Made by a program: the position numbers and the translations under genes
The notes under the pieces: generated by a model
Seen by the model: only the letters and a program-made list of their open reading frames with translations
What the model was told of the DNA's origin: nothing
Database searches by the model: none
In this document: positions 1 through 64,000 of the stretch, one piece after another
How the letters are laid out: each line of letters starts with the position of its first letter
Numbering within the stretch: position 1 is the first letter of the stretch
Source: Pararhizobium gei
GTDB taxonomy: Bacteria; Pseudomonadota; Alphaproteobacteria; Rhizobiales; Rhizobiaceae
Reading direction: 5' to 3'
Assembly: GCF_029223885.1 (NCBI RefSeq)
Contig: NZ_CP119409.1
Location: 832,001-896,000, forward strand
Length of the DNA: 64,000 nucleotides

Positions 1-1380
1 GCAGAAGAAACCGATAATCTCAACCGCTCGAAGGGTGGCGCGGCCGCAGCCCCGCTCGGCGCTCTTTCCCGGCATCGGCGACCCCTTCTCATGGCAGTCG
101 GCGCCGTGCTTTTGGCGATCATGTCCTATCCGTTGGTCAACACGCTGATCCTGGGAGACGAGGCGCCGGTCGCCGTCATTGAACAGCCCGTTGCAGAGCA
201 ACCCCTTGTTGGGGAGCCCTCTCAGGCGGAGCAGCAAACGGCCGCCGTTGCGATGGCGCCGGAAACCGATGATGGAGCCGTCGAACCTCTGGCTTCGCTT
301 CAGCCGCAGACCGAGGATGCCGGGGCGGAGCCGCCCGCGGCAGGGCCGGAGGATGCGATCACAGCCGAAGGAAGCGAAACCGGCATCGAAGTCCCCGCTG
401 ACGCTGGTCAGCCGAACGTCGCGACAGGGGCGTCCACTCTTCTTGCGCCGGTCCCCACGGACGAGTCCGCGACGACCGGCCTGATGGCGCAGCCGGCCGG
501 CGCAGTTGAGACCGCCGCCCTTGAGGTGCCGGCGGAAATCAAGCCGGAAGCACTGGCCGACGCTGCCCGCAAGGGCGACCCTCTGGCGATGTTCGAGGTG
601 GGCGCGATCTATACCGAAGGGCGCGGCGTCAAGGCGAATTTCGCCGAAGCCGCAAAATGGTACCAGCGGGCTGCCGATGCAGGCGTCATCCCTGCCGAAT
701 ACCGGCTGGCAAGCCTGTATGAAAAGGGCACCGGCGTCGGCCGCGACCTGAAGAAAGCGCGTGCGCTCTATGAAAAGGCTGCCGAGAAAGGCAATGCCAG
801 TGCCATGCACAATCTCGCCGTCATGCTCGCCGGCGGTGTCGAGGCGGCACCTGATTTTGCAGGCGCCGGCAAGTGGTTTTCCATGGCCGCAGACCGTGGC
901 ATCCGGGACAGCCAGTTCAATCTCGCCATCCTCTATGCGCGTGGCAACGGTGTGAAGCAGGATCTTGAAGAATCCTACAAATGGTTTGCGATCGCTGCCC
1001 GCGACGGCGACACCGACGCCGCACAAAAGCGCGACGAAGTCGCTAAAGCGCTGAGCGCCGACCAACTGAAAAGCGCCAAGGCGAAATTTGACGCCTGGAA
1101 TCTCACGCCACTGGACGACAGCGCCAATTCCGTCGCGGTGCCCGACAGTTGGGTAGGAGCCGGCGTCAAGACCGCCTCGGTCGATATGAAGAAGGCGCTG
1201 CGCAACATCCAGGCCATTCTCAACAACAACGGCTTCGATACCGGCAAGCCCGACGGCGAAATGGGCAAGAAGACGGTTGCCGCCATCAAGGCTTTCCAGA
1301 AGTCCATCGGCCAGGAACCCACCGGCGAGATCACTGACGCGCTGGTCAAGGAGCTGCTGAAGCGGAACAGCAACGGCTAA
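1..1380 (+). CDS. podJ: PodJ-like polar localisation protein, C-terminal part (5' end outside window)
   Basis: The reading frame is open from the first base, so the N-terminal cytoplasmic part is missing. The visible part has a basic stretch and one membrane segment (about nt 76-153), then a long Pro/Ala/Glu-rich linker. Four Sel1/TPR-like repeats follow (about nt 538-1030), each with an Ala-rich KWY-type helix pair. A peptidoglycan-binding type 1 domain closes the protein (about nt 1180-1370; KALRNIQAILNNNGFDTG). This single-pass architecture, with periplasmic Sel1 repeats and a terminal PG-binding domain, is that of PodJ, a scaffold for pole identity and cell cycle in Caulobacter and Rhizobiaceae. 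Other Sel1/PG-binding proteins share the C-terminal layout, and the N-terminal coiled coils that would settle the name are not in view. Confidence 0.72.
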   Translation, partial: AEETDNLNRSKGGAAAAPLGALSRHRRPLLMAVGAVLLAIMSYPLVNTLILGDEAPVAVIEQPVAEQPLVGEPSQAEQQTAAVAMAPETDDGAVEPLASLQPQTEDAGAEPPAAGPEDAITAEGSETGIEVPADAGQPNVATGASTLLAPVPTDESATTGLMAQPAGAVETAALEVPAEIKPEALADAARKGDPLAMFEVGAIYTEGRGVKANFAEAAKWYQRAADAGVIPAEYRLASLYEKGTGVGRDLKKARALYEKAAEKGNASAMHNLAVMLAGGVEAAPDFAGAGKWFSMAADRGIRDSQFNLAILYARGNGVKQDLEESYKWFAIAARDGDTDAAQKRDEVAKALSADQLKSAKAKFDAWNLTPLDDSANSVAVPDSWVGAGVKTASVDMKKALRNIQAILNNNGFDTGKPDGEMGKKTVAAIKAFQKSIGQEPTGEITDALVKELLKRNSNG

Positions 1381-1392
1381 AAGGCGTAAACC

Positions 1393-1422
1393 GCGACGGC
1401 CGGTCTTCTAACCGGCCGTCGC
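1393..1422 (+). terminator. Perfect 12-bp hairpin after podJ-like gene
   Basis: GCGACGGCCGGT pairs perfectly with its complement across a 6-nt loop, 12 bases after the podJ stop codon. No T-tract follows, so it may act as a 3'-end stabiliser or a weak or factor-dependent terminator. A second, weaker CTGCGG/CCGCAG stem lies about 30 bases downstream. Confidence 0.5.
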
Positions 1423-1675
1423 GCGCAGTAACAAGATCACAACGGCGTCTGCGGCTCCTTCGATGCCGCAGACCGGCCGGACAAGAGCCCCGCATGAGGT
1501 TAAGGTCAAGCCTTTCGCGGCTTGCGGGTCTCAGTCTCGGTTAAGCACGCAACGGCATTGAAAGCCTTCGATCATACCGGTTTCAGGCTCGCACAATTCG
1601 AAATTCGTGGTGAATCAAGCGCCACTTTGACGTATCCGCCCGCCTCGCGGGCTATTGGCATTTAGAGGTCGCGCC

Positions 1676-2602
1676 GTGACGGTGTATCTGCCCATCGCAG
1701 AATTGTCGGTGAACATCCTGATCATCCTCGGCATGGGTGCGGCTGTCGGCTTTCTCTCCGGCATGTTCGGCGTCGGCGGCGGCTTTCTGATCACGCCGCT
1801 GCTGATTTTCTACAATATCCCGCCGGTCGTTGCCGTCGCCACCGGCGCCAACCAGGTCGTCGCCTCCTCGATCTCGGGCGCCATCACCCATTTTCGCCGC
1901 GGCACGATCGACATCAAGCTCGGCACGGTGCTTTTGTGCGGCGGTCTGGCAGGTGCCACAGTCGGCATCTGGATTTTCGCACTGCTGCGGCGGATCGGCC
2001 AACTCGATCTCGTCATTTCGCTCGCCTATGTCCTGCTTCTAAGCACCGTCGGATCCCTGATGCTGTGGGAGAGCATCATCGCGCTCCGGCGCGCCTCGAA
2101 GAACGAGCCGGCGCAGCTCAGACGGCCGGGGCAGCATAACTGGGTGCACCGGCTACCGCTGAAGATGCGGTTCAAGAAATCCAAGATCTATCTCAGCATC
2201 ATTCCGGTGATCACGCTCGGCTTCGGGATCGGCGTCCTCACCTCGGTGATGGGCGTCGGCGGCGGGTTCATCATGGTGCCGGCGATGATTTACCTGCTGC
2301 GCATCCCCACGAATGTCGTGGTCGGCACCTCTCTGTTCCAGATCATCTTCGTCTCCGCCTATACGGTTATCGTTCAGGCGACAGCCAACTACACGGTCGA
2401 TATCGTTCTCGCTTTCGTGCTGATGATCGCCGGCGTCATCGGTGCGCAATACGGCGTCAGGGTGGGGCAGCGGCTGCGCGGCGAGCAATTGCGGGCACTT
2501 CTGGCGCTTCTGGTCCTTGCCGTCGGCATCCGCCTTGCCATCGAGCTTGTCGTGACCCCGAAGGAAATCTACTCGATCGTCACCGCCGGAGCTGGCTTCT
2601 GA
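1676..2602 (+). CDS. TauE/SafE family sulfite-exporter-type permease
   Basis: Inner-membrane permease of about 308 residues with two homologous halves. Each half carries the family's Gly-rich motif: GMFGVGGGFLITPLL near the N-terminus and MGVGGGFIMVPAMIY in the middle. Around eight hydrophobic segments surround a basic cytoplasmic loop near the centre. I prefer the GTG at 1676, which has AGAGG seven bases upstream; a TTG at 1655 in the same frame has no such signal. Family members export sulfite, sulfonates or related anions, but the substrate here cannot be read. The stop codon overlaps the next ATG by one base (TGATG), so the two genes are probably translationally coupled. Confidence 0.85.
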   Translation: MTVYLPIAELSVNILIILGMGAAVGFLSGMFGVGGGFLITPLLIFYNIPPVVAVATGANQVVASSISGAITHFRRGTIDIKLGTVLLCGGLAGATVGIWIFALLRRIGQLDLVISLAYVLLLSTVGSLMLWESIIALRRASKNEPAQLRRPGQHNWVHRLPLKMRFKKSKIYLSIIPVITLGFGIGVLTSVMGVGGGFIMVPAMIYLLRIPTNVVVGTSLFQIIFVSAYTVIVQATANYTVDIVLAFVLMIAGVIGAQYGVRVGQRLRGEQLRALLALLVLAVGIRLAIELVVTPKEIYSIVTAGAGF

Positions 2603-3393
2603 TGCGGTCGCTTCGCGCCATTCTTCTCCTGCTTTCCCTTGGCATTACCGCGCCGGCGGCGGCGCAGGCCGAGCCGATGGATTTCGCGGAAAAGCTCGAT
2701 ATCGGCATTTCAACAGATGAAATCTCCATCACCTCGGATTTCCGCGGCGCGGACCTGACCATTTTCGGCGCCATCGATGGGTTCGACGGCAATTTCCTGG
2801 CGCAGGGGCGGTACAACATCGTGGTCGCCCTGGAAGGCCCCAAAGAAAACACCACGGTGCGCAAGAAGGAGCGCGTCTTCGGGATCTGGATCAACACGCG
2901 CTCGATGACCTTCGAGGCCGTGCCGGAATCCTACTCCCTGTCGAGCACGCGCGACATCGACAGCATCGCCGCACCCGGCGACATGGGCAATATGGGCATC
3001 GGCGTCAGCCACATGCCGCTGACGCCGATCGGCTTTATCGGCGACGGCAGCAACCTTTCGGAATTCCGCAACGCTTTCCGGCGCCTGCGGGAGACGACGG
3101 GCGTCTACCAGCGCGATCCGGGCGGCGTGCAGTTCATTAGTTCCGCCCTGTTCAAGGCCTCCGTGCGCCTGCCGGCCGATGTGCCGAACGGCGTCCATGT
3201 CGTGCGGGCCTATCTGTTCCGCGACGGCGTCTTCGTGGCGGCCAAAGCGCTGCCGCTTCGGGTGGTCAAGACGGGTCTCGAGCAGGCGATTACCACGGCA
3301 GCCCATGAATCCCCTTTCCTTTACGGCATGGCGGCGGTGCTGCTTGCCGTGATCACCGGCTGGCTTGCAAGCATCGTCTTCCGCAGGGATTGA
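2602..3393 (+). CDS. TIGR02186-type conserved membrane-anchored protein
   Basis: 263 residues with a cleavable-looking signal peptide (LRAILLLLSLGITAPAAAQA), a largely beta-rich periplasmic region and one C-terminal membrane helix followed by RRD. This matches the alphaproteobacterial family usually annotated TIGR02186, which is often found beside a TauE/SafE permease as here. The function is unknown. The one-base overlap with the permease gene and the shared localisation suggest a periplasmic partner of the transporter; that role is an inference. Confidence 0.75.
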   Translation: MRSLRAILLLLSLGITAPAAAQAEPMDFAEKLDIGISTDEISITSDFRGADLTIFGAIDGFDGNFLAQGRYNIVVALEGPKENTTVRKKERVFGIWINTRSMTFEAVPESYSLSSTRDIDSIAAPGDMGNMGIGVSHMPLTPIGFIGDGSNLSEFRNAFRRLRETTGVYQRDPGGVQFISSALFKASVRLPADVPNGVHVVRAYLFRDGVFVAAKALPLRVVKTGLEQAITTAAHESPFLYGMAAVLLAVITGWLASIVFRRD

Positions 3394-3470
3394 GGCCCTG
3401 CCTGCGAGGTCTGCGGGTTTGCCTCGGCGGGAAAACAGGCTATCTGCAATCAAACATCAGGAGATTTGTG

Positions 3471-3707
3471 ATGAAGCCGATTTTCGTCCAGCTGCAATGC
3501 GTCCCCGGCAAGACCTACGAGGTTGCCGACATGATCTACAAGAAGGAAATCGTCTCGGAAATGTACTCCACCAGCGGCGATTACGACCTGCTGATCAAGG
3601 TCTATATCGAAGAGGGCGAGGATGTCGGCAAGTTCATCAACGACAATATCGCGACGGTGCCGGGCATCAGCCGGTCATTGACGACGCTGACGTTCAATGC
3701 GTTTTGA
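3471..3707 (+). CDS. Stand-alone Lrp/AsnC ligand-binding (RAM) domain protein
   Basis: 78 residues forming only the C-terminal effector domain of Lrp/AsnC regulators, with no helix-turn-helix (VPGKTYEVADMIYKKEI, then the TSGDYDLLIKVYIE strand and VPGISRS). The ATG at 3471 is preceded by CAGGAGA; the frame extends upstream but without a better start. Single-domain RAM proteins form ring oligomers that bind amino acids and can modulate full-length Lrp regulators. The actual ligand and partner are unknown. Confidence 0.85.
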   Translation: MKPIFVQLQCVPGKTYEVADMIYKKEIVSEMYSTSGDYDLLIKVYIEEGEDVGKFINDNIATVPGISRSLTTLTFNAF

Positions 3708-3711
3708 TTTC

Positions 3712-4269
3712 TTAGGCCTTCTCGATCTCGTAGGTGAGAATGGTCGCGCCGCGGACCGTGGTCTTTGAAGCCACGAGCTTTAGGTCGGTCTTGTCGCGGC
3801 CGGGCTTGAAGAAAGGCGTACCCCGCCCGAGTAGCACGGGCACGACGCAGAGCATGACCTCATCCACCAGTCCGGCCTTGAGGAGGGTGTCACAGAGTTC
3901 AGCGCTGCCGAAGATTCGAATGGGCTTTTCGGCGGTCTCCTTCAGTCGGCGAAGGTCCGCGACAATATCGGCGGTTACGGTGGTCTGATTCCAGTCGCTT
4001 TCCGTGATGCTTCGAGACGCGACGAGCTTCGGCAGACCATTCATGAAGGCCTTGACCTCGGTCTCCTCCTCTGCGTTCGTCCAATAGGCCTTCATGCCCT
4101 TATAGGTGATACGACCAAAGACGAGCAGGTCTGTCGTCGTGCCAAACTCCTTTGACAAGCTATCAAGCTCCGGCCCCCAGGCGCGGCCGTGAAATTCGAG
4201 ATCCCATTTCTGCTCGCCTTCGAAATAACCGTCGAGCGTTACGAGATTCCAGATGCAAAGCTTAGCCAT
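3712..4269 (-). CDS. Dihydrofolate-reductase-like (RibD C-terminal fold) protein
   Basis: 185 residues of the YyaP/RibD_C superfamily: the N-terminal strand-loop LCIWNLVTLDGYFEGEQKW, the middle DLLVFGRITYKGM and the C-terminal LVDEVMLCVVPVLLGRGTPFF. Members are NAD(P)H-binding reductases of unknown substrate and are distinct from true FolA. The start at 4269 (MAKLC) gives the usual N-terminus; an ATG seven codons upstream is possible. The gene is convergent with the RAM-domain gene, only four bases away. Confidence 0.8.
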   Translation of the reverse strand: MAKLCIWNLVTLDGYFEGEQKWDLEFHGRAWGPELDSLSKEFGTTTDLLVFGRITYKGMKAYWTNAEEETEVKAFMNGLPKLVASRSITESDWNQTTVTADIVADLRRLKETAEKPIRIFGSAELCDTLLKAGLVDEVMLCVVPVLLGRGTPFFKPGRDKTDLKLVASKTTVRGATILTYEIEKA

Positions 4270-4437
4270 GATCGTTTTCCCTAGACCCATTTCCTTTTTA
4301 AGCTCGTTTCAAGATGATGATCCGATGGCAAGATGCAATAGGTTTTCCGCGACGCGGGAAATCCTATGCCGACAGCCTCATGGAGCAGTGGACACCGTTT
4401 TTTGGCAGGGATTGGCAAGACAACGAGAATGCCTGGA

Positions 4438-5214
4438 TCAGCCGGCTAGACGCGTGTAGCTGACCGAATAAATCCTGTCCCGCCCCAGCATATGGGCGAC
4501 CAGCGACTGGCGGTCGAACAGGCCGTACATGGCTTTGTGGCGAAGATCGAGACCGCCGGTGGTAACGCCGAAGGCGGGCATGATCAGGCGATTTCCATCA
4601 TTGGCGAAACAGGCGCGGCGCACCCTCTTTTCCCGACGGGTCACCGTCGCCGCTGGATGAAGATGCCCGGAGATCTCGCCTGGCATAGCATCTTTGGCGG
4701 GCTCGTGGCGGAAGACCAGGCCGGCATAGTGCAGTTCGTCGGCGGATAAGCCGGGCAGGTTGAACGCGCCGTCGGGATCATGATTGCCATTGATCCAGAT
4801 CCATTCACGGCCGCGCGCCATGGTCTCTATCATGCTGCGGAAGATATCCGGCATCAGGGCCGAGCCGGCGCGGTCGTGGAAATTATCGCCCAGCGTGATG
4901 ACCGTCTTCGGATCATGCCGGGCAATAAGAACATCGAGGATGCGCAGGGTCGCCAGCGTGTCATAGGGCGGCAGCATCATGCCGCGGCGGGCAAAGGCCG
5001 AGCCTTTTTCCAGATGGAGATCGGAAACGACGAGAATGTCGAGGTCCGGCAGGTAAAGACCACCCAGCGGATCGCACAGCGCCGTGACGCCTTTGATAAC
5101 GGTGCGCGCAGTATGCGCTGGCGTATCGGGCAGGGCGGAGATGGAGTGGGCGATGCGATACATGTTGATCCGGCGTCGTCTGGTTCTGTGCATGCCCGGA
5201 CCCCGGTCACACAT
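4438..5214 (-). CDS. pdeM: Ligase-associated DNA repair phosphoesterase PdeM
   Basis: Calcineurin-like metallophosphoesterase of about 258 residues. Metal-binding motifs appear in order: DLHLEKG in place of the usual DxH, LGDNFHD, NGNHD, and HLHP near the C-terminus. PdeM is encoded with Lhr in bacterial repair operons and is predicted to process DNA ends. The ATG at 5214 overlaps the lhr stop codon by eight bases, suggesting coupling; an internal ATG at 5163 would give a protein closer to the core domain. The usual operon companions, an ATP-dependent ligase and an exonuclease, are not adjacent. Confidence 0.85.
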   Translation of the reverse strand: MCDRGPGMHRTRRRRINMYRIAHSISALPDTPAHTARTVIKGVTALCDPLGGLYLPDLDILVVSDLHLEKGSAFARRGMMLPPYDTLATLRILDVLIARHDPKTVITLGDNFHDRAGSALMPDIFRSMIETMARGREWIWINGNHDPDGAFNLPGLSADELHYAGLVFRHEPAKDAMPGEISGHLHPAATVTRREKRVRRACFANDGNRLIMPAFGVTTGGLDLRHKAMYGLFDRQSLVAHMLGRDRIYSVSYTRLAG

Positions 5215-7753
5215 CCTTTAAATTGCTGTCGCGCCCCATCACATCGTCGAACAATTCGTCGGCGGCTTCGGCAAGCAGGAAATCCTGCGCTTCGCCCCCG
5301 ACCGTCTCCCTGCCGATTTCCAGCATGACCGGTACGGCCAGCGGCGAAATGCGGTCGAGCGGACGGTGCGTGATGTGGCCCTTGATTCGCGACAGCATAT
5401 CGCCAAGCCGCTCGATTTCCAAAAGCCCCGTCGAGGCGTCGTTGCGGGTCGCCTCAAGCAGGATGTGATCGGGCTCATGGCTGCGCAGGACGTCGTAGAT
5501 GAGATCGGACGAGACGGTCACCTGCCGGCCGCTCTTTTCCTTGCCCGGATGCCGCAGATTGATCAGTCCGGCGATGATGGCGCAGTTTCGGAAGGTGCGC
5601 TTAAGCAGGAAGCTTTCGTTCAGCCAGGCCTCCAGATCGTCGCCAAGCATATCCTCGTCGAACAGGTCGGCAAGCGTCGGCCGCCCCCTGACAAAGGCCG
5701 CGCCCAGATCCTCCAGTCCCCAGACGGCCAGGGAGTAATCGGTTGCGACGAAGCCGAGCGGCTTTAGCCCGGCGCGATCGAGCCGCCGGGTCAGCAGCAT
5801 GCCGAGCGTCTGGTGGGCAAGCCGTCCCTCGAAAGCATAGATCACCATGTAGTGCCGGCTGCCGCGCGGAAAGGTCTCGATCAGGAGTTCGTCTTCCTTC
5901 GGCAGCATGGAAAGATCCTGCTGCAGCGAGAGCCAGTCGCGCACCTGCTCCGGCAGGCTGGCGTGCCGGGCAGGATCGGCCAACATCTTGCGCACCTGCT
6001 GGGCCAGATAGGTGGACAGCGGAAACTTGCCCCCGGCATAGGATGGAACCTTCGGGTCCAGCATATAACCTTGGGACACGAGGCATTCGTTCTCACGGAT
6101 CCCCTCGAAGCGCAGCACCTTGCCGGAAAACAGGAAAGTATCACCCTGCGACAGCATTTCGAGGAAGGACTCCTCCACCTTGCCGAGCGCCATGCCGCCA
6201 CGGCCGATCGTGCCGCGGGCATTGTGCCTGACCATGCGCACATTCAGCATCGGCGATTCGATGATCGTGCCGACGTTGAGGCGATATTGCTGGGCGATCA
6301 TCGGATTGGACACCCGCCACAAGCCTTCACCGGTCCTGCGGATCTTGGCATAACGCTCATAGCTGCGCAGCGCATAGCCGCCGGTCGCCACGAAATCAAC
6401 GATGCGCTCGAAGGTCTCCCAGCTGAGATCCGCATAGGGCGAGGCACTGGTGATTTCGGCATAGAGTTCGAGCGGATCGAAGGGCGCGGCGCAGGCCATG
6501 CCAAGCACATGCTGGGCAAGCACGTCGAGCGCCCCGCGGCCGACCGGCGGCGTATCCTGCGCTCCGATATAATTGGCATCGAGGGCGGCCTGGCATTCCA
6601 TGACCTCGAAACGGTTGGCGGGGACGAGAATGGCCCGGCTTGGCTCGTCCATGCGGTGATTGGCGCGGCCGATGCGCTGGGCAAGACGCGAGGCGCCCTT
6701 CGGCGCGCCGACATGGATGACCATGTCGACGTCGCCCCAGTCTATGCCGAGATCGAGCGTCGAGGTCGCGACGACGGCGCGCAGCCTGTTCTCTGCCATG
6801 GCGGCCTCGACCTTGCGTCGCTGGCCCACATCGAGCGAGCCGTGATGCAGCGCGATCGGCAGATTGTCGTCATTGATCGTCCAGAGATCCTGAAACACCC
6901 GTTCAGCCTGGCTGCGGGTGTTGACAAAAAGCAGCGTCGTTTTCGTCCGGCCTATGGCGCGGTAGATATCGCCGATCGCATAGGCTGCCGAGTGGCCGGC
7001 CCAGGGCACACGCTCTTGCGTAGAGAGGATGGAGATGTCCGGTCGCGCGCCGCCGCTGACGGTAATCAGCCCAGCATGGTTGTCCTCGCCATCTCGTTGC
7101 GGAGCCAGCCAGCGCTGCAGGTCCATCGGGTCGGCGACGGTGGCGGACAGGCCGATGCTCTGAAGGGATGGCGCAAGGCGCCTCAACCGGGACAGACCGA
7201 GAGCCAGCATGTGGCCGCGCTTGGACGTGACGAGCGAATGCAATTCGTCCAGCACGACATATTTCACGTCCTTGAAGAAGCGCTCCGCCTCGCCATTGGA
7301 AAGAAGCAGGGCGAGCTGCTCCGGCGTGGTCAGGAGAATGTCGGGCGGGTTCAGCTTCTGGCGCTGGCGCTTTCCGGCGGGCGTATCGCCGGTGCGGTTT
7401 TCGATGCGGATCGGCAGGCCCATCTCCCCCACCGGCTTCATCAGGTTGCGTTCGATATCCACCGCAAGCGCCTTCAGCGGTGAGATATAGAGCGTGTGGA
7501 TGCCTGTAAAGGGCGAGCCCGGCGGGATCTTACCCCGCTTTGCCAGGGACACCAGCGAAGGAAGGAACCCGGCCAGCGTCTTGCCCGCACCTGTCGGTGC
7601 GATTAGCAGCATGCTGTCGCCACCCTGTACTCTCGACAGCAGTTCAAGCTGATGCGCGCGCGGCTGCCAGCCCTTTTCCGCGAACCAGCGCAGGAAGGGA
7701 GCGGGAAGGAAAAGAGCACTTTCGGCTCGGGCGGTGGCGTCAATCTGGTTCAC
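5207..7753 (-). CDS. lhr: Ligase-associated DEXH helicase, Lhr-core family
   Basis: 848-residue superfamily 2 DNA helicase. Walker A is APTGAGKT (about residues 52-59), the DEXH box is LDELHSL, motif III is GLSATV, and motifs V/VI lie in TSTLDLGIDWG and QRIGRANHR. The C-terminal Lhr winged-helix/beta-barrel and DUF1998-like regions follow, at the length typical of Lhr-core. Lhr translocates 3'-5' on single-stranded DNA and unwinds hybrids during repair. It is first in a two-gene unit with pdeM. Confidence 0.93.
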   Translation of the reverse strand: MNQIDATARAESALFLPAPFLRWFAEKGWQPRAHQLELLSRVQGGDSMLLIAPTGAGKTLAGFLPSLVSLAKRGKIPPGSPFTGIHTLYISPLKALAVDIERNLMKPVGEMGLPIRIENRTGDTPAGKRQRQKLNPPDILLTTPEQLALLLSNGEAERFFKDVKYVVLDELHSLVTSKRGHMLALGLSRLRRLAPSLQSIGLSATVADPMDLQRWLAPQRDGEDNHAGLITVSGGARPDISILSTQERVPWAGHSAAYAIGDIYRAIGRTKTTLLFVNTRSQAERVFQDLWTINDDNLPIALHHGSLDVGQRRKVEAAMAENRLRAVVATSTLDLGIDWGDVDMVIHVGAPKGASRLAQRIGRANHRMDEPSRAILVPANRFEVMECQAALDANYIGAQDTPPVGRGALDVLAQHVLGMACAAPFDPLELYAEITSASPYADLSWETFERIVDFVATGGYALRSYERYAKIRRTGEGLWRVSNPMIAQQYRLNVGTIIESPMLNVRMVRHNARGTIGRGGMALGKVEESFLEMLSQGDTFLFSGKVLRFEGIRENECLVSQGYMLDPKVPSYAGGKFPLSTYLAQQVRKMLADPARHASLPEQVRDWLSLQQDLSMLPKEDELLIETFPRGSRHYMVIYAFEGRLAHQTLGMLLTRRLDRAGLKPLGFVATDYSLAVWGLEDLGAAFVRGRPTLADLFDEDMLGDDLEAWLNESFLLKRTFRNCAIIAGLINLRHPGKEKSGRQVTVSSDLIYDVLRSHEPDHILLEATRNDASTGLLEIERLGDMLSRIKGHITHRPLDRISPLAVPVMLEIGRETVGGEAQDFLLAEAADELFDDVMGRDSNLKDV

Positions 7754-7918
7754 GCGAACAAATGTAGATCAAACCGCGCAGATTTGAAGAGCAACTGTTG
7801 GTAAAGCGCAGTATCGCCGTTCATGCCGGAAATCTTGACGTCCTTGGGAACCCTCTGTGCGCCTCGTGCATTGATTTGCTTGATCGGAAACTGAACTGAT
7901 CATCAGAAGGACAAGGAC

Positions 7919-8122
7919 ATGCCCTTATCGACGCCGATAGAAGCCGTGATTCCGCCGGACGAGCATATCCTGACGGTGCAGGAGGCCCTGGAGCCGTTAT
8001 ACCAGAAACTTGAGGAAGAAGCGGAGCATAAACTCATAGAGGCCGCCGTCGATGCAGGCTGGTCCCCCCATGAGGCAATAAGCGCGATTGATCAGTTGAA
8101 AAAACACGATGTTGAAGAGTAA
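7919..8122 (+). CDS. Small conserved-looking protein of unknown function
   Basis: 67 residues, acidic and mostly helical by composition (two helices around LYQKLEEEAEHKLIEAAVDAGW and HEAISAIDQLKKH), with no membrane segment. AGAAGGACAAGG precedes the ATG. Not recognised. It stands alone between divergent lhr and the convergent RTX gene, with paired hairpins immediately after its stop. Confidence 0.6.
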   Translation: MPLSTPIEAVIPPDEHILTVQEALEPLYQKLEEEAEHKLIEAAVDAGWSPHEAISAIDQLKKHDVEE

Positions 8123-8130
8123 TTCTCCCC

Positions 8131-8174
8131 GTCTGCACGGCAGACAGTAGCCGCACAGAACTTTATGCGGCTAC
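8131..8174. terminator. Two consecutive hairpins between convergent genes
   Basis: GTCTGC-acg-GCAGAC (8131-8145) is followed by a 9-bp stem GTAGCCGCA/TGCGGCTAC with a 10-nt loop (8147-8174). They lie between the stop of the small + strand gene and the stop of the - strand RTX gene, so they could serve both strands. There is no long T-run. Confidence 0.55.
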
Positions 8175-8200
8175 CCCTAGCTGTGAGACAAAAATCCGGC

Positions 8201-11200
8201 CTACACTACGATGAAATCGGCTGCAACGAGTGCGGGTTTGCCTGTGAGCAGGGCAAATTGCGTCGCCCCGCCGGCAGCACTGCCATTGGCATCGTAGTAG
8301 AGAGCGCCGGTCGTCGTGTTGTAGACGATGTAATCGTTGGCGTCCGCCGCAGTGCCCGTGGCATTCGCCCTGAACATCGAGGCCGAAAGCGCGCCTGCCG
8401 AAAGTGCCGAGAAGATCGTGTTCTCCAGCGCAATGACATCCTCATTTGCGGTTTCGCTGGAGAAATCGATCCTGTCCACATTCTTGTCCGCACTGATGGC
8501 GGTGCCAAGCGTGGTGTTGAACAGAAACGTATCATTTCCAGCGCCGCCGACCAGTATATCACTGCCGCGCCCGCCATTCAGAACATTCGAACCGGTGTTG
8601 CCGATCAAGGTCTGGTCGAAGGCGTTGCCGGTCAGGTTCAGCGCGGTTGTGCCGGTTCCAACGGAAAGACGCACCACTTCGATCTCCTGACCCGAGGTCA
8701 GCGCAAAGTTGGCCGTCGCAACCACCGTGTCCTTGCCGGCACCCAGCGACTCGAATACCTTGTCGCCGGCGCTGGCCACCCAATATAAATCGTCGCCGCC
8801 CCCGCCATACAGGGCATCGCTACCGGCGCCACCATCGAGAATATTGTTGCCGGAATTTCCAAGTAGCGTGTTTGCAAACGCGTTGCCCGTCAGATTGAGC
8901 GCCGCGCTGCCGGTGGCGACTGCCAGGCGCAGGACCTCGATCTCCTGACCGGCCGCAAGCGCGTAGCTCAGCGTTGCAACGACCGTGTCGCTCCCGCCGC
9001 CGGCCGCCTCGAACACCGTATCGCCGGCTTCGGTTACACGGTAGACATCGTTTCCTCCCATACCGCGCATGATATCGTTGCCGGCGCCGCCATCCAGCGC
9101 ATTTGCACCATTGTTGCCGATCAGCTCGTTTGCCAGCGCATTTCCTGTGAGATTGAGAGACTGGTTTCCGGTCCCGGCTGCGAGGCGAAGAATTTCGATC
9201 TCCTGTCCCGCCTCCAGCGTGTAGTCGAAATATGCAACGACAGTGTCGGTGCCCCTGCCTGATGCTTCCAGAACCCTCGCGGCGGTGTCGGTCACGAGAT
9301 AGGTATCGTCCCCCAGAAAACCGTCTAGGATATCCGCGCCGCCATTGCCTTCGATCAGATCATCGACTCTCGAGCCGGTGATGGTTTCGGCATCCGCATC
9401 GCCAATAATGCGGACTTGATCAAGCGGCTCGCTGAACTTGCTCATGCTAAGCGTGGAAAGGTTCAGGGTTATGGTTGACCCCATGGTGATTTCGAGTTGG
9501 TCCGTGACGTCGGGAAGGGACGTCCCTTCAATTGTGGCGGCGATCGCAATGCCGGTACTGCTGAACTGTGCGGCGTTGAGTTGAACCAAACCTTTCTGGC
9601 CCATCCCCGGATCGGTGAAGACCAGTCTTTCCATCGACAAGATGGTGTCGTCCCGCAGGTCGAACTCGAAGGCATCGCCTTCGAAACGCAGCGTGTCGTC
9701 GCCGTTACCCCCGTCATACAGTATGCCGGATGCCGATTGCGCCCTGGAAATGATGAATGTGTCGCGGCCCTCGTCACCGTAGAGCTTGTCCTGACCGCCG
9801 CCGCCGTCGATCGTGTCATCGCCAGCGCTGCCACGAAGTTCATTGGCGCCCAAAGTGCCGATGATCCTGTCGTTATAGTTGGTCCCGATCAGGTTCTCAA
9901 ACCCGGTCATCACCTCGACAAGACCGGTCGATAGGTTGGTGGCCGTTCCGGGACCGAGCCTAAAGACTGCGTCGGCGATTGTGGCTCCAGACCAATTAAT
10001 CGTATCGATACCAGCACCGCCGTCATGCACATCGGTATCGATCCCGGAAGTCACGACCAGTGTGTCGTTTCCATTGCCACCATAATATTTGAACCCACTG
10101 CCGGCTTCGGTAATGGTGTCATTGCCATCCCAGCCATTGATAACCTGCGCGCCACCCTTACGGATGATGATGTCATCGCCGATCGTTCCGGTAATGTATT
10201 TTGCAGTCGTCGCGGCTTCCGTACCATCGAATGCATCTCGAACATCGAGAATCGACATGGCAATTTCGCCGCCGCTGAGTTTATAGCCCACGGCCAGGCG
10301 ACCATCTGCAAGCAGTGTGGCGGTGGGTGTTCCTACTTCGGTCCCGCTCGCTATCGTCAATTGTGAGCCAATCAAGGCCCCGGTAGATGAATATCGTATC
10401 GCCTTGATCATGTCGTGGCGGCCGTCGGTGTAGAGGACGACAAATCCGCCATCGCGCAGTGCCACGACGGCGGGATCGACCAAATAGTCGTTATCGCGTT
10501 CGCCGATGGCAATGAGGCCGCCCGACAATGTGCCATCGGCTTTGAAGCTCTGCACGAGGATGTCTGTGTCCGTGTCTATATTCTGCCAGGCCACGACGAA
10601 ACCACCGCCGGCCAGACCCGTCACACTGGGGTTCAGATCATCTCCATGCCCGGTCGTGGAACCTATCAGGGTGACCGCTCCTACACCGTTCCCGGTCGAG
10701 TCCAGAACCTTCATGAAAAGCTTGTTGTCGTTATTATCGTTTTCACTGGCGACGACAATGTAGTTGCCATTTTTCAAGACTGTCGCGGTTGACCAGTCGA
10801 CAGTTTTGGAGCCAAATATGGAGAAGGCGGCGCCTGTGAATGCGTTTGCAGTGCTGTCGTATATCCGTGCCGACGGTGATCCTCCGCCCCACATTACAAG
10901 CGCGGAAGTCGCCGAACCCACAACGACAGCCGTGTCATATCCCCATGAATCTTCCACCCAAGGCAAATCCTCGGCGACCAGATCGATACGATCGCCGTTC
11001 GGCGCCGTATCGAACAGCCTGAAAAGTATGCCGGTCATCGTCCACTCTACGCTCAACGAAAGAAATCCACCGCCCGGCAGCGCATCGACAGTGAGGTTGC
11101 CGACACTGAATTCACTGCCAACGAGATTGCCAAACGGATCGAAGATCTGAGCATTGCCGTTCCAGGCAACAAGAAGATTGCCGTCGTCCAGCTGAGTGAT

Positions 11201-11278
11201 GACTGGCGCGTCTATGTAGCCGCTTTTTGCAGTGTCGATAATCAGTTCATCGAGCCAGATGGCAGGCGTTGCGGGCAT
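8201..11278 (-). CDS. RTX-type calcium-binding repeat protein (1025 aa)
   Basis: Secreted RTX protein. The first ~360 residues look like a beta-propeller or lectin-like region with repeated GGGFVVAW / DGGFVVLY strands. Haemolysin-type GGxGxDxxx nonapeptides follow (GWDGNDTI, GGNGNDTL, GSAGDDTIDGGGGQDKLYGDEG). Near the C-terminus are three 86-residue tandem modules, each with a GQEIE-LRL segment and an LNLTGN-GN-G-N-LDGGAG segment. The final ~100 residues match the end of the neighbouring RTX protein almost module for module and probably hold the type I secretion signal. There is no N-terminal signal peptide, as expected for type I export. No ABC exporter is encoded in the window. The role (adhesion, biofilm, enzyme) is unknown. 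Confidence 0.88.
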   Translation of the reverse strand: MPATPAIWLDELIIDTAKSGYIDAPVITQLDDGNLLVAWNGNAQIFDPFGNLVGSEFSVGNLTVDALPGGGFLSLSVEWTMTGILFRLFDTAPNGDRIDLVAEDLPWVEDSWGYDTAVVVGSATSALVMWGGGSPSARIYDSTANAFTGAAFSIFGSKTVDWSTATVLKNGNYIVVASENDNNDNKLFMKVLDSTGNGVGAVTLIGSTTGHGDDLNPSVTGLAGGGFVVAWQNIDTDTDILVQSFKADGTLSGGLIAIGERDNDYLVDPAVVALRDGGFVVLYTDGRHDMIKAIRYSSTGALIGSQLTIASGTEVGTPTATLLADGRLAVGYKLSGGEIAMSILDVRDAFDGTEAATTAKYITGTIGDDIIIRKGGAQVINGWDGNDTITEAGSGFKYYGGNGNDTLVVTSGIDTDVHDGGAGIDTINWSGATIADAVFRLGPGTATNLSTGLVEVMTGFENLIGTNYNDRIIGTLGANELRGSAGDDTIDGGGGQDKLYGDEGRDTFIISRAQSASGILYDGGNGDDTLRFEGDAFEFDLRDDTILSMERLVFTDPGMGQKGLVQLNAAQFSSTGIAIAATIEGTSLPDVTDQLEITMGSTITLNLSTLSMSKFSEPLDQVRIIGDADAETITGSRVDDLIEGNGGADILDGFLGDDTYLVTDTAARVLEASGRGTDTVVAYFDYTLEAGQEIEILRLAAGTGNQSLNLTGNALANELIGNNGANALDGGAGNDIMRGMGGNDVYRVTEAGDTVFEAAGGGSDTVVATLSYALAAGQEIEVLRLAVATGSAALNLTGNAFANTLLGNSGNNILDGGAGSDALYGGGGDDLYWVASAGDKVFESLGAGKDTVVATANFALTSGQEIEVVRLSVGTGTTALNLTGNAFDQTLIGNTGSNVLNGGRGSDILVGGAGNDTFLFNTTLGTAISADKNVDRIDFSSETANEDVIALENTIFSALSAGALSASMFRANATGTAADANDYIVYNTTTGALYYDANGSAAGGATQFALLTGKPALVAADFIVV
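8401..9432 (-). repeat. 258-bp tandem modules in first RTX gene
   Basis: The codons for the GQEIE segment recur at about 8679, 8937 and 9195, an exact 258-bp spacing (86 codons). Copies differ at many third positions, so the duplication is not recent. Confidence 0.8.
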
Positions 11279-11431
11279 GGTGTTCCTCCACTTTAAAATT
11301 TGCTTATACTAAAATTTAACGCAAAGCGCTGCCAACTTATCATGGATACACAGCTTGAAATTGCATCCTGCATCAATCCGTTATGTAGAGCAAGTGGTGG
11401 AGACTGAGGTGACAGGCCGGTCTCATAAACA

Positions 11432-11458
11432 AAGGGGGCCGGAAATTCCGGCCCCCTT
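11432..11458 (-). terminator. Strong intrinsic terminator of the second RTX gene
   Basis: A 13-bp perfect stem AAGGGGGCCGGAA/TTCCGGCCCCCTT; read on the minus strand it is followed by TTTGTTTATG. It lies 30 bases beyond the stop of the upstream RTX gene, so the two RTX genes are probably separate transcripts. Confidence 0.85.
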
Positions 11459-11488
11459 CTTGCAGCATCAATGTTTTTCCTGAAGTGT

Positions 11489-13756
11489 TTAAACGATCAG
11501 GAAGTCCGATGCGGTCAGCGAAGGCTGTCCATCCAGCGTGGCGAAGTGTGTCGATCCGCCGGCGCCGTTGCCGTTGCTGTCATAGGAAAGCTTACCCGTC
11601 GTCGTGTTATAGACGATGTAATCGTTCGCATCCGTTGCGGTGCCCGTGGCATTGGCCTTGAACATCGAGGCCGCCAGTGCACCGGCCGGAAGCAGTGTGA
11701 AGATCGTGTTCTTCAGCGCAATGACGTCGCTGTTGCCCACGGCATTACCGAAACCGATGATGGTATCGACATTGTTCACAGCACTCAAAGTCGTGTTGAA
11801 GTAGAAGGTGTCGTTGCCGCCGGCGCCGATCAACGAGTCGTTGCCATTGCCGCCGTTCAACGTATTGGCGCCGGAATTGCCAAGCAATTGCTGCCCGATA
11901 TTGTTGCCGGTCAGATTGAAGGCCGTATTGCCCGTCGAGCCGGCAAGGCGCAGAACCTCGACGTACTGATTGACGGAGAGACTATAGGACGTGGTCGAGA
12001 CGACCGTGTCCGTACCGTTCCCGGTAGCCTCGAGAATGAGGTCGCCGGCTTCTGAAACGACATAGGTATCGTCGCCGTTGCCGCCGGACATCGTGTCGTT
12101 GCCGGCGCCGCCGGTCAGCAGGTTAATGCCTGAGTTGCCGGTCAGTTCGTTGTTGAACTGGTTGCCCTTGAGGTTGAGCGCTGCGGTTCCGGTCGATGCG
12201 GCCAGACGCAGAGACTCGATTTCCTGACCGGACGCGAGTTCGAAGCTCACCGTGGACACGATCGTGTCGCTGCCGCCCCCGACCGATTCGAAAACCGTGT
12301 CGCCGAGATCGGTCACGACATAGGTGTCGTTGCCACCGCCGCCGCGCAAGATATCGTTGCCGCCGGCACCTTTGATCGTGTTGCTGCCGGCATTGCCGAT
12401 CAGCTCATTGCCAAACTCGTTGCCGGTGACGTTGAGCGCCAATGTCCCGGTGCTGATTGCAAGCTGCAGGATCTCGATTTCCTGGCCGCCGGCAAGCGTA
12501 TAGCTGGTTGTGGAAACAACCCTGTCATTGCCGCCGCCGATCGCTTCGATCACCTTGTCGTTGAAGACATCCACACCGAAGATGTCGTTGCCGCCGCCGC
12601 CCGTGAGGCTATCGACGCCGGCACTGCCGGAAAGAACGTTGTCAGCGCCGTCGCCGACGATCGTGTCGTCCAGCTGCGTGCCGATGACTTTCTCAACGCC
12701 GGAAATGGCTGCGGGTCCGCCGAAGCTCGGCGACAGATCCCAGGTGCCTGTCAGCATGTTGATACTGGCGCCGCCATCGGATGTGATATTGCTCAAATCG
12801 AGCAGATCGCTGCCGCTGCCGCCATCGACCGCGTCGATGAAACGGTCCTCGAGCATGATGAACAGGTCGTCGCCGCCGCCGCCGCTCAAGGTCTGGGTTC
12901 CGAAGGTCGTCGTGATCGTGTCGTTAAGCTGCGTACCGATGACCACATCGATGCCGGAAATGAGCGCCGGTCCGCCGTAGCTTGGCGACAGATCCCAGAT
13001 GCCGGTATCGAGATTGATACTGCCACCACCATTCGTTGTGATGTCGCTGAGATCGAGCGTATTGATGCCGCTGCCGCCGTTCACTTCGTCGATAAAACGG
13101 CCTTCCAGGAAGAAGAACGTGTCATTACCGCCGCCGCCATTCAGCGTCTGCGTGCCGAAACCCGTGGTCAGGGAATCGCCGAGCTCCGTGCCGATGATGA
13201 TTTCGACGCTGTTGATGGATGCGGGTCCGCCAAAGCTTGGGGAAAGGTCCCAGGTGCCGGCGCCGAGATCGATGACGGCTGCGCCGCCGCTGCTGGTAAT
13301 ATTGCTGAGGTCGAGCGTGTCGACGTCGCCGCCGCCGTTGACTTCGTCGATAAATTCACCTTCGCGCACGGCGATGGTATCGTTGCCCCCGCCGCCATTG
13401 ACGGTGTCGGTCGAGAAGCCGCCGAAGATCAGGTCATCTCCTCCCGAGCCGAAGATCAGGTCGCTGCCTGATCCGCCGTCGAGCGTGTCGCCCACGCCGG
13501 AGGCACTCGGATCTGCAGCCGAAGCGGCGTAGATCGTGTCGTTGCCGCCATTGCCGAAAATGGTATCGCCGTCGAAGCCCCCCTCAATCAGATCGCCCGC
13601 TTCGCCGGCACTGATGAAATCAGTGCCGCTACCGCCACTGATCGTATCGCCTATGAAATCCTGCAATTGCGCCAGCGTACCGCCTGCAAACCCGACGAGA
13701 ACACCACCTGGTGCGTTGGCGGTATCCCCGCCACTTGTACCTGTGAAAACTGTCAT
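11489..13756 (-). CDS. RTX-type calcium-binding repeat protein (755 aa)
   Basis: Paralogue of the neighbouring RTX protein. The N-terminus goes directly into RTX nonapeptides (GGSGTDFISAGEAGD, GGSGSDLIFGSGGDDLIFGG). Next come three 85-residue repeats, each holding a DLSNIT-type strand and an IWDLSPS-GGPA block. Three 86-residue GQEIE/LNLTGN modules shared with the other protein follow, then the common C-terminal ~105 residues (DVIAL-NTIF to the end). GGAGGG precedes the ATG. Like its paralogue it should leave the cell by a type I system encoded elsewhere. Function unknown. Confidence 0.88.
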   Translation of the reverse strand: MTVFTGTSGGDTANAPGGVLVGFAGGTLAQLQDFIGDTISGGSGTDFISAGEAGDLIEGGFDGDTIFGNGGNDTIYAASAADPSASGVGDTLDGGSGSDLIFGSGGDDLIFGGFSTDTVNGGGGNDTIAVREGEFIDEVNGGGDVDTLDLSNITSSGGAAVIDLGAGTWDLSPSFGGPASINSVEIIIGTELGDSLTTGFGTQTLNGGGGNDTFFFLEGRFIDEVNGGSGINTLDLSDITTNGGGSINLDTGIWDLSPSYGGPALISGIDVVIGTQLNDTITTTFGTQTLSGGGGDDLFIMLEDRFIDAVDGGSGSDLLDLSNITSDGGASINMLTGTWDLSPSFGGPAAISGVEKVIGTQLDDTIVGDGADNVLSGSAGVDSLTGGGGNDIFGVDVFNDKVIEAIGGGNDRVVSTTSYTLAGGQEIEILQLAISTGTLALNVTGNEFGNELIGNAGSNTIKGAGGNDILRGGGGNDTYVVTDLGDTVFESVGGGSDTIVSTVSFELASGQEIESLRLAASTGTAALNLKGNQFNNELTGNSGINLLTGGAGNDTMSGGNGDDTYVVSEAGDLILEATGNGTDTVVSTTSYSLSVNQYVEVLRLAGSTGNTAFNLTGNNIGQQLLGNSGANTLNGGNGNDSLIGAGGNDTFYFNTTLSAVNNVDTIIGFGNAVGNSDVIALKNTIFTLLPAGALAASMFKANATGTATDANDYIVYNTTTGKLSYDSNGNGAGGSTHFATLDGQPSLTASDFLIV
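12660..13345 (-). repeat. 255-bp tandem repeats in second RTX gene
   Basis: The block encoding WDLSPSxGGPA occurs three times; matching bases lie at 12716, 12971 and 13226, an exact 255-bp (85-codon) period. This repeat type is absent from the other RTX gene. Confidence 0.8.
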
Positions 13757-14092
13757 GTTAAGCCCTCCGAAGACAGTTAGAATCTACATTTTCTATTGAA
13801 CTCAATTCCTGTAACAACTCCAAGACATAACGTCCGCATCACTGAAACTGAGATAAGGTCGCGCCTCCACGCAGCAACTAAATGGTCGCCGTTTCAAACA
13901 GGAAGGACACGTGATTTCGGTATTACGCTATGTTCGTCGGTATTTGGATTTCGGGCAAGACTCCTTGCCCGTGAATATTTCTGCACTGCGATATCCGAGA
14001 TGGTTCAAAAGCCAGATTTGAAATTTGAACCCACGGCAACTTTCGAAAATATGTCTTATATCAAATGACTTTAATACAGCAATCGGAGAAGG
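13757..14092. other. AT-richer spacer upstream of RTX gene
   Basis: 336 bases between the RTX start and the stop of the minus-strand glycosyltransferase gene. It is less GC-rich than its surroundings and should hold the RTX promoter. A 90-codon + strand frame (13796-14068) has no ribosome-binding site and no recognisable content. I see no hairpin with a T-tract. Confidence 0.5.
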
Positions 14093-15340
14093 TCAAATAT
14101 CTATCTTCTTCGAATCGGGCAGAAAATTGTTAAAAAGCGCGGCCCATCGCGGAAAACGGCTGTGGTGAAAATCATAGTCGCGGACCACAAGCTCTCGCGC
14201 CGCAACGCCGACCGACCGGTAATTGTCATGGTGTGCCAGAACGTCGGCAACCTGTTCGGCGAGGTCTTCAGGCTTGAAATAGTCGATCAGAAACCCGGTT
14301 GAACCATGCGTGATAACTTCGCGCACGGGCGCGACATTGGTGGCGACCACCGTTTTCTGCAAAGCCATCGCTTCCAGCAGCGACCATGACAACACGAAAG
14401 GCGCGGTCAGATAGATGTGGCAGTTTGCCAGGCGGATGAGCGCCATCAGATCCCGGTAGGGTATCTGTCCGAGAAAATGAACCTTCGACCAATCCACGCG
14501 GTCTCCAAGTTCGGCAACCAGACGCGCGCGGAATGTTTGCCCCGCAGGCAGCTTGGAGCCGTAGGAAACGCCGTCACCCCCGATGATCGCCACGCGCGCA
14601 TTGGGACGCAATGATTGCAGGCGCGGCAAGGCGCGCATCATCACGTGAAAACCCCGGGCGGGTTCGAGATTGCGGGCGATATAGGTGACAATCTCCTCGC
14701 CCCGGGCGAATGTCGTGTCGCCGATCTCGATTTTCGTATCACTGTGATGATCGGGGATGAGACGGTCCGTTCTTATGCCGTCGTGAATGACGTTCAGCTT
14801 GCCCTGCAGCGAAGGCGGATGCGTGTCTTTCTGCCATTGTGTCGGGCTGATGCCCGCTATGCAACGCTCATAGGTGAGGTAGGTGGGGGCATTGTTGGCA
14901 AAAAGCCGCGGCGCCATGTCCGGCGGTTCGCGGAATTCGGGGTCGTAGCCGACCAGCCCGCCTTCGGCTATGAAGTAATACTCGAAATAGCCGATAATCG
15001 GAACGTTCGGCCAGATGTCCTGGATGAAGATAAGCTCACCCCAATTCGCATGGCCGGTCACGATGTCAGGGACGAAGCCATTATCCTTCAGCAATTTGCA
15101 GGCTCGTGCTGCGCCGACGGCGTTTCCGAGCGCTGTTTCATACCAGGTGGAGTATTTCCATGCGGTTGCCGCGGGTATATGCGAGGATTTATAGACACCG
15201 ACGAAATGATCCTCAGGCGCTGTCACGTCGCGCCGCTGGGTCAGGAAGGAAACCTTGTTTCCTCCGGAACGAATAAGCCGTGGAACGATCTCCCTGTACT
15301 GCCCAGGGTAATTTTGGTGAACGACCAGTATATTTGCCAC
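14093..15340 (-). CDS. GT4-type (GT-B) glycosyltransferase
   Basis: 415 residues if it starts at the GTG at 15340 (VANILVVHQNYPGQY), which has TGAGG six bases upstream. The frame stays open 37 codons further up, but that extension looks non-coding. The N-terminal half holds an acceptor-binding Rossmann domain (HQNYPGQYREIVPRL). The C-terminal donor domain has VAIIGGDG, the HFLGQIPYRDL strand-turn, and the family signature SLLEAMALQKTVVATNVAPVREVI, with the EX7E-like Glu pair blurred. It probably adds a hexose to a surface polysaccharide. It stands alone, and the acceptor is unknown. Confidence 0.85.
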   Translation of the reverse strand: MANILVVHQNYPGQYREIVPRLIRSGGNKVSFLTQRRDVTAPEDHFVGVYKSSHIPAATAWKYSTWYETALGNAVGAARACKLLKDNGFVPDIVTGHANWGELIFIQDIWPNVPIIGYFEYYFIAEGGLVGYDPEFREPPDMAPRLFANNAPTYLTYERCIAGISPTQWQKDTHPPSLQGKLNVIHDGIRTDRLIPDHHSDTKIEIGDTTFARGEEIVTYIARNLEPARGFHVMMRALPRLQSLRPNARVAIIGGDGVSYGSKLPAGQTFRARLVAELGDRVDWSKVHFLGQIPYRDLMALIRLANCHIYLTAPFVLSWSLLEAMALQKTVVATNVAPVREVITHGSTGFLIDYFKPEDLAEQVADVLAHHDNYRSVGVAARELVVRDYDFHHSRFPRWAALFNNFLPDSKKIDI

Positions 15341-15527
15341 GAACGCCTCAAAATCACGGTCTTGAATATCTTTATAGTGTATATTGATCGACTGAGTTGG
15401 CGTCACATCGCAACGCATGTGCACGATGATCCGACAGCCCGCGAGATTCAAGCGGCATTTTCAGGCTTATTCAGTGGACACGACGATTCACGCATGCCCT
15501 CCGGCAAGCATCGATCCCGGTCGGGGA

Positions 15528-16160
15528 TCACAGCGCGATATAGCGGTCGGCGCGGTGGTTGATGGTGAGGAAGAGATTGAGCACGACGGCGCCGAGAACC
15601 GAGTAGAAGACCACTGGCGGCGTGGTGACGAAGAAGGCGACGGCCAGGACGCAGAGATCGATGCCAAGCTGGACGAGACCGGCGCGAATGCCGAAACGCT
15701 CCTGAAGATAGATGCCGAGAATGCCGACGCCGCCGAGGCTGGCCCGATGCCGGTAGAGCGCCAGCAGACCATAGCCAAGCAGCACGCCGCCGAGGAGCGC
15801 CGCCCAGGCCGGGTGGATACTGGCGATCTGGAAGACATGGCCCTGCAGATTTGTCAGCAGCGACGTGATGCCGATGGCGATGAAGGTCTTCAGGGTAAAG
15901 GCCATGCCCAGGCGTTTCCACGAGAGATAGAAGAACGGCAGGTTGAGCAGGAAAAATGCGAGGCCGAAATTGATGCCGAACGCGTAATGCAAAAGGAAGG
16001 CCACGCCGGCCGTACTGCCCGTGAGCAACCCGGCGCTGGCCAGCACATAAAGCCCAAGCGCAGAGACGAGGCTGCCTGAGAATACCCCCTGCACGTCCTC
16101 GACAGGCGTGTGGCGGGCTGCGTTGGTGTTCCAGAGGCCAAGCGTATGGATCAGGCTCAT
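15528..16160 (-). CDS. YitT family membrane protein
   Basis: 210 residues with five to six hydrophobic helices and the YitT-like GLYVLASAGLLTGSTAGVAF and GGVGILGIYLQERFG segments. The start at 16160 has GGAG eight bases upstream. YitT proteins are inner-membrane proteins of unsettled transport function. No operon partner is evident. Confidence 0.75.
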   Translation of the reverse strand: MSLIHTLGLWNTNAARHTPVEDVQGVFSGSLVSALGLYVLASAGLLTGSTAGVAFLLHYAFGINFGLAFFLLNLPFFYLSWKRLGMAFTLKTFIAIGITSLLTNLQGHVFQIASIHPAWAALLGGVLLGYGLLALYRHRASLGGVGILGIYLQERFGIRAGLVQLGIDLCVLAVAFFVTTPPVVFYSVLGAVVLNLFLTINHRADRYIAL

Positions 16161-16361
16161 GTTGGGATCTCCAAAAGGCAGCAAGGCGCCGCGCCGAAGA
16201 TGGTTCGACACCGACGAGGGGAGTGAAAGAGGCATTTCAAGGATATGCGCATCAGCCGGAAACCATGGTGCAGCGCATCAATCATCGCGATTCAAAAGGC
16301 TTGAATCAAGCAAAATATGTAAGCATTGCTGACCTATTCGATCTTCGCAAGAAAAGATCGT

Positions 16362-17306
16362 TCAGACGGGTTTCATCGCAAGGAAGAGAATGCCTTGGAC
16401 CGGTTTTCCGCCATCATTGCGAATGATCGTGGCCCTTGCTTCGAGAACCGTCAGGCCGAACCGGTTGCAGAGGCTTTCGACATAGGCTTTCGAATGCGCA
16501 TAGCGCAAGGAGGGACGGAGGATGAATTCGCCAGCTTCGCCCGCATCTTCCACCGAAAAAGCGAAAAGCCCGCCGCCTGACAACAGGTGTTCGGCAATGG
16601 CAAAAACGGCGTCGAGACTGCCCAGATACATGAGCACATCGGCTGAGCTGACAAGGTCGGCGCGGTGGCTCTTGCTGTCGTTGCCGTCAAACAGGCCGCA
16701 GCTTTCGGGAGGCAGCGACAGGTCCGCTTCGGCAAGCCGATCGTAGATGCCCTTGTCTCTGGCTTTGGACAACATGTTCGCCGAGAGATCGAACCCTTCG
16801 AGCCTGTCTGTTCGTGCGCGTATGCGCTCGCCGAACAGACCCGTGCCGCAGCCGAGATCGACAGCGCAGGAAAAGCGCTTTTCGCCCCTGTGCGCAACGA
16901 CGAGTTCGCTAAGCTTTTCCGGAACGGTGTAATCCAGCTTCTCGACCAGCGCCCGGTCGAACCGGTCGGCATAATCGTCGAACAATTGCGCGACATACAG
17001 GCTGGAAGGACCAGCCGGCGTTTCCATGGCCCCAAGGACGGCCAGCTTCAGGCCGGCGCCGAACATGTCGCCCGGGTTCAATGCAAGAACTTTTCGCAGG
17101 GCCTCGACCGCCGCCTCTTTGCGGCCCGATTTCTCCTCATAGTCCGAAAGCCGAAACCAGCCGGCGGCCCAGTCGGGGGCAAGCTCCAATGCCTGCGCCA
17201 TCAGATCTGCAGCGCCTGCATGGTCGCCGCCATCGGCGAGCATATGCGCATATTCGGCGCGGCGGTCGGCAATCAGGCTGCCGGAGGAGAGCTGGTTGAG
17301 GTTCAT
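16362..17306 (-). CDS. TPR-containing class I methyltransferase
   Basis: 314 residues. An N-terminal pair of TPR-like helices (MLADGGDHAGAADLMAQAL, WFRLSDYEEKSGRKEAAVEA) is fused to a SAM-binding domain with motif I VDLGCGTGLFGERIR and a post-I acidic GFDLSANML. This is the layout of alphaproteobacterial TPR-methyltransferases of unknown substrate. The start MNLNQL at 17306 is preferred; 27 further upstream codons are open. Confidence 0.78.
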   Translation of the reverse strand: MNLNQLSSGSLIADRRAEYAHMLADGGDHAGAADLMAQALELAPDWAAGWFRLSDYEEKSGRKEAAVEALRKVLALNPGDMFGAGLKLAVLGAMETPAGPSSLYVAQLFDDYADRFDRALVEKLDYTVPEKLSELVVAHRGEKRFSCAVDLGCGTGLFGERIRARTDRLEGFDLSANMLSKARDKGIYDRLAEADLSLPPESCGLFDGNDSKSHRADLVSSADVLMYLGSLDAVFAIAEHLLSGGGLFAFSVEDAGEAGEFILRPSLRYAHSKAYVESLCNRFGLTVLEARATIIRNDGGKPVQGILFLAMKPV

Positions 17307-17454
17307 CGCGTCGGCGCCTCTTGGTGCTGTTGGCCGTTTCTCGCGTGCAGGCATTGAAATGGCAAGGGGCGATTTGGCGGCAGGCATCGGCGGGTCACCG
17401 CTTGCAGCAGGCCTCGAGTGGCTTTATGTGAGGCAAAACAGGAGTGATGCGGCC

Positions 17455-17721
17455 ATGGCCGATGGAGTGAACAGATTTTTGGGCGATACGCCCGGCCGGG
17501 TGATCGTCAAGCTTTTGGTGGTGTCGGTCATCGTCGGCTTCGTCATGGCGGTATTCGGCTGGACGCCCTATGGCGTGATCGACACCATCAGGGACTTTGT
17601 GCTGGATCTCTGGCATTCGGGATTCGCGGCGCTTGGCCGTGTCGGAGACTATCTGCTGCTGGGTGCTGCGATCGTCGTGCCGGCCTTCATCCTCCTGCGC
17701 ATCTTCAGCTACCGGCGCTAG
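17455..17721 (+). CDS. Small two-helix membrane protein (DUF6460-like)
   Basis: 88 residues with two membrane helices (VIVKLLVVSVIVGFVMAVFGW and YLLLGAAIVVPAFILLRIF). CAGGAG lies upstream of the ATG at 17455; an extension to 17296 is open but lacks a start signal. It resembles a small alphaproteobacterial integral membrane family. Its stop is one base from the ATG of the following lipoprotein gene, so the two form an operon. Confidence 0.7.
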   Translation: MADGVNRFLGDTPGRVIVKLLVVSVIVGFVMAVFGWTPYGVIDTIRDFVLDLWHSGFAALGRVGDYLLLGAAIVVPAFILLRIFSYRR

Positions 17722-17722
17722 G

Positions 17723-18226
17723 ATGGGCGTGCAGACCTTGCCCCCGTCGCGTCGCGCTTTTCTGCGTTCCGCCGCTGTGCTGCCGTTTGGCTTGCTGGCA
17801 GGTTGCGGCACACCGAAAATCAAACCGAGCGGCGATGGCAGCGACCAGACGGAGGCGACGCTCGGCTATGTCAATGCCTTGCGAAAAGACAGAGGCCTTG
17901 ACCCGCTGACCCGCGATCCGGCGGCAGCGCAGGCTGCCCTCTCGCAGGCCGCCCGCATGGCGAAAGCCGGAAAGATGTCCCATCTTATCGGCCTTGGCGA
18001 CAGCTTCCTCTCCCGCATGAAGGGCGACGGCGTCGCCCTGCCGGCCGCGGAAAATATCGCCATGGGCCAGGAGACAGCCGAGCGCGCCTATCTCGCCTGG
18101 TACAATTCGCCCAAGCATCTAGAGAATATGCTCGGCTCCAACTACACCGGCCTCGGGGTCGCGGTGATGCGCAACCCCGCTTCGGGAAACCAGCCCTTTT
18201 GGGCCATGGTCTTGTCAACCGGCTGA
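17723..18226 (+). CDS. CAP-domain (SCP-like) lipoprotein
   Basis: 167 residues. The N-terminus has a twin-arginine-like SRRAFLRSAA motif and a lipobox LLAGC, so it is predicted to be exported and lipidated. The mature part is a CAP/SCP domain: LGYVNALRKDRGL, MAKAGKMSH, AAENIAMG, YLAWYNSPKHLENML, with the conserved His and Glu. Bacterial CAP proteins are envelope proteins of mostly unknown activity. It is coupled to the upstream small membrane protein. Confidence 0.85.
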   Translation: MGVQTLPPSRRAFLRSAAVLPFGLLAGCGTPKIKPSGDGSDQTEATLGYVNALRKDRGLDPLTRDPAAAQAALSQAARMAKAGKMSHLIGLGDSFLSRMKGDGVALPAAENIAMGQETAERAYLAWYNSPKHLENMLGSNYTGLGVAVMRNPASGNQPFWAMVLSTG

Positions 18227-18262
18227 GCGCAGAGCCGATGACGTTCGCATCACGATCGGGCG

Positions 18263-19042
18263 CTACCTTGCTTGCGACGGCGTGAAATTGGCGACCAGAG
18301 CATGCCGTTCGCCGGGATAGATCAGCCGGACATGGGTGACATAGGCGCCATTGCTCCACGTGCGTCGTTCCACAGTCAGGCAGGCGGTGCCGATGGCTAC
18401 ACCGAGCGCGGTCGCCACATCACCGGTGGCAGCCGTCGCCCGGATCACATGTTCGGCGGCGCTCCAGGGGACACGGTTCAAGAGCCAGGGGCCGGGGGCA
18501 ATGTCCGCGAAACTCTCCGTTTCCGCATCCGGCACCTCACTCAGGTTAATCAGGCGTTGTTCCAGGCAAAAGGGGTGGCGACCCGCGAAATGCCGGCAGC
18601 TGAGATCGAGAATGGCGACTGATGCCGGCAGGTCAAGCCGTGTCCGGTCCTCAGCGGTGCTCTTTCGTGTAACCTTGCGCAGAAGGCTGTAGCTATAGGG
18701 AAGCCCCAGCGATTGCACTTCGAGCTTGATATCCCGGATTTCAAGCACGGCGGATTGCGCGCTTGGTTGGGTGACGTAGCTTCCCGACCTGCGCCGCCGC
18801 TCGATCAGCCCGGTCTTTGCCAGTTGGGTCAGCGCCTTGTTGACGGTCATCCGCGAGCACTGGTACTGCCCGGCGAGATCGACCTCGAACGGAATGCGAA
18901 AACCCGGTTGCCATTCGCCGGACAGAATGCGCGCCTCGATGTCGCCGAGAATACGCTGGTGCAGCGACACGCCGCTTGTCCCTGCAGCAATCCGCCGATC
19001 ATTGCCCGGACCGATATCCTGCGATTTCACCACGCGCCTCAT
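18263..19042 (-). CDS. hutC: GntR/UTRA histidine utilisation repressor HutC
   Basis: 259 residues from MRRVV. The GntR winged helix-turn-helix covers about the first 90 residues (LSGEWQPGFRIPFEVDLAG, SRMTVNKALTQLAKTGLIERRRRSGSYV), followed by a UTRA effector domain (ALGVAIGTACLTVERRTW). HutC represses hut genes and is released by urocanate. Its position next to hutF and the palindrome between hutF and hutI fit this role. The start is uncertain: an ATG at 19105 and nearby GTGs are alternatives. Confidence 0.9.
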   Translation of the reverse strand: MRRVVKSQDIGPGNDRRIAAGTSGVSLHQRILGDIEARILSGEWQPGFRIPFEVDLAGQYQCSRMTVNKALTQLAKTGLIERRRRSGSYVTQPSAQSAVLEIRDIKLEVQSLGLPYSYSLLRKVTRKSTAEDRTRLDLPASVAILDLSCRHFAGRHPFCLEQRLINLSEVPDAETESFADIAPGPWLLNRVPWSAAEHVIRATAATGDVATALGVAIGTACLTVERRTWSNGAYVTHVRLIYPGERHALVANFTPSQAR

Positions 19043-19118
19043 TCCTCGAAAGTTTGCCTGATCCTGTCCGGATTTTGGCGCCCGCTTGGTTATCAACACC
19101 TGCACCGATATGGGTCCG

Positions 19119-20474
19119 TCAGGCCACCAGATCGCGCATTACGCTGCGGAAGCGGGTGGATATCTGGTCACGTTTCCGATGACGTCCGCCTTCGACCTGC
19201 TTTTGTCCTGCGACCCAGACGCAATCCGGCTTCGTGCCATTGGCAAAAAGCCATGAATCGAGAACCGCGTCGCCGTCCAAGCCGCCATCCGGTATAGCGA
19301 GACTAACCATATCCGCGGGCTGGCCGACGGCAATCGTCGAAGGCGACGGCGTCGTCCTGGAACCGAGCGCGATACTGCCGCCTTCAATTGCGCCGTCGAA
19401 CAGAGCCCGGCCGGTCGACTGACCTGCCGCGGCCAGGACGTTGCGCGAACGGTGCAGCAGGCGCTGCGAATATTCCAGCTGCCGAAGTTCATCGGGAATG
19501 CCGATCAGGATATTCGAGTCCGAGCCAATGCCGAACTTGCCGCCGGATTGGCGGAAAACCAGTGCGTTGAAGGTGCCATCTCCCAGGTTGGCCTCCGTTA
19601 CCGGGCAGAGCCCGGCAATTGCGCCGGCCTGTGCCATGCGGCAGGTCTCGTCGTCGGTCATATGCGTCGCATGGATCAGGCACCACCGGCTATCGAGGCC
19701 AGCATTGTCGAGCAGCCATTGCACCGGCCGGGCGCCGGACCAGGCGATGCAGTCCTCCACTTCCTTGACCTGCTCGGCCACGTGAATATGGACCGGCCCG
19801 CCCTTTGCCATCGCGACGACAGCGGACAACTCATCCGGCGTCACCGCCCGCAGGCTATGCGGCGCCACGCCGACCTTTCCGTCCGCAAGTCCCTTGACAG
19901 CAGCGCGGCAGCCCTCGAGCAGGCGCGCGAAACTATCGGTGCCGTTGATGAACCGGCGCTGGCCGTCATTTGGCTGGGCGCCGCCGAAGCTGGAATGCGC
20001 ATAGAACACCGGCAGCAGCGTCAGGCCGATACCCGTCTCTGAGGCCGCTGCGGCGATGCGCTGCGCCATCTCGGAAATATCTGCGTAGGGACGCCCGTCA
20101 ATGTCGTGATGCAGATAATGAAACTCGCCAACGCGGGAAAAGCCGTTTTCCAGCATCTCCATGTAGAGTTGACTTGCGACAGCCTCGACATGATCCGGTG
20201 TCATCGACAGGGCGAAGCGATACATGACGGTGCGCCAGCTCCAAAAACTGTCGGCAGCCGGCCCGCGCACCTCGGCAAGGCCCGCCATGCCCCGCTGAAA
20301 GGCGTGGCTGTGCAAATTCGGCATGCCCGAAACCAGAATGTCATGACGTTCGTCGTCCGGCTGCGCCGATACTCCGGTCTCAATGGTCGAGATCAGCCCG
20401 GCCGCGAGCGTTACCCGCACATCGCGCTGCCAACCCGCCGGTGTCAGAGCCGATTTCACATGAATGCTGGTCAA
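19119..20474 (-). CDS. hutF: Formimidoylglutamate deiminase HutF
   Basis: 451-residue zinc amidohydrolase converting N-formimino-glutamate to N-formyl-glutamate plus ammonia. Visible motifs are [14 protein letters not shown] (metal-binding HxH), [17 protein letters not shown] and IGSDSNI (catalytic Asp). The start is a TTG at 20474, preceded by AGGAAGGGATGAGG. With HutG it forms the two-step route to glutamate and formate, the alternative to a HutG formiminoglutamase. It is divergent from hutI, with a HutC-like operator between them. Confidence 0.93.
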
Positions 20475-20531
20475 GGCCTCATCCCTTCCTGGCTGCCGTC
20501 ACGCAAAAAAATCACTTGCGCTCACTTTCTT

Positions 20532-20545
20532 TATGTCTATACATA
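20532..20545. promoter_or_regulatory. Candidate HutC operator between hutF and hutI
   Basis: TATGTCTATACATA is palindromic at six of seven base pairs and contains TGTc-TA-TACA, one base from the TGTA-N2-TACA form of GntR/HutC operators. It lies in the 100-bp divergent promoter region, 29 bases before the hutI ATG, where a bound repressor could block both directions. Confidence 0.6.
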
Positions 20546-20574
20546 ATGGCACGAAAAGGAAAGGCTGGAATTCG

Positions 20575-21825
20575 ATGTCTTCCATAAAATCGAACGCCGA
20601 CAGCGCCGGGCCGGCTGCCTGCGACCGCCTCTGGCGGAACGCGCGGCTTGCGACCCTCAACCCTGCATTGCCTGGGCTCGGCCTTGTCGAGAGCGGCGTC
20701 ATCGCCGTCGAGGACGGCCGGATTCTTTACGCCGGAAGCGAAGCCGGATTGCCGTTTCCCATCGAAGGCGCCGCCGAAATCATCGACTGCGGCGGCCGCT
20801 GGATCACGCCGGGCCTGATCGACTGCCACACGCATCTGGTCCACGCCGGAGATCGCGCCAACGAATTCGAGATGCGGCTTGCGGGTGCAACCTATGAAGA
20901 GGTTGCACGCGCCGGCGGCGGCATCATGTCCTCGGTTCGCGCGCTGCGCCAAGCCAGCGAAGATGAGCTCGTGCGCCAAACACTTCCCCGGCTCGATGCA
21001 CTGATGGCCGAGGGTGTCACCACGGTCGAGGTCAAATCGGGTTACGGTCTCGACCTCGAGAACGAAACGAAGGCCTTGCGCGCGGCGCGCCGTCTGGGCG
21101 AAGCGCGCGACGTGGCTGTCCGCACCACCTTTCTCGGCGCTCACGCCCTTCCGGTCGAATTCAAGGGCGACCAGGCCGGCTATATCGCCAAGGTCGCGGG
21201 CGAGATGCTGCCCGCCATCGCGGCGCAGGGATTGGCCGATGCGGTCGATGGTTTCTGCGAGGGCATTGCCTTTTCAACCGACGAGATGCGGTTGGTCTTC
21301 GACGCGGCAAAGGCCCATGGCCTGCCCGTGAAGCTGCACGCCGACCAACTCTCCAATCTGCACGGCGCGGCCCTTGCCGCCGAATATGGCGCATTGTCGG
21401 CGGATCATCTCGAATATACCGACGAAGCGGGTGCTGCGGCCATGGCTGCGAGCGGCACTGTCGCCGTTATCCTGCCCGGTGCCTTCTATTTCATCCGTGA
21501 GACGAAAAAGCCGCCGATCGAGCTGTTTCGCAAGGCCGGCGTTGCCATGGCTATAGCCACCGACAACAATCCCGGCACCTCGCCGCTGACATCGTTGCTT
21601 CTGACGATGAACATGGCAGCCACCCTGTTCGGCATGACCGTTACGGAATGCATCGCCGGAGTGACGCGTGAGGCGGCGCGGGCGCTTGGTCTCGTTGATG
21701 AAGTGGGGACGCTGGAGCCGGGAAAATGGGCGGATTTCGCGATCTGGAACATCGAGCGGCCGGCCGAACTCGTCTACCGCATGGGTTTGAACCCGCTGCA
21801 TGCGCGCGTCCGCAACGGACATTGA
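20575..21825 (+). CDS. hutI: Imidazolonepropionase HutI
   Basis: 416-residue metal-dependent amidohydrolase opening 4-imidazolone-5-propionate to formiminoglutamate. Conserved stretches include [19 protein letters not shown] (metal His pair), [21 protein letters not shown] and KLHADQLSN, plus the late ATDNNPGTS with its catalytic Asp. The ATG at 20575 is used because the frame upstream runs through the operator. First gene of hutI-hutH-hutG-hutU. Confidence 0.95.
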
Positions 21826-21876
21826 CATTTTTAAGACGCGTGAGCCTTGCTCCGCGCATTTGGTGAGGACTGATTT

Positions 21877-23412
21877 ATGACCCTCGTTCTTCAGCCGGGA
21901 TCCGTCCCGCTTTCGACGCTTGAGACCATCTACTGGACCGGCGAGCCCGCCCGGCTCGATTCGGCCTTCGACAAGGGCATAGAGAAGGCTGCTGCCCGCA
22001 TCGCCGAGATTGCAGCCGGCAATGCGCCGGTCTACGGCATCAATACCGGTTTCGGCAAACTGGCGAGCATCAGGATCGATGCCGCCGACGTTGCTACCCT
22101 GCAGCGCAATCTGATCCTCTCCCATTGCTGCGGCGTCGGCCAGCCGCTGGCTGAAAACATCGTCCGCCTTATCATGGCGCTGAAGCTCATCTCGCTTGGG
22201 CGGGGCGCATCCGGCACCCGGCTTGAACTGGTACGCCTGATCGAGGGTATGCTCGAAAAGAGCGTCATCCCGGTCATCCCGGAAAAGGGATCGGTCGGTG
22301 CGTCCGGCGATCTCGCGCCGCTTGCCCATATGGCAGCCGTGATGATGGGGGAGGGCGAGGCCTTCTTCAACGGCGATAAGGTTGCCGGCCGCACGGCCCT
22401 GGAGCGCGCTGGCCTGTCGCCCGTCACTCTCGCGGCGAAGGAAGGACTGGCGTTGATCAATGGCACGCAGGTTTCGACCGCCCTGGCGCTGGCAGGCCTG
22501 TTTCGCGCCCACCGCGCTGCCCAGTCGGCGCTGATCACCGGTGCGCTCTCGACCGATGCCGCCATGGGCTCGTCGGCACCGTTTCACCCCGATATCCACA
22601 CCCTGCGCGGCCACAGGGGGCAGATCGATGCGGCGTCAGCGTTACGGGAGCTTCTCAAGGGATCGGTGATCCGCGAAAGCCATATCGAGGGAGACGAGCG
22701 GGTTCAGGATCCCTATTGCATCCGCTGCCAGCCGCAGGTCGATGGCGCCTGCCTCGACCTCCTGCGTTCGGTCGCCCGCACGCTCGAAATCGAAGCCAAT
22801 GCGGTCACAGACAATCCGCTGGTTCTCTCGGATAATTCCGTCGTTTCCGGCGGCAATTTTCACGCTGAGCCCGTTGCCTTTGCCGCAGACCAGATCGCGC
22901 TCGCCATCTGTGAGATCGGCGCCATTTCCCAGCGCCGCATCGCATTGCTGGTCGATCCGGCCCTCTCCTACGGCCTGCCGGCGTTCCTCGCCAAGACGCC
23001 GGGCCTCAATTCCGGTCTGATGATCGCCGAAGTCACGTCCGCGGCGCTGATGTCGGAAAACAAGCAGATGTCACACCCGGCCTCCGTCGATTCCACGCCG
23101 ACTTCCGCCAACCAGGAAGACCATGTTTCCATGGCTTGCCACGGCGCCCGCCGCCTGCTTGCCATGACCGACAACCTGTTTGCCATCATCGGCATCGAGG
23201 CGGTGACGGCAGCCCAGGGCATCGATTTCCGCAGCCCGCTCGTCACCAGCCCGGAACTGGACAAGGCTATTTCAGCGATCCGCGCGGTGGTGCCGACACT
23301 CGAAGTCGATCGCTACATGGCGAACGATCTGAAGGCGGCGAGCGCCCTCGTCAGCTCGGGCGCGCTGAATGCTGCAGTATCAGCCGGCATCCTGCCGGTT
23401 CTGGAGGCTTGA
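21877..23412 (+). CDS. hutH: Histidine ammonia-lyase HutH
   Basis: 511 residues, the family's usual length; deaminates histidine to urocanate. The MIO-forming Ala-Ser-Gly is intact at residues 142-144 ([15 protein letters not shown]). Other active-site landmarks are [35 protein letters not shown] and [15 protein letters not shown] precedes the ATG. Its stop codon abuts the hutG ATG. Confidence 0.97.
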
Positions 23413-24213
23413 ATGAGCGTTTTTGAAGTCAAACAGGGTACCTCCCCCGTCATTCTCGGCTTTCCTCACACCGGCACCGACGTTCCAGCGGCGATCTGGG
23501 AGAGGCTGAACGACAATGGCCGCGTCCTCGCCGACACAGACTGGCATATCCATCGGCTTTATGATGGTCTGCTGCCTGATGTGACGACGGTGCGCGCCAC
23601 GTTCCATCGCTACGTTATCGATGCCAATCGCGACCCTGAAGGCGTAAGCCTCTATCCGGGCCAGAACACGACGGGGCTCGTTCCCAAAACCGATTTCGAC
23701 GGCGTTCCCGTCTGGAAGGATGGCGAGGAGCCCACAGCGGTCGATATCGCCGCACGGCTTGCCGATTTCCATGCGCCCTACCATGTGGCACTTGCAGCCG
23801 AAATCGAGCGTGTGAAGGCAATCCACGGCATTGCAGTGCTCTACGATTGCCACTCCATCCGCTCGGACATTCCATTCCTGTTCGAAGGTATCCTGCCGGA
23901 TTTCAACATCGGCAACGATATGGGCAGAACCTGCGACCCCGCCGTCGAGAAAGCCGCTGTCGATGTTGTCCTCACGGCGCGGGGTTACACCAGCATTCTC
24001 AACGGCCGCTTCAAGGGGGGCTGGACGACACGCCATTACGGTCGGCCCGAAAGCGGTGTGCACGCGATCCAGATGGAACTGGCGCAATCCACGCACCTGA
24101 CCACGGAAACGCCGCCCTTCGCCTACGACGAAGCCAAGGCGGCCAGTCTTCGCACGCATCTCAAAGACATTCTCACGCGCATCGAGACGGCTGCGCTGAC
24201 ACTGAAAAATTAG
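23413..24213 (+). CDS. hutG: N-formylglutamate deformylase HutG
   Basis: 266 residues of the N-formylglutamate amidohydrolase family (GFPHTGTDVP, DTDWHIHRLYD, DANRDPEG, YDCHSIRSDIP, GWTTRHYG), with metal-binding His and Asp visible. It releases formate and glutamate from the HutF product. The ATG directly follows the hutH TGA. Confidence 0.93.
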   Translation: MSVFEVKQGTSPVILGFPHTGTDVPAAIWERLNDNGRVLADTDWHIHRLYDGLLPDVTTVRATFHRYVIDANRDPEGVSLYPGQNTTGLVPKTDFDGVPVWKDGEEPTAVDIAARLADFHAPYHVALAAEIERVKAIHGIAVLYDCHSIRSDIPFLFEGILPDFNIGNDMGRTCDPAVEKAAVDVVLTARGYTSILNGRFKGGWTTRHYGRPESGVHAIQMELAQSTHLTTETPPFAYDEAKAASLRTHLKDILTRIETAALTLKN

Positions 24214-24227
24214 AAAAGGGGGACTAA

Positions 24228-25901
<1,674 letters not shown>

Positions 25902-25904
25902 GTT

Positions 25905-26291
25905 TTAGACCAACCGGATAAGGCCGCCGTACTTTGCGACGGTCTTATCAGACGTGAGAAGGGATGCCCCTTCTGAAATCGCCTGCGCAATGAGAATGCG
26001 ATCGAATGGGTCCTTGTGAATATCGGGTAGCTCCTTGAGCCGGACTGCATGCTCGCCAAGCAATGGCAACTCAACATAGCTGTTGGCCAAAAGATTGCTG
26101 CGGAGACGCTCCGGATCGATCGTGAAATCCGCATATCCACGACCGGTTTTGATCGCCACTTCCCAAATGCTGACCGTCGAGAAGAAAATGATATTGTCAG
26201 AACTTTCGATCAATTCCCGAGCCGCCATCGGAAGGCGGCGTGAAAAACCCGTCATCCAAAGCAGGATATGGGTATCAACGAGCAGCCTCAT
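25905..26291 (-). CDS. vapC: PIN-domain ribonuclease toxin, VapC type
   Basis: 128 residues. The acidic PIN residues are present: RLLVDTHILLW (first Asp), STVSIWEVAIK (Glu), HKDPFDRILIAQA (Asp), LTSDKTV (Asp). Such toxins cleave RNA and are neutralised by the cognate antitoxin. The start overlaps the antitoxin stop by one base, the standard toxin-antitoxin arrangement with the antitoxin first. Confidence 0.9.
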   Translation of the reverse strand: MRLLVDTHILLWMTGFSRRLPMAARELIESSDNIIFFSTVSIWEVAIKTGRGYADFTIDPERLRSNLLANSYVELPLLGEHAVRLKELPDIHKDPFDRILIAQAISEGASLLTSDKTVAKYGGLIRLV

Positions 26292-26554
26292 TATCGATCT
26301 TTGAACTTATCGGGATTACCGTAGAACATCTCCTCGATTTCATCCTGCATCATGGTGTCGAAATCTTCCGGGACAGTAAATTCGCCATCCATGAAGCCAA
26401 TCCGGCGCTTCTTCGGTGTATCCGCCTGATCCAGCGGCACCAGCTTACCGATCGGCTTGCCGGCCTTGGCGATAATGAAGGATTCACCCTTCGACACTTT
26501 TTCCATCAGGCGGGACAGATGCGTCTTGGCTTCGTGAATGTTGACCGTTTCCAT
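26291..26554 (-). CDS. Phd/YefM-type antitoxin paired with VapC
   Basis: 87 residues. The N-terminus ETVNIHEAKTHLSRLMEKV is the Phd/YefM DNA-binding fold. The middle has GKPIGKLVPLD, and an acidic C-terminal tail (DEIEEMFYG) should wrap the toxin. It likely autoregulates from the direct repeat just upstream. Confidence 0.87.
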   Translation of the reverse strand: METVNIHEAKTHLSRLMEKVSKGESFIIAKAGKPIGKLVPLDQADTPKKRRIGFMDGEFTVPEDFDTMMQDEIEEMFYGNPDKFKDR

Positions 26555-26569
26555 ATCGTCCTCCTTCGG

Positions 26570-26591
26570 ACTTAGTCCACTGAACTTAGTC
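26570..26591 (-). promoter_or_regulatory. Direct repeat upstream of antitoxin gene
   Basis: ACTTAGTC occurs twice, 14 bases start to start (26570-26577 and 26584-26591), in the 56-bp gap between the antitoxin and divergent hutD. This is a plausible autoregulatory operator of the toxin-antitoxin pair, and it overlaps whatever promoter hutD has. Confidence 0.45.
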
Positions 26592-26610
26592 TATTCTGCC
26601 GAGGTTTACA

Positions 26611-27216
26611 ATGCACGACGACCAATCGCCAACCCCCCGCCGACTGCATGTGCTGAGAGCCGGAGACTACCGCCGCATGCCTTGGAAGAATGGCGCCGGC
26701 GAGACCGCGGAGATTGCGGTGTTTCCGCCCGAAGCCGATCTTGCCGGCTTCGGCTGGCGGATCAGCATGGCGACGGTTGCCAGCGACGGTCCCTTTTCCA
26801 TTTTTGCCGGCATAGACCGGACGCTTTCGATCCTCAATGGCGAAGGCATGGAACTGACGATCGAAGGGCGGCAGCCGCTTACGCTGACGCAGGCCTCCGC
26901 ACCTCTGGCCTTTCCGGCGGACGTCGCAACATCCGCCCGGCTGGTCGCAGGCACCATCACGGACCTCAACGTCATGACGCGGCGCGGACAATGGGCACAT
27001 CAGGTTGAACACCGGACCTTCGAAGGCCAGCATCGCCTGGACGCCGAAGGCGGTATCACGATGCTGCTCGCGCTCGGAAATCTGCGCATCCAAAGCGATC
27101 ATCATGGGGAAGAACTTGGCCGGCTCGATTGTGCATGTCTCGACGGTGTCGCCCAGATAACCTCCGACATGCCTGCCGGGGCTTATCTCATCCGCATTGC
27201 GGCCGTTCCGCTATAA
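26611..27216 (+). CDS. hutD: HutD family protein
   Basis: 201-residue cupin-like protein: YRRMPWKNGAGETAEIAVFP, FGWRISMATVASDGPFSIFAG, DRTLSILNGEGMEL. HutD proteins occur in hut loci and are thought to limit hut expression, possibly by binding urocanate; the mechanism is not settled. Here it is cut off from hutIHGU by the toxin-antitoxin pair on the other strand, so it needs its own promoter. Confidence 0.9.
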   Translation: MHDDQSPTPRRLHVLRAGDYRRMPWKNGAGETAEIAVFPPEADLAGFGWRISMATVASDGPFSIFAGIDRTLSILNGEGMELTIEGRQPLTLTQASAPLAFPADVATSARLVAGTITDLNVMTRRGQWAHQVEHRTFEGQHRLDAEGGITMLLALGNLRIQSDHHGEELGRLDCACLDGVAQITSDMPAGAYLIRIAAVPL

Positions 27217-27322
27217 ATCCTTCAAGAATAGGAAGTGGCTCGCGCAGCGCTTACCATGACACCAAGGCCGATAACGGCGACATCGAAACGGGCGGTCATG
27301 CTCCGTTTCATTGCTGGCATCG

Positions 27323-28816
27323 TCAAACAGCTGGCGGCTGGCAGGCGCGGATGAGATCGCGCGCACGCTCCAGATCCTTGCCGAGGGGGCGGTCGTCGGC
27401 ATAGGGGGGCAGCGCTGCACGAACAAGCCGGTAGAGGAGATCGGTGCCAGCAGCCCGTTCGGCAACGGACGCCCTGAAATCATGCGCCTGAACCGCTGCG
27501 GCCAGTTCAATGCCGAGGATTTGTTCGGCATTGTCGATCACCGCGAGCAGCTTGTTGGCGGCGGCCGTCGGATGCCCGAGAAAATCCTCCTGCAGCGCGG
27601 AGGTGATGCCGCCATCGAGGCTTGCCGGCGCGCCAAGGCGCCGATTTTCGGCGGCAAGCGCTGCAGCGGTATATTGCGCAATCATGAAGCCGGAACCGGC
27701 GCCCGGATCGACGGCCAGGAAGGCCGGCAGCCCGCTCACCAGCGGATTGATGAGCCGGTCGATCCGACGTTCGCTCATGGCCGAGATCTGTGCGATCGCA
27801 ACGGTCATGGCATCCAGCGCCTGGCCGAGCGCCGGTGCAACGGCATGTGCCTCGGATGATACGACCGGGGTGTCGGGAGTCCCGGAAACGGCTGGGTTAT
27901 CGGTAACGGACGCCAGCTCACGGTCCACGACGGTGCCGGCATACGCGAACATGTCCCATCCCGCGCCATGCACATGCGGCACGGCCCGAAGACTGAGCGC
28001 ATCCTGCGTGCGGGCGTCTTTTGCCGCCGCAATGAGCCCGCTGCCGGCCAGACGCCGCCGCAAGCTTTCTCCGGACGTCCTGATCCCTTCAGATTTTCGC
28101 AAGGCGAGCACATCCGCGGCAAAGGCCGCGATCTGGCCTCCGAGCGCTTCAAAGGTCAGCGCCGCGGTTGCATCGGCCCATTCCAGAAGCTGCTCGGCGC
28201 GCGCGAGCGCGACCGATCCCAGCCCCGTGGCGCAGGCTGTCCCGTTGACGAGGCTGAGCCCCTCCTTCGCCGCCAGTGTCAAAGGCTCAATACCGATTGC
28301 TCCAAGGGCCTCCACGCCGGTCACGGCCTTGCCGCCGAGCTTCGCGGATCCCTCACCGATCAGCACGAGGGCGATATGGGCATTGTGGGTGAGATAGCCG
28401 GCCGAGCCTTTCGATGGCACATCGGGAATGCAGTCTTCGCGAAGCAGGGCCTGAAGCGCCTGCACGATTGCCGGGCGTACCCCGGAATGGCCATGCGAAA
28501 AATTGACGATCTGCGCTGCGATAATCGCGCGCACCTCTCGACAGTCCAGCAGCGGGCCGACGCCGCAGGCGTGGCTGAGCACGATGTTGCGCGACAACCG
28601 GCTTTGCGAGGGGCGGTCCACCACCGTGTCCGCCAGCGCGCCGACCCCGGTATTGACGCCATAGGCCCGCACGCCGCTTTGAACGATTGCCGCTATGATC
28701 TGGCTTGCGGTTTCCACCCGATGCTGTGCCGCATCCGACAGGGATAATGCCGCCCCTTCGGCCACTGCCGCCACCCCGCGCCAATCCAGCGCCGTCCCGA
28801 TTACGATATCCTGCAC
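27323..28816 (-). CDS. Aromatic ammonia-lyase (HAL/PAL) paralogue lacking the MIO tripeptide
   Basis: About 497 residues from the GTG at 28816 (QDIVIGTALDWRGV); the frame is open to an ATG at 28978 overlapping pyrD. It aligns along its length with HutH: YGVNTGVG, RNIVLSHACGVGPLL, LVNGT, QDALSLRAVPHVHGA, SALQED. Where HutH has [14 protein letters not shown], this protein has GSAG-YLTHNAH, so the cofactor-forming Ala-Ser-Gly is missing by exactly three residues with ungapped homology on both sides. The active-site Tyr of QDPY is Leu. It is unlikely to be a normal MIO lyase. It could be a binding or regulatory protein, or have another chemistry. Confidence 0.85.
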   Translation of the reverse strand: MQDIVIGTALDWRGVAAVAEGAALSLSDAAQHRVETASQIIAAIVQSGVRAYGVNTGVGALADTVVDRPSQSRLSRNIVLSHACGVGPLLDCREVRAIIAAQIVNFSHGHSGVRPAIVQALQALLREDCIPDVPSKGSAGYLTHNAHIALVLIGEGSAKLGGKAVTGVEALGAIGIEPLTLAAKEGLSLVNGTACATGLGSVALARAEQLLEWADATAALTFEALGGQIAAFAADVLALRKSEGIRTSGESLRRRLAGSGLIAAAKDARTQDALSLRAVPHVHGAGWDMFAYAGTVVDRELASVTDNPAVSGTPDTPVVSSEAHAVAPALGQALDAMTVAIAQISAMSERRIDRLINPLVSGLPAFLAVDPGAGSGFMIAQYTAAALAAENRRLGAPASLDGGITSALQEDFLGHPTAAANKLLAVIDNAEQILGIELAAAVQAHDFRASVAERAAGTDLLYRLVRAALPPYADDRPLGKDLERARDLIRACQPPAV

Positions 28817-28959
28817 AGTCCGTTCCCCGAAATGCCGATGCCCCAGCCGCGCGTGATCCTCTTCGCCGGCGATGAAAGCGTCAAGTTGTTTGCGGCTATA
28901 CGCTGGTTTCCTCTGGACCTTCAGGACTTTGCAGACTTCGCTATGCCGTGGTTTTGGCC

Positions 28960-30045
28960 CTAGCCTTTGTCTGCCCAATAGTCCATCCGGCTGTTGCGGA
29001 TATCGCTGATCGAGCCCAATCCTTCGCGGTCACAGAGTTGCGACAGGCCGCGGACGATACGGCCCGCCAGAGACGGGCCTTCATAGACCATGCAGGAATA
29101 GAGCTGAACCAGATCTGCGCCGGCCCGGATCTTCTCCGTCGCCGTTTCTGCCGAGGATACGCCGCCGACCCCGATAAGGGGCATATCCGGGCCGAGGCGC
29201 CTGCGCATCTTGGCAAGCACGATGGTGGATTTTTCAAACAGCGGCTTGCCGGAAAGCCCGCCGCTTTCCTTTGCCTGTTGCTGATCGGTAAGGTTGTCGC
29301 GCGAAAGCGTCGTGTTGGAGACGATCAGGCCGTCGAGGGCATGCGACAGCGCCTCCGCAGCAATGTCGTCCATGCCCTCTTCGGTCAGGTCGGGCGCGAT
29401 CTTCAGGAACACCGGGACGCGGGTTCCCGCCTTCCTCGCCTCATCGTCGCGGGCGGAAAGGACAGCGGACAGAAGTGCCGCCAGACTTTCGCGCGCCTGC
29501 AGGTCGCGCAGTCCGGGCGTGTTGGGAGATGATATATTGACGGTGAAATAGCGGGCGACGCCAGAGAAGCTGCGTATCCCCGCGACATAGTCGGCAATGC
29601 GGTCGGGGCTATCCTTGTTGGCGCCGATATTGACGCCGATCATCGCGCCACGGGCGCAGATGGACAGCCGGGCAAGCGCTGCCTGATGCCCCTCGTTGTT
29701 GAAGCCGAGCCGATTGATGACCGCCTCGTCCTCGACCAGCCGGAAGATGCGCGGCCTGTCGTTGCCGGCCTGCGGCTTCGGCGTCACGGTGCCGATCTCG
29801 GTAAAGCCGAAGCCGAGTTTCAGCAGCGCCTCCGGCACCTCGGCATTCTTATCATAGCCCGCCGCCATGCCGAGCGGATTGGCAAAGGAAAGACCTGCAA
29901 TCGTTTGGACAAGACGCGGGTCGGAGGGCGCAGCGCAAACCGGCACGAGACCGGTCTTCAGCGCCTTGATGGAGAGGCCATGGGCAGCCTCGGGATCAAG
30001 GAGAAACAGGCCGCGGCGGGCGAGCGACTGGAACGGTCCGGTCAT
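28960..30045 (-). CDS. pyrD: Dihydroorotate dehydrogenase (quinone), class 2
   Basis: 361 residues, FMN enzyme of pyrimidine synthesis feeding electrons to quinone. Motifs: NRLGFNNEGHQA, VNISSPNTPGLRDLQ (catalytic Ser region), KIAPDLTEEG, VSNTTLSRD and IGVGGVSSAETA. The N-terminal amphipathic helix typical of membrane-associated class 2 enzymes is present. Its ATG overlaps the end of the DUF952 gene by four bases. Confidence 0.96.
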   Translation of the reverse strand: MTGPFQSLARRGLFLLDPEAAHGLSIKALKTGLVPVCAAPSDPRLVQTIAGLSFANPLGMAAGYDKNAEVPEALLKLGFGFTEIGTVTPKPQAGNDRPRIFRLVEDEAVINRLGFNNEGHQAALARLSICARGAMIGVNIGANKDSPDRIADYVAGIRSFSGVARYFTVNISSPNTPGLRDLQARESLAALLSAVLSARDDEARKAGTRVPVFLKIAPDLTEEGMDDIAAEALSHALDGLIVSNTTLSRDNLTDQQQAKESGGLSGKPLFEKSTIVLAKMRRRLGPDMPLIGVGGVSSAETATEKIRAGADLVQLYSCMVYEGPSLAGRIVRGLSQLCDREGLGSISDIRNSRMDYWADKG

Positions 30046-30389
30046 TGGTCAAGCTCCGGAAAGACATGGGCGCCGTTAGTCGCAAGCGGCAGCGGTTTTT
30101 GCCAAAGCACCGCTTCGAGCGGCAGCGTCCCGTAGAGATGCGGAAAGAGATCGCCGCCGCGGGACGCCTCGTACACGAGTTTTTCGCCAAGCCGGTCGCC
30201 GTCGATTGCGACCAGCAGCAGGCCATTCTGTCCGGAAAAATGGCGCGCCGCCGTCTCTCTTGCCTGTGCGGCTGTGGAGAAGTGGATGTAGCCATCCGCC
30301 AGATCGATTGCGGCACCCTTGAATTCTCCGCTTTTCAGCGCATCCTGCCATAGAGTTGCCGGGACGATTTTGTAGATGATGCTGCTCAT
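30042..30389 (-). CDS. DUF952 domain protein
   Basis: 115 residues from MSSIIYKIV. DUF952 signature: DGYIHFSTAAQARETAARHFSG, then YEASRGGDLFPHLYG. The fold is related to glutathione-S-transferase-like or ADP-ribosylation folds in some classifications; the function is unknown. Upstream of and overlapping pyrD by four bases, so co-translated with it. Confidence 0.85.
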   Translation of the reverse strand: MSSIIYKIVPATLWQDALKSGEFKGAAIDLADGYIHFSTAAQARETAARHFSGQNGLLLVAIDGDRLGEKLVYEASRGGDLFPHLYGTLPLEAVLWQKPLPLATNGAHVFPELDQ

Positions 30390-30499
30390 GCCGCCGCTTC
30401 CTGGACATTGGATGATGGGTATTGCGGGATTGCCGCAAACCTGTGCGAAAGTCCATCGGGAAAGTCGATCGGCAGATTTGCAGTTCACAGGAGGTAATG

Positions 30500-30937
30500 A
30501 TGAAAACAGTGCTGGTACCGGGCCTTGTCCTTGGCATCATGGTGGCGTCTGCTCCGGCTTTCGCGCAGGAGTCTGTGCCCGGGCGCTATGCCATGCAGAA
30601 GACGGAGAGTGGCATTGCGCGGCTCGATACGCAGACCGGCGAGGTCTCGCTTTGCCGCGAAAGCGAGGGCGACATCGTCTGCCGCATGGCCGCCGATGAG
30701 CGCACGGCCTTCGAGCTTGAGCTTGATCTTCTCACCAAACGTATCGAGACCCTGGAAAAAGCCGCCGCGGATGGCCAGACGGGGTTCAAACAGCGGCTTC
30801 CCACCAAGGAAGAGATTGACCAGACAATGACCATCATGGAAAGGATGATGCGCAGTTTCTTCGGAATTGCTAAGGATCTGGAAGGCGAGGACAAGGCGCC
30901 GTCCGACAGTGCGCAGGACAGGCCTCAAAAGACCTGA
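30500..30937 (+). CDS. Secreted protein of unknown function
   Basis: 145 residues with a clear signal peptide ending APAFAQ. The mature part has two cysteines flanking an acidic segment (SLCRESEGDIVC), a helical stretch (FELELDLLTKRIETLEKAA) and a polar tail. The ATG at 30500 sits five bases after GGAGG; an ATG immediately before it is too close. It resembles small rhizobial periplasmic hypotheticals; no function recognised. Confidence 0.72.
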   Translation: MKTVLVPGLVLGIMVASAPAFAQESVPGRYAMQKTESGIARLDTQTGEVSLCRESEGDIVCRMAADERTAFELELDLLTKRIETLEKAAADGQTGFKQRLPTKEEIDQTMTIMERMMRSFFGIAKDLEGEDKAPSDSAQDRPQKT

Positions 30938-31013
30938 CCGGATCCAGCGAATACGGGGCAGTCGGCAAATTGGAGGTTTGCCGGCCGTTCAGAAGCTCTT
31001 GGGAGGGAGCGTC

Positions 31014-31661
31014 ATGACACCAGATCTGACCATTATCATTGCAGACGACCACCCTCTGTTTCGGGGCGCCATGCGCCAGGCGTTGACGGGCATGGCTGGC
31101 AATCCGACAATTATCGAGGCGGGCGACTTTACCGCCGCCCGTCAGGCGGCGATCGATGCCTTGTCGGCCGATTTGATGCTGCTCGATCTGACCATGCCGG
31201 GGGTCAGCGGCCTTTCCGGGCTGATTGCGCTGCGGGCGGAATTCCAGAGCCTGCCTGTGATGATCGTCTCCGCCCATGACGATCCGGCAACCATCCAGCG
31301 GGCGCTGGAACTCGGCGCGTCAGGTTTTCTTTCCAAGTCCGCTGGCATCGACGAGATCCGAGAAGGTATAGAAACCGTTATATCAGGCGGCATTTTCACG
31401 CCGAAGGGCTTTCTGAGTGGTGTGGAGCATGAACCGGAAGTTGCCGATCTTCTCCACCGGCTGCAGACCCTGACGCCGCAGCAATCGCGCGTGCTGGGCA
31501 TGCTGGCCGAGGGACTGTTGAACAAACAGATCGCCTATGAACTCGGTGTGTCGGAGGCGACGATCAAGGCCCATGTATCGGCGATCCTGCTGAAGCTCGA
31601 TGTCGACAGCCGGACGCAGGCCGTTATACAGCTTGGCAAGATTGCGGCCGTCGCGGCGTAA
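31014..31661 (+). CDS. LuxR/NarL-family response regulator (CrbR/ErdR-like)
   Basis: 215 residues. Receiver domain: ADDHPLFR acidic pocket, phosphoacceptor Asp at about residue 58 in LMLLDLTMPG, SAHDD, and the Lys in LSKSAG. C-terminal LuxR helix-turn-helix: LTPQQSRVLGMLAEGLLNKQIAYELGVSE. GGGAGGG precedes the ATG. It faces the SLC5-fused hybrid kinase at 32059-35550, the arrangement of CrbS/CrbR-type systems that control acetate use (acs) in other proteobacteria. The target genes here are an inference. Confidence 0.85.
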   Translation: MTPDLTIIIADDHPLFRGAMRQALTGMAGNPTIIEAGDFTAARQAAIDALSADLMLLDLTMPGVSGLSGLIALRAEFQSLPVMIVSAHDDPATIQRALELGASGFLSKSAGIDEIREGIETVISGGIFTPKGFLSGVEHEPEVADLLHRLQTLTPQQSRVLGMLAEGLLNKQIAYELGVSEATIKAHVSAILLKLDVDSRTQAVIQLGKIAAVAA

Positions 31662-31672
31662 CAAATCAGAAT

Positions 31673-31978
31673 TTAAGATTTGCGTTCAAGTGCATCCACG
31701 CGCCGTGCAAGGTTTTCTGCCATCTCCTCTATTCTTGAGAGCGACCGTTCGACTGCCGTTTGCAGGTGGGCAAAACCGCCGCCAAATTCCATTTTGATCG
31801 TTACCTCAAGATCGTCTCTCAATTCCGATTGGCGCCTTTCGATACGCCTCGAATATTCATAGGTCTGAAGCGCCAGAGTCCGGATTTCGGATGCTTCCTG
31901 GCGAAAAGCGCGCATGTCTTCGATGATTTTTTGACCCTGCTTGGCCAAAAAGCTCAAATCTACATTTTCGTCGATCAT
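31673..31978 (-). CDS. Small coiled-coil protein between regulator and kinase
   Basis: 101 residues, almost entirely helical with heptad-like spacing (IIEDMRAFRQEASEIRTLAL, VERSLSRIEEMAENLARRVD). No signal peptide or membrane segment. Not recognised. It sits downstream of the kinase on the same strand and convergent with the response regulator, so it could be an accessory factor of the pair. Confidence 0.6.
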   Translation of the reverse strand: MIDENVDLSFLAKQGQKIIEDMRAFRQEASEIRTLALQTYEYSRRIERRQSELRDDLEVTIKMEFGGGFAHLQTAVERSLSRIEEMAENLARRVDALERKS

Positions 31979-32058
31979 ATCGGACCACCTTCAAGGCATG
32001 ATAATCGTTGATCTCGCAAACTTCAATTCAGCCTCTACCGTTCTTTGGCAGAGGCTAT

Positions 32059-35000
32059 TCATTCCGCAGCCATCTTTACCGTTCCTGAAAGCTGTGTCAG
32101 CCAGGCCCGCATCGAGGCGGGACGCACCGGTTTGTTCTGGAAGGCGATGCCGTCGCGCTCGGCTGCGGCACGCACCTCCGGCGAGCGGTCGGCGGTGACG
32201 AGGAGCGCGGGTATGGCGGCGGTGAAATGGTCTCGGATGGCGCGAATGGCATCGATGCCGGTTGAATTGTCGAGGTGATAGTCGGCAATGATCGCATCCG
32301 GGCGGGTAAAGGGTGGAAGCGCCTGCCACTCCGCAAGCGACGGCGTCGTCTCGACCTTGCAGCCCCAGCCTTCAAGCAGAAGCTTCATGCCGTCGATGAT
32401 TGTCGTTTCGTTGTCCAGGCACAGCACGCGCAGGCCGTGCAACGGTTCGGTCCTGCCGGCGGGCACAGGTGATGCCGCCATAATCCCGGTGGCGGTCCTG
32501 TCGATCGGCATGGTTACCCGGAAGCGGGTCCCCTTGCCGGGCTTGGATTGCAGATCGACAGTGTGGTTCAGCACCCGGGAAATGCGGTCGACGATGGAGA
32601 GGCCAAGCCCGAGACCCGAGGCGGTCCTGGCGCCTTCCTCCAGTCGTGCGAATTCCTTGAAGACAGTGCGGAATTTCGAGGCGGGAATGCCGATGCCGGA
32701 ATCCAGAACCTGGACGATCGCATTGCCGTTCTCGCGCCGCACGCCCACAAGGACCTTGCCCTTTGGCGTGTATTTGATGGCGTTGGAGACAAGATTCTGC
32801 ACGAGGCGGCGCAAGAGGTTCGGATCGGTACGCACCACGAGCGAGGTTGGCAAGACCGTCAGCTTCAGATTGGCAGCGCGCGCGACCGGGGCGAAATCGG
32901 TTTCGATACGGCGCAGCAGGTCGTTGAGCGGAACCGATTGAAGGCGTGGTTTCATCGCGCCGGTATCGAGCCTGGAGATGTCGAGCACCGCGCCCAGAAT
33001 GGATTCCACCGACTCCAGCGAGGAATCGATATTCTGGACCAGAAGGCTGTTTTCGGACCCGCCGAGGCGCTCCACGAGGGAGGAGGAATAAAGCCGGGCG
33101 GCATTGAGCGGCTGCAGGATGTCGTGGCCGGCGGCGGCAAAGAAACGGGTCTTGCCGATATTGGCCTCTTCGGCGGCGGCGCGTGCCTCGGCGACCTCTT
33201 TGTTGACGCGGGTCAGTTCCCCCGTGCGCTCGGCGACACGCAGTTCGAGCGTCTCGTTGGCCTGTTTCAACGCCATATCGGCCGCCACCCGCTGCGTAAT
33301 ATCGGTATATGTGGTGACAAAACCCTTGTCGGGCATGGCATTGGTGCGCACCTCGATGATGCGCTCGCTGCCGGCAAGGTCGAGAAGGAAAGGCTTGTCG
33401 AGGGTCAGGAAATTGTCGATGAGAATCTTTCCCTCCTCGTTGCGAATATCGCCGCGCTTGGTGAGGATCGAGACGATCTCCGCCAGTGGAAAGCCGACCT
33501 GGCCGACGCTTTCGGGAAGATCGAGAAGCTGCCGGAAACGCCGGTTCCAGATGATCAGCTTGGTGGAACTGTCGAAGACCGCGATCCCCTGATCCATCTG
33601 CGACAGCGCCGTCTGCAGCATGTCCTGATTGTATTGCAGCGCTTCGGAAGCCTGGTCGAGCAGCCATGCCGTGTCGGAGGACGTATCGTCCATGCGCTGC
33701 AGCACCAGCGACAGCACGAGGCGGGCCGACGAGGAGCCGATTGCGCTGCCAAGCAATTGTTCGGAGAAGTGAATGAGCGCCATGTCGGCCGGCTGGTGAT
33801 CCTCCAGCCAGCGGCCGGACTGGCGTTCATAGGTCTGGAAGGAACGGCGCATGCGCTCCTCTCCCAGATAGCGCGCGATTGTGCTCTTCAATTCGAGGAT
33901 GGTTATCTTGGTCTTGCGGCCGCGAAAGGCTTTTTCGGAACGAGATTTCCGGCGGATGAAGACGCCGGCCTGCAGCCGCTCCAGCGGTTTTGGCGCGCGG
34001 CTCAGGGAGAATATGGCATAGGCGACGACGTTGACGAGCAGGCTGAGCGCCGTGGCATTGACCAGTGGGTCGGCTTCGGCACCGGAGAAAACCGAAGTAA
34101 ACGGGAAAAGGAAGCCGAGGATCGTGGTCGCCACATGCGAATTGTCGGGACCGCCGAGGCTGGGGAGGAAAAGAAGATAGGCCCAGACCAGAAAGCCGAG
34201 CGTCATGCCGGCAATGGCGCCGCGGGCATTGGCCTGGCGCCAGACGAGGCCGCCGAACAGCGCGGGCGCCATTTGGCCGATGGCGGCAAAGGAGAGCAGG
34301 CCGAGCGAGGCGAGGCCGGCGCTCATATCGGCGGAACGGTAATAGCCATAACCGAGCAGCAGCACGCCGAAGATCGCCGTGCGGCGGACATTGAGCAGCG
34401 TGCCAGCCACATCTTGTGCGCCGCCGCGTCCCATGAGCTTTCGCCGTAGGAAGACGGGCATGACGATGTCGTTGGAGATCATGATCGACAGTGCCACGGA
34501 GGCGACGATGACCATGGCGGTCGCAGCGGAAAATCCACCGATAAAGGTGACCAGGGTCAGGAGCGGCAGATCGGCGGCGAGCGGGAGGGTGAGCAGATAG
34601 AGGTCGGCCTCGCCGCTGCCGGAAAAGGTCAGGATCCCGGCAAAGGCCACTGGCAGCACAAAAAGATTGATAGCAATCAGATAGAGCGGAAAGAGAATGC
34701 CGGCGGTGCGCAGATCCTTTTCCGTGCGGTTTTCGACCACGGTCACATGGAACTGTCGCGGAAGCAGGATGATCGCGAAGGCGGAGAGGACGACGAGCAG
34801 GATCCAGCGCGGCAGCGGCGTCTGATAGTGCAGGGCCGCCATGGCCTGCTGGCTCGCAAGGGTCTTTGTCCAGAGATCGCCGGGACCATCGAACAGGAAG
34901 AAAACGACGTAAAGGCCGGCGGTGACCAGAGCCAGCAATTTGACGACCGATTCCATGGCGATCGCCAGGATGAGGCCGTCCTGATGCTCGGTGGCATCCG

Positions 35001-35550
35001 TGTGGCGCGTGCCGAAGACGATGGCGAAACAGGCGAGAAAAAGCGTCACCAGCAACGGCAGATCGACCAGGCTCTGGCCGGCGCCTATGCCGTAGCCGCT
35101 GGTATCAACCATGGCCGACACGGAACTGGAAACGGCCTTCAGCTGGAGCGCGATATAGGGAATAGCGCCGATCAGCGAAATCAGCGCTACGATGGCGGCG
35201 ACGGCCGGGTTCTTCCCGTAGCGCGCACCGATGAAATCCGCGACCGATGTCAGTCTCTCGGCCTTGGCAAGCTGGATGATGCGGCGGATGACCGGCAGGC
35301 CCGCGGTAAACATCAGGATTGGTCCGATGTAGATGCCGGTGAATTCGAGGCCGCGCTCGGCAGCAAGGCCGATGCCGCCGAAATAGGTCCAGGATGTGCA
35401 GTAGATGGCAAGACTCAAGGCGTAGACGATCGGCCGGCCTTTTCCGGCAGAGGCGCTTTTGCGCGCCTTGCGGTCGCCGTAGCTTGCAACCGCGAAAAGC
35501 AGCAGCAGGTACCCGAAGGCGGCGCCGAAAATCACCGAACCTGACAGCAT
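32059..35550 (-). CDS. SLC5-fused hybrid sensor histidine kinase (CrbS/MxtR-like)
   Basis: 1163 residues. Residues 1 to ~520 form a sodium:solute symporter (SLC5/PutP-like) domain with about 13 membrane helices. A STAC-like linker with a basic patch follows (KSRSEKAFRGRKTK), then a PAS domain (~650-770; MDQGIAVFDSSTKLIIWN) and a short coiled coil. A HisKA domain has the phospho-His at about 808 (AAGHDILQPLNAARL). The HATPase has N-box NLVSNAIKY and G-boxes DSGIGIP and GLGLGLSI. The C-terminal receiver has its phospho-Asp near 1089 (IIADYHLD). The sensor may couple solute transport to signalling. Its partner is probably the LuxR regulator at 31014. Confidence 0.9.
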   Translation of the reverse strand: MLSGSVIFGAAFGYLLLLFAVASYGDRKARKSASAGKGRPIVYALSLAIYCTSWTYFGGIGLAAERGLEFTGIYIGPILMFTAGLPVIRRIIQLAKAERLTSVADFIGARYGKNPAVAAIVALISLIGAIPYIALQLKAVSSSVSAMVDTSGYGIGAGQSLVDLPLLVTLFLACFAIVFGTRHTDATEHQDGLILAIAMESVVKLLALVTAGLYVVFFLFDGPGDLWTKTLASQQAMAALHYQTPLPRWILLVVLSAFAIILLPRQFHVTVVENRTEKDLRTAGILFPLYLIAINLFVLPVAFAGILTFSGSGEADLYLLTLPLAADLPLLTLVTFIGGFSAATAMVIVASVALSIMISNDIVMPVFLRRKLMGRGGAQDVAGTLLNVRRTAIFGVLLLGYGYYRSADMSAGLASLGLLSFAAIGQMAPALFGGLVWRQANARGAIAGMTLGFLVWAYLLFLPSLGGPDNSHVATTILGFLFPFTSVFSGAEADPLVNATALSLLVNVVAYAIFSLSRAPKPLERLQAGVFIRRKSRSEKAFRGRKTKITILELKSTIARYLGEERMRRSFQTYERQSGRWLEDHQPADMALIHFSEQLLGSAIGSSSARLVLSLVLQRMDDTSSDTAWLLDQASEALQYNQDMLQTALSQMDQGIAVFDSSTKLIIWNRRFRQLLDLPESVGQVGFPLAEIVSILTKRGDIRNEEGKILIDNFLTLDKPFLLDLAGSERIIEVRTNAMPDKGFVTTYTDITQRVAADMALKQANETLELRVAERTGELTRVNKEVAEARAAAEEANIGKTRFFAAAGHDILQPLNAARLYSSSLVERLGGSENSLLVQNIDSSLESVESILGAVLDISRLDTGAMKPRLQSVPLNDLLRRIETDFAPVARAANLKLTVLPTSLVVRTDPNLLRRLVQNLVSNAIKYTPKGKVLVGVRRENGNAIVQVLDSGIGIPASKFRTVFKEFARLEEGARTASGLGLGLSIVDRISRVLNHTVDLQSKPGKGTRFRVTMPIDRTATGIMAASPVPAGRTEPLHGLRVLCLDNETTIIDGMKLLLEGWGCKVETTPSLAEWQALPPFTRPDAIIADYHLDNSTGIDAIRAIRDHFTAAIPALLVTADRSPEVRAAAERDGIAFQNKPVRPASMRAWLTQLSGTVKMAAE

Positions 35551-35748
35551 GCTTCCCCCTTCCTCGCTTCGAGCATAGGCGAAGTTCGATGTGAAGAAAA
35601 TCGGTCTCGTCTTCGCCTTAAGTCCAAGATGGCATCGTCAAGAGCCGACCGATACCCGGCCATATTTTCTCTTTTCTTTCGCGCCTGACGCGATAGTTTG
35701 ATGTCGGGATGCGTGGACAGACGCAACTAAACAGATGGGGATAGCGGG

Positions 35749-36207
35749 ATGCTCAACGAATTCAAACAATTTGTCGCGCGCGGCAATGTCATGGACCTGG
35801 CGGTCGGCGTCATCATCGGAGCGGCTTTCAGCAAGATCGTCGATTCGATCGTCAATGATCTGGTCATGCCGGTGGTCGGTGCGTTGACGGGTGGCGGCTT
35901 CGATTTCTCCAACTACTTCGTTGCGCTGAGCGGCAACGTGACCGCTAACACGCTTGCGGCCGCACGCGAGCAGGGCGCGGTTCTCGCCTATGGAAATTTC
36001 ATCACCATTCTCATCAATTTCCTCATCCTCGCCTGGATCATCTTTCTGATGGTAAAGGGCGTGAATCGCCTGCGCGAATCGGTCGAACGCGACAAGAAGG
36101 AAGGCGTTGCCGAAACCGCACCGCCGCCGGAGGATGTGGTGCTACTCACGGAAATCCGCGATCTCCTGAAGCAGCCCCGCGTTTCGAGCCAGCCCGGCGC
36201 GCTTTGA
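35749..36207 (+). CDS. mscL: Large-conductance mechanosensitive channel
   Basis: 152 residues. N-terminal helix and pore helix [33 protein letters not shown] are canonical MscL; the second helix is [22 protein letters not shown], and a charged C-terminal helix ends the protein. It opens under membrane tension to release solutes on hypo-osmotic shock. Single gene. Confidence 0.96.
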
Positions 36208-36326
36208 CCGGCGCTTCTTGAAAAGAGGCCGGCAATCCATCACGAAAATAGATTAATCCGTCACCGATTGTCGCGTGATCGCGATTTGAAAAGACGCTAG
36301 AAGCGGCGGGCAAACAGGAGCCCGCC

Positions 36327-37493
36327 ATGACCGTACTCGCCAGCCTCAGCCCTCGCTCACTCGCAGCCCCGAAGAGCGGCATCGTCGAGTTGGTGAACTA
36401 TGCGCGTGGCCGCGACGGATTGATCCCGCTCTGGGTCGGCGAGGGCGATCTGCCGACACCGGATTTTATTTCCAATGCAGCACAGGCCTCGCTGAAGGCC
36501 GGCGAGACCTTTTACACCTGGCAGGGCGGCATACCGATGCTGCGCGAGGCACTGTCGCGCTACTACCTCCGGCATTTCCAAAAGACGCTTGCGCCGACCA
36601 ATTTCTACGTGACGGGCTCCGGCATGCAGGCCATCAAGCTTGCGATCGAAGCCGTTACCTCGCCCGGCGACGCTATGGTGTACCTGTCGCCGTCCTGGCC
36701 GAATTTCGCCGCCAGCGCACAACTCTCGGGCGTCGATGCCATTGCAGTGCCGCTGGGCTTCGAGGACGGGATGTGGCGGCTCGGCATCGACAGGCTTGAA
36801 TCGGCGATCACGCCGAGGACGCGCGCGTTGTTCGTCAACACGCCATCCAACCCGACCGGATGGACGGCGTCAAAGGACGACCTGAAGAAGATTCTTGACC
36901 TTGCCCGCCGCCGCGATCTCTGGATTATCGCCGACGAGATTTATGCCCTCTATTATTATCTTGGAGACAGGGCGCCGTCTTTCCTCGATATCATGCAGGA
37001 TGCTGACAGAATTCTTTTCGTCAATTCCTTCTCGAAGAACTGGTCGATGACGGGCTGGCGTGCCGGGTGGATCGTGGCGCCGCCAGAAATCGGTCCCGTC
37101 CTCGAAAACCTCATCCAGTACTCGACCTCGGGGGTGGCTCCGTTCATCCAGGCGGGCGCCATCGCAGCGCTCGATGAAGGCGATGCCTTCGTGGCGGAAA
37201 ACGTCGCCAAGGCCACGCGGTCCAGGGATCTCCTGTGCGATGCGCTGATCGCCACCAACCGGGTGGAGACCTTGAAGCCGGACGGAGCGATCTACGCCTT
37301 CCTCAAGATCGACGGGGTGACGGACGCGCGCAGCACTGCCTTTGATATCGTTGACAAGACAGGCGTCGGCCTCGCGCCCGGCACGGCCTTCGGGGTAGGG
37401 GGTTCGCTGTTCATGCGTGCGTGTTTCCTGCGCGACCCGGGCCAGATCGCCACCGCGGCCGAGCGGCTGGCGGGCTACATCGCCGCGCTCTGA
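36327..37493 (+). CDS. Class I/II PLP-dependent aminotransferase
   Basis: 388 residues of fold type I. SNPTG in VNTPSNPTGW, PLP Asp in IIADEIYALYY, and Schiff-base Lys in NSFSKNWSMTGWRAGW, with the substrate-carboxylate Arg near the C-terminus (FMRACF). Closest in feel to aspartate/aromatic aminotransferase-like enzymes; the substrate is undetermined. Monocistronic between mscL and galE. Confidence 0.88.
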   Translation: MTVLASLSPRSLAAPKSGIVELVNYARGRDGLIPLWVGEGDLPTPDFISNAAQASLKAGETFYTWQGGIPMLREALSRYYLRHFQKTLAPTNFYVTGSGMQAIKLAIEAVTSPGDAMVYLSPSWPNFAASAQLSGVDAIAVPLGFEDGMWRLGIDRLESAITPRTRALFVNTPSNPTGWTASKDDLKKILDLARRRDLWIIADEIYALYYYLGDRAPSFLDIMQDADRILFVNSFSKNWSMTGWRAGWIVAPPEIGPVLENLIQYSTSGVAPFIQAGAIAALDEGDAFVAENVAKATRSRDLLCDALIATNRVETLKPDGAIYAFLKIDGVTDARSTAFDIVDKTGVGLAPGTAFGVGGSLFMRACFLRDPGQIATAAERLAGYIAAL

Positions 37494-37585
37494 TCCCATC
37501 CGGCTTGTACCGGCCCACAAAAAGCTTGCCTGTCGCGGCGTGACCGGTTCTTATCCGGCTCGTCAAAAAGCAGCAGGAGCAATCG

Positions 37586-38578
37586 ATGGCGGTTCTGGTC
37601 ACGGGCGGCGGCGGATATATCGGCAGCCATATGGTCTGGGCATTGCTGGATGCCGGCGAAGAGGTTGTCGTCATCGATCGGCTCTCGACCGGCTTTCGCT
37701 GGGCGATCGCGCCCGAGGCCCGGTTCTATGAAGGCGATATCGCCGACACGGTCTTGATGCGGCAGATTTTTGCCGGCAACGCGATCGATTCCATCATCCA
37801 CTTCGCCGGTTCCATCGTCGTCCCCGAATCGGTTGCCGATCCCCTCGGCTATTACGAGAACAACACGGTGAAATCGCGCAGCCTGATCGCAAGCGCGGTC
37901 GAGGCCGGCATTCCCCATTTCGTGTTTTCCTCCACGGCTGCGGTCTATGGCACGCCCGACGTGCTTGAACCGGTGACCGAAAGCGTCAACCTGAAGCCGG
38001 AATCACCCTATGGCTCGTCCAAGCTGATGACCGAGATCATGCTGCGCGACACCGCCAATGCGCATGCCTTCACCTATACCGCGCTGCGCTATTTCAACGT
38101 GTCCGGCGCCGACCCGAAGGGGCGTAGCGGCCAGTCGTCGGCGCTTGCGACGCACCTGATCAAGGTGGCCTGCGCGACCGCGCTCGGCAAGCGGCCATCG
38201 ATGAGCGTCTTCGGCACCGACTATCCGACGCCGGACGGGACATGCGTGCGCGACTATATCCATGTCTGGGATCTGGTGCAGGCACATCTGAAGGCTCTGC
38301 AGCGCATGCGCGCCGGCGGCGGTTCTCTGGCGGCCAATTGCGGCTATGGTCACGGTTTCTCAGTCCTTGACGTGCTGGACGCTGTGCGCAAGGTTCATGG
38401 TTCCGATTTCGCCGTAACCTTTGCCGAGCGGCGGGCGGGTGACCCGGCAATGATCGTCGCCAATCCGGCGCTTGCCAGGCAGGAGCTTGGCTGGGTGCCG
38501 GAATATGACGATCTCGAAGGCATTATCCGCAGTGCGCTGGACTGGGAACTGCACCTGATGCGCAAGAATGTGCTCTGA
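37586..38578 (+). CDS. galE: UDP-glucose 4-epimerase
   Basis: 330-residue extended SDR. NAD-binding GGGGYIGSH, catalytic STAAVYG (Ser/Thr) with YGSSK (Tyr-Lys), ALRYFNVSGAD, and PTPDGTCVRDYIHVWDL typical of GalE. Interconverts UDP-glucose and UDP-galactose for surface polysaccharide. AGCAGGAG lies before the ATG. It precedes the CDP-sugar genes by 260 bp on the same strand and may supply donor sugar. Confidence 0.92.
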   Translation: MAVLVTGGGGYIGSHMVWALLDAGEEVVVIDRLSTGFRWAIAPEARFYEGDIADTVLMRQIFAGNAIDSIIHFAGSIVVPESVADPLGYYENNTVKSRSLIASAVEAGIPHFVFSSTAAVYGTPDVLEPVTESVNLKPESPYGSSKLMTEIMLRDTANAHAFTYTALRYFNVSGADPKGRSGQSSALATHLIKVACATALGKRPSMSVFGTDYPTPDGTCVRDYIHVWDLVQAHLKALQRMRAGGGSLAANCGYGHGFSVLDVLDAVRKVHGSDFAVTFAERRAGDPAMIVANPALARQELGWVPEYDDLEGIIRSALDWELHLMRKNVL

Positions 38579-38677
38579 CCTGCAACGCGGTTTGCACTTG
38601 CCACCGCGGGCGCTCCAGTTTGACGACAGTTTCAGGCTCTAGGTTGTCTGTCATTATTGACTGACCGGACCCTGAGC

Positions 38678-38842
38678 ATGACCGAATTTACCTGCCCAAG
38701 ACACCGTAAGACGGCGAAGCCTGCGGCTGCGCGGTCCGCTGCGGAGCGTCGGGCGGGACCTCCGCGTGCCATTTCCCGTTTTTCGATCCTGCCGCTGATC
38801 GCCGCAGATCGGATGAATGCCTTTGGCGGGGGGCGTGTATGA
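38678..38842 (+). CDS. Possible 54-aa leader ORF coupled to rfbF (doubtful)
   Basis: A 54-codon frame whose stop overlaps the rfbF start as ATGA, the same junction used by real genes downstream. The product is Arg/Ala-rich and matches nothing I know, and no convincing ribosome-binding site precedes it. It may be chance. Confidence 0.25.
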
Positions 38843-39609
38843 AAGCCGTCATTCTCGCCGGCGGTCTTGGATCGCGCATCGCGGAAGAAACGCATCTTCG
38901 CCCCAAGCCGATGGTGGAGATCGGTGGTCGGCCGATCCTGTGGCACATCATGAAGCTCTACTATGCCCATGGCGTGCGCGACTTCATCATCTGCTGTGGC
39001 TTCAAGGGCTACATGATCAAGGAATATTTCGCCAATTACGGCCTGCACATGTCGGACATCACCTTCGACCTCCAGCAGAACAGCATCGAATTCCACCGCC
39101 AGAGCGCGGAAAACTGGCGTGTCACCCTGGTCGATACCGGCGAGAATTCGATGACCGGTGGCCGCCTCAAACGCGTTGCCTCCTATCTCAAGAACGAAGA
39201 TGCCTTCTGCTTCACCTATGGCGATGGCGTTACCAATGCCGATATCGGCGCGACCATCGCCTTCCATAAGAGCCATGGCAAGCAGGCGACGGTCACGGCG
39301 GTGCGCCCGCCCGCCCGCTACGGTGCCCTGCAGCTTGATGGCAACGAGGTTCAGGGCTTCATCGAAAAACCGGAAGGCGAGGGCGGCTTTATCAATGGCG
39401 GCTTCTTCGTGCTTTCGCCGCGCTGCATCGACCGGATCGATGCGGATCACACGAGCTGGGAAGGGGAGCCCTTGATGGGACTGGCCAAGGATGGCGAGCT
39501 TCGGGCCTATCTGCACGAAGGCTTCTGGCAGCCGATGGACACGCTGCGCGACAAGAATCTTCTCGAAACCCTGTGGCAAAGCGGCTCCCCGCCGTGGAAG
39601 AGCTGGTGA
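38839..39609 (+). CDS. rfbF: Glucose-1-phosphate cytidylyltransferase
   Basis: 256-residue nucleotidyltransferase making CDP-glucose. N-terminal signature [17 protein letters not shown] followed by [19 protein letters not shown]; metal and sugar site [29 protein letters not shown]. First committed enzyme of the CDP-6-deoxysugar pathway. The stop overlaps the rfbG ATG (TGATG). Confidence 0.95.
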
Positions 39610-40694
39610 TGCCAATGAAAAGCGAATTCTGGCGCGGCAAACGCGTCCTGGTCACGGGCCATACCGGATTTAAGGGAAGCTGGCTGACGTTGTGGCTTCG
39701 CGAGTTGGGAGCCGAGGTATCCGGCCTTTCCCTTGCGCCGCAAACCAGTCCTTCGCTGCATCTCTTGCTGAGTGGCGCTGTCGATACCGGGGGTATCATC
39801 GATATCCGCGACCGCGACGCTGTGGTTCACCAGGTCGTGAAGACCAAGCCGCAGATCGTCTTCCATTTGGCGGCGCAGGCGCTGGTCCGGGCGGGGTACC
39901 GCAATCCAGCGGAGACATACGACGTCAACGTGCTCGGCACAGCCAACGTGCTCGATGCCCTCAGGCTGTCACAGGACGTGCGCTCCATTGTCGTCGTCAC
40001 CACCGACAAGGTCTATCACAACGCCGAAACCGGTCTCGCCTTCATGGAGAGCGATCCGCTCGGCGGGCATGATCCCTACAGCGCCAGCAAGGCGGCGGCG
40101 GAGATCGTCGCAGCGAGCTATCGGGCGTCATTCTTCGCTGCCCGGAAAGTCGGCCTTGCGACGGCGCGGGCCGGCAATGTTATCGGCGGCGGCGACTGGG
40201 CGGAAGACCGGCTGATCCCCGATGCCGTCAGGGCGTGGCAGAACGGCGAAACGCTCAATGTGCGCCGTCCTCGGGCGGTTCGCCCCTGGCAGCATGTGCT
40301 GGAGCCGCTCGGCGGGTATATCGGACTTGCCGAACGCCTGTGGCACGCGCCGGAAGGTGTCGAAAGCTATAATTTCGGCCCGGACCATGGCGACGCGGCC
40401 TCCGTTGGCGCCGTGCTGAAGATGGCGGAGCGGCATTTCGGCGGCGGCGCCATGCAACTGGGCGACGGATCGGAAGGACCTCACGAGGCCGGCTATCTGG
40501 TTCTTGACAGTGCCAAAGCCAGGGCGGAGCTCGACTATAAGCCGCGCTGGCGGCTTGCCGAAACGGTCAAGCGCACGATGGACTGGTACCGGGCTCAAGG
40601 TCAGGGCAGAAGCGCGCTCGATCTTTGCCTTGCGGATATTCGCGATTTTGCCGGACTTTCCGTGGAAAACGCGCCGTTGAGGGCGGCCGGATGA
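39609..40694 (+). CDS. rfbG: CDP-glucose 4,6-dehydratase
   Basis: 361-residue extended SDR: VTGHTGFKGSWLTLWL, TTDKVYHN, catalytic YSASKAAAE, NVIGGGDWAEDRLIPD and RPWQHVLEPLGGY are classic RfbG. Makes CDP-4-keto-6-deoxyglucose. The ATG at 39609 overlaps the rfbF stop by one base. An earlier in-frame ATG at 39573 lies inside rfbF. Confidence 0.95.
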   Translation: MPMKSEFWRGKRVLVTGHTGFKGSWLTLWLRELGAEVSGLSLAPQTSPSLHLLLSGAVDTGGIIDIRDRDAVVHQVVKTKPQIVFHLAAQALVRAGYRNPAETYDVNVLGTANVLDALRLSQDVRSIVVVTTDKVYHNAETGLAFMESDPLGGHDPYSASKAAAEIVAASYRASFFAARKVGLATARAGNVIGGGDWAEDRLIPDAVRAWQNGETLNVRRPRAVRPWQHVLEPLGGYIGLAERLWHAPEGVESYNFGPDHGDAASVGAVLKMAERHFGGGAMQLGDGSEGPHEAGYLVLDSAKARAELDYKPRWRLAETVKRTMDWYRAQGQGRSALDLCLADIRDFAGLSVENAPLRAAG

Positions 40695-41254
40695 GCGGAC
40701 GTTTCGAGGCGGTCGAAACACCGCTGCAGGGTTTGCTGGTGCTGACCCGCAAGGCGGTGACGGACGACCGCGGCTTCCTTTCACGGTTGTTCTGCGACGA
40801 GGATTTACGCGCCTTCGGCTGGCAGGGACGCCTTGCGCAGCTGAACGAGACCGGCACCGTGCATCGCGGAACGGTTCGCGGCATGCATTTCCAGCGTCCG
40901 CCGCATGCGGAGATCAAGCTGGTGACCTGCACGCGCGGCCGCATCCTCGATGTCGCAGTCGACATCCGCGAGGATTCACCGACATTTCTCCAGCATGTCG
41001 CTGTCGAGCTATCTGAAGAAAACGGCCGCTCGCTTCTCATTCCCAAGGGTTTTGCGCATGGTTTCCAGGCGCTGAGCGACGATGTCAGGATGATCTACGC
41101 GCATTCCGAGCCCTACTCGGCTTCGGCCGAAGCCGGGCTTCATCCGCAGGACGCGGCACTCGGCATCGACTGGCCCCTGCCGGTCGTCCATCTCTCGCTG
41201 CGGGACGCCGCGCATCCGCACCTCTCGCAGGGTTACCGTGGAGTCGCCGCATGA
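40691..41254 (+). CDS. RfbC/RmlC-type 3,5-epimerase acting in the CDP-sugar pathway
   Basis: 187-residue cupin of the dTDP-4-dehydrorhamnose 3,5-epimerase family: GTVRGMHFQRPP (catalytic His), CTRGRILDVAVDIRE, and LLIPKGFAHGFQAL. No dTDP-rhamnose genes are nearby and it is joined by ATGA overlaps to rfbG and to the C-methyltransferase gene, so its likely substrate is the CDP-4-keto-6-deoxyhexose. Whether it epimerises C3, C5 or both cannot be told. Confidence 0.88.
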   Translation: MSGRFEAVETPLQGLLVLTRKAVTDDRGFLSRLFCDEDLRAFGWQGRLAQLNETGTVHRGTVRGMHFQRPPHAEIKLVTCTRGRILDVAVDIREDSPTFLQHVAVELSEENGRSLLIPKGFAHGFQALSDDVRMIYAHSEPYSASAEAGLHPQDAALGIDWPLPVVHLSLRDAAHPHLSQGYRGVAA

Positions 41255-42480
41255 AATGCCGTCACTGCGGTTCGACGCATATGGTGCCGTTTCTCGACCT
41301 CGGCACGGCTCCGCCATCGAACTCCTATGTCGATGCCACCATGCGTCACATGCCGGAGCTCTGGTATCCGCTGGTGATCCGCTGCTGCGGTGAATGCCGT
41401 CTGGTGCAGACGGAAGATTTCGCCGATCGCGAAACCTTCTTCTCGTCGAGCTACGCCTATTTCAGTTCCTTCTCCACGTCGTGGCTCGACCATGCCCGCC
41501 GCTATGTCGCCGATATGCAGGCACGTTTCGGCCTGACGGAAGCCTCGCAGATCGTCGAAATCGCCGCCAATGACGGTTATCTCCTGCAATATGCGAGAGA
41601 GCGGGGCATCGGCTGCCTCGGCATCGAACCGACGGCCAGCACCGCGGCAGCGGCCCGGAAGAAGGGCATCGAGATCGTCGAGGAGTTTTTCGGTGTCGAA
41701 CTCGGCGAAAGGCTTGCGGCGGAGAGACAATCCGCCGACCTGATGGTGGCCAACAATGTGTTGGCCCATGTGCCTGACATCAACGATTTCGTTGCCGGCT
41801 TCGCGCGTCTGCTGAAACCACAGGGCGTCGCGACCTTCGAGTTTCCGCATCTCCTCAACATGGTGCGCGAGGCTCAGTTCGATACCGCCTATCACGAGCA
41901 TTATTCCTATCTTTCGCTGACGGCAGTGAAGCGGGTCTTCGAGGCCAATGGGCTTTCGGTGTTCGACGTCGAAACCACGCCGTGGCACGGCGGCAGCCTC
42001 AGGGTGTTCGCGCAGCGCAGCGATACCGGCGGGCACCAGGCAACAGCTGCCGTGGTAGCAACGTTGGACACCGAGCGCGCGGCGGGCATGCTTGAGGATA
42101 AATTCTACGCCGATTTCCAGGAGGCTGCGCAGACGGTACGCGACGGCTTCCTGGAATTCCTGATCGAAAGCCGGCGCGCGGGCCTCAAGGTCGCCGCCTA
42201 TGGCGCTGCGGCAAAGGGCAATACGCTCTTTAACTTCGCCGGCATCAAGCCCGATCTCATTGCCTTCGTCGTCGACAAGAACCCCGCCAAGCAGGGAACG
42301 CTGCTACCGGGAAGCCGAATTCCCGTCGTTACGGAAGACGTGCTGAAAACCGAAAAACCGGAAAGGGTCGTTATCCTGCCATGGAACATACAGGCCGAAA
42401 TCAAACAGCAGCTTTCGTATATCAGCGATTGGGGTGGCAAGTTCGTGACGGCGGTGCCGTCACTGACGGTGCACCGGTGA
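41251..42480 (+). CDS. NDP-sugar C-methyltransferase, TylC3/NovU-like
   Basis: 409 residues in three parts: an N-terminal zinc-binding domain (CRHCGS and CCGEC), a SAM-binding methyltransferase core (IVEIAANDGYLLQYARERG, VANNVLAHVPDINDF), and a C-terminal domain (AYGAAAKGNTLFNF, FVVDKNPAKQG). YHEHYSYLS carries the His/Glu residues expected of the sugar C-methyltransferase active site. The family puts a methyl on C3 (or C5) of 4-keto-6-deoxysugar nucleotides. Coupled to the epimerase by ATGA. Confidence 0.9.
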   Translation: MKCRHCGSTHMVPFLDLGTAPPSNSYVDATMRHMPELWYPLVIRCCGECRLVQTEDFADRETFFSSSYAYFSSFSTSWLDHARRYVADMQARFGLTEASQIVEIAANDGYLLQYARERGIGCLGIEPTASTAAAARKKGIEIVEEFFGVELGERLAAERQSADLMVANNVLAHVPDINDFVAGFARLLKPQGVATFEFPHLLNMVREAQFDTAYHEHYSYLSLTAVKRVFEANGLSVFDVETTPWHGGSLRVFAQRSDTGGHQATAAVVATLDTERAAGMLEDKFYADFQEAAQTVRDGFLEFLIESRRAGLKVAAYGAAAKGNTLFNFAGIKPDLIAFVVDKNPAKQGTLLPGSRIPVVTEDVLKTEKPERVVILPWNIQAEIKQQLSYISDWGGKFVTAVPSLTVHR

Positions 42481-42573
42481 CCGAGGCCGTCATCGCCGAC
42501 CTGCCGGAGACGACGGTCGACGTCCCGATCAAGAAGACGGGAACCCAAGGCCTGAAGATCGGTTGATTTCGGG

Positions 42574-42879
42574 CTATTCCGTCGTTTCGCCGAGTTCGAC
42601 TTCCTCGCGAGCGATCGAATGGCGGATCAGTTGCGCCCATAGGTCTTCGTAGAAATCCGGATCGATGCCTACGGCCTCGGCATTGCTCCGCGCATTGCGC
42701 CGGACCTCATCGACACGCGCCGGGATGTCCGCCTTCAGCCCGATCGGTTTCTTGATTTCGGCCGCCCGGCCGATATAGGCCCAGCGCTCTGCGAAAAGCG
42801 CCATCAACGCCTTGTCCAGACGATCGATCTCGGCGCGGATATCCTCCATCGAGGTGCAATCTGCCGGGCTTTTTTGCAT
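42574..42879 (-). CDS. Chorismate mutase, AroQ class
   Basis: 101 residues, single-domain helical AroQ fold: IRAEIDRLDKALMALFAERW, YIGRAAEIKK (active-site Lys), VDEVRRNAR, then YEDLWAQLIRHSIAREE. Converts chorismate to prephenate, or could be a PchB-type isochorismate lyase. The start could be 42879 or 42849. It is alone on the minus strand in a run of + strand glycan genes, so it is probably a housekeeping gene around which the locus is arranged. Confidence 0.85.
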   Translation of the reverse strand: MQKSPADCTSMEDIRAEIDRLDKALMALFAERWAYIGRAAEIKKPIGLKADIPARVDEVRRNARSNAEAVGIDPDFYEDLWAQLIRHSIAREEVELGETTE

Positions 42880-43045
42880 GCATCGTCTCCATACCGGTGC
42901 GGACGGCGAAGGGAGAGCCTCGCCGTCTGCTGCTTATCAAGCGATCCGCTACATGGAAAGCCAGGAAAACCCTGCAAGACGCAAGGTCGCGGGCAAGCCT
43001 CGCGAAAGCCCTCAACTTTATGTATGGGGCAAACGGAGAGATTTT

Positions 43046-44260
43046 ATGTTCGCCCAGCCGAAACTGACGATCTGTGTGCCCTCGCGCAACCGCCAGCGTT
43101 ATTTCCAGGAAACGATCAGAAGCCTGGTGATCAACCTCAGGACGGATGTGGAATTTGTTTTCGCGGACAATTCCGACGATCCAGCGGTCATGAACGATTT
43201 TATGGAAGACGTGATCGGCGACCCACGCGTGAAATATCTGCCGTCGGCGGAGCGCGTGTTTTCGATGGTGGAGAACTGGGAACGCTGCGTTGAGGCTGCG
43301 ACAGGTGAATTCATCTGCATGATCGGCGACGACGATTACGTCGATGTTACCGTCGCGGACCTGATTACCCGGTCGCAGGCCACCCATGTGGTCGACGTCT
43401 TCGTCTGGAGTCGGCTCACCTACAATTGGCCAGGTAATCGACCCAACCACTGCAACGTCTCAGCGCCGCTTGGCACCGAGGTGCACCGGTTGCCCCGCAA
43501 GTGGCTCTACGAGGAATTCTTCTCGTGGAAAGGAAACACTGCGACGCCGAACATGGCCTTCGGGTTCTACCACGGCGCGGTTTCCAAGCGTGTCATGGAC
43601 AAGATCAAGGCAAAGTTCGGCGGCAAATACTGCGAATATCCGGTCGTCGATTTCGAGAATGTCTGCAAGGTCATCGTCACGGCTGAGCATATGTTCTACT
43701 CCGAGCGCGCCTTCTCGGTGCTCGGTTCCTGCGCGGAGAGCAATTCCGCAAAAATCAAGATGATGGACAAGGCAAAGGATCAGCATGCGGCCTTCATGGC
43801 CGAGACGGGCCGCAACATCGATGAAGATCCGCACATGAAGGATTTTCCGTTTCCATCGCTGCTCGGTCTCGCCGCCTGTATTGCGCAGACGCAGCACTGG
43901 TTCCTGACGAAGTACGGCTATAGCGAGATAAAGGGCTGGGAAGCGAATTTCGCCGAGGCCTGTGGCCTGAGCTGCGGCATCATGGGCACGCGCGCCGATT
44001 ACGATCGGACCGTTGCCGGCTACCGGTCCGCCTTCGGCCGGTGGAAAAACGGTCGCTATCTCGCAAACTTCAAACCGGCCCCCTATTCCGAGCCGACCGA
44101 TGCCCTGTTCTTCACAGGCGTTTCGAACAATCACCTCTATCTCGATGAAGAGATCGGCGGTGTCAGTACCCCGGCTGAGCTTTACAATCTCGTGAACCAG
44201 AGTCTTGCCCCGGAGCCGGAACTCATCCTGAATTTCGAACAGCATTTCAAGGTCGCCTGA
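43046..44260 (+). CDS. GT2-type (GT-A) glycosyltransferase
   Basis: 404 residues from the ATG at 43046 (CGGAGAG five bases upstream); a long open extension before it looks non-coding. GT-A signature LTICVPSRNRQRYFQETIRSL and metal-binding GDDDYVD. Downstream is a segment FFSWKGNTATPNMAFGFYHG also found in the glycosyltransferase at 52534. It should transfer a sugar from an NDP donor to a glycan or protein acceptor that cannot be identified. Confidence 0.88.
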   Translation: MFAQPKLTICVPSRNRQRYFQETIRSLVINLRTDVEFVFADNSDDPAVMNDFMEDVIGDPRVKYLPSAERVFSMVENWERCVEAATGEFICMIGDDDYVDVTVADLITRSQATHVVDVFVWSRLTYNWPGNRPNHCNVSAPLGTEVHRLPRKWLYEEFFSWKGNTATPNMAFGFYHGAVSKRVMDKIKAKFGGKYCEYPVVDFENVCKVIVTAEHMFYSERAFSVLGSCAESNSAKIKMMDKAKDQHAAFMAETGRNIDEDPHMKDFPFPSLLGLAACIAQTQHWFLTKYGYSEIKGWEANFAEACGLSCGIMGTRADYDRTVAGYRSAFGRWKNGRYLANFKPAPYSEPTDALFFTGVSNNHLYLDEEIGGVSTPAELYNLVNQSLAPEPELILNFEQHFKVA

Positions 44261-44314
44261 TCCCTTTGGGCGGCCGGGTCTGAAGGCGCCATTACATCGA
44301 AAAGGACGCAACGC

Positions 44315-45175
44315 ATGATACAGAATGAAGCGATCATCGCGGCCTCGGCACGCGAGGACTTTGCCGCCAAGGGCTACACCATGCTGCCGCAGTTTTACGA
44401 TGTGCAGCGCGACGTGGCGCCGATTCAGGAAGGGATCCGCGTCATTCTGGAACTGCTTTGCCGGAAATACGACGTGGATGCGCCGACCGACACCGCCTGG
44501 AACGCCATGACCCAGGCCTATCCTGCCCTGATCGCCAAAAACCGCGCCTGGGGCGGCGAGGTCTATGATGCGGTCAAGCAGATACCCGCTTTCATGCAGA
44601 TCGTTACCAAGACCGCCAACCAGATCGTCTTTCAGCATCTGCGCCCGGGCTCCGTGCCGGGCATCGCCGCCGGCGGCTACGGTATCCGGATCGACAATCC
44701 TGGCGAGGAGAAGTTCCGGGCGCAGTGGCATCAGGAGTTTCCGGGCCAGTTGCGCAGCCTCGACGGTATCGTGTTCTGGACGCCGCTTCTGCCCGTCACC
44801 GCCGATATGGGGCCGGTGCAGATCGCCGAGGGATCCCATGCCGAAGGCCTGATCCCCGTTTATCGGGACGATGCCGGGCTTGGTAAGACAGGCGCCTATG
44901 CCCTGTACATGGACAAGTGCGACGAGCGACTGGAGAAATACGAGAAGGTGGCGCCGCTGACGAACCCCGGCGATCTCATCCTGATGGATTTCCTCACCAT
45001 GCACCAGGGCGGGCACAACACCTCCGCCATGCCGCGCTGGAGCATCCAGTTCCGCTATTTCAACTTCGCCGATCTGCTCGGCACCCGCATCGGCTGGGCC
45101 GGCTCGTTTGCCGCCGGCGTCGATTTCAGCAAGTTGATGCCGGAACTGGTCACGGACGGCGAGGTCGCGGCATGA
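44315..45175 (+). CDS. Phytanoyl-CoA dioxygenase (PhyH) family oxygenase
   Basis: 286 residues. Double-stranded beta-helix Fe(II)/2-oxoglutarate oxygenase: QWHQEFPGQ gives the proximal His139 and Glu141 (HxE instead of the usual HxD). DMGPVQIAEGSH is the family's substrate loop, and His230 with Arg241 or Arg247 (MHQGGHNTS, RWSIQFRYF) would complete the metal and 2-oxoglutarate sites. AAAAGGA precedes the ATG. Likely hydroxylates a sugar or its acyl group in this locus. Coupled by ATGA to the next methyltransferase. Confidence 0.87.
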   Translation: MIQNEAIIAASAREDFAAKGYTMLPQFYDVQRDVAPIQEGIRVILELLCRKYDVDAPTDTAWNAMTQAYPALIAKNRAWGGEVYDAVKQIPAFMQIVTKTANQIVFQHLRPGSVPGIAAGGYGIRIDNPGEEKFRAQWHQEFPGQLRSLDGIVFWTPLLPVTADMGPVQIAEGSHAEGLIPVYRDDAGLGKTGAYALYMDKCDERLEKYEKVAPLTNPGDLILMDFLTMHQGGHNTSAMPRWSIQFRYFNFADLLGTRIGWAGSFAAGVDFSKLMPELVTDGEVAA

Positions 45176-46329
45176 CAGCCTGCCGTGTCTGCGGATCGCC
45201 GATTGCCGAGGCCTCCTATGAGGCGTCGGCACCGGCGCTGACCTCGATGATGGCCTTCATCGACATTCCGACGCTGGCCTTCGTCTGTGACGAATGCGGG
45301 CATGCACAATGCGCCGATCTGCCCGATATCGACAGCTTCTACGACACCACCTACCGGATCTCTCTGGAATCCGACGATCACGACCAGATTTTTGCGATTG
45401 CCACCGATGGCAGCCCGATCTACCGGACCGATCATCAGGCCGCGACGGGCCTGGCACTGATGGACATTCCTGTCGGCGCCAATATTCTCGACTATGGATC
45501 GGGCAAGGCGACGACGCTGCAAAAGATGTGCGCGGTGCGTCCGGACCTTATCCCGCACGTCTTCGACGTCAGCCGGGATTACATGCCGGCCTGGGATGGC
45601 TGGGTCGAAAGCCGCAATCAGGCGACCTACACCGTGCCGGACGTCTGGAACGGGCGCTTTCAGGCGATCATCAGCCATTTCGTGATCGAGCACGTTGCCG
45701 AACCCGTCCCGTTTCTGAAGACGCTGCACGGCCTGCTCGCTCCAGGCGGCCGGCTTCTTCTGTCGATGCCCGATGTCGCCGCCAATCCGGGCGACATGAC
45801 GGTTGCCGACCATCTCAACCATTTCAGCGTGCCCTCGCTCAAGCGGGCGCTGTCGCTTGCCGGCCTCGCTCTGGACGTGATCAACAGCGACGCTTTTCCG
45901 GGGGCATTCTTCGCCGTTGCCGTTCGCGCCGACGAAGTGCCGGCGACTGAAGAGAACCGGCAGGAGATCGCCGCGGCTGCCGCGGCGGCCAAGGATATCT
46001 GTGCTTTCTGGAAAAACGCGACGCGCAACCTCGATGGCGCCGCCAAGCAGTTTTCGGGCAAGCGCGCCGCCGTCTACGGATCCGGATTCTACGGCAGCTG
46101 GATCTGCAGCCGGATCGAGGCCGATGTCGATTTCCGGGTGTTCCTCGACCAGAACCCCAAGCTTCAGGGATCGACGCATTTCAATCGTCCTGTGATCGCG
46201 CCGGCGAACCTCAATGACGATGTCGATGTGGTGTTCGTCGGGTTGAACCCGCTCAAGGCGCGGGCGGCCCTTGCCGGACAGGCGGCGTTGCAGCGGCCGG
46301 GGCTTGATATTGTCTGGATCGACGCCTGA
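45172..46329 (+). CDS. Zinc-finger class I methyltransferase with C-terminal Rossmann domain
   Basis: 385 residues. The N-terminus has CRVCGS and CDECGHAQC metal ligands, motif I ILDYGSGKATTLQKM, and ISHFVIEHVAEP. The C-terminal VYGSGFYGSWICSR segment resembles a nucleotide-binding fold, as in C-methyltransferases of the Methyltransf_13/14 type. Distantly related to the C-methyltransferase at 41251 but lacks its YHEHYSY stretch, having DHLNHFS instead. Substrate unknown, probably a sugar. Confidence 0.82.
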   Translation: MTACRVCGSPIAEASYEASAPALTSMMAFIDIPTLAFVCDECGHAQCADLPDIDSFYDTTYRISLESDDHDQIFAIATDGSPIYRTDHQAATGLALMDIPVGANILDYGSGKATTLQKMCAVRPDLIPHVFDVSRDYMPAWDGWVESRNQATYTVPDVWNGRFQAIISHFVIEHVAEPVPFLKTLHGLLAPGGRLLLSMPDVAANPGDMTVADHLNHFSVPSLKRALSLAGLALDVINSDAFPGAFFAVAVRADEVPATEENRQEIAAAAAAAKDICAFWKNATRNLDGAAKQFSGKRAAVYGSGFYGSWICSRIEADVDFRVFLDQNPKLQGSTHFNRPVIAPANLNDDVDVVFVGLNPLKARAALAGQAALQRPGLDIVWIDA

Positions 46330-46447
46330 GCGAGGCGCGCCGGGACAGGTTCGCGAAAGGCTTTACCAATAGGGTCTTGTCGTCCGCCTGACGGATCAAG
46401 GCTGCCATGGGGGCGGTCTTCCGGTCGATGCAGACGATGCCCGAGAC

Positions 46448-47161
46448 ATGAGCCGCACGATCGTCATTTCGCAGTCGATGTATTTTCCCTGGGTGGGCCT
46501 GCTCGAGCAGATCCGGCTTGCGGATATCTTCGTCCACTATGACGATGTGCAATATTCCAAGGGCAGCTTCACCAACCGGGTGCAGGTCAAGGGTGCCAAC
46601 GGCGTCGGCTGGATGACCCTACCATTGCGCGACTATCATTTCGGCCAACACATCGACCAGGTCATGCTGGACGACCGGACGGACTGGCGCGGCAAACACC
46701 GTGAAATCCTTCGGCAAGCCTATCGGAAGGCGCCGTTCCGCGATGACATGCTGGCGCTGGTCGACGGCGTCTTTTCGCTGGAGGTGCGGTCTGTCGCGGA
46801 TATCTCGCGCCACTCGATGCTGGCACTCGCCGGCTATTTCGGCCTTGAACCACAGTTCCTGTCGGCCGGCGATCTTCCCGTGCCGGGCTCCAGCAGCGAA
46901 CGTGTCTGCGACATCGTCTCCTATCTGAAGGGCTCATCCTACGTGACGGGTCACGGCGCACGGAATTATCTGAACCACAGCCTATTCGAGGACAGGGGCA
47001 TTTCCGTCGATTACATGCGCTATCAATGCACGCCCTATCCACAATTGAACGGCGACTTTACCCCTTACGTGACCGCGCTTGATCTCGTCGCGAACTGCGG
47101 CGCGGACGGTGCAAAATACATTCACTCCGGAACGATCGGTTGGAAGGAATTCACCCAATGA
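46448..47161 (+). CDS. WbqC-like family protein
   Basis: 237 residues: VISQSMYFPWVGLLEQIRLA, HYDDVQYSKGSFTNRVQVKG, GWMTLPL, then TGHGARNYL. WbqC proteins are encoded in O-antigen and other glycan loci and their chemistry is not firmly known. The ATG has a poor ribosome-binding site after a 118-bp gap. First of five genes joined by ATGA overlaps. Confidence 0.87.
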   Translation: MSRTIVISQSMYFPWVGLLEQIRLADIFVHYDDVQYSKGSFTNRVQVKGANGVGWMTLPLRDYHFGQHIDQVMLDDRTDWRGKHREILRQAYRKAPFRDDMLALVDGVFSLEVRSVADISRHSMLALAGYFGLEPQFLSAGDLPVPGSSSERVCDIVSYLKGSSYVTGHGARNYLNHSLFEDRGISVDYMRYQCTPYPQLNGDFTPYVTALDLVANCGADGAKYIHSGTIGWKEFTQ

Positions 47162-47883
47162 AAACAGAAAATCTCGATGCAGTGTCATCGGAATATCTCC
47201 CGAACGCCGCGACGGCGATCGAGAACGATCTCATCCTCAACTGGTATCCGGAGCGCATCATCAAGCGGTTTGGCACGGTCGGCTCCATTCTCGAACTGGG
47301 GATCGGCCACGGATACACGCCCGGCCTCTTCAATGCCGCTTGCGACCGGCATGTGATCATCGAGGGATCGCAGCTCGTCATCGACCTGTTCAAGGAAAGA
47401 GCCCCTGATTTCAAGGGCGAAGTCGTCTTCTCCTATTTCGAGGAGTTCGAGACCGAGGAACGGTTCGACGTGATCGTCATGGGTTTTATCCTGGAGCATG
47501 TCGATGATCCGGGCATGCTGCTCGACCGCTACAAAAAATTCCTGAAGCCGGGTGGGCGCATGTTCGTGGCGGTTCCCAATGCCAAGTCGATGAACCGTCG
47601 GCTGGGCGTCGAGCTCGGCAAGATTGACGACATCTATGCGCTGAACGCCAATGACCATGCGCTGGGCCACAAGCGCCAATATTGCCGCGATACGCTGAAG
47701 CAGGAGATACAGAACCACGGTTACATTGTGAGCCTGGAAGAGGGCATCTATCTGAAACCCCTGCCGCTGGGCGTTCTGAAAACATTGCCGGATTTCAAGG
47801 AGAATCTCGATGCGATGCTGCGCGTCGGTGTGGATTTTCCTGATCTTTGCGTGGCGCTCCTGATGGAAGCCAGGCTGCAATGA
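47158..47883 (+). CDS. Class I SAM-dependent methyltransferase
   Basis: 241 residues. Motif I ILELGIGHGYTPGLF, acidic VIIEGSQLVIDLF, FILEHVDDPGML and LKPGGRMFVAVPNAKSMNR form a compact Methyltransf_23-like enzyme without extra domains. Start and stop both overlap neighbours by four bases, so it works with the WbqC-like protein and the epimerase. Substrate unknown, probably a sugar hydroxyl. Confidence 0.87.
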   Translation: MKTENLDAVSSEYLPNAATAIENDLILNWYPERIIKRFGTVGSILELGIGHGYTPGLFNAACDRHVIIEGSQLVIDLFKERAPDFKGEVVFSYFEEFETEERFDVIVMGFILEHVDDPGMLLDRYKKFLKPGGRMFVAVPNAKSMNRRLGVELGKIDDIYALNANDHALGHKRQYCRDTLKQEIQNHGYIVSLEEGIYLKPLPLGVLKTLPDFKENLDAMLRVGVDFPDLCVALLMEARLQ

Positions 47884-48752
47884 AAACCGCAGCGGTCATC
47901 GGCGCGCGATCGATGCTGGGCAGTCAATTGACCGCGCAGTTGGCAGATCGCGGCGTCACGGTCTTCAAGGTGGGTCGGTCGGCCGCCAATGACGACGTTC
48001 ATTTCGATCTCAGGCAGGCGGAAGCCGATGTACCCGGCGGTCTCTCCGCCGATGTCGTCTTCCATTGCGGCGCCAGTTTTGCCGGAGACGACAGCGAAGG
48101 CATCCGGACGAACTTCACCGAAAACGCATCAAGCGCTCTCGGCGTCGCGGATCTGGCGAAAGCAATGGGTGCAGGCACGCTCATCTATGCGGGCTCGGTG
48201 TTTTCAAACCCGAGCACCGACAATTTCACCTCCTACGGCCTGACGAAAGCCATTGCCGAGCAGGTCCTCGAATGGACCATCGCCCGGCAGGGCGGGCGGT
48301 TTTGCAGCCTGCGCCTGCCGCAACTCTACGATGTCGAGGGCCGGTGCTGCGCGCATCAACCCTGGTTCGGCCGTATCATCGCCTATGCGTCGCGCGGGCA
48401 GAATATGCGCATGCCGCGCTCGCAAGGTCCGCGCAATTTTCTGCATGTGCGCGACGCCGCCAGCCTTATGATCCGTGCGGCTGACAGTGCGGTCAGGGGC
48501 GTGCTGGATATCGCGCATCCGCAATCGCTGACGGTGGATGCTATCGCTGAGATGGCCTACGAGATTTTCGGGCAGGGTGGCAAGGTGGTGATCGCGCAGG
48601 AAAAGACACCGTTCCGCGCCATTCATTTTCCCGATGGCGGCGAAGCCTTCCGGCGGCTTGATCTCGTGCCGATGGTAGAAATGCACGAGGGCATCCGCAT
48701 GATCAGGGATGCCGGTACGGCAGGGGCTTTCGGGCCGATGGATCTGTCATGA
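47880..48752 (+). CDS. NAD(P)-dependent sugar epimerase/reductase (SDR)
   Basis: 290 residues with a Rossmann N-terminus (VIGARSMLGSQLTAQLA), YAGSVFSNPS and SYGLTKAIAE (Tyr-Lys pair), and GPRNFLHVRDAA typical of nucleotide-sugar epimerases and 4-ketoreductases. A 4-ketoreductase that finishes the CDP-4-keto-6-deoxysugar is otherwise missing from the locus, and this gene is the best candidate. That assignment is an inference from context. Confidence 0.82.
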   Translation: MKTAAVIGARSMLGSQLTAQLADRGVTVFKVGRSAANDDVHFDLRQAEADVPGGLSADVVFHCGASFAGDDSEGIRTNFTENASSALGVADLAKAMGAGTLIYAGSVFSNPSTDNFTSYGLTKAIAEQVLEWTIARQGGRFCSLRLPQLYDVEGRCCAHQPWFGRIIAYASRGQNMRMPRSQGPRNFLHVRDAASLMIRAADSAVRGVLDIAHPQSLTVDAIAEMAYEIFGQGGKVVIAQEKTPFRAIHFPDGGEAFRRLDLVPMVEMHEGIRMIRDAGTAGAFGPMDLS

Positions 48753-49744
48753 CGGAGGGTGTGCCGGGAGCGTCGGCAGCGCCAATCACCGTCGTCGTCA
48801 CGGCCGTGGGAGCGCTGATCGGCCAGGGGATCATCACCTCGCTGCGCAAGGTGGGGCTGACCGTCCGGGTTATCGGCGTCGATCGCAATGCCGGCGGCAT
48901 CGGTCCCTATTGGTGCGACGGTTTCCGTGCCAAGCCTGCCGTCGATGAGGGCTCGCACGAGTACCTCGATTTCTGGATGCGGCTGATAGAGGACGAAAAG
49001 GTCGATCTTGTCCTGCCGGGCCTGGAATCCGACGTGCTGTTCTTCAGCCGGAACCGCGCTGCTTTCGCCGATCTCAGTGCGCGCATCGTTCTCAACAATC
49101 CGGCGCTTGTCGAACTGGCGCAGGACAAATGGGATTTCGGCGCAGAACTCGCGCGGCTTGGCTTTCCGGTCATTCCCGCGCGTCTCCAAGGAAGCTGGGC
49201 GGAGTGCGCAGCGGAATTTGGCGCGCCGCTCCTGCTCAAGCCGCGCCGGGGCAATGGCTCGCGGGGGATCGCGGTGCTGAGGGACGAGGTGGATTTCGAC
49301 TACTGGAGCCGCAAAGCGAAAGACGCTTTCATGATCCAGAAATTCATCGGCAGCGACGAGCAGGAGTTTACCGTCGGCGCCTTCGGCTTCGGCGACGGCA
49401 CGGCGCTGCCGCCAATCGTCTTTCGCCGCACGCTTTCGGTCGCCGGCAACACGCAATATGCCGAGGTGGTCGACCATCCCGTGCTGGCCACGATTGTCGA
49501 GAAGATGGCGGCGCTCTTCAAACCGGTCGGCCCGACGAACTACCAGTTCCGCATGGACGGCGAGACACCCTATCTGCTGGAAATCAATCCGCGCTTTTCC
49601 TCCAGCACGTCGCTGCGCGCCGCCTTCGGCTACAACGAGGCGGCGATGGCGGTCGAGTGGTATCTGCATGGCCGCAAACCGGCGCCACCGCAGATCACGC
49701 CCGGGCGTGGCTGGCGTTACTATGAGGATTATGTGGTGCGATGA
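48749..49744 (+). CDS. ATP-grasp ligase, carbamoyl-phosphate-synthase-like
   Basis: 331 residues. Pre-ATP-grasp Rossmann N-terminus (VTAVGALIGQGIITSL, VIGVDRNAGGIG), ATP-binding LLLKPRRGNGSRGI, IQKFIGSDEQEFTVG and metal-binding YLLEINPRFSSSTSLR. The family forms an acyl-phosphate and joins a carboxylate to an amine or similar. In a glycan locus it may acylate or amidate a sugar with an amino acid. ATGA overlaps on both sides. Confidence 0.87.
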   Translation: MTEGVPGASAAPITVVVTAVGALIGQGIITSLRKVGLTVRVIGVDRNAGGIGPYWCDGFRAKPAVDEGSHEYLDFWMRLIEDEKVDLVLPGLESDVLFFSRNRAAFADLSARIVLNNPALVELAQDKWDFGAELARLGFPVIPARLQGSWAECAAEFGAPLLLKPRRGNGSRGIAVLRDEVDFDYWSRKAKDAFMIQKFIGSDEQEFTVGAFGFGDGTALPPIVFRRTLSVAGNTQYAEVVDHPVLATIVEKMAALFKPVGPTNYQFRMDGETPYLLEINPRFSSSTSLRAAFGYNEAAMAVEWYLHGRKPAPPQITPGRGWRYYEDYVVR

Positions 49745-50430
49745 TCGCCATCATTTCCGATATTCACGGCAATCTGCCGGCACTGCGGGCGGTGCTCGAC
49801 AGGATCGATACGTTCGGTTGCCGCACCGTCGTCTCGCTGGGCGATGTCGTCGGGTATTATGCCGAGCCCGGCCCCTGTATCGACCTGCTGCGCGAACGCG
49901 GGATCGTCAATATTCTTGGCAATCACGATCATTACATCGTCAGCGGCGAGGGCTGTCCGCGCTCGAAACTTGTCTCGGATATCACCGAGTATCAGCGCGG
50001 GATCATCTCGGCGGATCAGGTTTCCTGGCTTGCGCAATCGCGCCGCTATCTTGTCGATGGCAGCACCTGGTTCATGCATGGCGGATTGCTCGACCCTGTC
50101 GACCAATATCTCTATTCGATCTCACAGGCCGATATTCCCCCGGAGGCGGATACGCTGTTTGCCGGGCACACGCATGTGCAGGTGCTTCTCGATGTCCATG
50201 GCAAGACTTTCTGCAATCCGGGCGCCGTCGGCCAGCCACGCGACGGCGATCCGCGTGCCGCCTTTGCTGTCGTCACGGATGGCCGCATCGAACTGCAGCG
50301 TGTTGCCTACGATATCGATGGGACGGCCTTTCGGATGAAGCAGGCCGGATTTCCCGCCAGATGTTACGAAAATCTCTATATCGGCGCGCAGATTGGTGGC
50401 CGAATCGACCGGATCACGCTGGCTGAGTGA
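49741..50430 (+). CDS. YfcE/MJ0936-like metallophosphoesterase
   Basis: 229 residues with the full dinuclear site: IISDIHGNLPAL, LGDVVGY, LGNHDHY, FMHGG, GHTHVQ, then CNPGAVGQPRDGD. Cleaves phosphomono- or diesters of unknown substrate. Last of the five ATGA-linked genes, so it probably acts on a phosphorylated intermediate or side product of the pathway. Confidence 0.88.
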   Translation: MIAIISDIHGNLPALRAVLDRIDTFGCRTVVSLGDVVGYYAEPGPCIDLLRERGIVNILGNHDHYIVSGEGCPRSKLVSDITEYQRGIISADQVSWLAQSRRYLVDGSTWFMHGGLLDPVDQYLYSISQADIPPEADTLFAGHTHVQVLLDVHGKTFCNPGAVGQPRDGDPRAAFAVVTDGRIELQRVAYDIDGTAFRMKQAGFPARCYENLYIGAQIGGRIDRITLAE

Positions 50431-50544
50431 CGCGTGGGGGGCAGTTATCGCCACTTTCTCCGGAGGGGGGTAAGCATCTCCGGCTGCGGGCTTCGTGGCG
50501 CAAGCAATAGAAATTCATCTGCAACAAATGTCCGCCCGACGGAA

Positions 50545-51309
50545 TCAAACCGGGTCCGGCAGGCGGACGCAGTATCCGCCCGGCGAGGAGGCGAGCACCA
50601 GCTTGCCGTTGATCACCGGATCGACTTCAAAACTGTCCGTTTCCTTCAGGTAATCGTTGAGCGCGCTCAACGGCTCGTCGCCGCTGAACCAGATCTTGGA
50701 CCGCTTTTTCGGTGCGTTTTCGGCTGTCACATGGGCTGCGGCGGTGTCGGCGACGACGAGATAGCAGCCGGGGGTGACGAGTGGCCCGTAGGCGCGGCAT
50801 TCGGCCAGCACATGGCTGTAGGAATGGTCGCTGTCCAGCACCACCATGACCCTTGCGCCATCAGGGATGAGGTCACGCACGGCCTGTAAAGTGCTGTCAT
50901 CGACGGAGCCGCCCTCGATGAGGGCGATGCGGCTTGTCATCGGGTGGGTCTCGATCGCCTCGCGATTATGGGCGCGGATATCGATATCGACGCCGATCAC
51001 CTTGCCCTGATCCTTGCCGGTCATGGCGAGCAGCGATGCCATGAAGATCATGGAGCCGCCGCGTGCGACGCCGGTTTCGATGATGATGTCGGGCCGGGTG
51101 TTCCAGATGACTTCCTGGGTGGCCATGATATCGGCGGGCAGCTGGATAATCGGCACGCCCATCCAGCTCCAGAGATAGGAGTAGTCATAGGTGTCGAGCG
51201 CCAGCATCGTATCGATCGACTGCTTGAAGACCTCTGTGTCGCGGCCAAGCGCAAGGCACATGTCGCGTTTATGCGCTTCGAATTCCTGGCGGTCGTCTTT
51301 GACTGTCAT
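50545..51309 (-). CDS. CmcI/rhamnosyl O-methyltransferase family protein
   Basis: 254 residues from MTVKDDRQ. SAM-type Rossmann fold: IIIETGVARGGSMIFMASLL, VIGVDIDIRAHN, VMVVLDSDHSYSHVLAE (metal-binding Asp/His), YLVVADTAAAH. The family is named for cephalosporin hydroxylase CmcI but includes mycobacterial rhamnosyl O-methyltransferases, so sugar O-methylation is the likely role. Forms a minus-strand unit with the aminotransferase and glycosyltransferase upstream, 64 bp away. Confidence 0.85.
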   Translation of the reverse strand: MTVKDDRQEFEAHKRDMCLALGRDTEVFKQSIDTMLALDTYDYSYLWSWMGVPIIQLPADIMATQEVIWNTRPDIIIETGVARGGSMIFMASLLAMTGKDQGKVIGVDIDIRAHNREAIETHPMTSRIALIEGGSVDDSTLQAVRDLIPDGARVMVVLDSDHSYSHVLAECRAYGPLVTPGCYLVVADTAAAHVTAENAPKKRSKIWFSGDEPLSALNDYLKETDSFEVDPVINGKLVLASSPGGYCVRLPDPV

Positions 51310-51373
51310 ATGTGTAAACGCCTTTGTCTTTCCGATTGTCTGCCCGACCGGCCGGCGGGATCGCAGTCTCGTT

Positions 51374-52537
51374 TCAAGCGGATTTCGCCAGATAGGGTTT
51401 GTCGGTCGCCGCCGATGTGCGGCTTGCGACAAGGTTCACGATGACATCCGTCACACGGCCGATCTCGTCCTCGGTCATATCGTGATAGCTGGGCAGGTTG
51501 ATGGCCCGCTCGGGAATATCCCAGGCATGGATGTTGCTGCGCCTGTCGTCGAACATCGGCAGGCTGGTCAGGGGGTGGAAGAAGACCCGTGCATCAATAT
51601 TGGCGTCGCTGAAAGCCTGTTGCAGAATGTCCCTTGTTATTCCCATGCCGCGATCGAACACCGCTGTCGGCATCCAGGCGCCATTCACCGTGCCGGGAAC
51701 TTGGGGGTTGAGCGAAATGCCGTCAAAGCTGCCCAGTCGTGCGGCGTAGCTTGCGAGGATCTCGCGCTTGCGCGCCGTCAGCGCCTCGATCCGTTCCATC
51801 TGGCCGCAGCCAAGGGCCGCCTGGATGTTCGACATCTTGTATTTGAAGCCGATCTCATCCGGCCAGAACTGCTTCGTCTGGTTCCGTGCCCGGCCGTGAT
51901 TGGAGAGCGTCAAGACTTTTTCATAAAGTGCGGCGTCGCTGGTGACGAACATGCCGCCTTCGCCTGTCGTGAGCGTCTTGGTGCCGTGGAACGAGAAGGT
52001 GCCGAACAACCCCATCGAGCCCGCCCGCCGACCTTTCCAGACGGAACCGATGGCTTCGGCCGCGTCCTCGATCACCGGAATGCCGTGGCGCAGGCCGATG
52101 TCCAGAAGCCGGTCCATGTCGCAAAGATTGCCGTAAATATGGGTGGCAATAATCGCCCGGGTCTTCGGCGTGATGTGCCGCTCGACATCCGCCGGATCTA
52201 TGCACCAGCTGTGAGGGAGGATATCCAAGAAAACCGGGGTCGCGCCGAGGTGGACGATGGGCGCTACCGTTGCGATCCAGTTAGTGTCGGCGAGAATGAC
52301 CTCGTCGCCATCGCCAATGCCAAGTGCGGCCAGGCCCATATGCATGGCGCCGGTGCAGCTGGACGTCGCGATGGCATGACCGGCGCCGAGATGCGCAGCG
52401 AAATCCTTCTCGAACCGGACGATATAGTCGTAGCAGCGTTCTCCCCAGCCATTGGCGGCGGCATCCGTCGCATAGGCGACTTCAAGCTCCGTGATCGACG
52501 GCTTGGTGTAGGAAATGCGGGGTAGGTGCCCGCTCAT
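51374..52537 (-). CDS. DegT/DnrJ/EryC1/StrS sugar aminotransferase
   Basis: 387 residues. PLP-binding TSSCTGAMHMGLAALGIG, VIEDAAEAIGS, and Schiff-base Lys in FHGTKTLTTGEGGM. The family aminates keto-sugar nucleotides at C3 or C4, for example perosamine synthases. The substrate could be the CDP-4-keto-6-deoxysugar from RfbG or another keto sugar. The ATG overlaps the stop of the glycosyltransferase gene (ATGA). Confidence 0.9.
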   Translation of the reverse strand: MSGHLPRISYTKPSITELEVAYATDAAANGWGERCYDYIVRFEKDFAAHLGAGHAIATSSCTGAMHMGLAALGIGDGDEVILADTNWIATVAPIVHLGATPVFLDILPHSWCIDPADVERHITPKTRAIIATHIYGNLCDMDRLLDIGLRHGIPVIEDAAEAIGSVWKGRRAGSMGLFGTFSFHGTKTLTTGEGGMFVTSDAALYEKVLTLSNHGRARNQTKQFWPDEIGFKYKMSNIQAALGCGQMERIEALTARKREILASYAARLGSFDGISLNPQVPGTVNGAWMPTAVFDRGMGITRDILQQAFSDANIDARVFFHPLTSLPMFDDRRSNIHAWDIPERAINLPSYHDMTEDEIGRVTDVIVNLVASRTSAATDKPYLAKSA

Positions 52538-53661
52538 GCCGCTTTGCCGTCCGCGTCGCGCAATGTGCCGCCACACATGAGACCAACAGGCGCCATCATA
52601 TGGCGGGCGATCTTGAAAAACTCCAGAGGGGTTTGCGCGCCACCGAGAAAGCGGTCCACCAGCAGGGCGCCGTCATGCAGGCCGCGACGGCTGTCCACCG
52701 GCCTGGTGTCATGGAATTCGGGCCGGAAGAAAGGTGCGAGGCGTCCGCCATCGAAGACGGTCAGCGCCGCGTAATAAGCGTTGCCCTTGGCGACATAGTT
52801 TTCGCGGGTCTTTTCCATCATGCAGTCGATCATGACAGCGCGAACGAAGGCCTCGCCGGCACCGGTCCATTCGGACTGAAGCTCGCGCAGGACATGGAAC
52901 TGCACTTCGGCGACCGCGCCGGCAAGGCCGAGACCGGAATGAAAGGGGAAATTCCATGGGTGAAGCGGGGGCTCGGCGATGTACGGCACGGTGCCGATCG
53001 CCGACATCGGCCGGGGGCTGAAGGCGAGATCATTGGCAAACAGCAGAACTTTCGCGGCCCATTCATATTGCGGAACCGGCGTCGACCAGTCCTGTGGCTT
53101 CGGCATTTGCAGCAGCGCATCGATCAGCGAGCGCCGGATCGCCGCATGATAGAGGCCGAACGGCATTTTCGGGCTGTTCAGGCTGCCTTCCCAGTAGAAG
53201 AACGTCTTGAGCATCGCAGTCTTGTCGAGTGTCTCCACCTGGTAGCTTGCCGGAATGGCAACCGAGGCCGCCTTTCCGGGCACGGCTTGTCCGTCGATCT
53301 GGAAGGCGTTCCAAGCTAGGGCATCGACGCCCGGCGAACTGGTTTCCAGGAAAGAAAGCATGATGGGAAGGTCGCGTTCCAGCACGTCACCCGGCTTAAT
53401 CAATGTCGCCCAGTCGCCGCTGGTGGCTTCAAGCGCCCGGTACCATAGCAATTGTCGCGAAATTCCATCTTCCGCATCCCGAATTTTTAGCCGTGCGTCC
53501 GCCGCAGCGAGCCCTGACACTTCAGCCGAAGGCTGCAGAGCTGAAGGCTTGGCGAGAACGATCTCGATATCTGCGAGAGGATTTTCAAGGAGCGAGGTCA
53601 GCAGCGGGAAAACATCCTGCGCGCCGGCGTCCAGGGGAATGCAGATCGAGAGCTTGGTCAT
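52534..53661 (-). CDS. Divergent GT2-like glycosyltransferase without DXD
   Basis: 375 residues from MTKLS. GT-A-like N-terminus LSICIPLDAGAQDVFPLL, but the position of the metal-binding DXD is occupied by LIKPGDVLERD. The downstream module FFYWEGSLNSPKMPFGLYHA matches the glycosyltransferase at 43046 (FFxWxG...PxMxFGxYHxA). It is either a metal-independent or changed glycosyltransferase, or an inactive partner. First gene of the minus-strand unit. Confidence 0.75.
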   Translation of the reverse strand: MTKLSICIPLDAGAQDVFPLLTSLLENPLADIEIVLAKPSALQPSAEVSGLAAADARLKIRDAEDGISRQLLWYRALEATSGDWATLIKPGDVLERDLPIMLSFLETSSPGVDALAWNAFQIDGQAVPGKAASVAIPASYQVETLDKTAMLKTFFYWEGSLNSPKMPFGLYHAAIRRSLIDALLQMPKPQDWSTPVPQYEWAAKVLLFANDLAFSPRPMSAIGTVPYIAEPPLHPWNFPFHSGLGLAGAVAEVQFHVLRELQSEWTGAGEAFVRAVMIDCMMEKTRENYVAKGNAYYAALTVFDGGRLAPFFRPEFHDTRPVDSRRGLHDGALLVDRFLGGAQTPLEFFKIARHMMAPVGLMCGGTLRDADGKAA

Positions 53662-53725
53662 GGCTTGGCCTCGTGACATCGGATGCCTCGCCACCCTGAC
53701 TTGAGACGGCGATGTGCGACATGGT

Positions 53726-53805
53726 CACATCGGCAGGCAAGCAATCTCCGGCCTGGAGGAGGGTGCGGTCCTGTCTCCCGGCCGAGGTCGTTGCCTGCCG
53801 ATGTG
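53726..53805. other. Long inverted repeat (15-bp arms) between cyd operon and glycan genes
   Basis: CACATCGGCAGGCAA (53726-53740) is perfectly complementary to TTGCCTGCCGATGTG (53791-53805). Partial CTCCGGCC/GGCCGAGG pairing lies inside the 50-nt centre. It lies 53 bases after the DUF2474 stop and 64 bases before the glycosyltransferase start, both on the minus strand. It may be a terminator-like structure or part of a small RNA; there is no T-tract. Confidence 0.55.
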
Positions 53806-53858
53806 TGACTGAGACGTAGCGTGGGAAACTTGAGCGAGGCTTTGCAGGTTGCGACCGG

Positions 53859-53975
53859 TCAGGTGCCGAGCCAGAATTTGATGACCAGGCCGAGAACCGT
53901 GACGGCCGCGACGCCCATTGCCCACAGGCCGGCGAACCAGAGAAGCTTTTTCGGCAGGCTGTTTTGCGTCGGCAT
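53859..53975 (-). CDS. DUF2474 family micro-subunit of cytochrome bd/CIO
   Basis: 38 residues: polar MPTQNSLPKK then one membrane helix (LLWFAGLWAMGVAAVTVLGL) and FWLGT. The ATG overlaps the cydB stop by one base (TGATG). Short single-helix proteins of this kind follow cydB in proteobacteria and, like CydX, are thought to stabilise the haem sites of the oxidase. Short enough to be easily missed. Confidence 0.8.
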   Translation of the reverse strand: MPTQNSLPKKLLWFAGLWAMGVAAVTVLGLVIKFWLGT

Positions 53976-54979
53976 CAGTGATAGCCCTCCTCCGGGTCGA
54001 TCTTGCCGCGAAATACCCAATAGGCATAGCCCGTATAGATCAGGATAACAGGAACCAGCACCACGGCGCCCGCGAGCAGGAAGGCGAGGCTCGAATCCGG
54101 CGCGGCGGCGTCCCAGATGGTGACGGACGGCGGGACGATGAAGGGATAGAAGCTGATGCCGATGCCGGCATAGCCGAGGATGAAGAGGCCGAGCGCCGCC
54201 AGAAAAGGCATTGTGTCCCGCTTGTCGCGGATGCCCGTGAGCAACAGAATGATGCAGCCGACCACCAGAAGCGGGACGATGACGCTGAAGACGGCGGTTG
54301 GCCAGCTAAACCAGCGCTGCAGATATTGGGGCTCAAGGAACGGCGTCCAGAGGCTAACGACGCCCATCGCCGCGACGGTGGCGAAACAAGCGCGAAGGGC
54401 GATTCGGCGAGCCCGTTCATTCAGGTCTCCGCTGGTCTTCATCACCAGCCAGGTTGCGCCAAGCAACCCGTAGCCGATGACGACCGCCAGGCCAGTGGCG
54501 ACCGAAAACGGTGTCAGCCAGTCCCACCATGCGCCGGCATAGGCGCGATTGACGACCGGAATGCCCTGTACCAGCGCGCCCAGCGCGACACCTTGGGAGA
54601 AGCCGGCAAGGACAGAGCCGCCCGCAAACGACCAGTTCCACAGGAACTCGCCGCGTTTTGTTCTCCAGCGATATTCAAAGGCGACGCCTCGAAAGATCAG
54701 GCCGAGCAGCATGGCGATGATCGGTGCGTACAGGGCGGGCAGGATCGTTGCATAGGCCAGCGGAAACACGGCCATCAGCCCGCCACCGCCCAGCACCAGC
54801 CATGTCTCGTTGCCGTCCCAGACGGGCGCGACCGAATTCATCATCACGTCGCGATCGCGCTTTTCCGGAAAGAACGGAAACAGAATGCCGATGCCGAGGT
54901 CGAAGCCGTCGAGGATAACATAGGCAAGAACCGCAAAGGCGATGATGCCGGCCCAGATGAAGGGAAGATCAATGGCCAT
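53975..54979 (-). CDS. cydB: Cytochrome bd-type quinol oxidase subunit II
   Basis: 334 residues, eight to nine membrane helices. The N-terminus IWAGIIAFAVLAYVILDGFDLG-IGILFPFF and WDGNETWLVLGGGGLMAVFP are diagnostic of CydB/CioB. Coupled to subunit I, whose last codons overlap its start by 11 bases. Confidence 0.95.
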   Translation of the reverse strand: MAIDLPFIWAGIIAFAVLAYVILDGFDLGIGILFPFFPEKRDRDVMMNSVAPVWDGNETWLVLGGGGLMAVFPLAYATILPALYAPIIAMLLGLIFRGVAFEYRWRTKRGEFLWNWSFAGGSVLAGFSQGVALGALVQGIPVVNRAYAGAWWDWLTPFSVATGLAVVIGYGLLGATWLVMKTSGDLNERARRIALRACFATVAAMGVVSLWTPFLEPQYLQRWFSWPTAVFSVIVPLLVVGCIILLLTGIRDKRDTMPFLAALGLFILGYAGIGISFYPFIVPPSVTIWDAAAPDSSLAFLLAGAVVLVPVILIYTGYAYWVFRGKIDPEEGYH

Positions 54980-56387
54980 GCTGCGTGCTCCCGTAATGGG
55001 TTCCCGTGGCGGGACCCGGCGTGATACCGGCGGTTCTGATGGGGCCGTCGTCGAGATCGGGCATCGGATCGCGCGGCAGACGTTTCATCAGGCGCAGGAT
55101 GTAGAAGGTGCCGGCGCCGAAGACGACAAAATAGACGATGACAAAGGCGATCAGCGATGCGGCAACCGCAGGCGCCTCGACCGGAGAAATCGACTGCGCC
55201 GTCAGCAGGTGACCGTAGATCGTGTAGGGCTGGCGGCCGACCTCGGTGGTGATCCAGCCAGCCAGAACGGCCACGAAGCCTGCGGGACCCATCAGCACGG
55301 CCGCCCTGTGCAGCCAGTCATTGCTGTCCAGCGTGCCGCGCCAGCGATTCCACAGGCTCCACAAGCCGAGACCCAGAATGGCAAAGCCGATGCCGACCAT
55401 GACCCGGAACGACCAGAACACGATGGCAACCGGCGGTTCGAGTTCGTCGGGAATACTGTCGAGGCCGGCCATCGGCGCGTTGAGATCGTGCTTGAGGATG
55501 AGGCTGGAAAGTTTGGGGATCTCGACTGCGTAGTCGATGCGCTTTTCCGTCGTGTTGGGGATGCCGAACAGGATCAGCGGTGCGCCGTCCGGGTGACTTT
55601 CGAAATGCCCCTCCATCGCCATGACCTTCACAGGCTGGTGCTCCAGCGTGTTGAGGCCGTGCGCGTCGCCGGCCAGAATCTGGATCGGCGCGACGATTGT
55701 CGCCATCCACATCGCCATCGAGAACATTGTGCGCGAACGGCGGGGCGCGGTGTTGCGCAGGAGATGCCACGCGCCGACGGCGCCGACGACCAGCGCTGTC
55801 GTGAGATAGGCGGCGAGCACCATGTGCACCAGGCGATAGGGGAAGGACGGATTGAAGACGATCTTCCACCAGTCGAGCGGAATGAACTGGCCGACCTCGT
55901 TCATGCCGAAGCCGTCCGGCGTTTGCATCCAGGAGTTCACCGCGAGAATCCAGGTCGCCGAGATGAGTGTCCCGAAGGCGACCATGCCCGTTGCGAGGAA
56001 ATGCAGCTTCGGGCCGACCTTGTGCAGACCGAACAGCATGACGCCGAGAAAGCCAGCTTCCAGAAAGAAGGCGGTCAGAACCTCGTAGCCCATAAGCGGC
56101 CCGATGACCGGTCCGGCCTTGTCGGAAAAAACGCTCCAGTTTGTGCCGAACTGGTAGGACATGACGATGCCGGAGACCACGCCCATGCCGAAGGCGACGG
56201 CAAAGATCGTCTTCCAGAAATTGAACAGGTCCATGTAGACCTGATCCTTCTTCCACAGCCAGAGCGCTTCCAGCACGGCAAGAAAGCTCGCCAGCCCGAT
56301 CGAAAAGGCCGGGAAGATGATGTGGAACGAAACGGTGAAGGCAAACTGGATACGCGCCAGCAAAGTCGCGTCAAGGGTCTCGAACAC
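54969..56387 (-). CDS. cydA: Cytochrome bd-type quinol oxidase subunit I, CIO type (short Q-loop)
   Basis: 472 residues, shorter than E. coli CydA because the Q-loop lacks the C-terminal insert, as in cyanide-insensitive oxidases (CioA). Haem ligand His in FTVSFHIIFPAF and the His/Met helices (RLVHMVLAAYL) are present. The acidic pair GYEVLTAFFLEAGFLG lies in the proton channel, and the quinol motif is GRQPY (usually GRQPW). A high-affinity terminal oxidase used at low oxygen or under respiratory inhibition. Transcribed away from the palindrome upstream. Confidence 0.94.
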   Translation of the reverse strand: MFETLDATLLARIQFAFTVSFHIIFPAFSIGLASFLAVLEALWLWKKDQVYMDLFNFWKTIFAVAFGMGVVSGIVMSYQFGTNWSVFSDKAGPVIGPLMGYEVLTAFFLEAGFLGVMLFGLHKVGPKLHFLATGMVAFGTLISATWILAVNSWMQTPDGFGMNEVGQFIPLDWWKIVFNPSFPYRLVHMVLAAYLTTALVVGAVGAWHLLRNTAPRRSRTMFSMAMWMATIVAPIQILAGDAHGLNTLEHQPVKVMAMEGHFESHPDGAPLILFGIPNTTEKRIDYAVEIPKLSSLILKHDLNAPMAGLDSIPDELEPPVAIVFWSFRVMVGIGFAILGLGLWSLWNRWRGTLDSNDWLHRAAVLMGPAGFVAVLAGWITTEVGRQPYTIYGHLLTAQSISPVEAPAVAASLIAFVIVYFVVFGAGTFYILRLMKRLPRDPMPDLDDGPIRTAGITPGPATGTHYGSTQHGH

Positions 56388-56522
56388 GGACTACGTCCTT
56401 TCCGGATGTCGCCGGGCTCCTGGCTTCCATGGCCTGTTTCGGCTTCGGTAAGTCACGACGCCCGATACAGAGATAGTGTGCCCCCGCCCAAAGAAAGGTC
56501 AATGACATTGCTGAAAGCATAG

Positions 56523-56537
56523 TGTCGCACTGCGACA
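56523..56537. promoter_or_regulatory. Perfect palindrome upstream of cydA
   Basis: TGTCGCA-C-TGCGACA, perfect in all seven pairs, 136 bases before the cydA start and on the far side of a likely promoter region. Such symmetry suggests a dimeric regulator. I cannot name it; it is not an FNR/FixK box (TTGAT-N4-ATCAA). Confidence 0.5.
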
Positions 56538-56610
56538 ATGCTACGCCTGCGGCATAATGCCTGCGAGCCCGATTGCTGCAATCCCGTCGATGGATGTGCC
56601 AAAATACGGA

Positions 56611-56868
56611 TTGGATAAAATTCGAACGATTGGTTTAAAGAGCCGGAAAGCTGCTGCGGTTACCGTCCACTCTATCGGAGAGCAAAGCCGGCCCGATGGT
56701 TTTGCAGCATGACGCGTTCCCCGGCGCCCGGAATGATTCCGGGCCATCATGTCCGGCCGGGACATGGGCAGCGCCAAAATTCCGATGCGATCGCCTCGCG
56801 ATCCAGATATTGCCTGAACACTGTCTCGACTTGCCGCAGGAACGTCCCTTCCTGCGGCTTTTTCTTTT
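56611..56868 (+). ncRNA. Candidate structured small RNA or leader ending in an intrinsic terminator
   Basis: Four hairpins follow one another on the + strand: GCCCGGAA/TTCCGGGC (56726-56744), CATGTCC/GGACATG (56748-56766), GATCGC/GCGATC (56789-56803) and CCGCAGGAA/TTCCTGCGG (56834-56857), the last followed by CTTTTTCTTTTT. A possible promoter TTGGAT-17-TTTAAA (56611-56639) lies upstream. No + strand gene ends here, so the terminator is not explained by a neighbour. It could be an independent sRNA or an attenuating leader of the aminotransferase 176 bp downstream. No known Rfam family recognised. Confidence 0.5.
56834..56868 (+). terminator. Orphan intrinsic terminator
   Basis: A 9-bp perfect stem with a 6-nt loop and a T-rich tail, in good form. 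It belongs to the candidate RNA upstream. Confidence 0.8.
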
Positions 56869-57043
56869 TGCGGCTCATCCTGTTTCATGTGCTTCGGGGA
56901 ATTGATCCGGCGTCGCCCACAAATCACCTCAAAGTCCGTTTGATTTTCAATTGTCCAAGGTGCGATCTGCCGCTACGCGTATGAAGAAGCGGCGATCTCC
57001 GGACGGCGCACCGCTCGACGGTTCATTTGGCAGGAGACATCCC

Positions 57044-58234
57044 TTGCGTTATTCATCCATCACCGATCGCCTCGCTGATCTCGGCTCCGAAAAATGGGCC
57101 TTGCACATGCGTGCCAGGCAGATGCAGGCGGCGGGCACGGATATCATTCAGCTGACGATCGGTGAACCCGACATGCCGCCTGCGGCCGAACTGCTGGCAG
57201 AGGCGCAACGGGCGATGAATGCCGGGCGATATCGCTATTCCAATGGCCGCGGCGAGCCCTCGGTCGTCAACGCCCTGACGGCGCGCTACGCGAAACGCCG
57301 GCCGGATGTGACGGCCGAAAACATTCTCTGCTTTCCCGGCACCCAGACGGCGCTGTTTACCGTTATGCTAGGTCTCGTGGAAGCGGGCGATGGCGTGCTC
57401 GTCGGCGATCCGCTCTATGCCACCTATGATGGCGTGATCCAGTCCGCAGGCGCCCACCGGGTCACCGTGCCGCTGAAGCCGGAGCATGGCTTCCACATGC
57501 AGGCGGCGGATCTGGAGAAGGCGGTGACGCCGAAATGCCGCGTTCTGCTGCTCAACACGCCGCACAACCCGACGGGGGCAGTCCTCACGGCAGACGAGAT
57601 CGCGCAGATCGGCGCCGTGTGCCGCAAACACGATCTCTGGATCCTCTGCGACGAGGTCTATGAGGAACTGATTTTTGGCGCGCCCTTTGCATCACCCTTT
57701 GACAATCCGGATCTCGCGGAGCGAACGATCGTCGTCTCCTCCATCTCCAAATCCCATGCCGCACCCGGATTTCGCAGCGGCTGGGCGATTGGACCCGCCG
57801 AATTTGCAAGCCGTCTGCTGCCCGTGTCGGAAACCATGCTGTTCGGCGTGCAGCCCTTCATCGCCGATATGACCGCCTATGCGTTGACGCACGATGTCGG
57901 CACCTCCGCCGCGATGCGCGCGGCCTACAAGGCCCGCTCGGAGCGGATCGTCCATCGTCTTTCGAACGTGCCGGGTATCAAGCCTCTGCCGCCGGAAGCC
58001 GGGATGTTCATTCTCGTCGATGTCGGCGGCACCGGGCTGACCGGCGAAGCCTTCGCCTGGAGGCTTTTGGAGGAAGAACAGGTCGCGGCCATGCCCGGTT
58101 CGTCCTTCGGGGACCATGCGAAGTCCTATATCCGCATCAGCCTGACTGTTCCCGATGCCATGATCGACGAAGCCTGCAAGCGCGTGGCGACGCTCGCAAT
58201 CCGGATGCTTGCGCCACAGGAGCGGCGGGCGTGA
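57044..58234 (+). CDS. Class I/II PLP-dependent aminotransferase, TTG start
   Basis: 396 residues. LTIGEPDMPP, LLNTPHNPTGA, ILCDEVYEEL and the Schiff-base Lys in SSISKSHAAPGFRSGWAIG place it among fold type I aspartate-type aminotransferases; the substrate is unknown. The start is a TTG at 57044, seven bases after AGGAGA and opening with RYSSITDRL. The frame continues up to an ATG at 56951, but that part reads as non-coding. Confidence 0.88.
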   Translation: MRYSSITDRLADLGSEKWALHMRARQMQAAGTDIIQLTIGEPDMPPAAELLAEAQRAMNAGRYRYSNGRGEPSVVNALTARYAKRRPDVTAENILCFPGTQTALFTVMLGLVEAGDGVLVGDPLYATYDGVIQSAGAHRVTVPLKPEHGFHMQAADLEKAVTPKCRVLLLNTPHNPTGAVLTADEIAQIGAVCRKHDLWILCDEVYEELIFGAPFASPFDNPDLAERTIVVSSISKSHAAPGFRSGWAIGPAEFASRLLPVSETMLFGVQPFIADMTAYALTHDVGTSAAMRAAYKARSERIVHRLSNVPGIKPLPPEAGMFILVDVGGTGLTGEAFAWRLLEEEQVAAMPGSSFGDHAKSYIRISLTVPDAMIDEACKRVATLAIRMLAPQERRA

Positions 58235-58376
58235 ATGCTACTGCGCGATGCTGTTTCCGCCCGCGCGCGGCGCAAAATTTGACTTTGCGACCATCAGGTG
58301 GTTTTTAAGCCCGCTTGCGCGCTGAATCGCGTGCGGATCGGCGTCTCGTAGCATGCTGCGCCAATTGGGAAGGACG

Positions 58377-58805
58377 ATGTCCTCGATGGACATGCACGGC
58401 AACAGGATCGGTGGTATAGGCGCAGGCCGGCTTTTGGCCGTGCTGTGGATTCTGCTTGCTGCCCTTGCCATGCAGTTCGTCGCCTCCGCCCAGATCATTT
58501 CCTCGCGCCTGTCGCTCGTCCAGGCCGGCGGCAATTTTTCGAGCAGCGATACGGATGCGCCGGACACGGCCTTGTCGCGGCATGCCGCCAGGGGGCTCGC
58601 CGGTGCCGATCTGCGCTTCGTTGCCGATCGCGGCGACGGCAAGGCGTCGCCCGGCGGGTCGAGTCCATCGCTTTTGCCGCAGCCGGTTTTCGTCTCGGCT
58701 CCCGCCTATGGCGGGATGTCCCGCATCGCTGCAAATTCCAGGGCTTTTACCCTGGTCGCGTCGAGCCGCGTTCGCGTTCGCGGCCCGCCACTGTGGGTAG
58801 CCTGA
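58377..58805 (+). CDS. Small membrane-anchored or secreted protein, unknown
   Basis: 142 residues with one hydrophobic helix near the N-terminus (GRLLAVLWILLAALAMQF) and a Ser/Ala/Gly-rich remainder (FSSSDTDAP). GGAAGGA precedes the ATG. Unrecognised. It ends 107 bp before secDF and the two may share a transcript. Confidence 0.55.
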   Translation: MSSMDMHGNRIGGIGAGRLLAVLWILLAALAMQFVASAQIISSRLSLVQAGGNFSSSDTDAPDTALSRHAARGLAGADLRFVADRGDGKASPGGSSPSLLPQPVFVSAPAYGGMSRIAANSRAFTLVASSRVRVRGPPLWVA

Positions 58806-58911
58806 CCGTCGTCTTGCGAAAGACAGTCGGCCGCCTGTGGCGTCATCCACCTTCACATCCTTACCGTATTCCGCGCTGAGCCGGAGCTACGGTCCATCAT
58901 GGAAACACATC

Positions 58912-61443
58912 ATGCGCACTTCGAAATGGGCCGTATTGGCCTATATCGCGATTAGCCTTTTTGGCATTCTCGCGGTGCTGCCCAATATTCTGCCGGCCTC
59001 CGTGCAGCAGCAATATTCGGCCTTCCTGCCGGTCAAGCCGGTCACGCTCGGTCTTGATCTCAAGGGCGGCTCGCATCTCGTTCTCGAGGTCGATGCGGCC
59101 GGTCTGCGCCGCGCACGGCTCAACACGCTGCTGGATGATATCCGGGGCGCTTTGCGCACCGAGCGACTGCCAACCTCGGCAGCCCGGATCGCCGGCGATG
59201 TCATCGCCGTCAAGCTTGCCGATCAGGCCGATCGCGACAGGATCGCGCCGAAGATCCAGGAGCTGGCGGCACCGGTTGGTACCCTGGGTTTCGGAACGGC
59301 GTCGTCCGACGTCGAGATGACAACCTCGGGCGATACGATCACGGTGAAGCTCACCGAGGCCGGGTTGACAGATCGCATGACCGCGGCCGTCGAGCAGAGC
59401 CTTGAAATCATCCGCCGCCGCGTTGACCAGGTCGGCGTTGCCGAACCGCTGATCCAGCGCGTCGGATCCGACCGCATTCTCGTGCAGCTGCCGGGTCTGC
59501 AGGATCCTACACGCTTGCGCCAGCTTCTCGGCTCCACGGCCCAGATGAGCTTCCATATGGTTGACAGCACGGTCGATCCGAACACGACGACACCGCCGCG
59601 CGGCGTCGATATCCTGCCCGGTGCCAATGACGGTGCGAAATACGCGGTCGAAAGCCGCGTGGCGATCTCCGGCGAGCGTCTCGCCGACGCCAAGGCCGGC
59701 TTCAACCAGCAGACCAACGAGCCGATCGTCTCCTTCACCTTCGATAGCCAGGGCGCGCGCCAGTTCGCCGAGATCACCCGCGACAATGTCGGCCTTCCCT
59801 TCGCCATCGTGCTCGACGGCAAGGTCCTGACGGCGCCGCGCATTAACGAACCGATCCCGGGCGGCCAGGGCCAGATCAGCGGCAATTTCACCGCTCAGGA
59901 AGCGACAGTCCTGTCGGCGCTGTTGCGCTCGGGCGCTCTGCCCGCGCCGCTCACCATCATCGAGGAACGCTCGGTTGGCCCGAATCTCGGTTCGGACTCG
60001 ATTCGCATGGGCGTCTATACCGGTCTCGCAGGCTTCGCCGCCGTCGGCATCATGATGCTGGCGCTTTATACATCCTGGGGCATGATCGCCAATATTGGTC
60101 TCTTGCTGCACACCATCCTGACCATTGCCGTTCTGGCCATGCTCGGTTCGACACTGACGCTGCCGGGGATTGCAGGTATCATTCTCGGCATCGGCATGGC
60201 GGTGGATGCCAATATTCTCATCAACGCCCGTATCCGCGAGGAAACGGCCAACGGCGCCGGCGCCATGAAGGCGCTCGATATCGGCTTCAACAAGGCCTTC
60301 GCGACCATCATCGACGGCAACGTGACGACGCTGGTGGGCACGCTGCTCCTGTTCATGTTCGGCACCGGGCCGGTGCGCGGCTTTGCCGTCACCATGATGA
60401 TCGGCATCGTGATCTCGATGTTCACCTCGATCACCGTCGTGCGTCTCCTGATGCATCAAATGGTCGTGCGCCGGAAGATGAAGAAGATCGAGATTCATTC
60501 GATTTTCGGCAAGGTGCCGGCTCTGCGGAGCTTCTCCTTCATGCGCGGGCGCTATGTCGCCATCGGCATGTCGGCATTCCTGTCGATCAGTTCCGTGATC
60601 CTGTTCTTCACGCCCGGCCTGAACTACGGCATCGATTTCGTTGGGGGTATCCAGGTCGAGGCAACTTCGAAGCAGCCCCTGAACCTGTCCGAGATGCGCG
60701 AAAAACTGGAGGCGCTCAACATTGGCGAGGTGGCCCTTCAGGACTTCGACCAGGGCAAGGCCGTGCTCGTTCGCGTGCAGCGCCAGCCGGGCGGCGAGGC
60801 CCAGCAGACGGTGGCGCTGAACGCCATCAAAGGTGCGGTAACCGCCGCTATCCCCGATGCCGTTTTCGAGAGGACGGAAGTCGTCGGGCCGACGATCAGC
60901 GCGGAACTAGCCCGATCCGGCTTCCTCGCCGTCGGTCTCGCCATGGTCGCCATCCTGTTCTATATCTGGTGGCGGTTCGAGTGGCATTTCGCCATCGGGG
61001 CGATTGCGACGCTCATTCTCGACATTACGAAGATGATCGGCTTCTTCGCGCTGACCCAGATCGACTTCAACCTGACCGCAATCGCGGCCGTTTTGACGCT
61101 GATCGGCTATTCGGTCAACGACAAGGTCGTCGTCTATGACCGCATGCGGGAAAACCTGCGCAAGTACAAAACGATGCCGTTCTCCGACCTGATCGACCTG
61201 TCGATCAACCAGGTGGTCATGCGATGCATCTTCACCTCGGTCGCCATCCTCGCGTCGCTTCTGCCCATGGCAATTTGGGGCGGCGATCCGGTAAAGCCTT
61301 TCGCCTGGCCGATGGTGTTCGGCGTCGTGGTCGCGACGACCTCGTCGATCTATATCGGCGGCCCTATCCTGCTCTTCCTGAGCAATTGGTGGAAAGAGCG
61401 GGAATCCATTCGCGGGCCTGCTGCCGAAACGCCGCAGAGTTGA
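58912..61443 (+). CDS. secDF: Fused protein translocase subunit SecDF
   Basis: 843 residues joining SecD and SecF. SecD part: LGLDLKGGSHLVLEVD, a periplasmic P1 domain, and MAVDANILINARIREE in its membrane half. SecF part: LNYGIDFVGGIQVE and LTLIGYSVNDKVVVYDRMRENLRK. About 12 membrane helices. It uses the proton gradient to pull proteins through SecYEG. The ATG at 58912 fits the usual N-terminus. The fusion is normal for many alphaproteobacteria. Confidence 0.96.
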   Translation: MRTSKWAVLAYIAISLFGILAVLPNILPASVQQQYSAFLPVKPVTLGLDLKGGSHLVLEVDAAGLRRARLNTLLDDIRGALRTERLPTSAARIAGDVIAVKLADQADRDRIAPKIQELAAPVGTLGFGTASSDVEMTTSGDTITVKLTEAGLTDRMTAAVEQSLEIIRRRVDQVGVAEPLIQRVGSDRILVQLPGLQDPTRLRQLLGSTAQMSFHMVDSTVDPNTTTPPRGVDILPGANDGAKYAVESRVAISGERLADAKAGFNQQTNEPIVSFTFDSQGARQFAEITRDNVGLPFAIVLDGKVLTAPRINEPIPGGQGQISGNFTAQEATVLSALLRSGALPAPLTIIEERSVGPNLGSDSIRMGVYTGLAGFAAVGIMMLALYTSWGMIANIGLLLHTILTIAVLAMLGSTLTLPGIAGIILGIGMAVDANILINARIREETANGAGAMKALDIGFNKAFATIIDGNVTTLVGTLLLFMFGTGPVRGFAVTMMIGIVISMFTSITVVRLLMHQMVVRRKMKKIEIHSIFGKVPALRSFSFMRGRYVAIGMSAFLSISSVILFFTPGLNYGIDFVGGIQVEATSKQPLNLSEMREKLEALNIGEVALQDFDQGKAVLVRVQRQPGGEAQQTVALNAIKGAVTAAIPDAVFERTEVVGPTISAELARSGFLAVGLAMVAILFYIWWRFEWHFAIGAIATLILDITKMIGFFALTQIDFNLTAIAAVLTLIGYSVNDKVVVYDRMRENLRKYKTMPFSDLIDLSINQVVMRCIFTSVAILASLLPMAIWGGDPVKPFAWPMVFGVVVATTSSIYIGGPILLFLSNWWKERESIRGPAAETPQS

Positions 61444-61463
61444 ATGGTGCAGTCCTTTTAAAA

Positions 61464-61485
61464 GGCGGCTTCGGCCGCCTTTTTC
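61464..61485 (+). terminator. Intrinsic terminator of secDF
   Basis: GGCGGC-TTCG-GCCGCC tetraloop hairpin followed by TTTTTT, 20 bases after the stop. Confidence 0.92.
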
Positions 61486-61896
61486 ATGCGCCTTGAAATC
61501 ATCGAATTAGCGATTAATTTCATGCAGAGGCCGATTAATGGAAGGAGCTTCTTTCTGCGACGGCACAGGCAGAATAAATAGTATTATCTTCCTATTTTTT
61601 CGATAATTAATTGACATAATTTATGGTCTATTATAGTTTCAATCATCCGCCGATGATCGAGTGTCGGTGGAATCTCGAAAAATGTGCCTGCTGTAATGTG
61701 CAGTCGGCTGAAGCCAAGGGAGAGGGTCATGTTCGCCATCCACGCTGCTGCCACCTTCCAGGGCTCGCTTCCCTGTTGTCGCGCAAAGAAAGACGTCTGC
61801 GTCCGCTGCATTTGGCGAATGTGACGCTGGACCATCGGTCTTTGAACTCGTGCATGATTCTGGATCATCCGCGCCGGTCGCGGAGGGAGCGTTCCG
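61486..61896. other. AT-rich spacer with candidate promoter
   Basis: The first 150 bases are clearly AT-rich. TTGACA (61611-61616) and TATAGT (61632-61637), 15 bases apart, could form a sigma-70-type promoter reading right. A 31-codon frame starting at 61730 (ATG after GGGAGAGG) contains Cys pairs, and a minus-strand frame (61584-61973) is open; neither is recognisable and I do not call them. Confidence 0.45.
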
Positions 61897-62127
61897 ATGA
61901 GCAAACAGGTTATAGAATATGGCGGCCAAGCCGTTGGTGTGGTCGTCCCTGAAGCAGGGCGATTGAAATTCATTGCCGTGAAATACAGTGTGTGGGATCT
62001 CGATTCCCGCCGTTACCACTCTCTCGATGAAGTCAGGGCGGCGATCCGCAATCTGATGGTTTCGGCGAAGAATCGGCAGATGGAGTCCCGACAGCTGCCC
62101 GATTCCAGCATATCGGCTGTTGCTTGA
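61897..62127 (+). CDS. Small protein of unknown function
   Basis: 76 residues: QVIEYGGQAVGVVVPEAGRL, FIAVKYSVWDLDSRRY, then a short helix (EVRAAIRNLM). GGAGGGAGC precedes the ATG. No membrane segment. Looks like a small rhizobial hypothetical; no function recognised. Confidence 0.65.
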   Translation: MSKQVIEYGGQAVGVVVPEAGRLKFIAVKYSVWDLDSRRYHSLDEVRAAIRNLMVSAKNRQMESRQLPDSSISAVA

Positions 62128-62274
62128 TCTCAAATTCCCTGCACAACCGCAGTTTGGCCATCTTTTGACTAAATCGGTGTATTGGCCGGGCTTTTCCTGT
62201 GGTATGCCGGGTGATGGATGGCAATCAGCAGGCAGGCGGCTTTGGCTGCCCGGCTGTGAACAGAGCGAACTGCG

Positions 62275-62739
62275 ATGCTGACGAAAAAGGGAAAATACGG
62301 ATTGAAGGCCTTGGTCGATCTCGCCAGGCTCGATCCGGGTGAAACAGCCTTCATTACGGAGATTGCGAGCCGCAACAACATTCCCAAAAAATTTCTCGAC
62401 ACGATCCTGCTGGAGTTGAGAAACGCCGGCATCCTGCGCTCCAAGAAAGGGCCGGGCGGCGGATATTCGCTCTCGCGCCCGGCGTCGGAAATCCGGATCG
62501 GTCATGTGGTCCGGACGCTGGATGGCCCTTTGGCGCCGATCCGGTGCGCAAGCCGGACTGCTTACGAGGTCTGCGACGACTGTCGCGATCCCGACACCTG
62601 TGAGGTGCGCTTTTCCATGACGATCGTTCGCGACGCCGTTGCCGACATTCTCGACACGATGACGCTTGAAGACTTCGTCAACAATCCGGGAAATGCCGTG
62701 GTGCGGGACGACGAGTTCGTGGAAAAACGGGCGAGCTGA
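62275..62739 (+). CDS. Rrf2-family regulator with four-cysteine motif
   Basis: 154 residues. Winged helix: MLTKKGKYGLKALVDLA, IPKKFLDTILLELRNAGIL, KKGPGGGYSLSRP. The C-terminal half has cysteines spaced C-x8-C-x2-C-x5-C (CASRTAYEVC, CRDPDTC), three of which could ligate an Fe-S cluster as in IscR, NsrR or RirA. It probably senses iron, oxygen, NO or cysteine-related signals. The regulon is unknown; no isc or suf genes are in the window. Confidence 0.87.
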   Translation: MLTKKGKYGLKALVDLARLDPGETAFITEIASRNNIPKKFLDTILLELRNAGILRSKKGPGGGYSLSRPASEIRIGHVVRTLDGPLAPIRCASRTAYEVCDDCRDPDTCEVRFSMTIVRDAVADILDTMTLEDFVNNPGNAVVRDDEFVEKRAS

Positions 62740-62850
62740 TCACTGCGTCGATCTGTGGAAATGCGGCGCAATCAATGCGCAACAGGTGCGCAATGATTGT
62801 TCGATCCGACGACGGCTTCCGGTAATTCATAACTGATTTGGAGCGGCATT

Positions 62851-63861
62851 ATGGGTCTGAGGCAAATTTCTGGCAATACGCCGCAAGAGCGGCTGGTGCT
62901 GGAGTCCATCGGACGTTCGCTTGTTACGGCCGCTGAAGGCATCAATGCGCTTGTTGCCCGTTTTGCGGAAGATCAGGAGCTTTCGCGCAGCCTGGTCGAT
63001 GCGGTTGAGCTGATTGCCAAGCGCAGCGGCCGCGTCGTGGTCTCCGGCATCGGCAAGAGCGGCCATATTGGCCGCAAGATTGCCGCGACCCTGGCGTCCA
63101 CCGGCACCTCCGCCTATTTCGTCCATCCGACGGAAGCCAGCCACGGCGATCTCGGCATGATCACATCGGATGATCTGCTGGTGCTTCTGTCCTGGTCGGG
63201 GGAGACGGTGGAGCTTGGCAATATGCTCACCTATGCCAAGCGTTTCAATGTTCCCGTCGTGTCGGTCACCTCCAATTCAGCCAGTCTTCTTGCCCGGCAT
63301 TCCGCGGTCGCCGTTACGCTGCCGAAGGTGCGGGAATGCTGCCCGCATGGCCTTGCCCCCACCACATCCGCGATGCTGCAGCTTGCCGTCGGCGATGCGC
63401 TGGCCATTGCATTGCTGGAGCGGCGTGGTTTCTCGGCTCAGGATTTCAAGATCTACCATCCCGGCGGCAAGCTCGGCTCGCAACTCCTTTTGGTCCAGGA
63501 ATTGGCCCATAGTGGCGAGGCGCTGCCTCTGCTGCCGCTCGGCAGCCCGATGGGGGAGGCCGTGATCCAGATGTCGTCCAAGGGGTTTGGCGTTGTTGGC
63601 ATTACCGACGACACCGGCAAGCTGGCAGGCGTCATCACCGACGGCGACCTTCGCCGCCATATGTCGAACGATCTTCTCCTCGAAACGGTAGACGCGGTCA
63701 TGTCGCATAATCCGCGTGTCATCCTGGGGACCGAACTCGCCAGCGCCGCCCTTGAGTTCATGCAGGCGCAGAAAGTCACGGTGCTTTTTCTGGTCGATGA
63801 AGCCGGTATCCCAAGCGGCATATTGCACATCCACGACCTGCTCCGGGCCGGCGTTGCCTAA
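62851..63861 (+). CDS. kdsD: Arabinose-5-phosphate isomerase, KdsD/KpsF family
   Basis: 336 residues: SIS domain (GIGKSGHIGRKIAATLAS, HPTEASHGDLGM, APTTSAMLQLAVGDALA) and two CBS domains (GVVGITDDTGKLAGVITDGD, TVLFLVDEAGIPSGILHIHD). Converts ribulose-5-P to arabinose-5-P for KDO synthesis. Start ATG with TTTGGAG upstream. Confidence 0.94.
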   Translation: MGLRQISGNTPQERLVLESIGRSLVTAAEGINALVARFAEDQELSRSLVDAVELIAKRSGRVVVSGIGKSGHIGRKIAATLASTGTSAYFVHPTEASHGDLGMITSDDLLVLLSWSGETVELGNMLTYAKRFNVPVVSVTSNSASLLARHSAVAVTLPKVRECCPHGLAPTTSAMLQLAVGDALAIALLERRGFSAQDFKIYHPGGKLGSQLLLVQELAHSGEALPLLPLGSPMGEAVIQMSSKGFGVVGITDDTGKLAGVITDGDLRRHMSNDLLLETVDAVMSHNPRVILGTELASAALEFMQAQKVTVLFLVDEAGIPSGILHIHDLLRAGVA

Positions 63862-63916
63862 GCGGATCGGCGCCTCAGGGCCGAAGAGGAGGAGTTGGGT
63901 TTGCTGACTGCTCATC

Positions 63917-64000
63917 ATGTTTGAGGGTTCGGGGACGGGCCTGGGCGCTTCGACCGCGCCACGGCCCATCCAGACATTCGCGTTTCATATCCAGACCTGG
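63917..64000 (+). CDS. Possible start of a gene running off the window
   Basis: A frame opens at the ATG 63917 and stays open to the last base (28 codons). An in-frame stop lies just before it (63905) and the only ribosome-binding-like sequence is about 20 bases away, so this is weak. The product is not recognised. Confidence 0.3.
   Translation, partial: MFEGSGTGLGASTAPRPIQTFAFHIQTW

Follow-up and report, generated by a model that had tools for sequence, protein, structure and literature searches.

CDP-vinelose of Azotobacter vinelandii is a CDP-linked 6-deoxy-3-C-methyl-2-O-methyl hexose, and the sugar 3-C-methyltransferases TylC3, KijD1 and TcaB9 take the dTDP-linked sugars of antibiotics as substrates. 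Glycans on flagellin can play a part in how plants recognise the Rhizobiaceae associated with them. We found no paper containing the word vinelose in the open-access literature. According to parts of the study of the viosamine island of P. syringae pv. tabaci, which lies away from the structural flagellar genes, VioA makes a 4-amino-4,6-dideoxy sugar, VioB and its partners N-acylate it, VioM methylates it and VioT transfers it to the flagellin glycan (PMC3927599). Among the flagellin glycosylation islands of enterobacteria, type 23 (4 strains) contains genes for CDP-4-keto-6-deoxy-D-glucose, as the main text reports (PMC4875605). In the in silico pathway for Coxiella virenose, a 4-keto-6-deoxy sugar destined for a surface glycan undergoes TylCIII-like C-methylation (PMC3539893). 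One table assigns SMb21416-21418, on pSymB of S. meliloti 1021, to ddhA, ddhB and an NDP-hexose 3-C-methyltransferase (PMC4053727); the open-access literature yielded nothing on these genes beyond that table. Finally, BshC is the putative cysteine ligase of bacillithiol, thought to add cysteine to the amine of an amino sugar, with an activity not shown in vitro as of the relevant part of a 2015 review (PMC4360819).

The window considered here is the whole stretch of DNA that was analysed, 64,000 nucleotides of Pararhizobium gei. We see about an even chance that its locus at 38839-53661 encodes both the synthesis and the transfer of a 4-amino sugar that is CDP-linked, bears a C-methyl branch and has an N-acyl side chain assembled on it, the most likely acceptor being flagellin or another exported protein. 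Every enzyme named in the first-pass annotation was recovered, and the codon usage of these genes was coding-like:

38839..39609, + strand: rfbF, glucose-1-phosphate cytidylyltransferase (TIGR02623)
39609..40694, + strand: rfbG, CDP-glucose 4,6-dehydratase (TIGR02622; motifs)
40691..41254, + strand: RmlC-type sugar epimerase (PF00908; aligned to 1dzr)
41251..42480, + strand: CMT, C-methyltransferase of TylC3/TcaB9 type (Methyltransf_13/_23/_14; CxxC pairs, YHEH)
42574-42849, - strand: chorismate-mutase-family gene between CMT and GT2a, overlooked in the first-pass annotation
43046..44260, + strand: GT2a, soluble family-2 glycosyltransferase with GDDD (PF00535; DDD)
44315..45175, + strand: PhyH-type Fe/2-oxoglutarate oxygenase (PF05721)
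45172..46329, + strand: MT2, CxxC/Methyltransf_23 methyltransferase (Methyltransf_23, two CxxC pairs)
46448..47161, + strand: WbqC family protein, proposed BshC-like amide ligase
47158..47883, + strand: MT3, class I methyltransferase (PF13489)
47880..48752, + strand: SDR, NAD-dependent epimerase/dehydratase family (PF01370)
48749..49744, + strand: ATP-grasp ligase (NF009402)
49741..50430, + strand: calcineurin-like phosphoesterase (PF12850)
50545..51309, - strand: CmcI/rhamnosyl O-methyltransferase family protein (PF04989)
51374..52537, - strand: StrS/DegT sugar 4-aminotransferase (PF01041; Lys motif SFHGTKTLTTGEGG)
52534..53661, - strand: GT2b, GT-A-fold paralogue of GT2a without DDD (hhalign, Foldseek)

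The coupled run from rfbF through rfbG and the epimerase gene to CMT, already pointed out in that annotation, has overlaps of 1, 4 and 4 bases. Overlaps of 4 bases also join PhyH to MT2, WbqC to MT3, MT3 to the SDR, the SDR to the ATP-grasp gene, the latter to the phosphoesterase gene and, from coordinates, GT2b to StrS. CMT was found in 24 of the 25 other genomes of the genus and the gene order was seen again in loci from named genomes; the locus is thus more than a chance assembly.

RfbF and RfbG both passed curated equivalog cut-offs (447.8 bits against 300.25 for TIGR02623 and 455.1 against 278.45 for TIGR02622), and RfbG carries the motifs GHTGFKG, TTDK and YSASK. These scores support the predicted CDP linkage of the sugar, as previously proposed. 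The epimerase matched PF00908 with 196.6 bits, narrowly missed the cut-off of the rmlC equivalog TIGR01221 (153.6 vs 155.75 bits) and, besides its alignment to 1dzr, showed a likeness to NovW as well as to RmlC. In CMT, the zinc-binding, methyltransferase and C-terminal domains were all matched (PF08421, PF13489, PF08484) and the CxxC pairs and YHEH were present. Its closest solved relatives were 4rv9, 5t64 and 3ndi; only 3-C-methyltransferases, and no 5-C-methyltransferase, were seen among the solved relatives, so that this comparison does not tell the two activities apart. Domains and relatives together support the expected C-methylation of the product. In the pathway that we infer, RfbF would provide CDP-glucose and RfbG CDP-4-keto-6-deoxyglucose, with the epimerase and CMT setting the stereochemistry and the carbon branch beside the ketone.

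The StrS protein matched PF01041 with 396.8 bits, kept the PLP-binding lysine in the motif SFHGTKTLTTGEGG and had the perosamine synthases 3dr7 and 3bn1 as nearest solved relatives. Our survey comprised 80 named loci, which are closest relatives and include near-duplicates, and 61 loci from sampled genomes, some genomes being possibly common to both sets. Across loci, StrS and a 4-ketoreductase-like SDR were mutually exclusive, with thresholds (55% identity for StrS; 35% and 70 bits for the SDR) chosen after the gene orders were seen and weaker StrS matches (L156, L168) scored as absent; a quick tree, which shows several long branches, was built from 115 rows: besides the window, it took in the 114 loci carrying one gene of this pair but not the other. 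This exclusivity makes StrS, earlier taken for an accessory enzyme, the key branch enzyme, and the product is thus probably a 4-amino sugar. We find it quite likely that the locus makes a CDP sugar of the amine branch, StrS converting the 4-ketone into an amine. An SDR of the type encoded in the window (47880..48752) was present in 8 of the 38 StrS loci against 0 of the 103 others.

PhyH, WbqC and the ATP-grasp ligase tracked the amine branch; this pattern favours a side chain carried by the nitrogen over an oxidation of the sugar ring. PhyH and MT2 occurred in the same 14 loci, all 11 loci with MT3 also had the ATP-grasp gene, and ATP-grasp and GNAT were never found together in the surveyed loci. 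The side chain is not universal, since StrS loci without WbqC and without CmcI-linked side-chain genes amounted to 11 of 38 and a further 7 had CmcI alone, without WbqC. MT2 shares two CxxC pairs and Methyltransf_23 with CMT, its match to Methyltransf_14 being sub-threshold only. The ATP-grasp protein passed the NF009402 cut-off (235.2 bits vs 218) and had weak solved relatives only, and PhyH had no solved relative at E 0.001; no substrate can thus be read from these comparisons.

A possible fold match between WbqC and BshC (4wbd) covered 223 of the 237 WbqC residues at 13% identity. Foldseek alone gave no significant PDB match for WbqC, nor did a PDB sequence search give any match, and when 10 WbqC proteins were compared with Pfam, no BshC family came up at E values of 10 or below; against viral models, the predicted fold obtained 5 matches at E ≤ 0.001, none of them named. 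No functional study of WbqC was found among the listed open-access papers that contain the name, several of which do so by chance. The possible aminoacylation raised by the first-pass annotation fits this module, WbqC and the ATP-grasp ligase lying on the amine branch and the sugar being probably acylated; a side chain built by these two enzymes is, in our opinion, moderately likely. WbqC, acting as a BshC-like ligase, would put an amino-acid-like group onto the amine, the ATP-grasp ligase would cap or extend it (GNAT taking its place in related loci), and PhyH-MT2 and MT3 would hydroxylate and methylate the side chain. More tentatively, WbqC (PF08889) may be a BshC-like ligase adding amino acids to the 4-amine of surface sugars within a modular code: C4 receives an amine with StrS or a hydroxyl with the SDR, WbqC acts in the case of an amine, and a GNAT or ATP-grasp cap and decoration by PhyH-MT2 and MT3 follow. 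Within a single fixed frame on the chromosome, bacteria would swap these modules in situ and so vary the CDP-linked C-methyl sugar that flagellin or some other surface acceptor carries.

CmcI exceeded the PF04989 cut-off (220.8 bits vs 23.2) and did not reach that of the rhamnosyl O-methyltransferase equivalog NF045824 (89.2 vs 400); the family match supports the O-methylation that had been anticipated, which CmcI would carry out on the ring. As for the two GT2 enzymes reported earlier, the assignment held for GT2a, whose DDD motif is invariant in alignment A1 and whose match in a TPR-GT41-GT2 protein adjoining flagellin genes spans residues 999-1248. It did not hold as such for GT2b, which has no Pfam match and lacks the DDD motif; hhalign to GT2a (probability 100) and Foldseek matches to SpsA/TarP/TarS-type GT-A enzymes indicate a diverged paralogue. 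The best reading of the product is a CDP-4-amino-4,6-dideoxy-C-methyl-hexose, which WbqC and the ATP-grasp ligase would N-acylate, which would also be O-methylated, and for whose transfer the soluble GT2 enzymes would be responsible. Gene families, motifs, gene order, patterns of exclusivity and co-location in relatives are observations; the order of all reactions, the regiochemistry, the side chain and the acceptor are predictions drawn from them.

No flippase, polymerase or ABC exporter family was found among the scanned proteins, which cover most of the window's genes, and the locus has none of its own, unlike an O-antigen or capsule island; the absence of Wzx, Wzy and exporters from the locus is supported, and no fully described O-antigen island corresponding to the locus was found in the open-access literature. 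GT2a, with GT2b as a partner, would transfer the sugar in the cytoplasm onto an acceptor needing no flippase. CMT and a flagellin-family gene lay no more than 20 kb apart in at least 12 of 60 sampled genomes against 1.2 expected, the flagellin search having been repeated for 35 of the 60, with weak matches possibly missing in the remaining ones; the rmlB control was near flagellin in 3 of 48 genomes, likewise above chance, and both it and the chance expectation come from hand-compiled position lists. PF00669 matches FlgL-type proteins as well as flagellin: in G152, the nearest match, 5.0 kb off, overlaps an FlgL-like ORF and the flagellin is about 11 kb away. Flagellar genes were within 12 kb of the core in 7 of the 80 named and 7 of the 61 sampled-genome loci, and TPR-GT proteins with the TPR/GT41 part matched in 13 and 11, respectively. 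TPR-GT candidates in 8 of 19 sampled-genome loci, found by the GT2 end of the query alone, had no TPR/GT41 match and were set aside, and the L142 protein was not supported as a TPR-GT. In L124 and L128, cores of the StrS type that carry the same side-chain genes sit inside flagellar clusters. Flagellin presence was not significantly enriched with CMT (55/61 vs 275/337 genomes, p 0.14), so that only co-location was used as evidence. In this genome, about 158 kb separate the locus end from the nearest flagellin and GT41 was not found, so that we infer the acceptor; 4 further genomes from the genus carry CMT and flagellin on a shared contig, at distances of 121-188 kb, and in L135, which has the full set, flagellins are on other contigs. 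The related cores in flagellar clusters of other bacteria suggest a protein-glycosylation role by analogy, and we put flagellin as the acceptor in this organism at slightly under an even chance.

The first-pass annotation, partly supported overall, had left capping and protein glycosylation side by side; the latter is now suggested and capping is retained as a rival. The sugar could be a cap or decoration on the core or O-chain of LPS, on capsule or on some other polysaccharide; GT2a and GT2b would then act on a lipid-linked acceptor with export genes elsewhere in the genome. Three Wzy_C/O-antigen-ligase-type proteins encoded elsewhere in the genome would suit such a role, as would, by sequence resemblance only, a chain-length-determinant-like ORF near the core in L101 and L108 and other sugar-nucleotide genes in L099, L113 and L108. 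The distance of the flagellar cluster in this genome points the same way, as do G150, G166 and G320, which hold full or nearly full cores with no flagellin among the matches listed. However, the locus lacks an exporter or polymerase, no Wzt_C protein was found in the genome, and the L124 and L128 cores lie in flagellar clusters; we regard this alternative as rather unlikely. A secreted repeat protein (e.g., RTX) or another exported protein in place of flagellin seems improbable: two RTX proteins lie in the same window next to a GT4 and a TPR-methyltransferase, and reading of ORFs rather than family searches placed ABC-transporter- and HlyD-like ORFs after the L111 core and a repeat protein after the L091 core, but these are single examples, whereas the flagellar association of cores is repeated in many lineages.

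The position of the methyl branch is a separate matter, C3 being more likely than C5. A NovW/NovU-like order, with 3-epimerization preceding 5-C-methylation and the remainder of the pathway unchanged, is rather unlikely to our mind. The epimerase and CMT are compatible with either order, the epimerase resembles NovW, and solved relatives that are all 3-C enzymes cannot tell against C5; on the other side, these best matches are 3-C-methyltransferases and CDP-vinelose is 3-C-methylated. The antibiotic-sugar roles of TylC3, TcaB9 and KijD1 also evoke a soluble specialised metabolite, which we consider most improbable, as no polyketide or peptide synthase family was present in the scanned window proteins and almost every genome of the genus has the locus.

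Under the preferred reading, an N-acylated C-methyl 4-amino sugar most likely destined for an exported protein, WbqC gains a testable function and the gene list becomes a branch-point prediction that enzyme assays can check. The locus is a candidate for the genetic basis of vinelose-type CDP-linked C-methyl sugars, and its pattern suggests such sugars on many proteobacterial flagella.

The viosamine island shares with the window genes for a 4-amino-4,6-dideoxy sugar, N-acylation, methylation, transfer and distance from flagellar genes; in the parts of the study cited, it differs by its dTDP linkage, the lack of a C-methyl branch and acylation based on an acyl carrier protein, and its gene table has no WbqC or ATP-grasp (PMC3927599). 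The type 23 islands have the CDP-4-keto-6-deoxy-D-glucose genes in common with the window, and the terms C-methyltransferase and WbqC are absent from the main text on them (PMC4875605). Coxiella virenose, in the portion cited, is proposed to be GDP- or TDP-linked, ends by ketoreduction and is part of the LPS (PMC3539893), unlike the sugar of the window. BshC has an extra coiled-coil domain relative to WbqC. TylC3, KijD1 and TcaB9 belong, over their full length, to the same three-domain fold family as CMT, which unlike them sits with CDP-sugar enzymes. The S. meliloti region (L188) has CmcI and an epimerase nearby, as in the window, but follows the ketoreductase branch (SDR50), and neither StrS nor WbqC was matched in the stretch examined. 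CDP-vinelose would fit the ketoreductase-type loci with CmcI: it is a neutral sugar, whereas the window belongs to the amine branch.

We compared 141 loci carrying a TylC3/TcaB9-type C-methyltransferase (CMT), 80 from named genomes and 61 from an even draw across the phylum (398 genomes, with a CMT in 61, the window's own genome among them). The sugar aminotransferase StrS stood beside the CMT without a ketoreductase-like short-chain enzyme (SDR) in 37/141 loci, an SDR of the ketoreductase-like clusters without StrS in 77, neither in 26, and both together in a single locus (L171). On the tree of 115 methyltransferases this label switched at least 11 times, 8 switches being forced by well-supported branches. 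Because StrS and SDR repeatedly replaced each other and almost never coexisted, we infer that they act on one intermediate. Its natural candidate, judging from gene content, would be a 4-ketone, either reduced or aminated, and family (PF01370) and position suggest that the SDRs are 4-ketoreductases. The locus product is probably an amine-branch CDP sugar; CDP-vinelose, itself a neutral sugar, belongs to the known background.

The window (C1:832001-896000) belongs to a genome of 4.75 Mb, and the locus could not be distinguished from the rest of the window by GC content. Its genes, including two family-2-type glycosyltransferases (GT2a, GT2b) and two further methyltransferases (MT2, MT3), are as follows.

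38839-53661: whole locus, from rfbF to GT2b
Plus strand, in order: rfbF, rfbG, epimerase, CMT, GT2a, PhyH, MT2, WbqC, MT3, SDR, ATP-grasp, phosphoesterase
Minus strand: CmcI (O-methyltransferase family), StrS, GT2b
42574-42849, minus strand: chorismate-mutase-family gene (TIGR01803, PF01817), filling the CMT-GT2a gap
Upstream neighbours: mscL, aminotransferase (AT), galE
Downstream neighbours: cydB, cydA

The chorismate-mutase-family gene has no evident tie to the sugar pathway; an 18-member ORF cluster of this type occupies the same place in Pararhizobium-type loci. Elsewhere in the window, 8201-17387 (minus strand) encodes two proteins with RTX repeats, 1025 and 755 residues long, with a GT4 glycosyltransferase and a TPR-methyltransferase nearby, possibly a second protein-modification locus, and a histidine-utilisation operon is flanked by two aromatic-amino-acid-lyase genes of the HutH-type family (21877-23412 and 27323-28978).

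By CMT, the closest named relatives were Rhizobium herbae (91% identity) and Rhizobium giardinii (89%), along with other Rhizobiaceae. Pararhizobium-type loci, and many further ones from Rhizobiaceae, shared the order mscL-AT-galE-rfbF-rfbG-epimerase-CMT-GT2a and had CmcI and GT2b at the opposite end of the frame. The interior was variable: part of the loci shared the window's genes, a GNAT gene replaced MT3-SDR-ATP-grasp-phosphoesterase in some Rhizobiaceae loci, others carried FkbM-type methyltransferases, radical SAM and GT4 genes, and the block was inverted in L062 and L064. Some genomes of the genus (G005, G012; L005-L180) have a second CMT elsewhere, 45-47% identical, and a Peteryoungia desertarenae plasmid (L185) carries two rfbF-rfbG-CMT sets back to back, one with StrS and CmcI, near the conjugation genes trbB-trbD.

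The side-chain genes track the amine branch. WbqC occurred in 21/38 StrS loci, PhyH and MT2 in an identical set of 14, ATP-grasp in 13, MT3 in 11, the window-type SDR in 8 and GNAT in 7, each against 0/103 other loci; the phosphoesterase (12/38) had a single weak match in non-StrS loci (L073). FkbM, radical SAM, GT4 and the MT40 methyltransferase were confined, among the 141 loci, to those lacking StrS, and CmcI was found in both branches (27/38 and 62/103). Within the 38 StrS loci, ATP-grasp and GNAT were mutually exclusive, every locus with either also had WbqC, and MT3 was invariably accompanied by ATP-grasp. The side chain is not universal: 10 StrS loci had none of these genes and 7 had CmcI alone, several of them from Hoeflea. 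That WbqC and ATP-grasp build the side chain is the reading we moderately favour.

A 1405-residue protein encoded in a flagellin cluster, with additional TPR and GT41 domains, matched GT2a over its residues 999-1248 (27%, E 2e-16); GT41 was absent from the P. gei genome in a genome-wide search. GT2b, a GT2a paralogue with a GT-A fold, does not contain the DDD motif and may therefore be a partner of GT2a or use another site. No membrane segments were noted in either on inspection by eye.

Outside Rhizobiaceae, related cores (rfbF-rfbG-epimerase-CMT type) lay amid flagellar genes in Methylobacterium and Beijerinckiaceae assemblies (L100, L103, L105, L110), Methyloversatilis (L107), a beta-proteobacterial assembly (L112), Noviherbaspirillum (L104) and Cupriavidus campinensis (L184). 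A flagellin-family match (PF00669) lay within 20 kb of the CMT in 12/60 phylum-sample genomes, where random placement would give 1.23 (P 2e-9); one of these, G359, belongs to the window's family and has three flagellin ORFs in the stretch and a ketoreductase-type core. As a control, dTDP-glucose dehydratase was near flagellin in 3/48 genomes versus 12/54 for CMT (Fisher p 0.027); sugar genes therefore generally lean to flagellin clusters, though less than CMT. Flagellar genes were within 12 kb of the CMT in 7/80 named-genome and 7/61 sampled loci. StrS-type cores with flagellar genes were L104, L124 and L128, the last with flgK and flgL followed by rfbF-rfbG-epimerase-CMT-StrS-WbqC-MT3-SDR-ATP-grasp-phosphoesterase-CmcI, and a flagellin just past the stretch. 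L135 has the complete window set, rfbF to CmcI, and its genome's flagellins are on other contigs. Directly past its genome's flagellar cluster, L182 (10131-15509) encodes a WecG/TagA/CpsF-family glycosyltransferase with glycosyltransferase-like and flippase-like ORFs, the latter without a match in Pfam.

Several observations count against flagellin in P. gei itself: some 158 kb separate its flagellins from the locus, its genome lacks GT41, and in four genomes of the genus (G003, G005, G007, G025) CMT and flagellin share a contig 121-188 kb apart. Flagellin presence did not track CMT presence among the sampled genomes, and cores also occurred where no flagellin was detected. The sugar may instead serve LPS, for which three Wzy_C proteins elsewhere in the P. 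gei genome leave room, although no Wzt_C was found in that genome. Flagellin as the P. gei acceptor is a tentative proposal, slightly short of an even chance. The whole explanation, a CDP-linked C-methyl-branched 4-amino sugar with an N-acyl side chain, WbqC as a BshC-like ligase and possibly flagellin as acceptor, we consider evenly balanced.

Two elements are new: the mutual exclusivity of the amine and ketone branches, and the logic proposed for WbqC as a ligase. PMC4053727 lists Sinorhizobium meliloti genes as ddhA, ddhB and NDP-hexose 3-C-methyltransferase. In our comparison the region looks like the ketoreductase type; on pSymB of strain 1021 (L188) the set appears split, with rfbF-rfbG-CMT about 8 kb from CmcI, SDR, an acetyltransferase-like gene and the epimerase. 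Flagellin glycosylation islands of four enterobacterial strains contain CDP-4-keto-6-deoxyglucose genes, according to PMC4875605. The nearest worked-out analogue in logic is the viosamine island of Pseudomonas syringae, described in PMC3927599.
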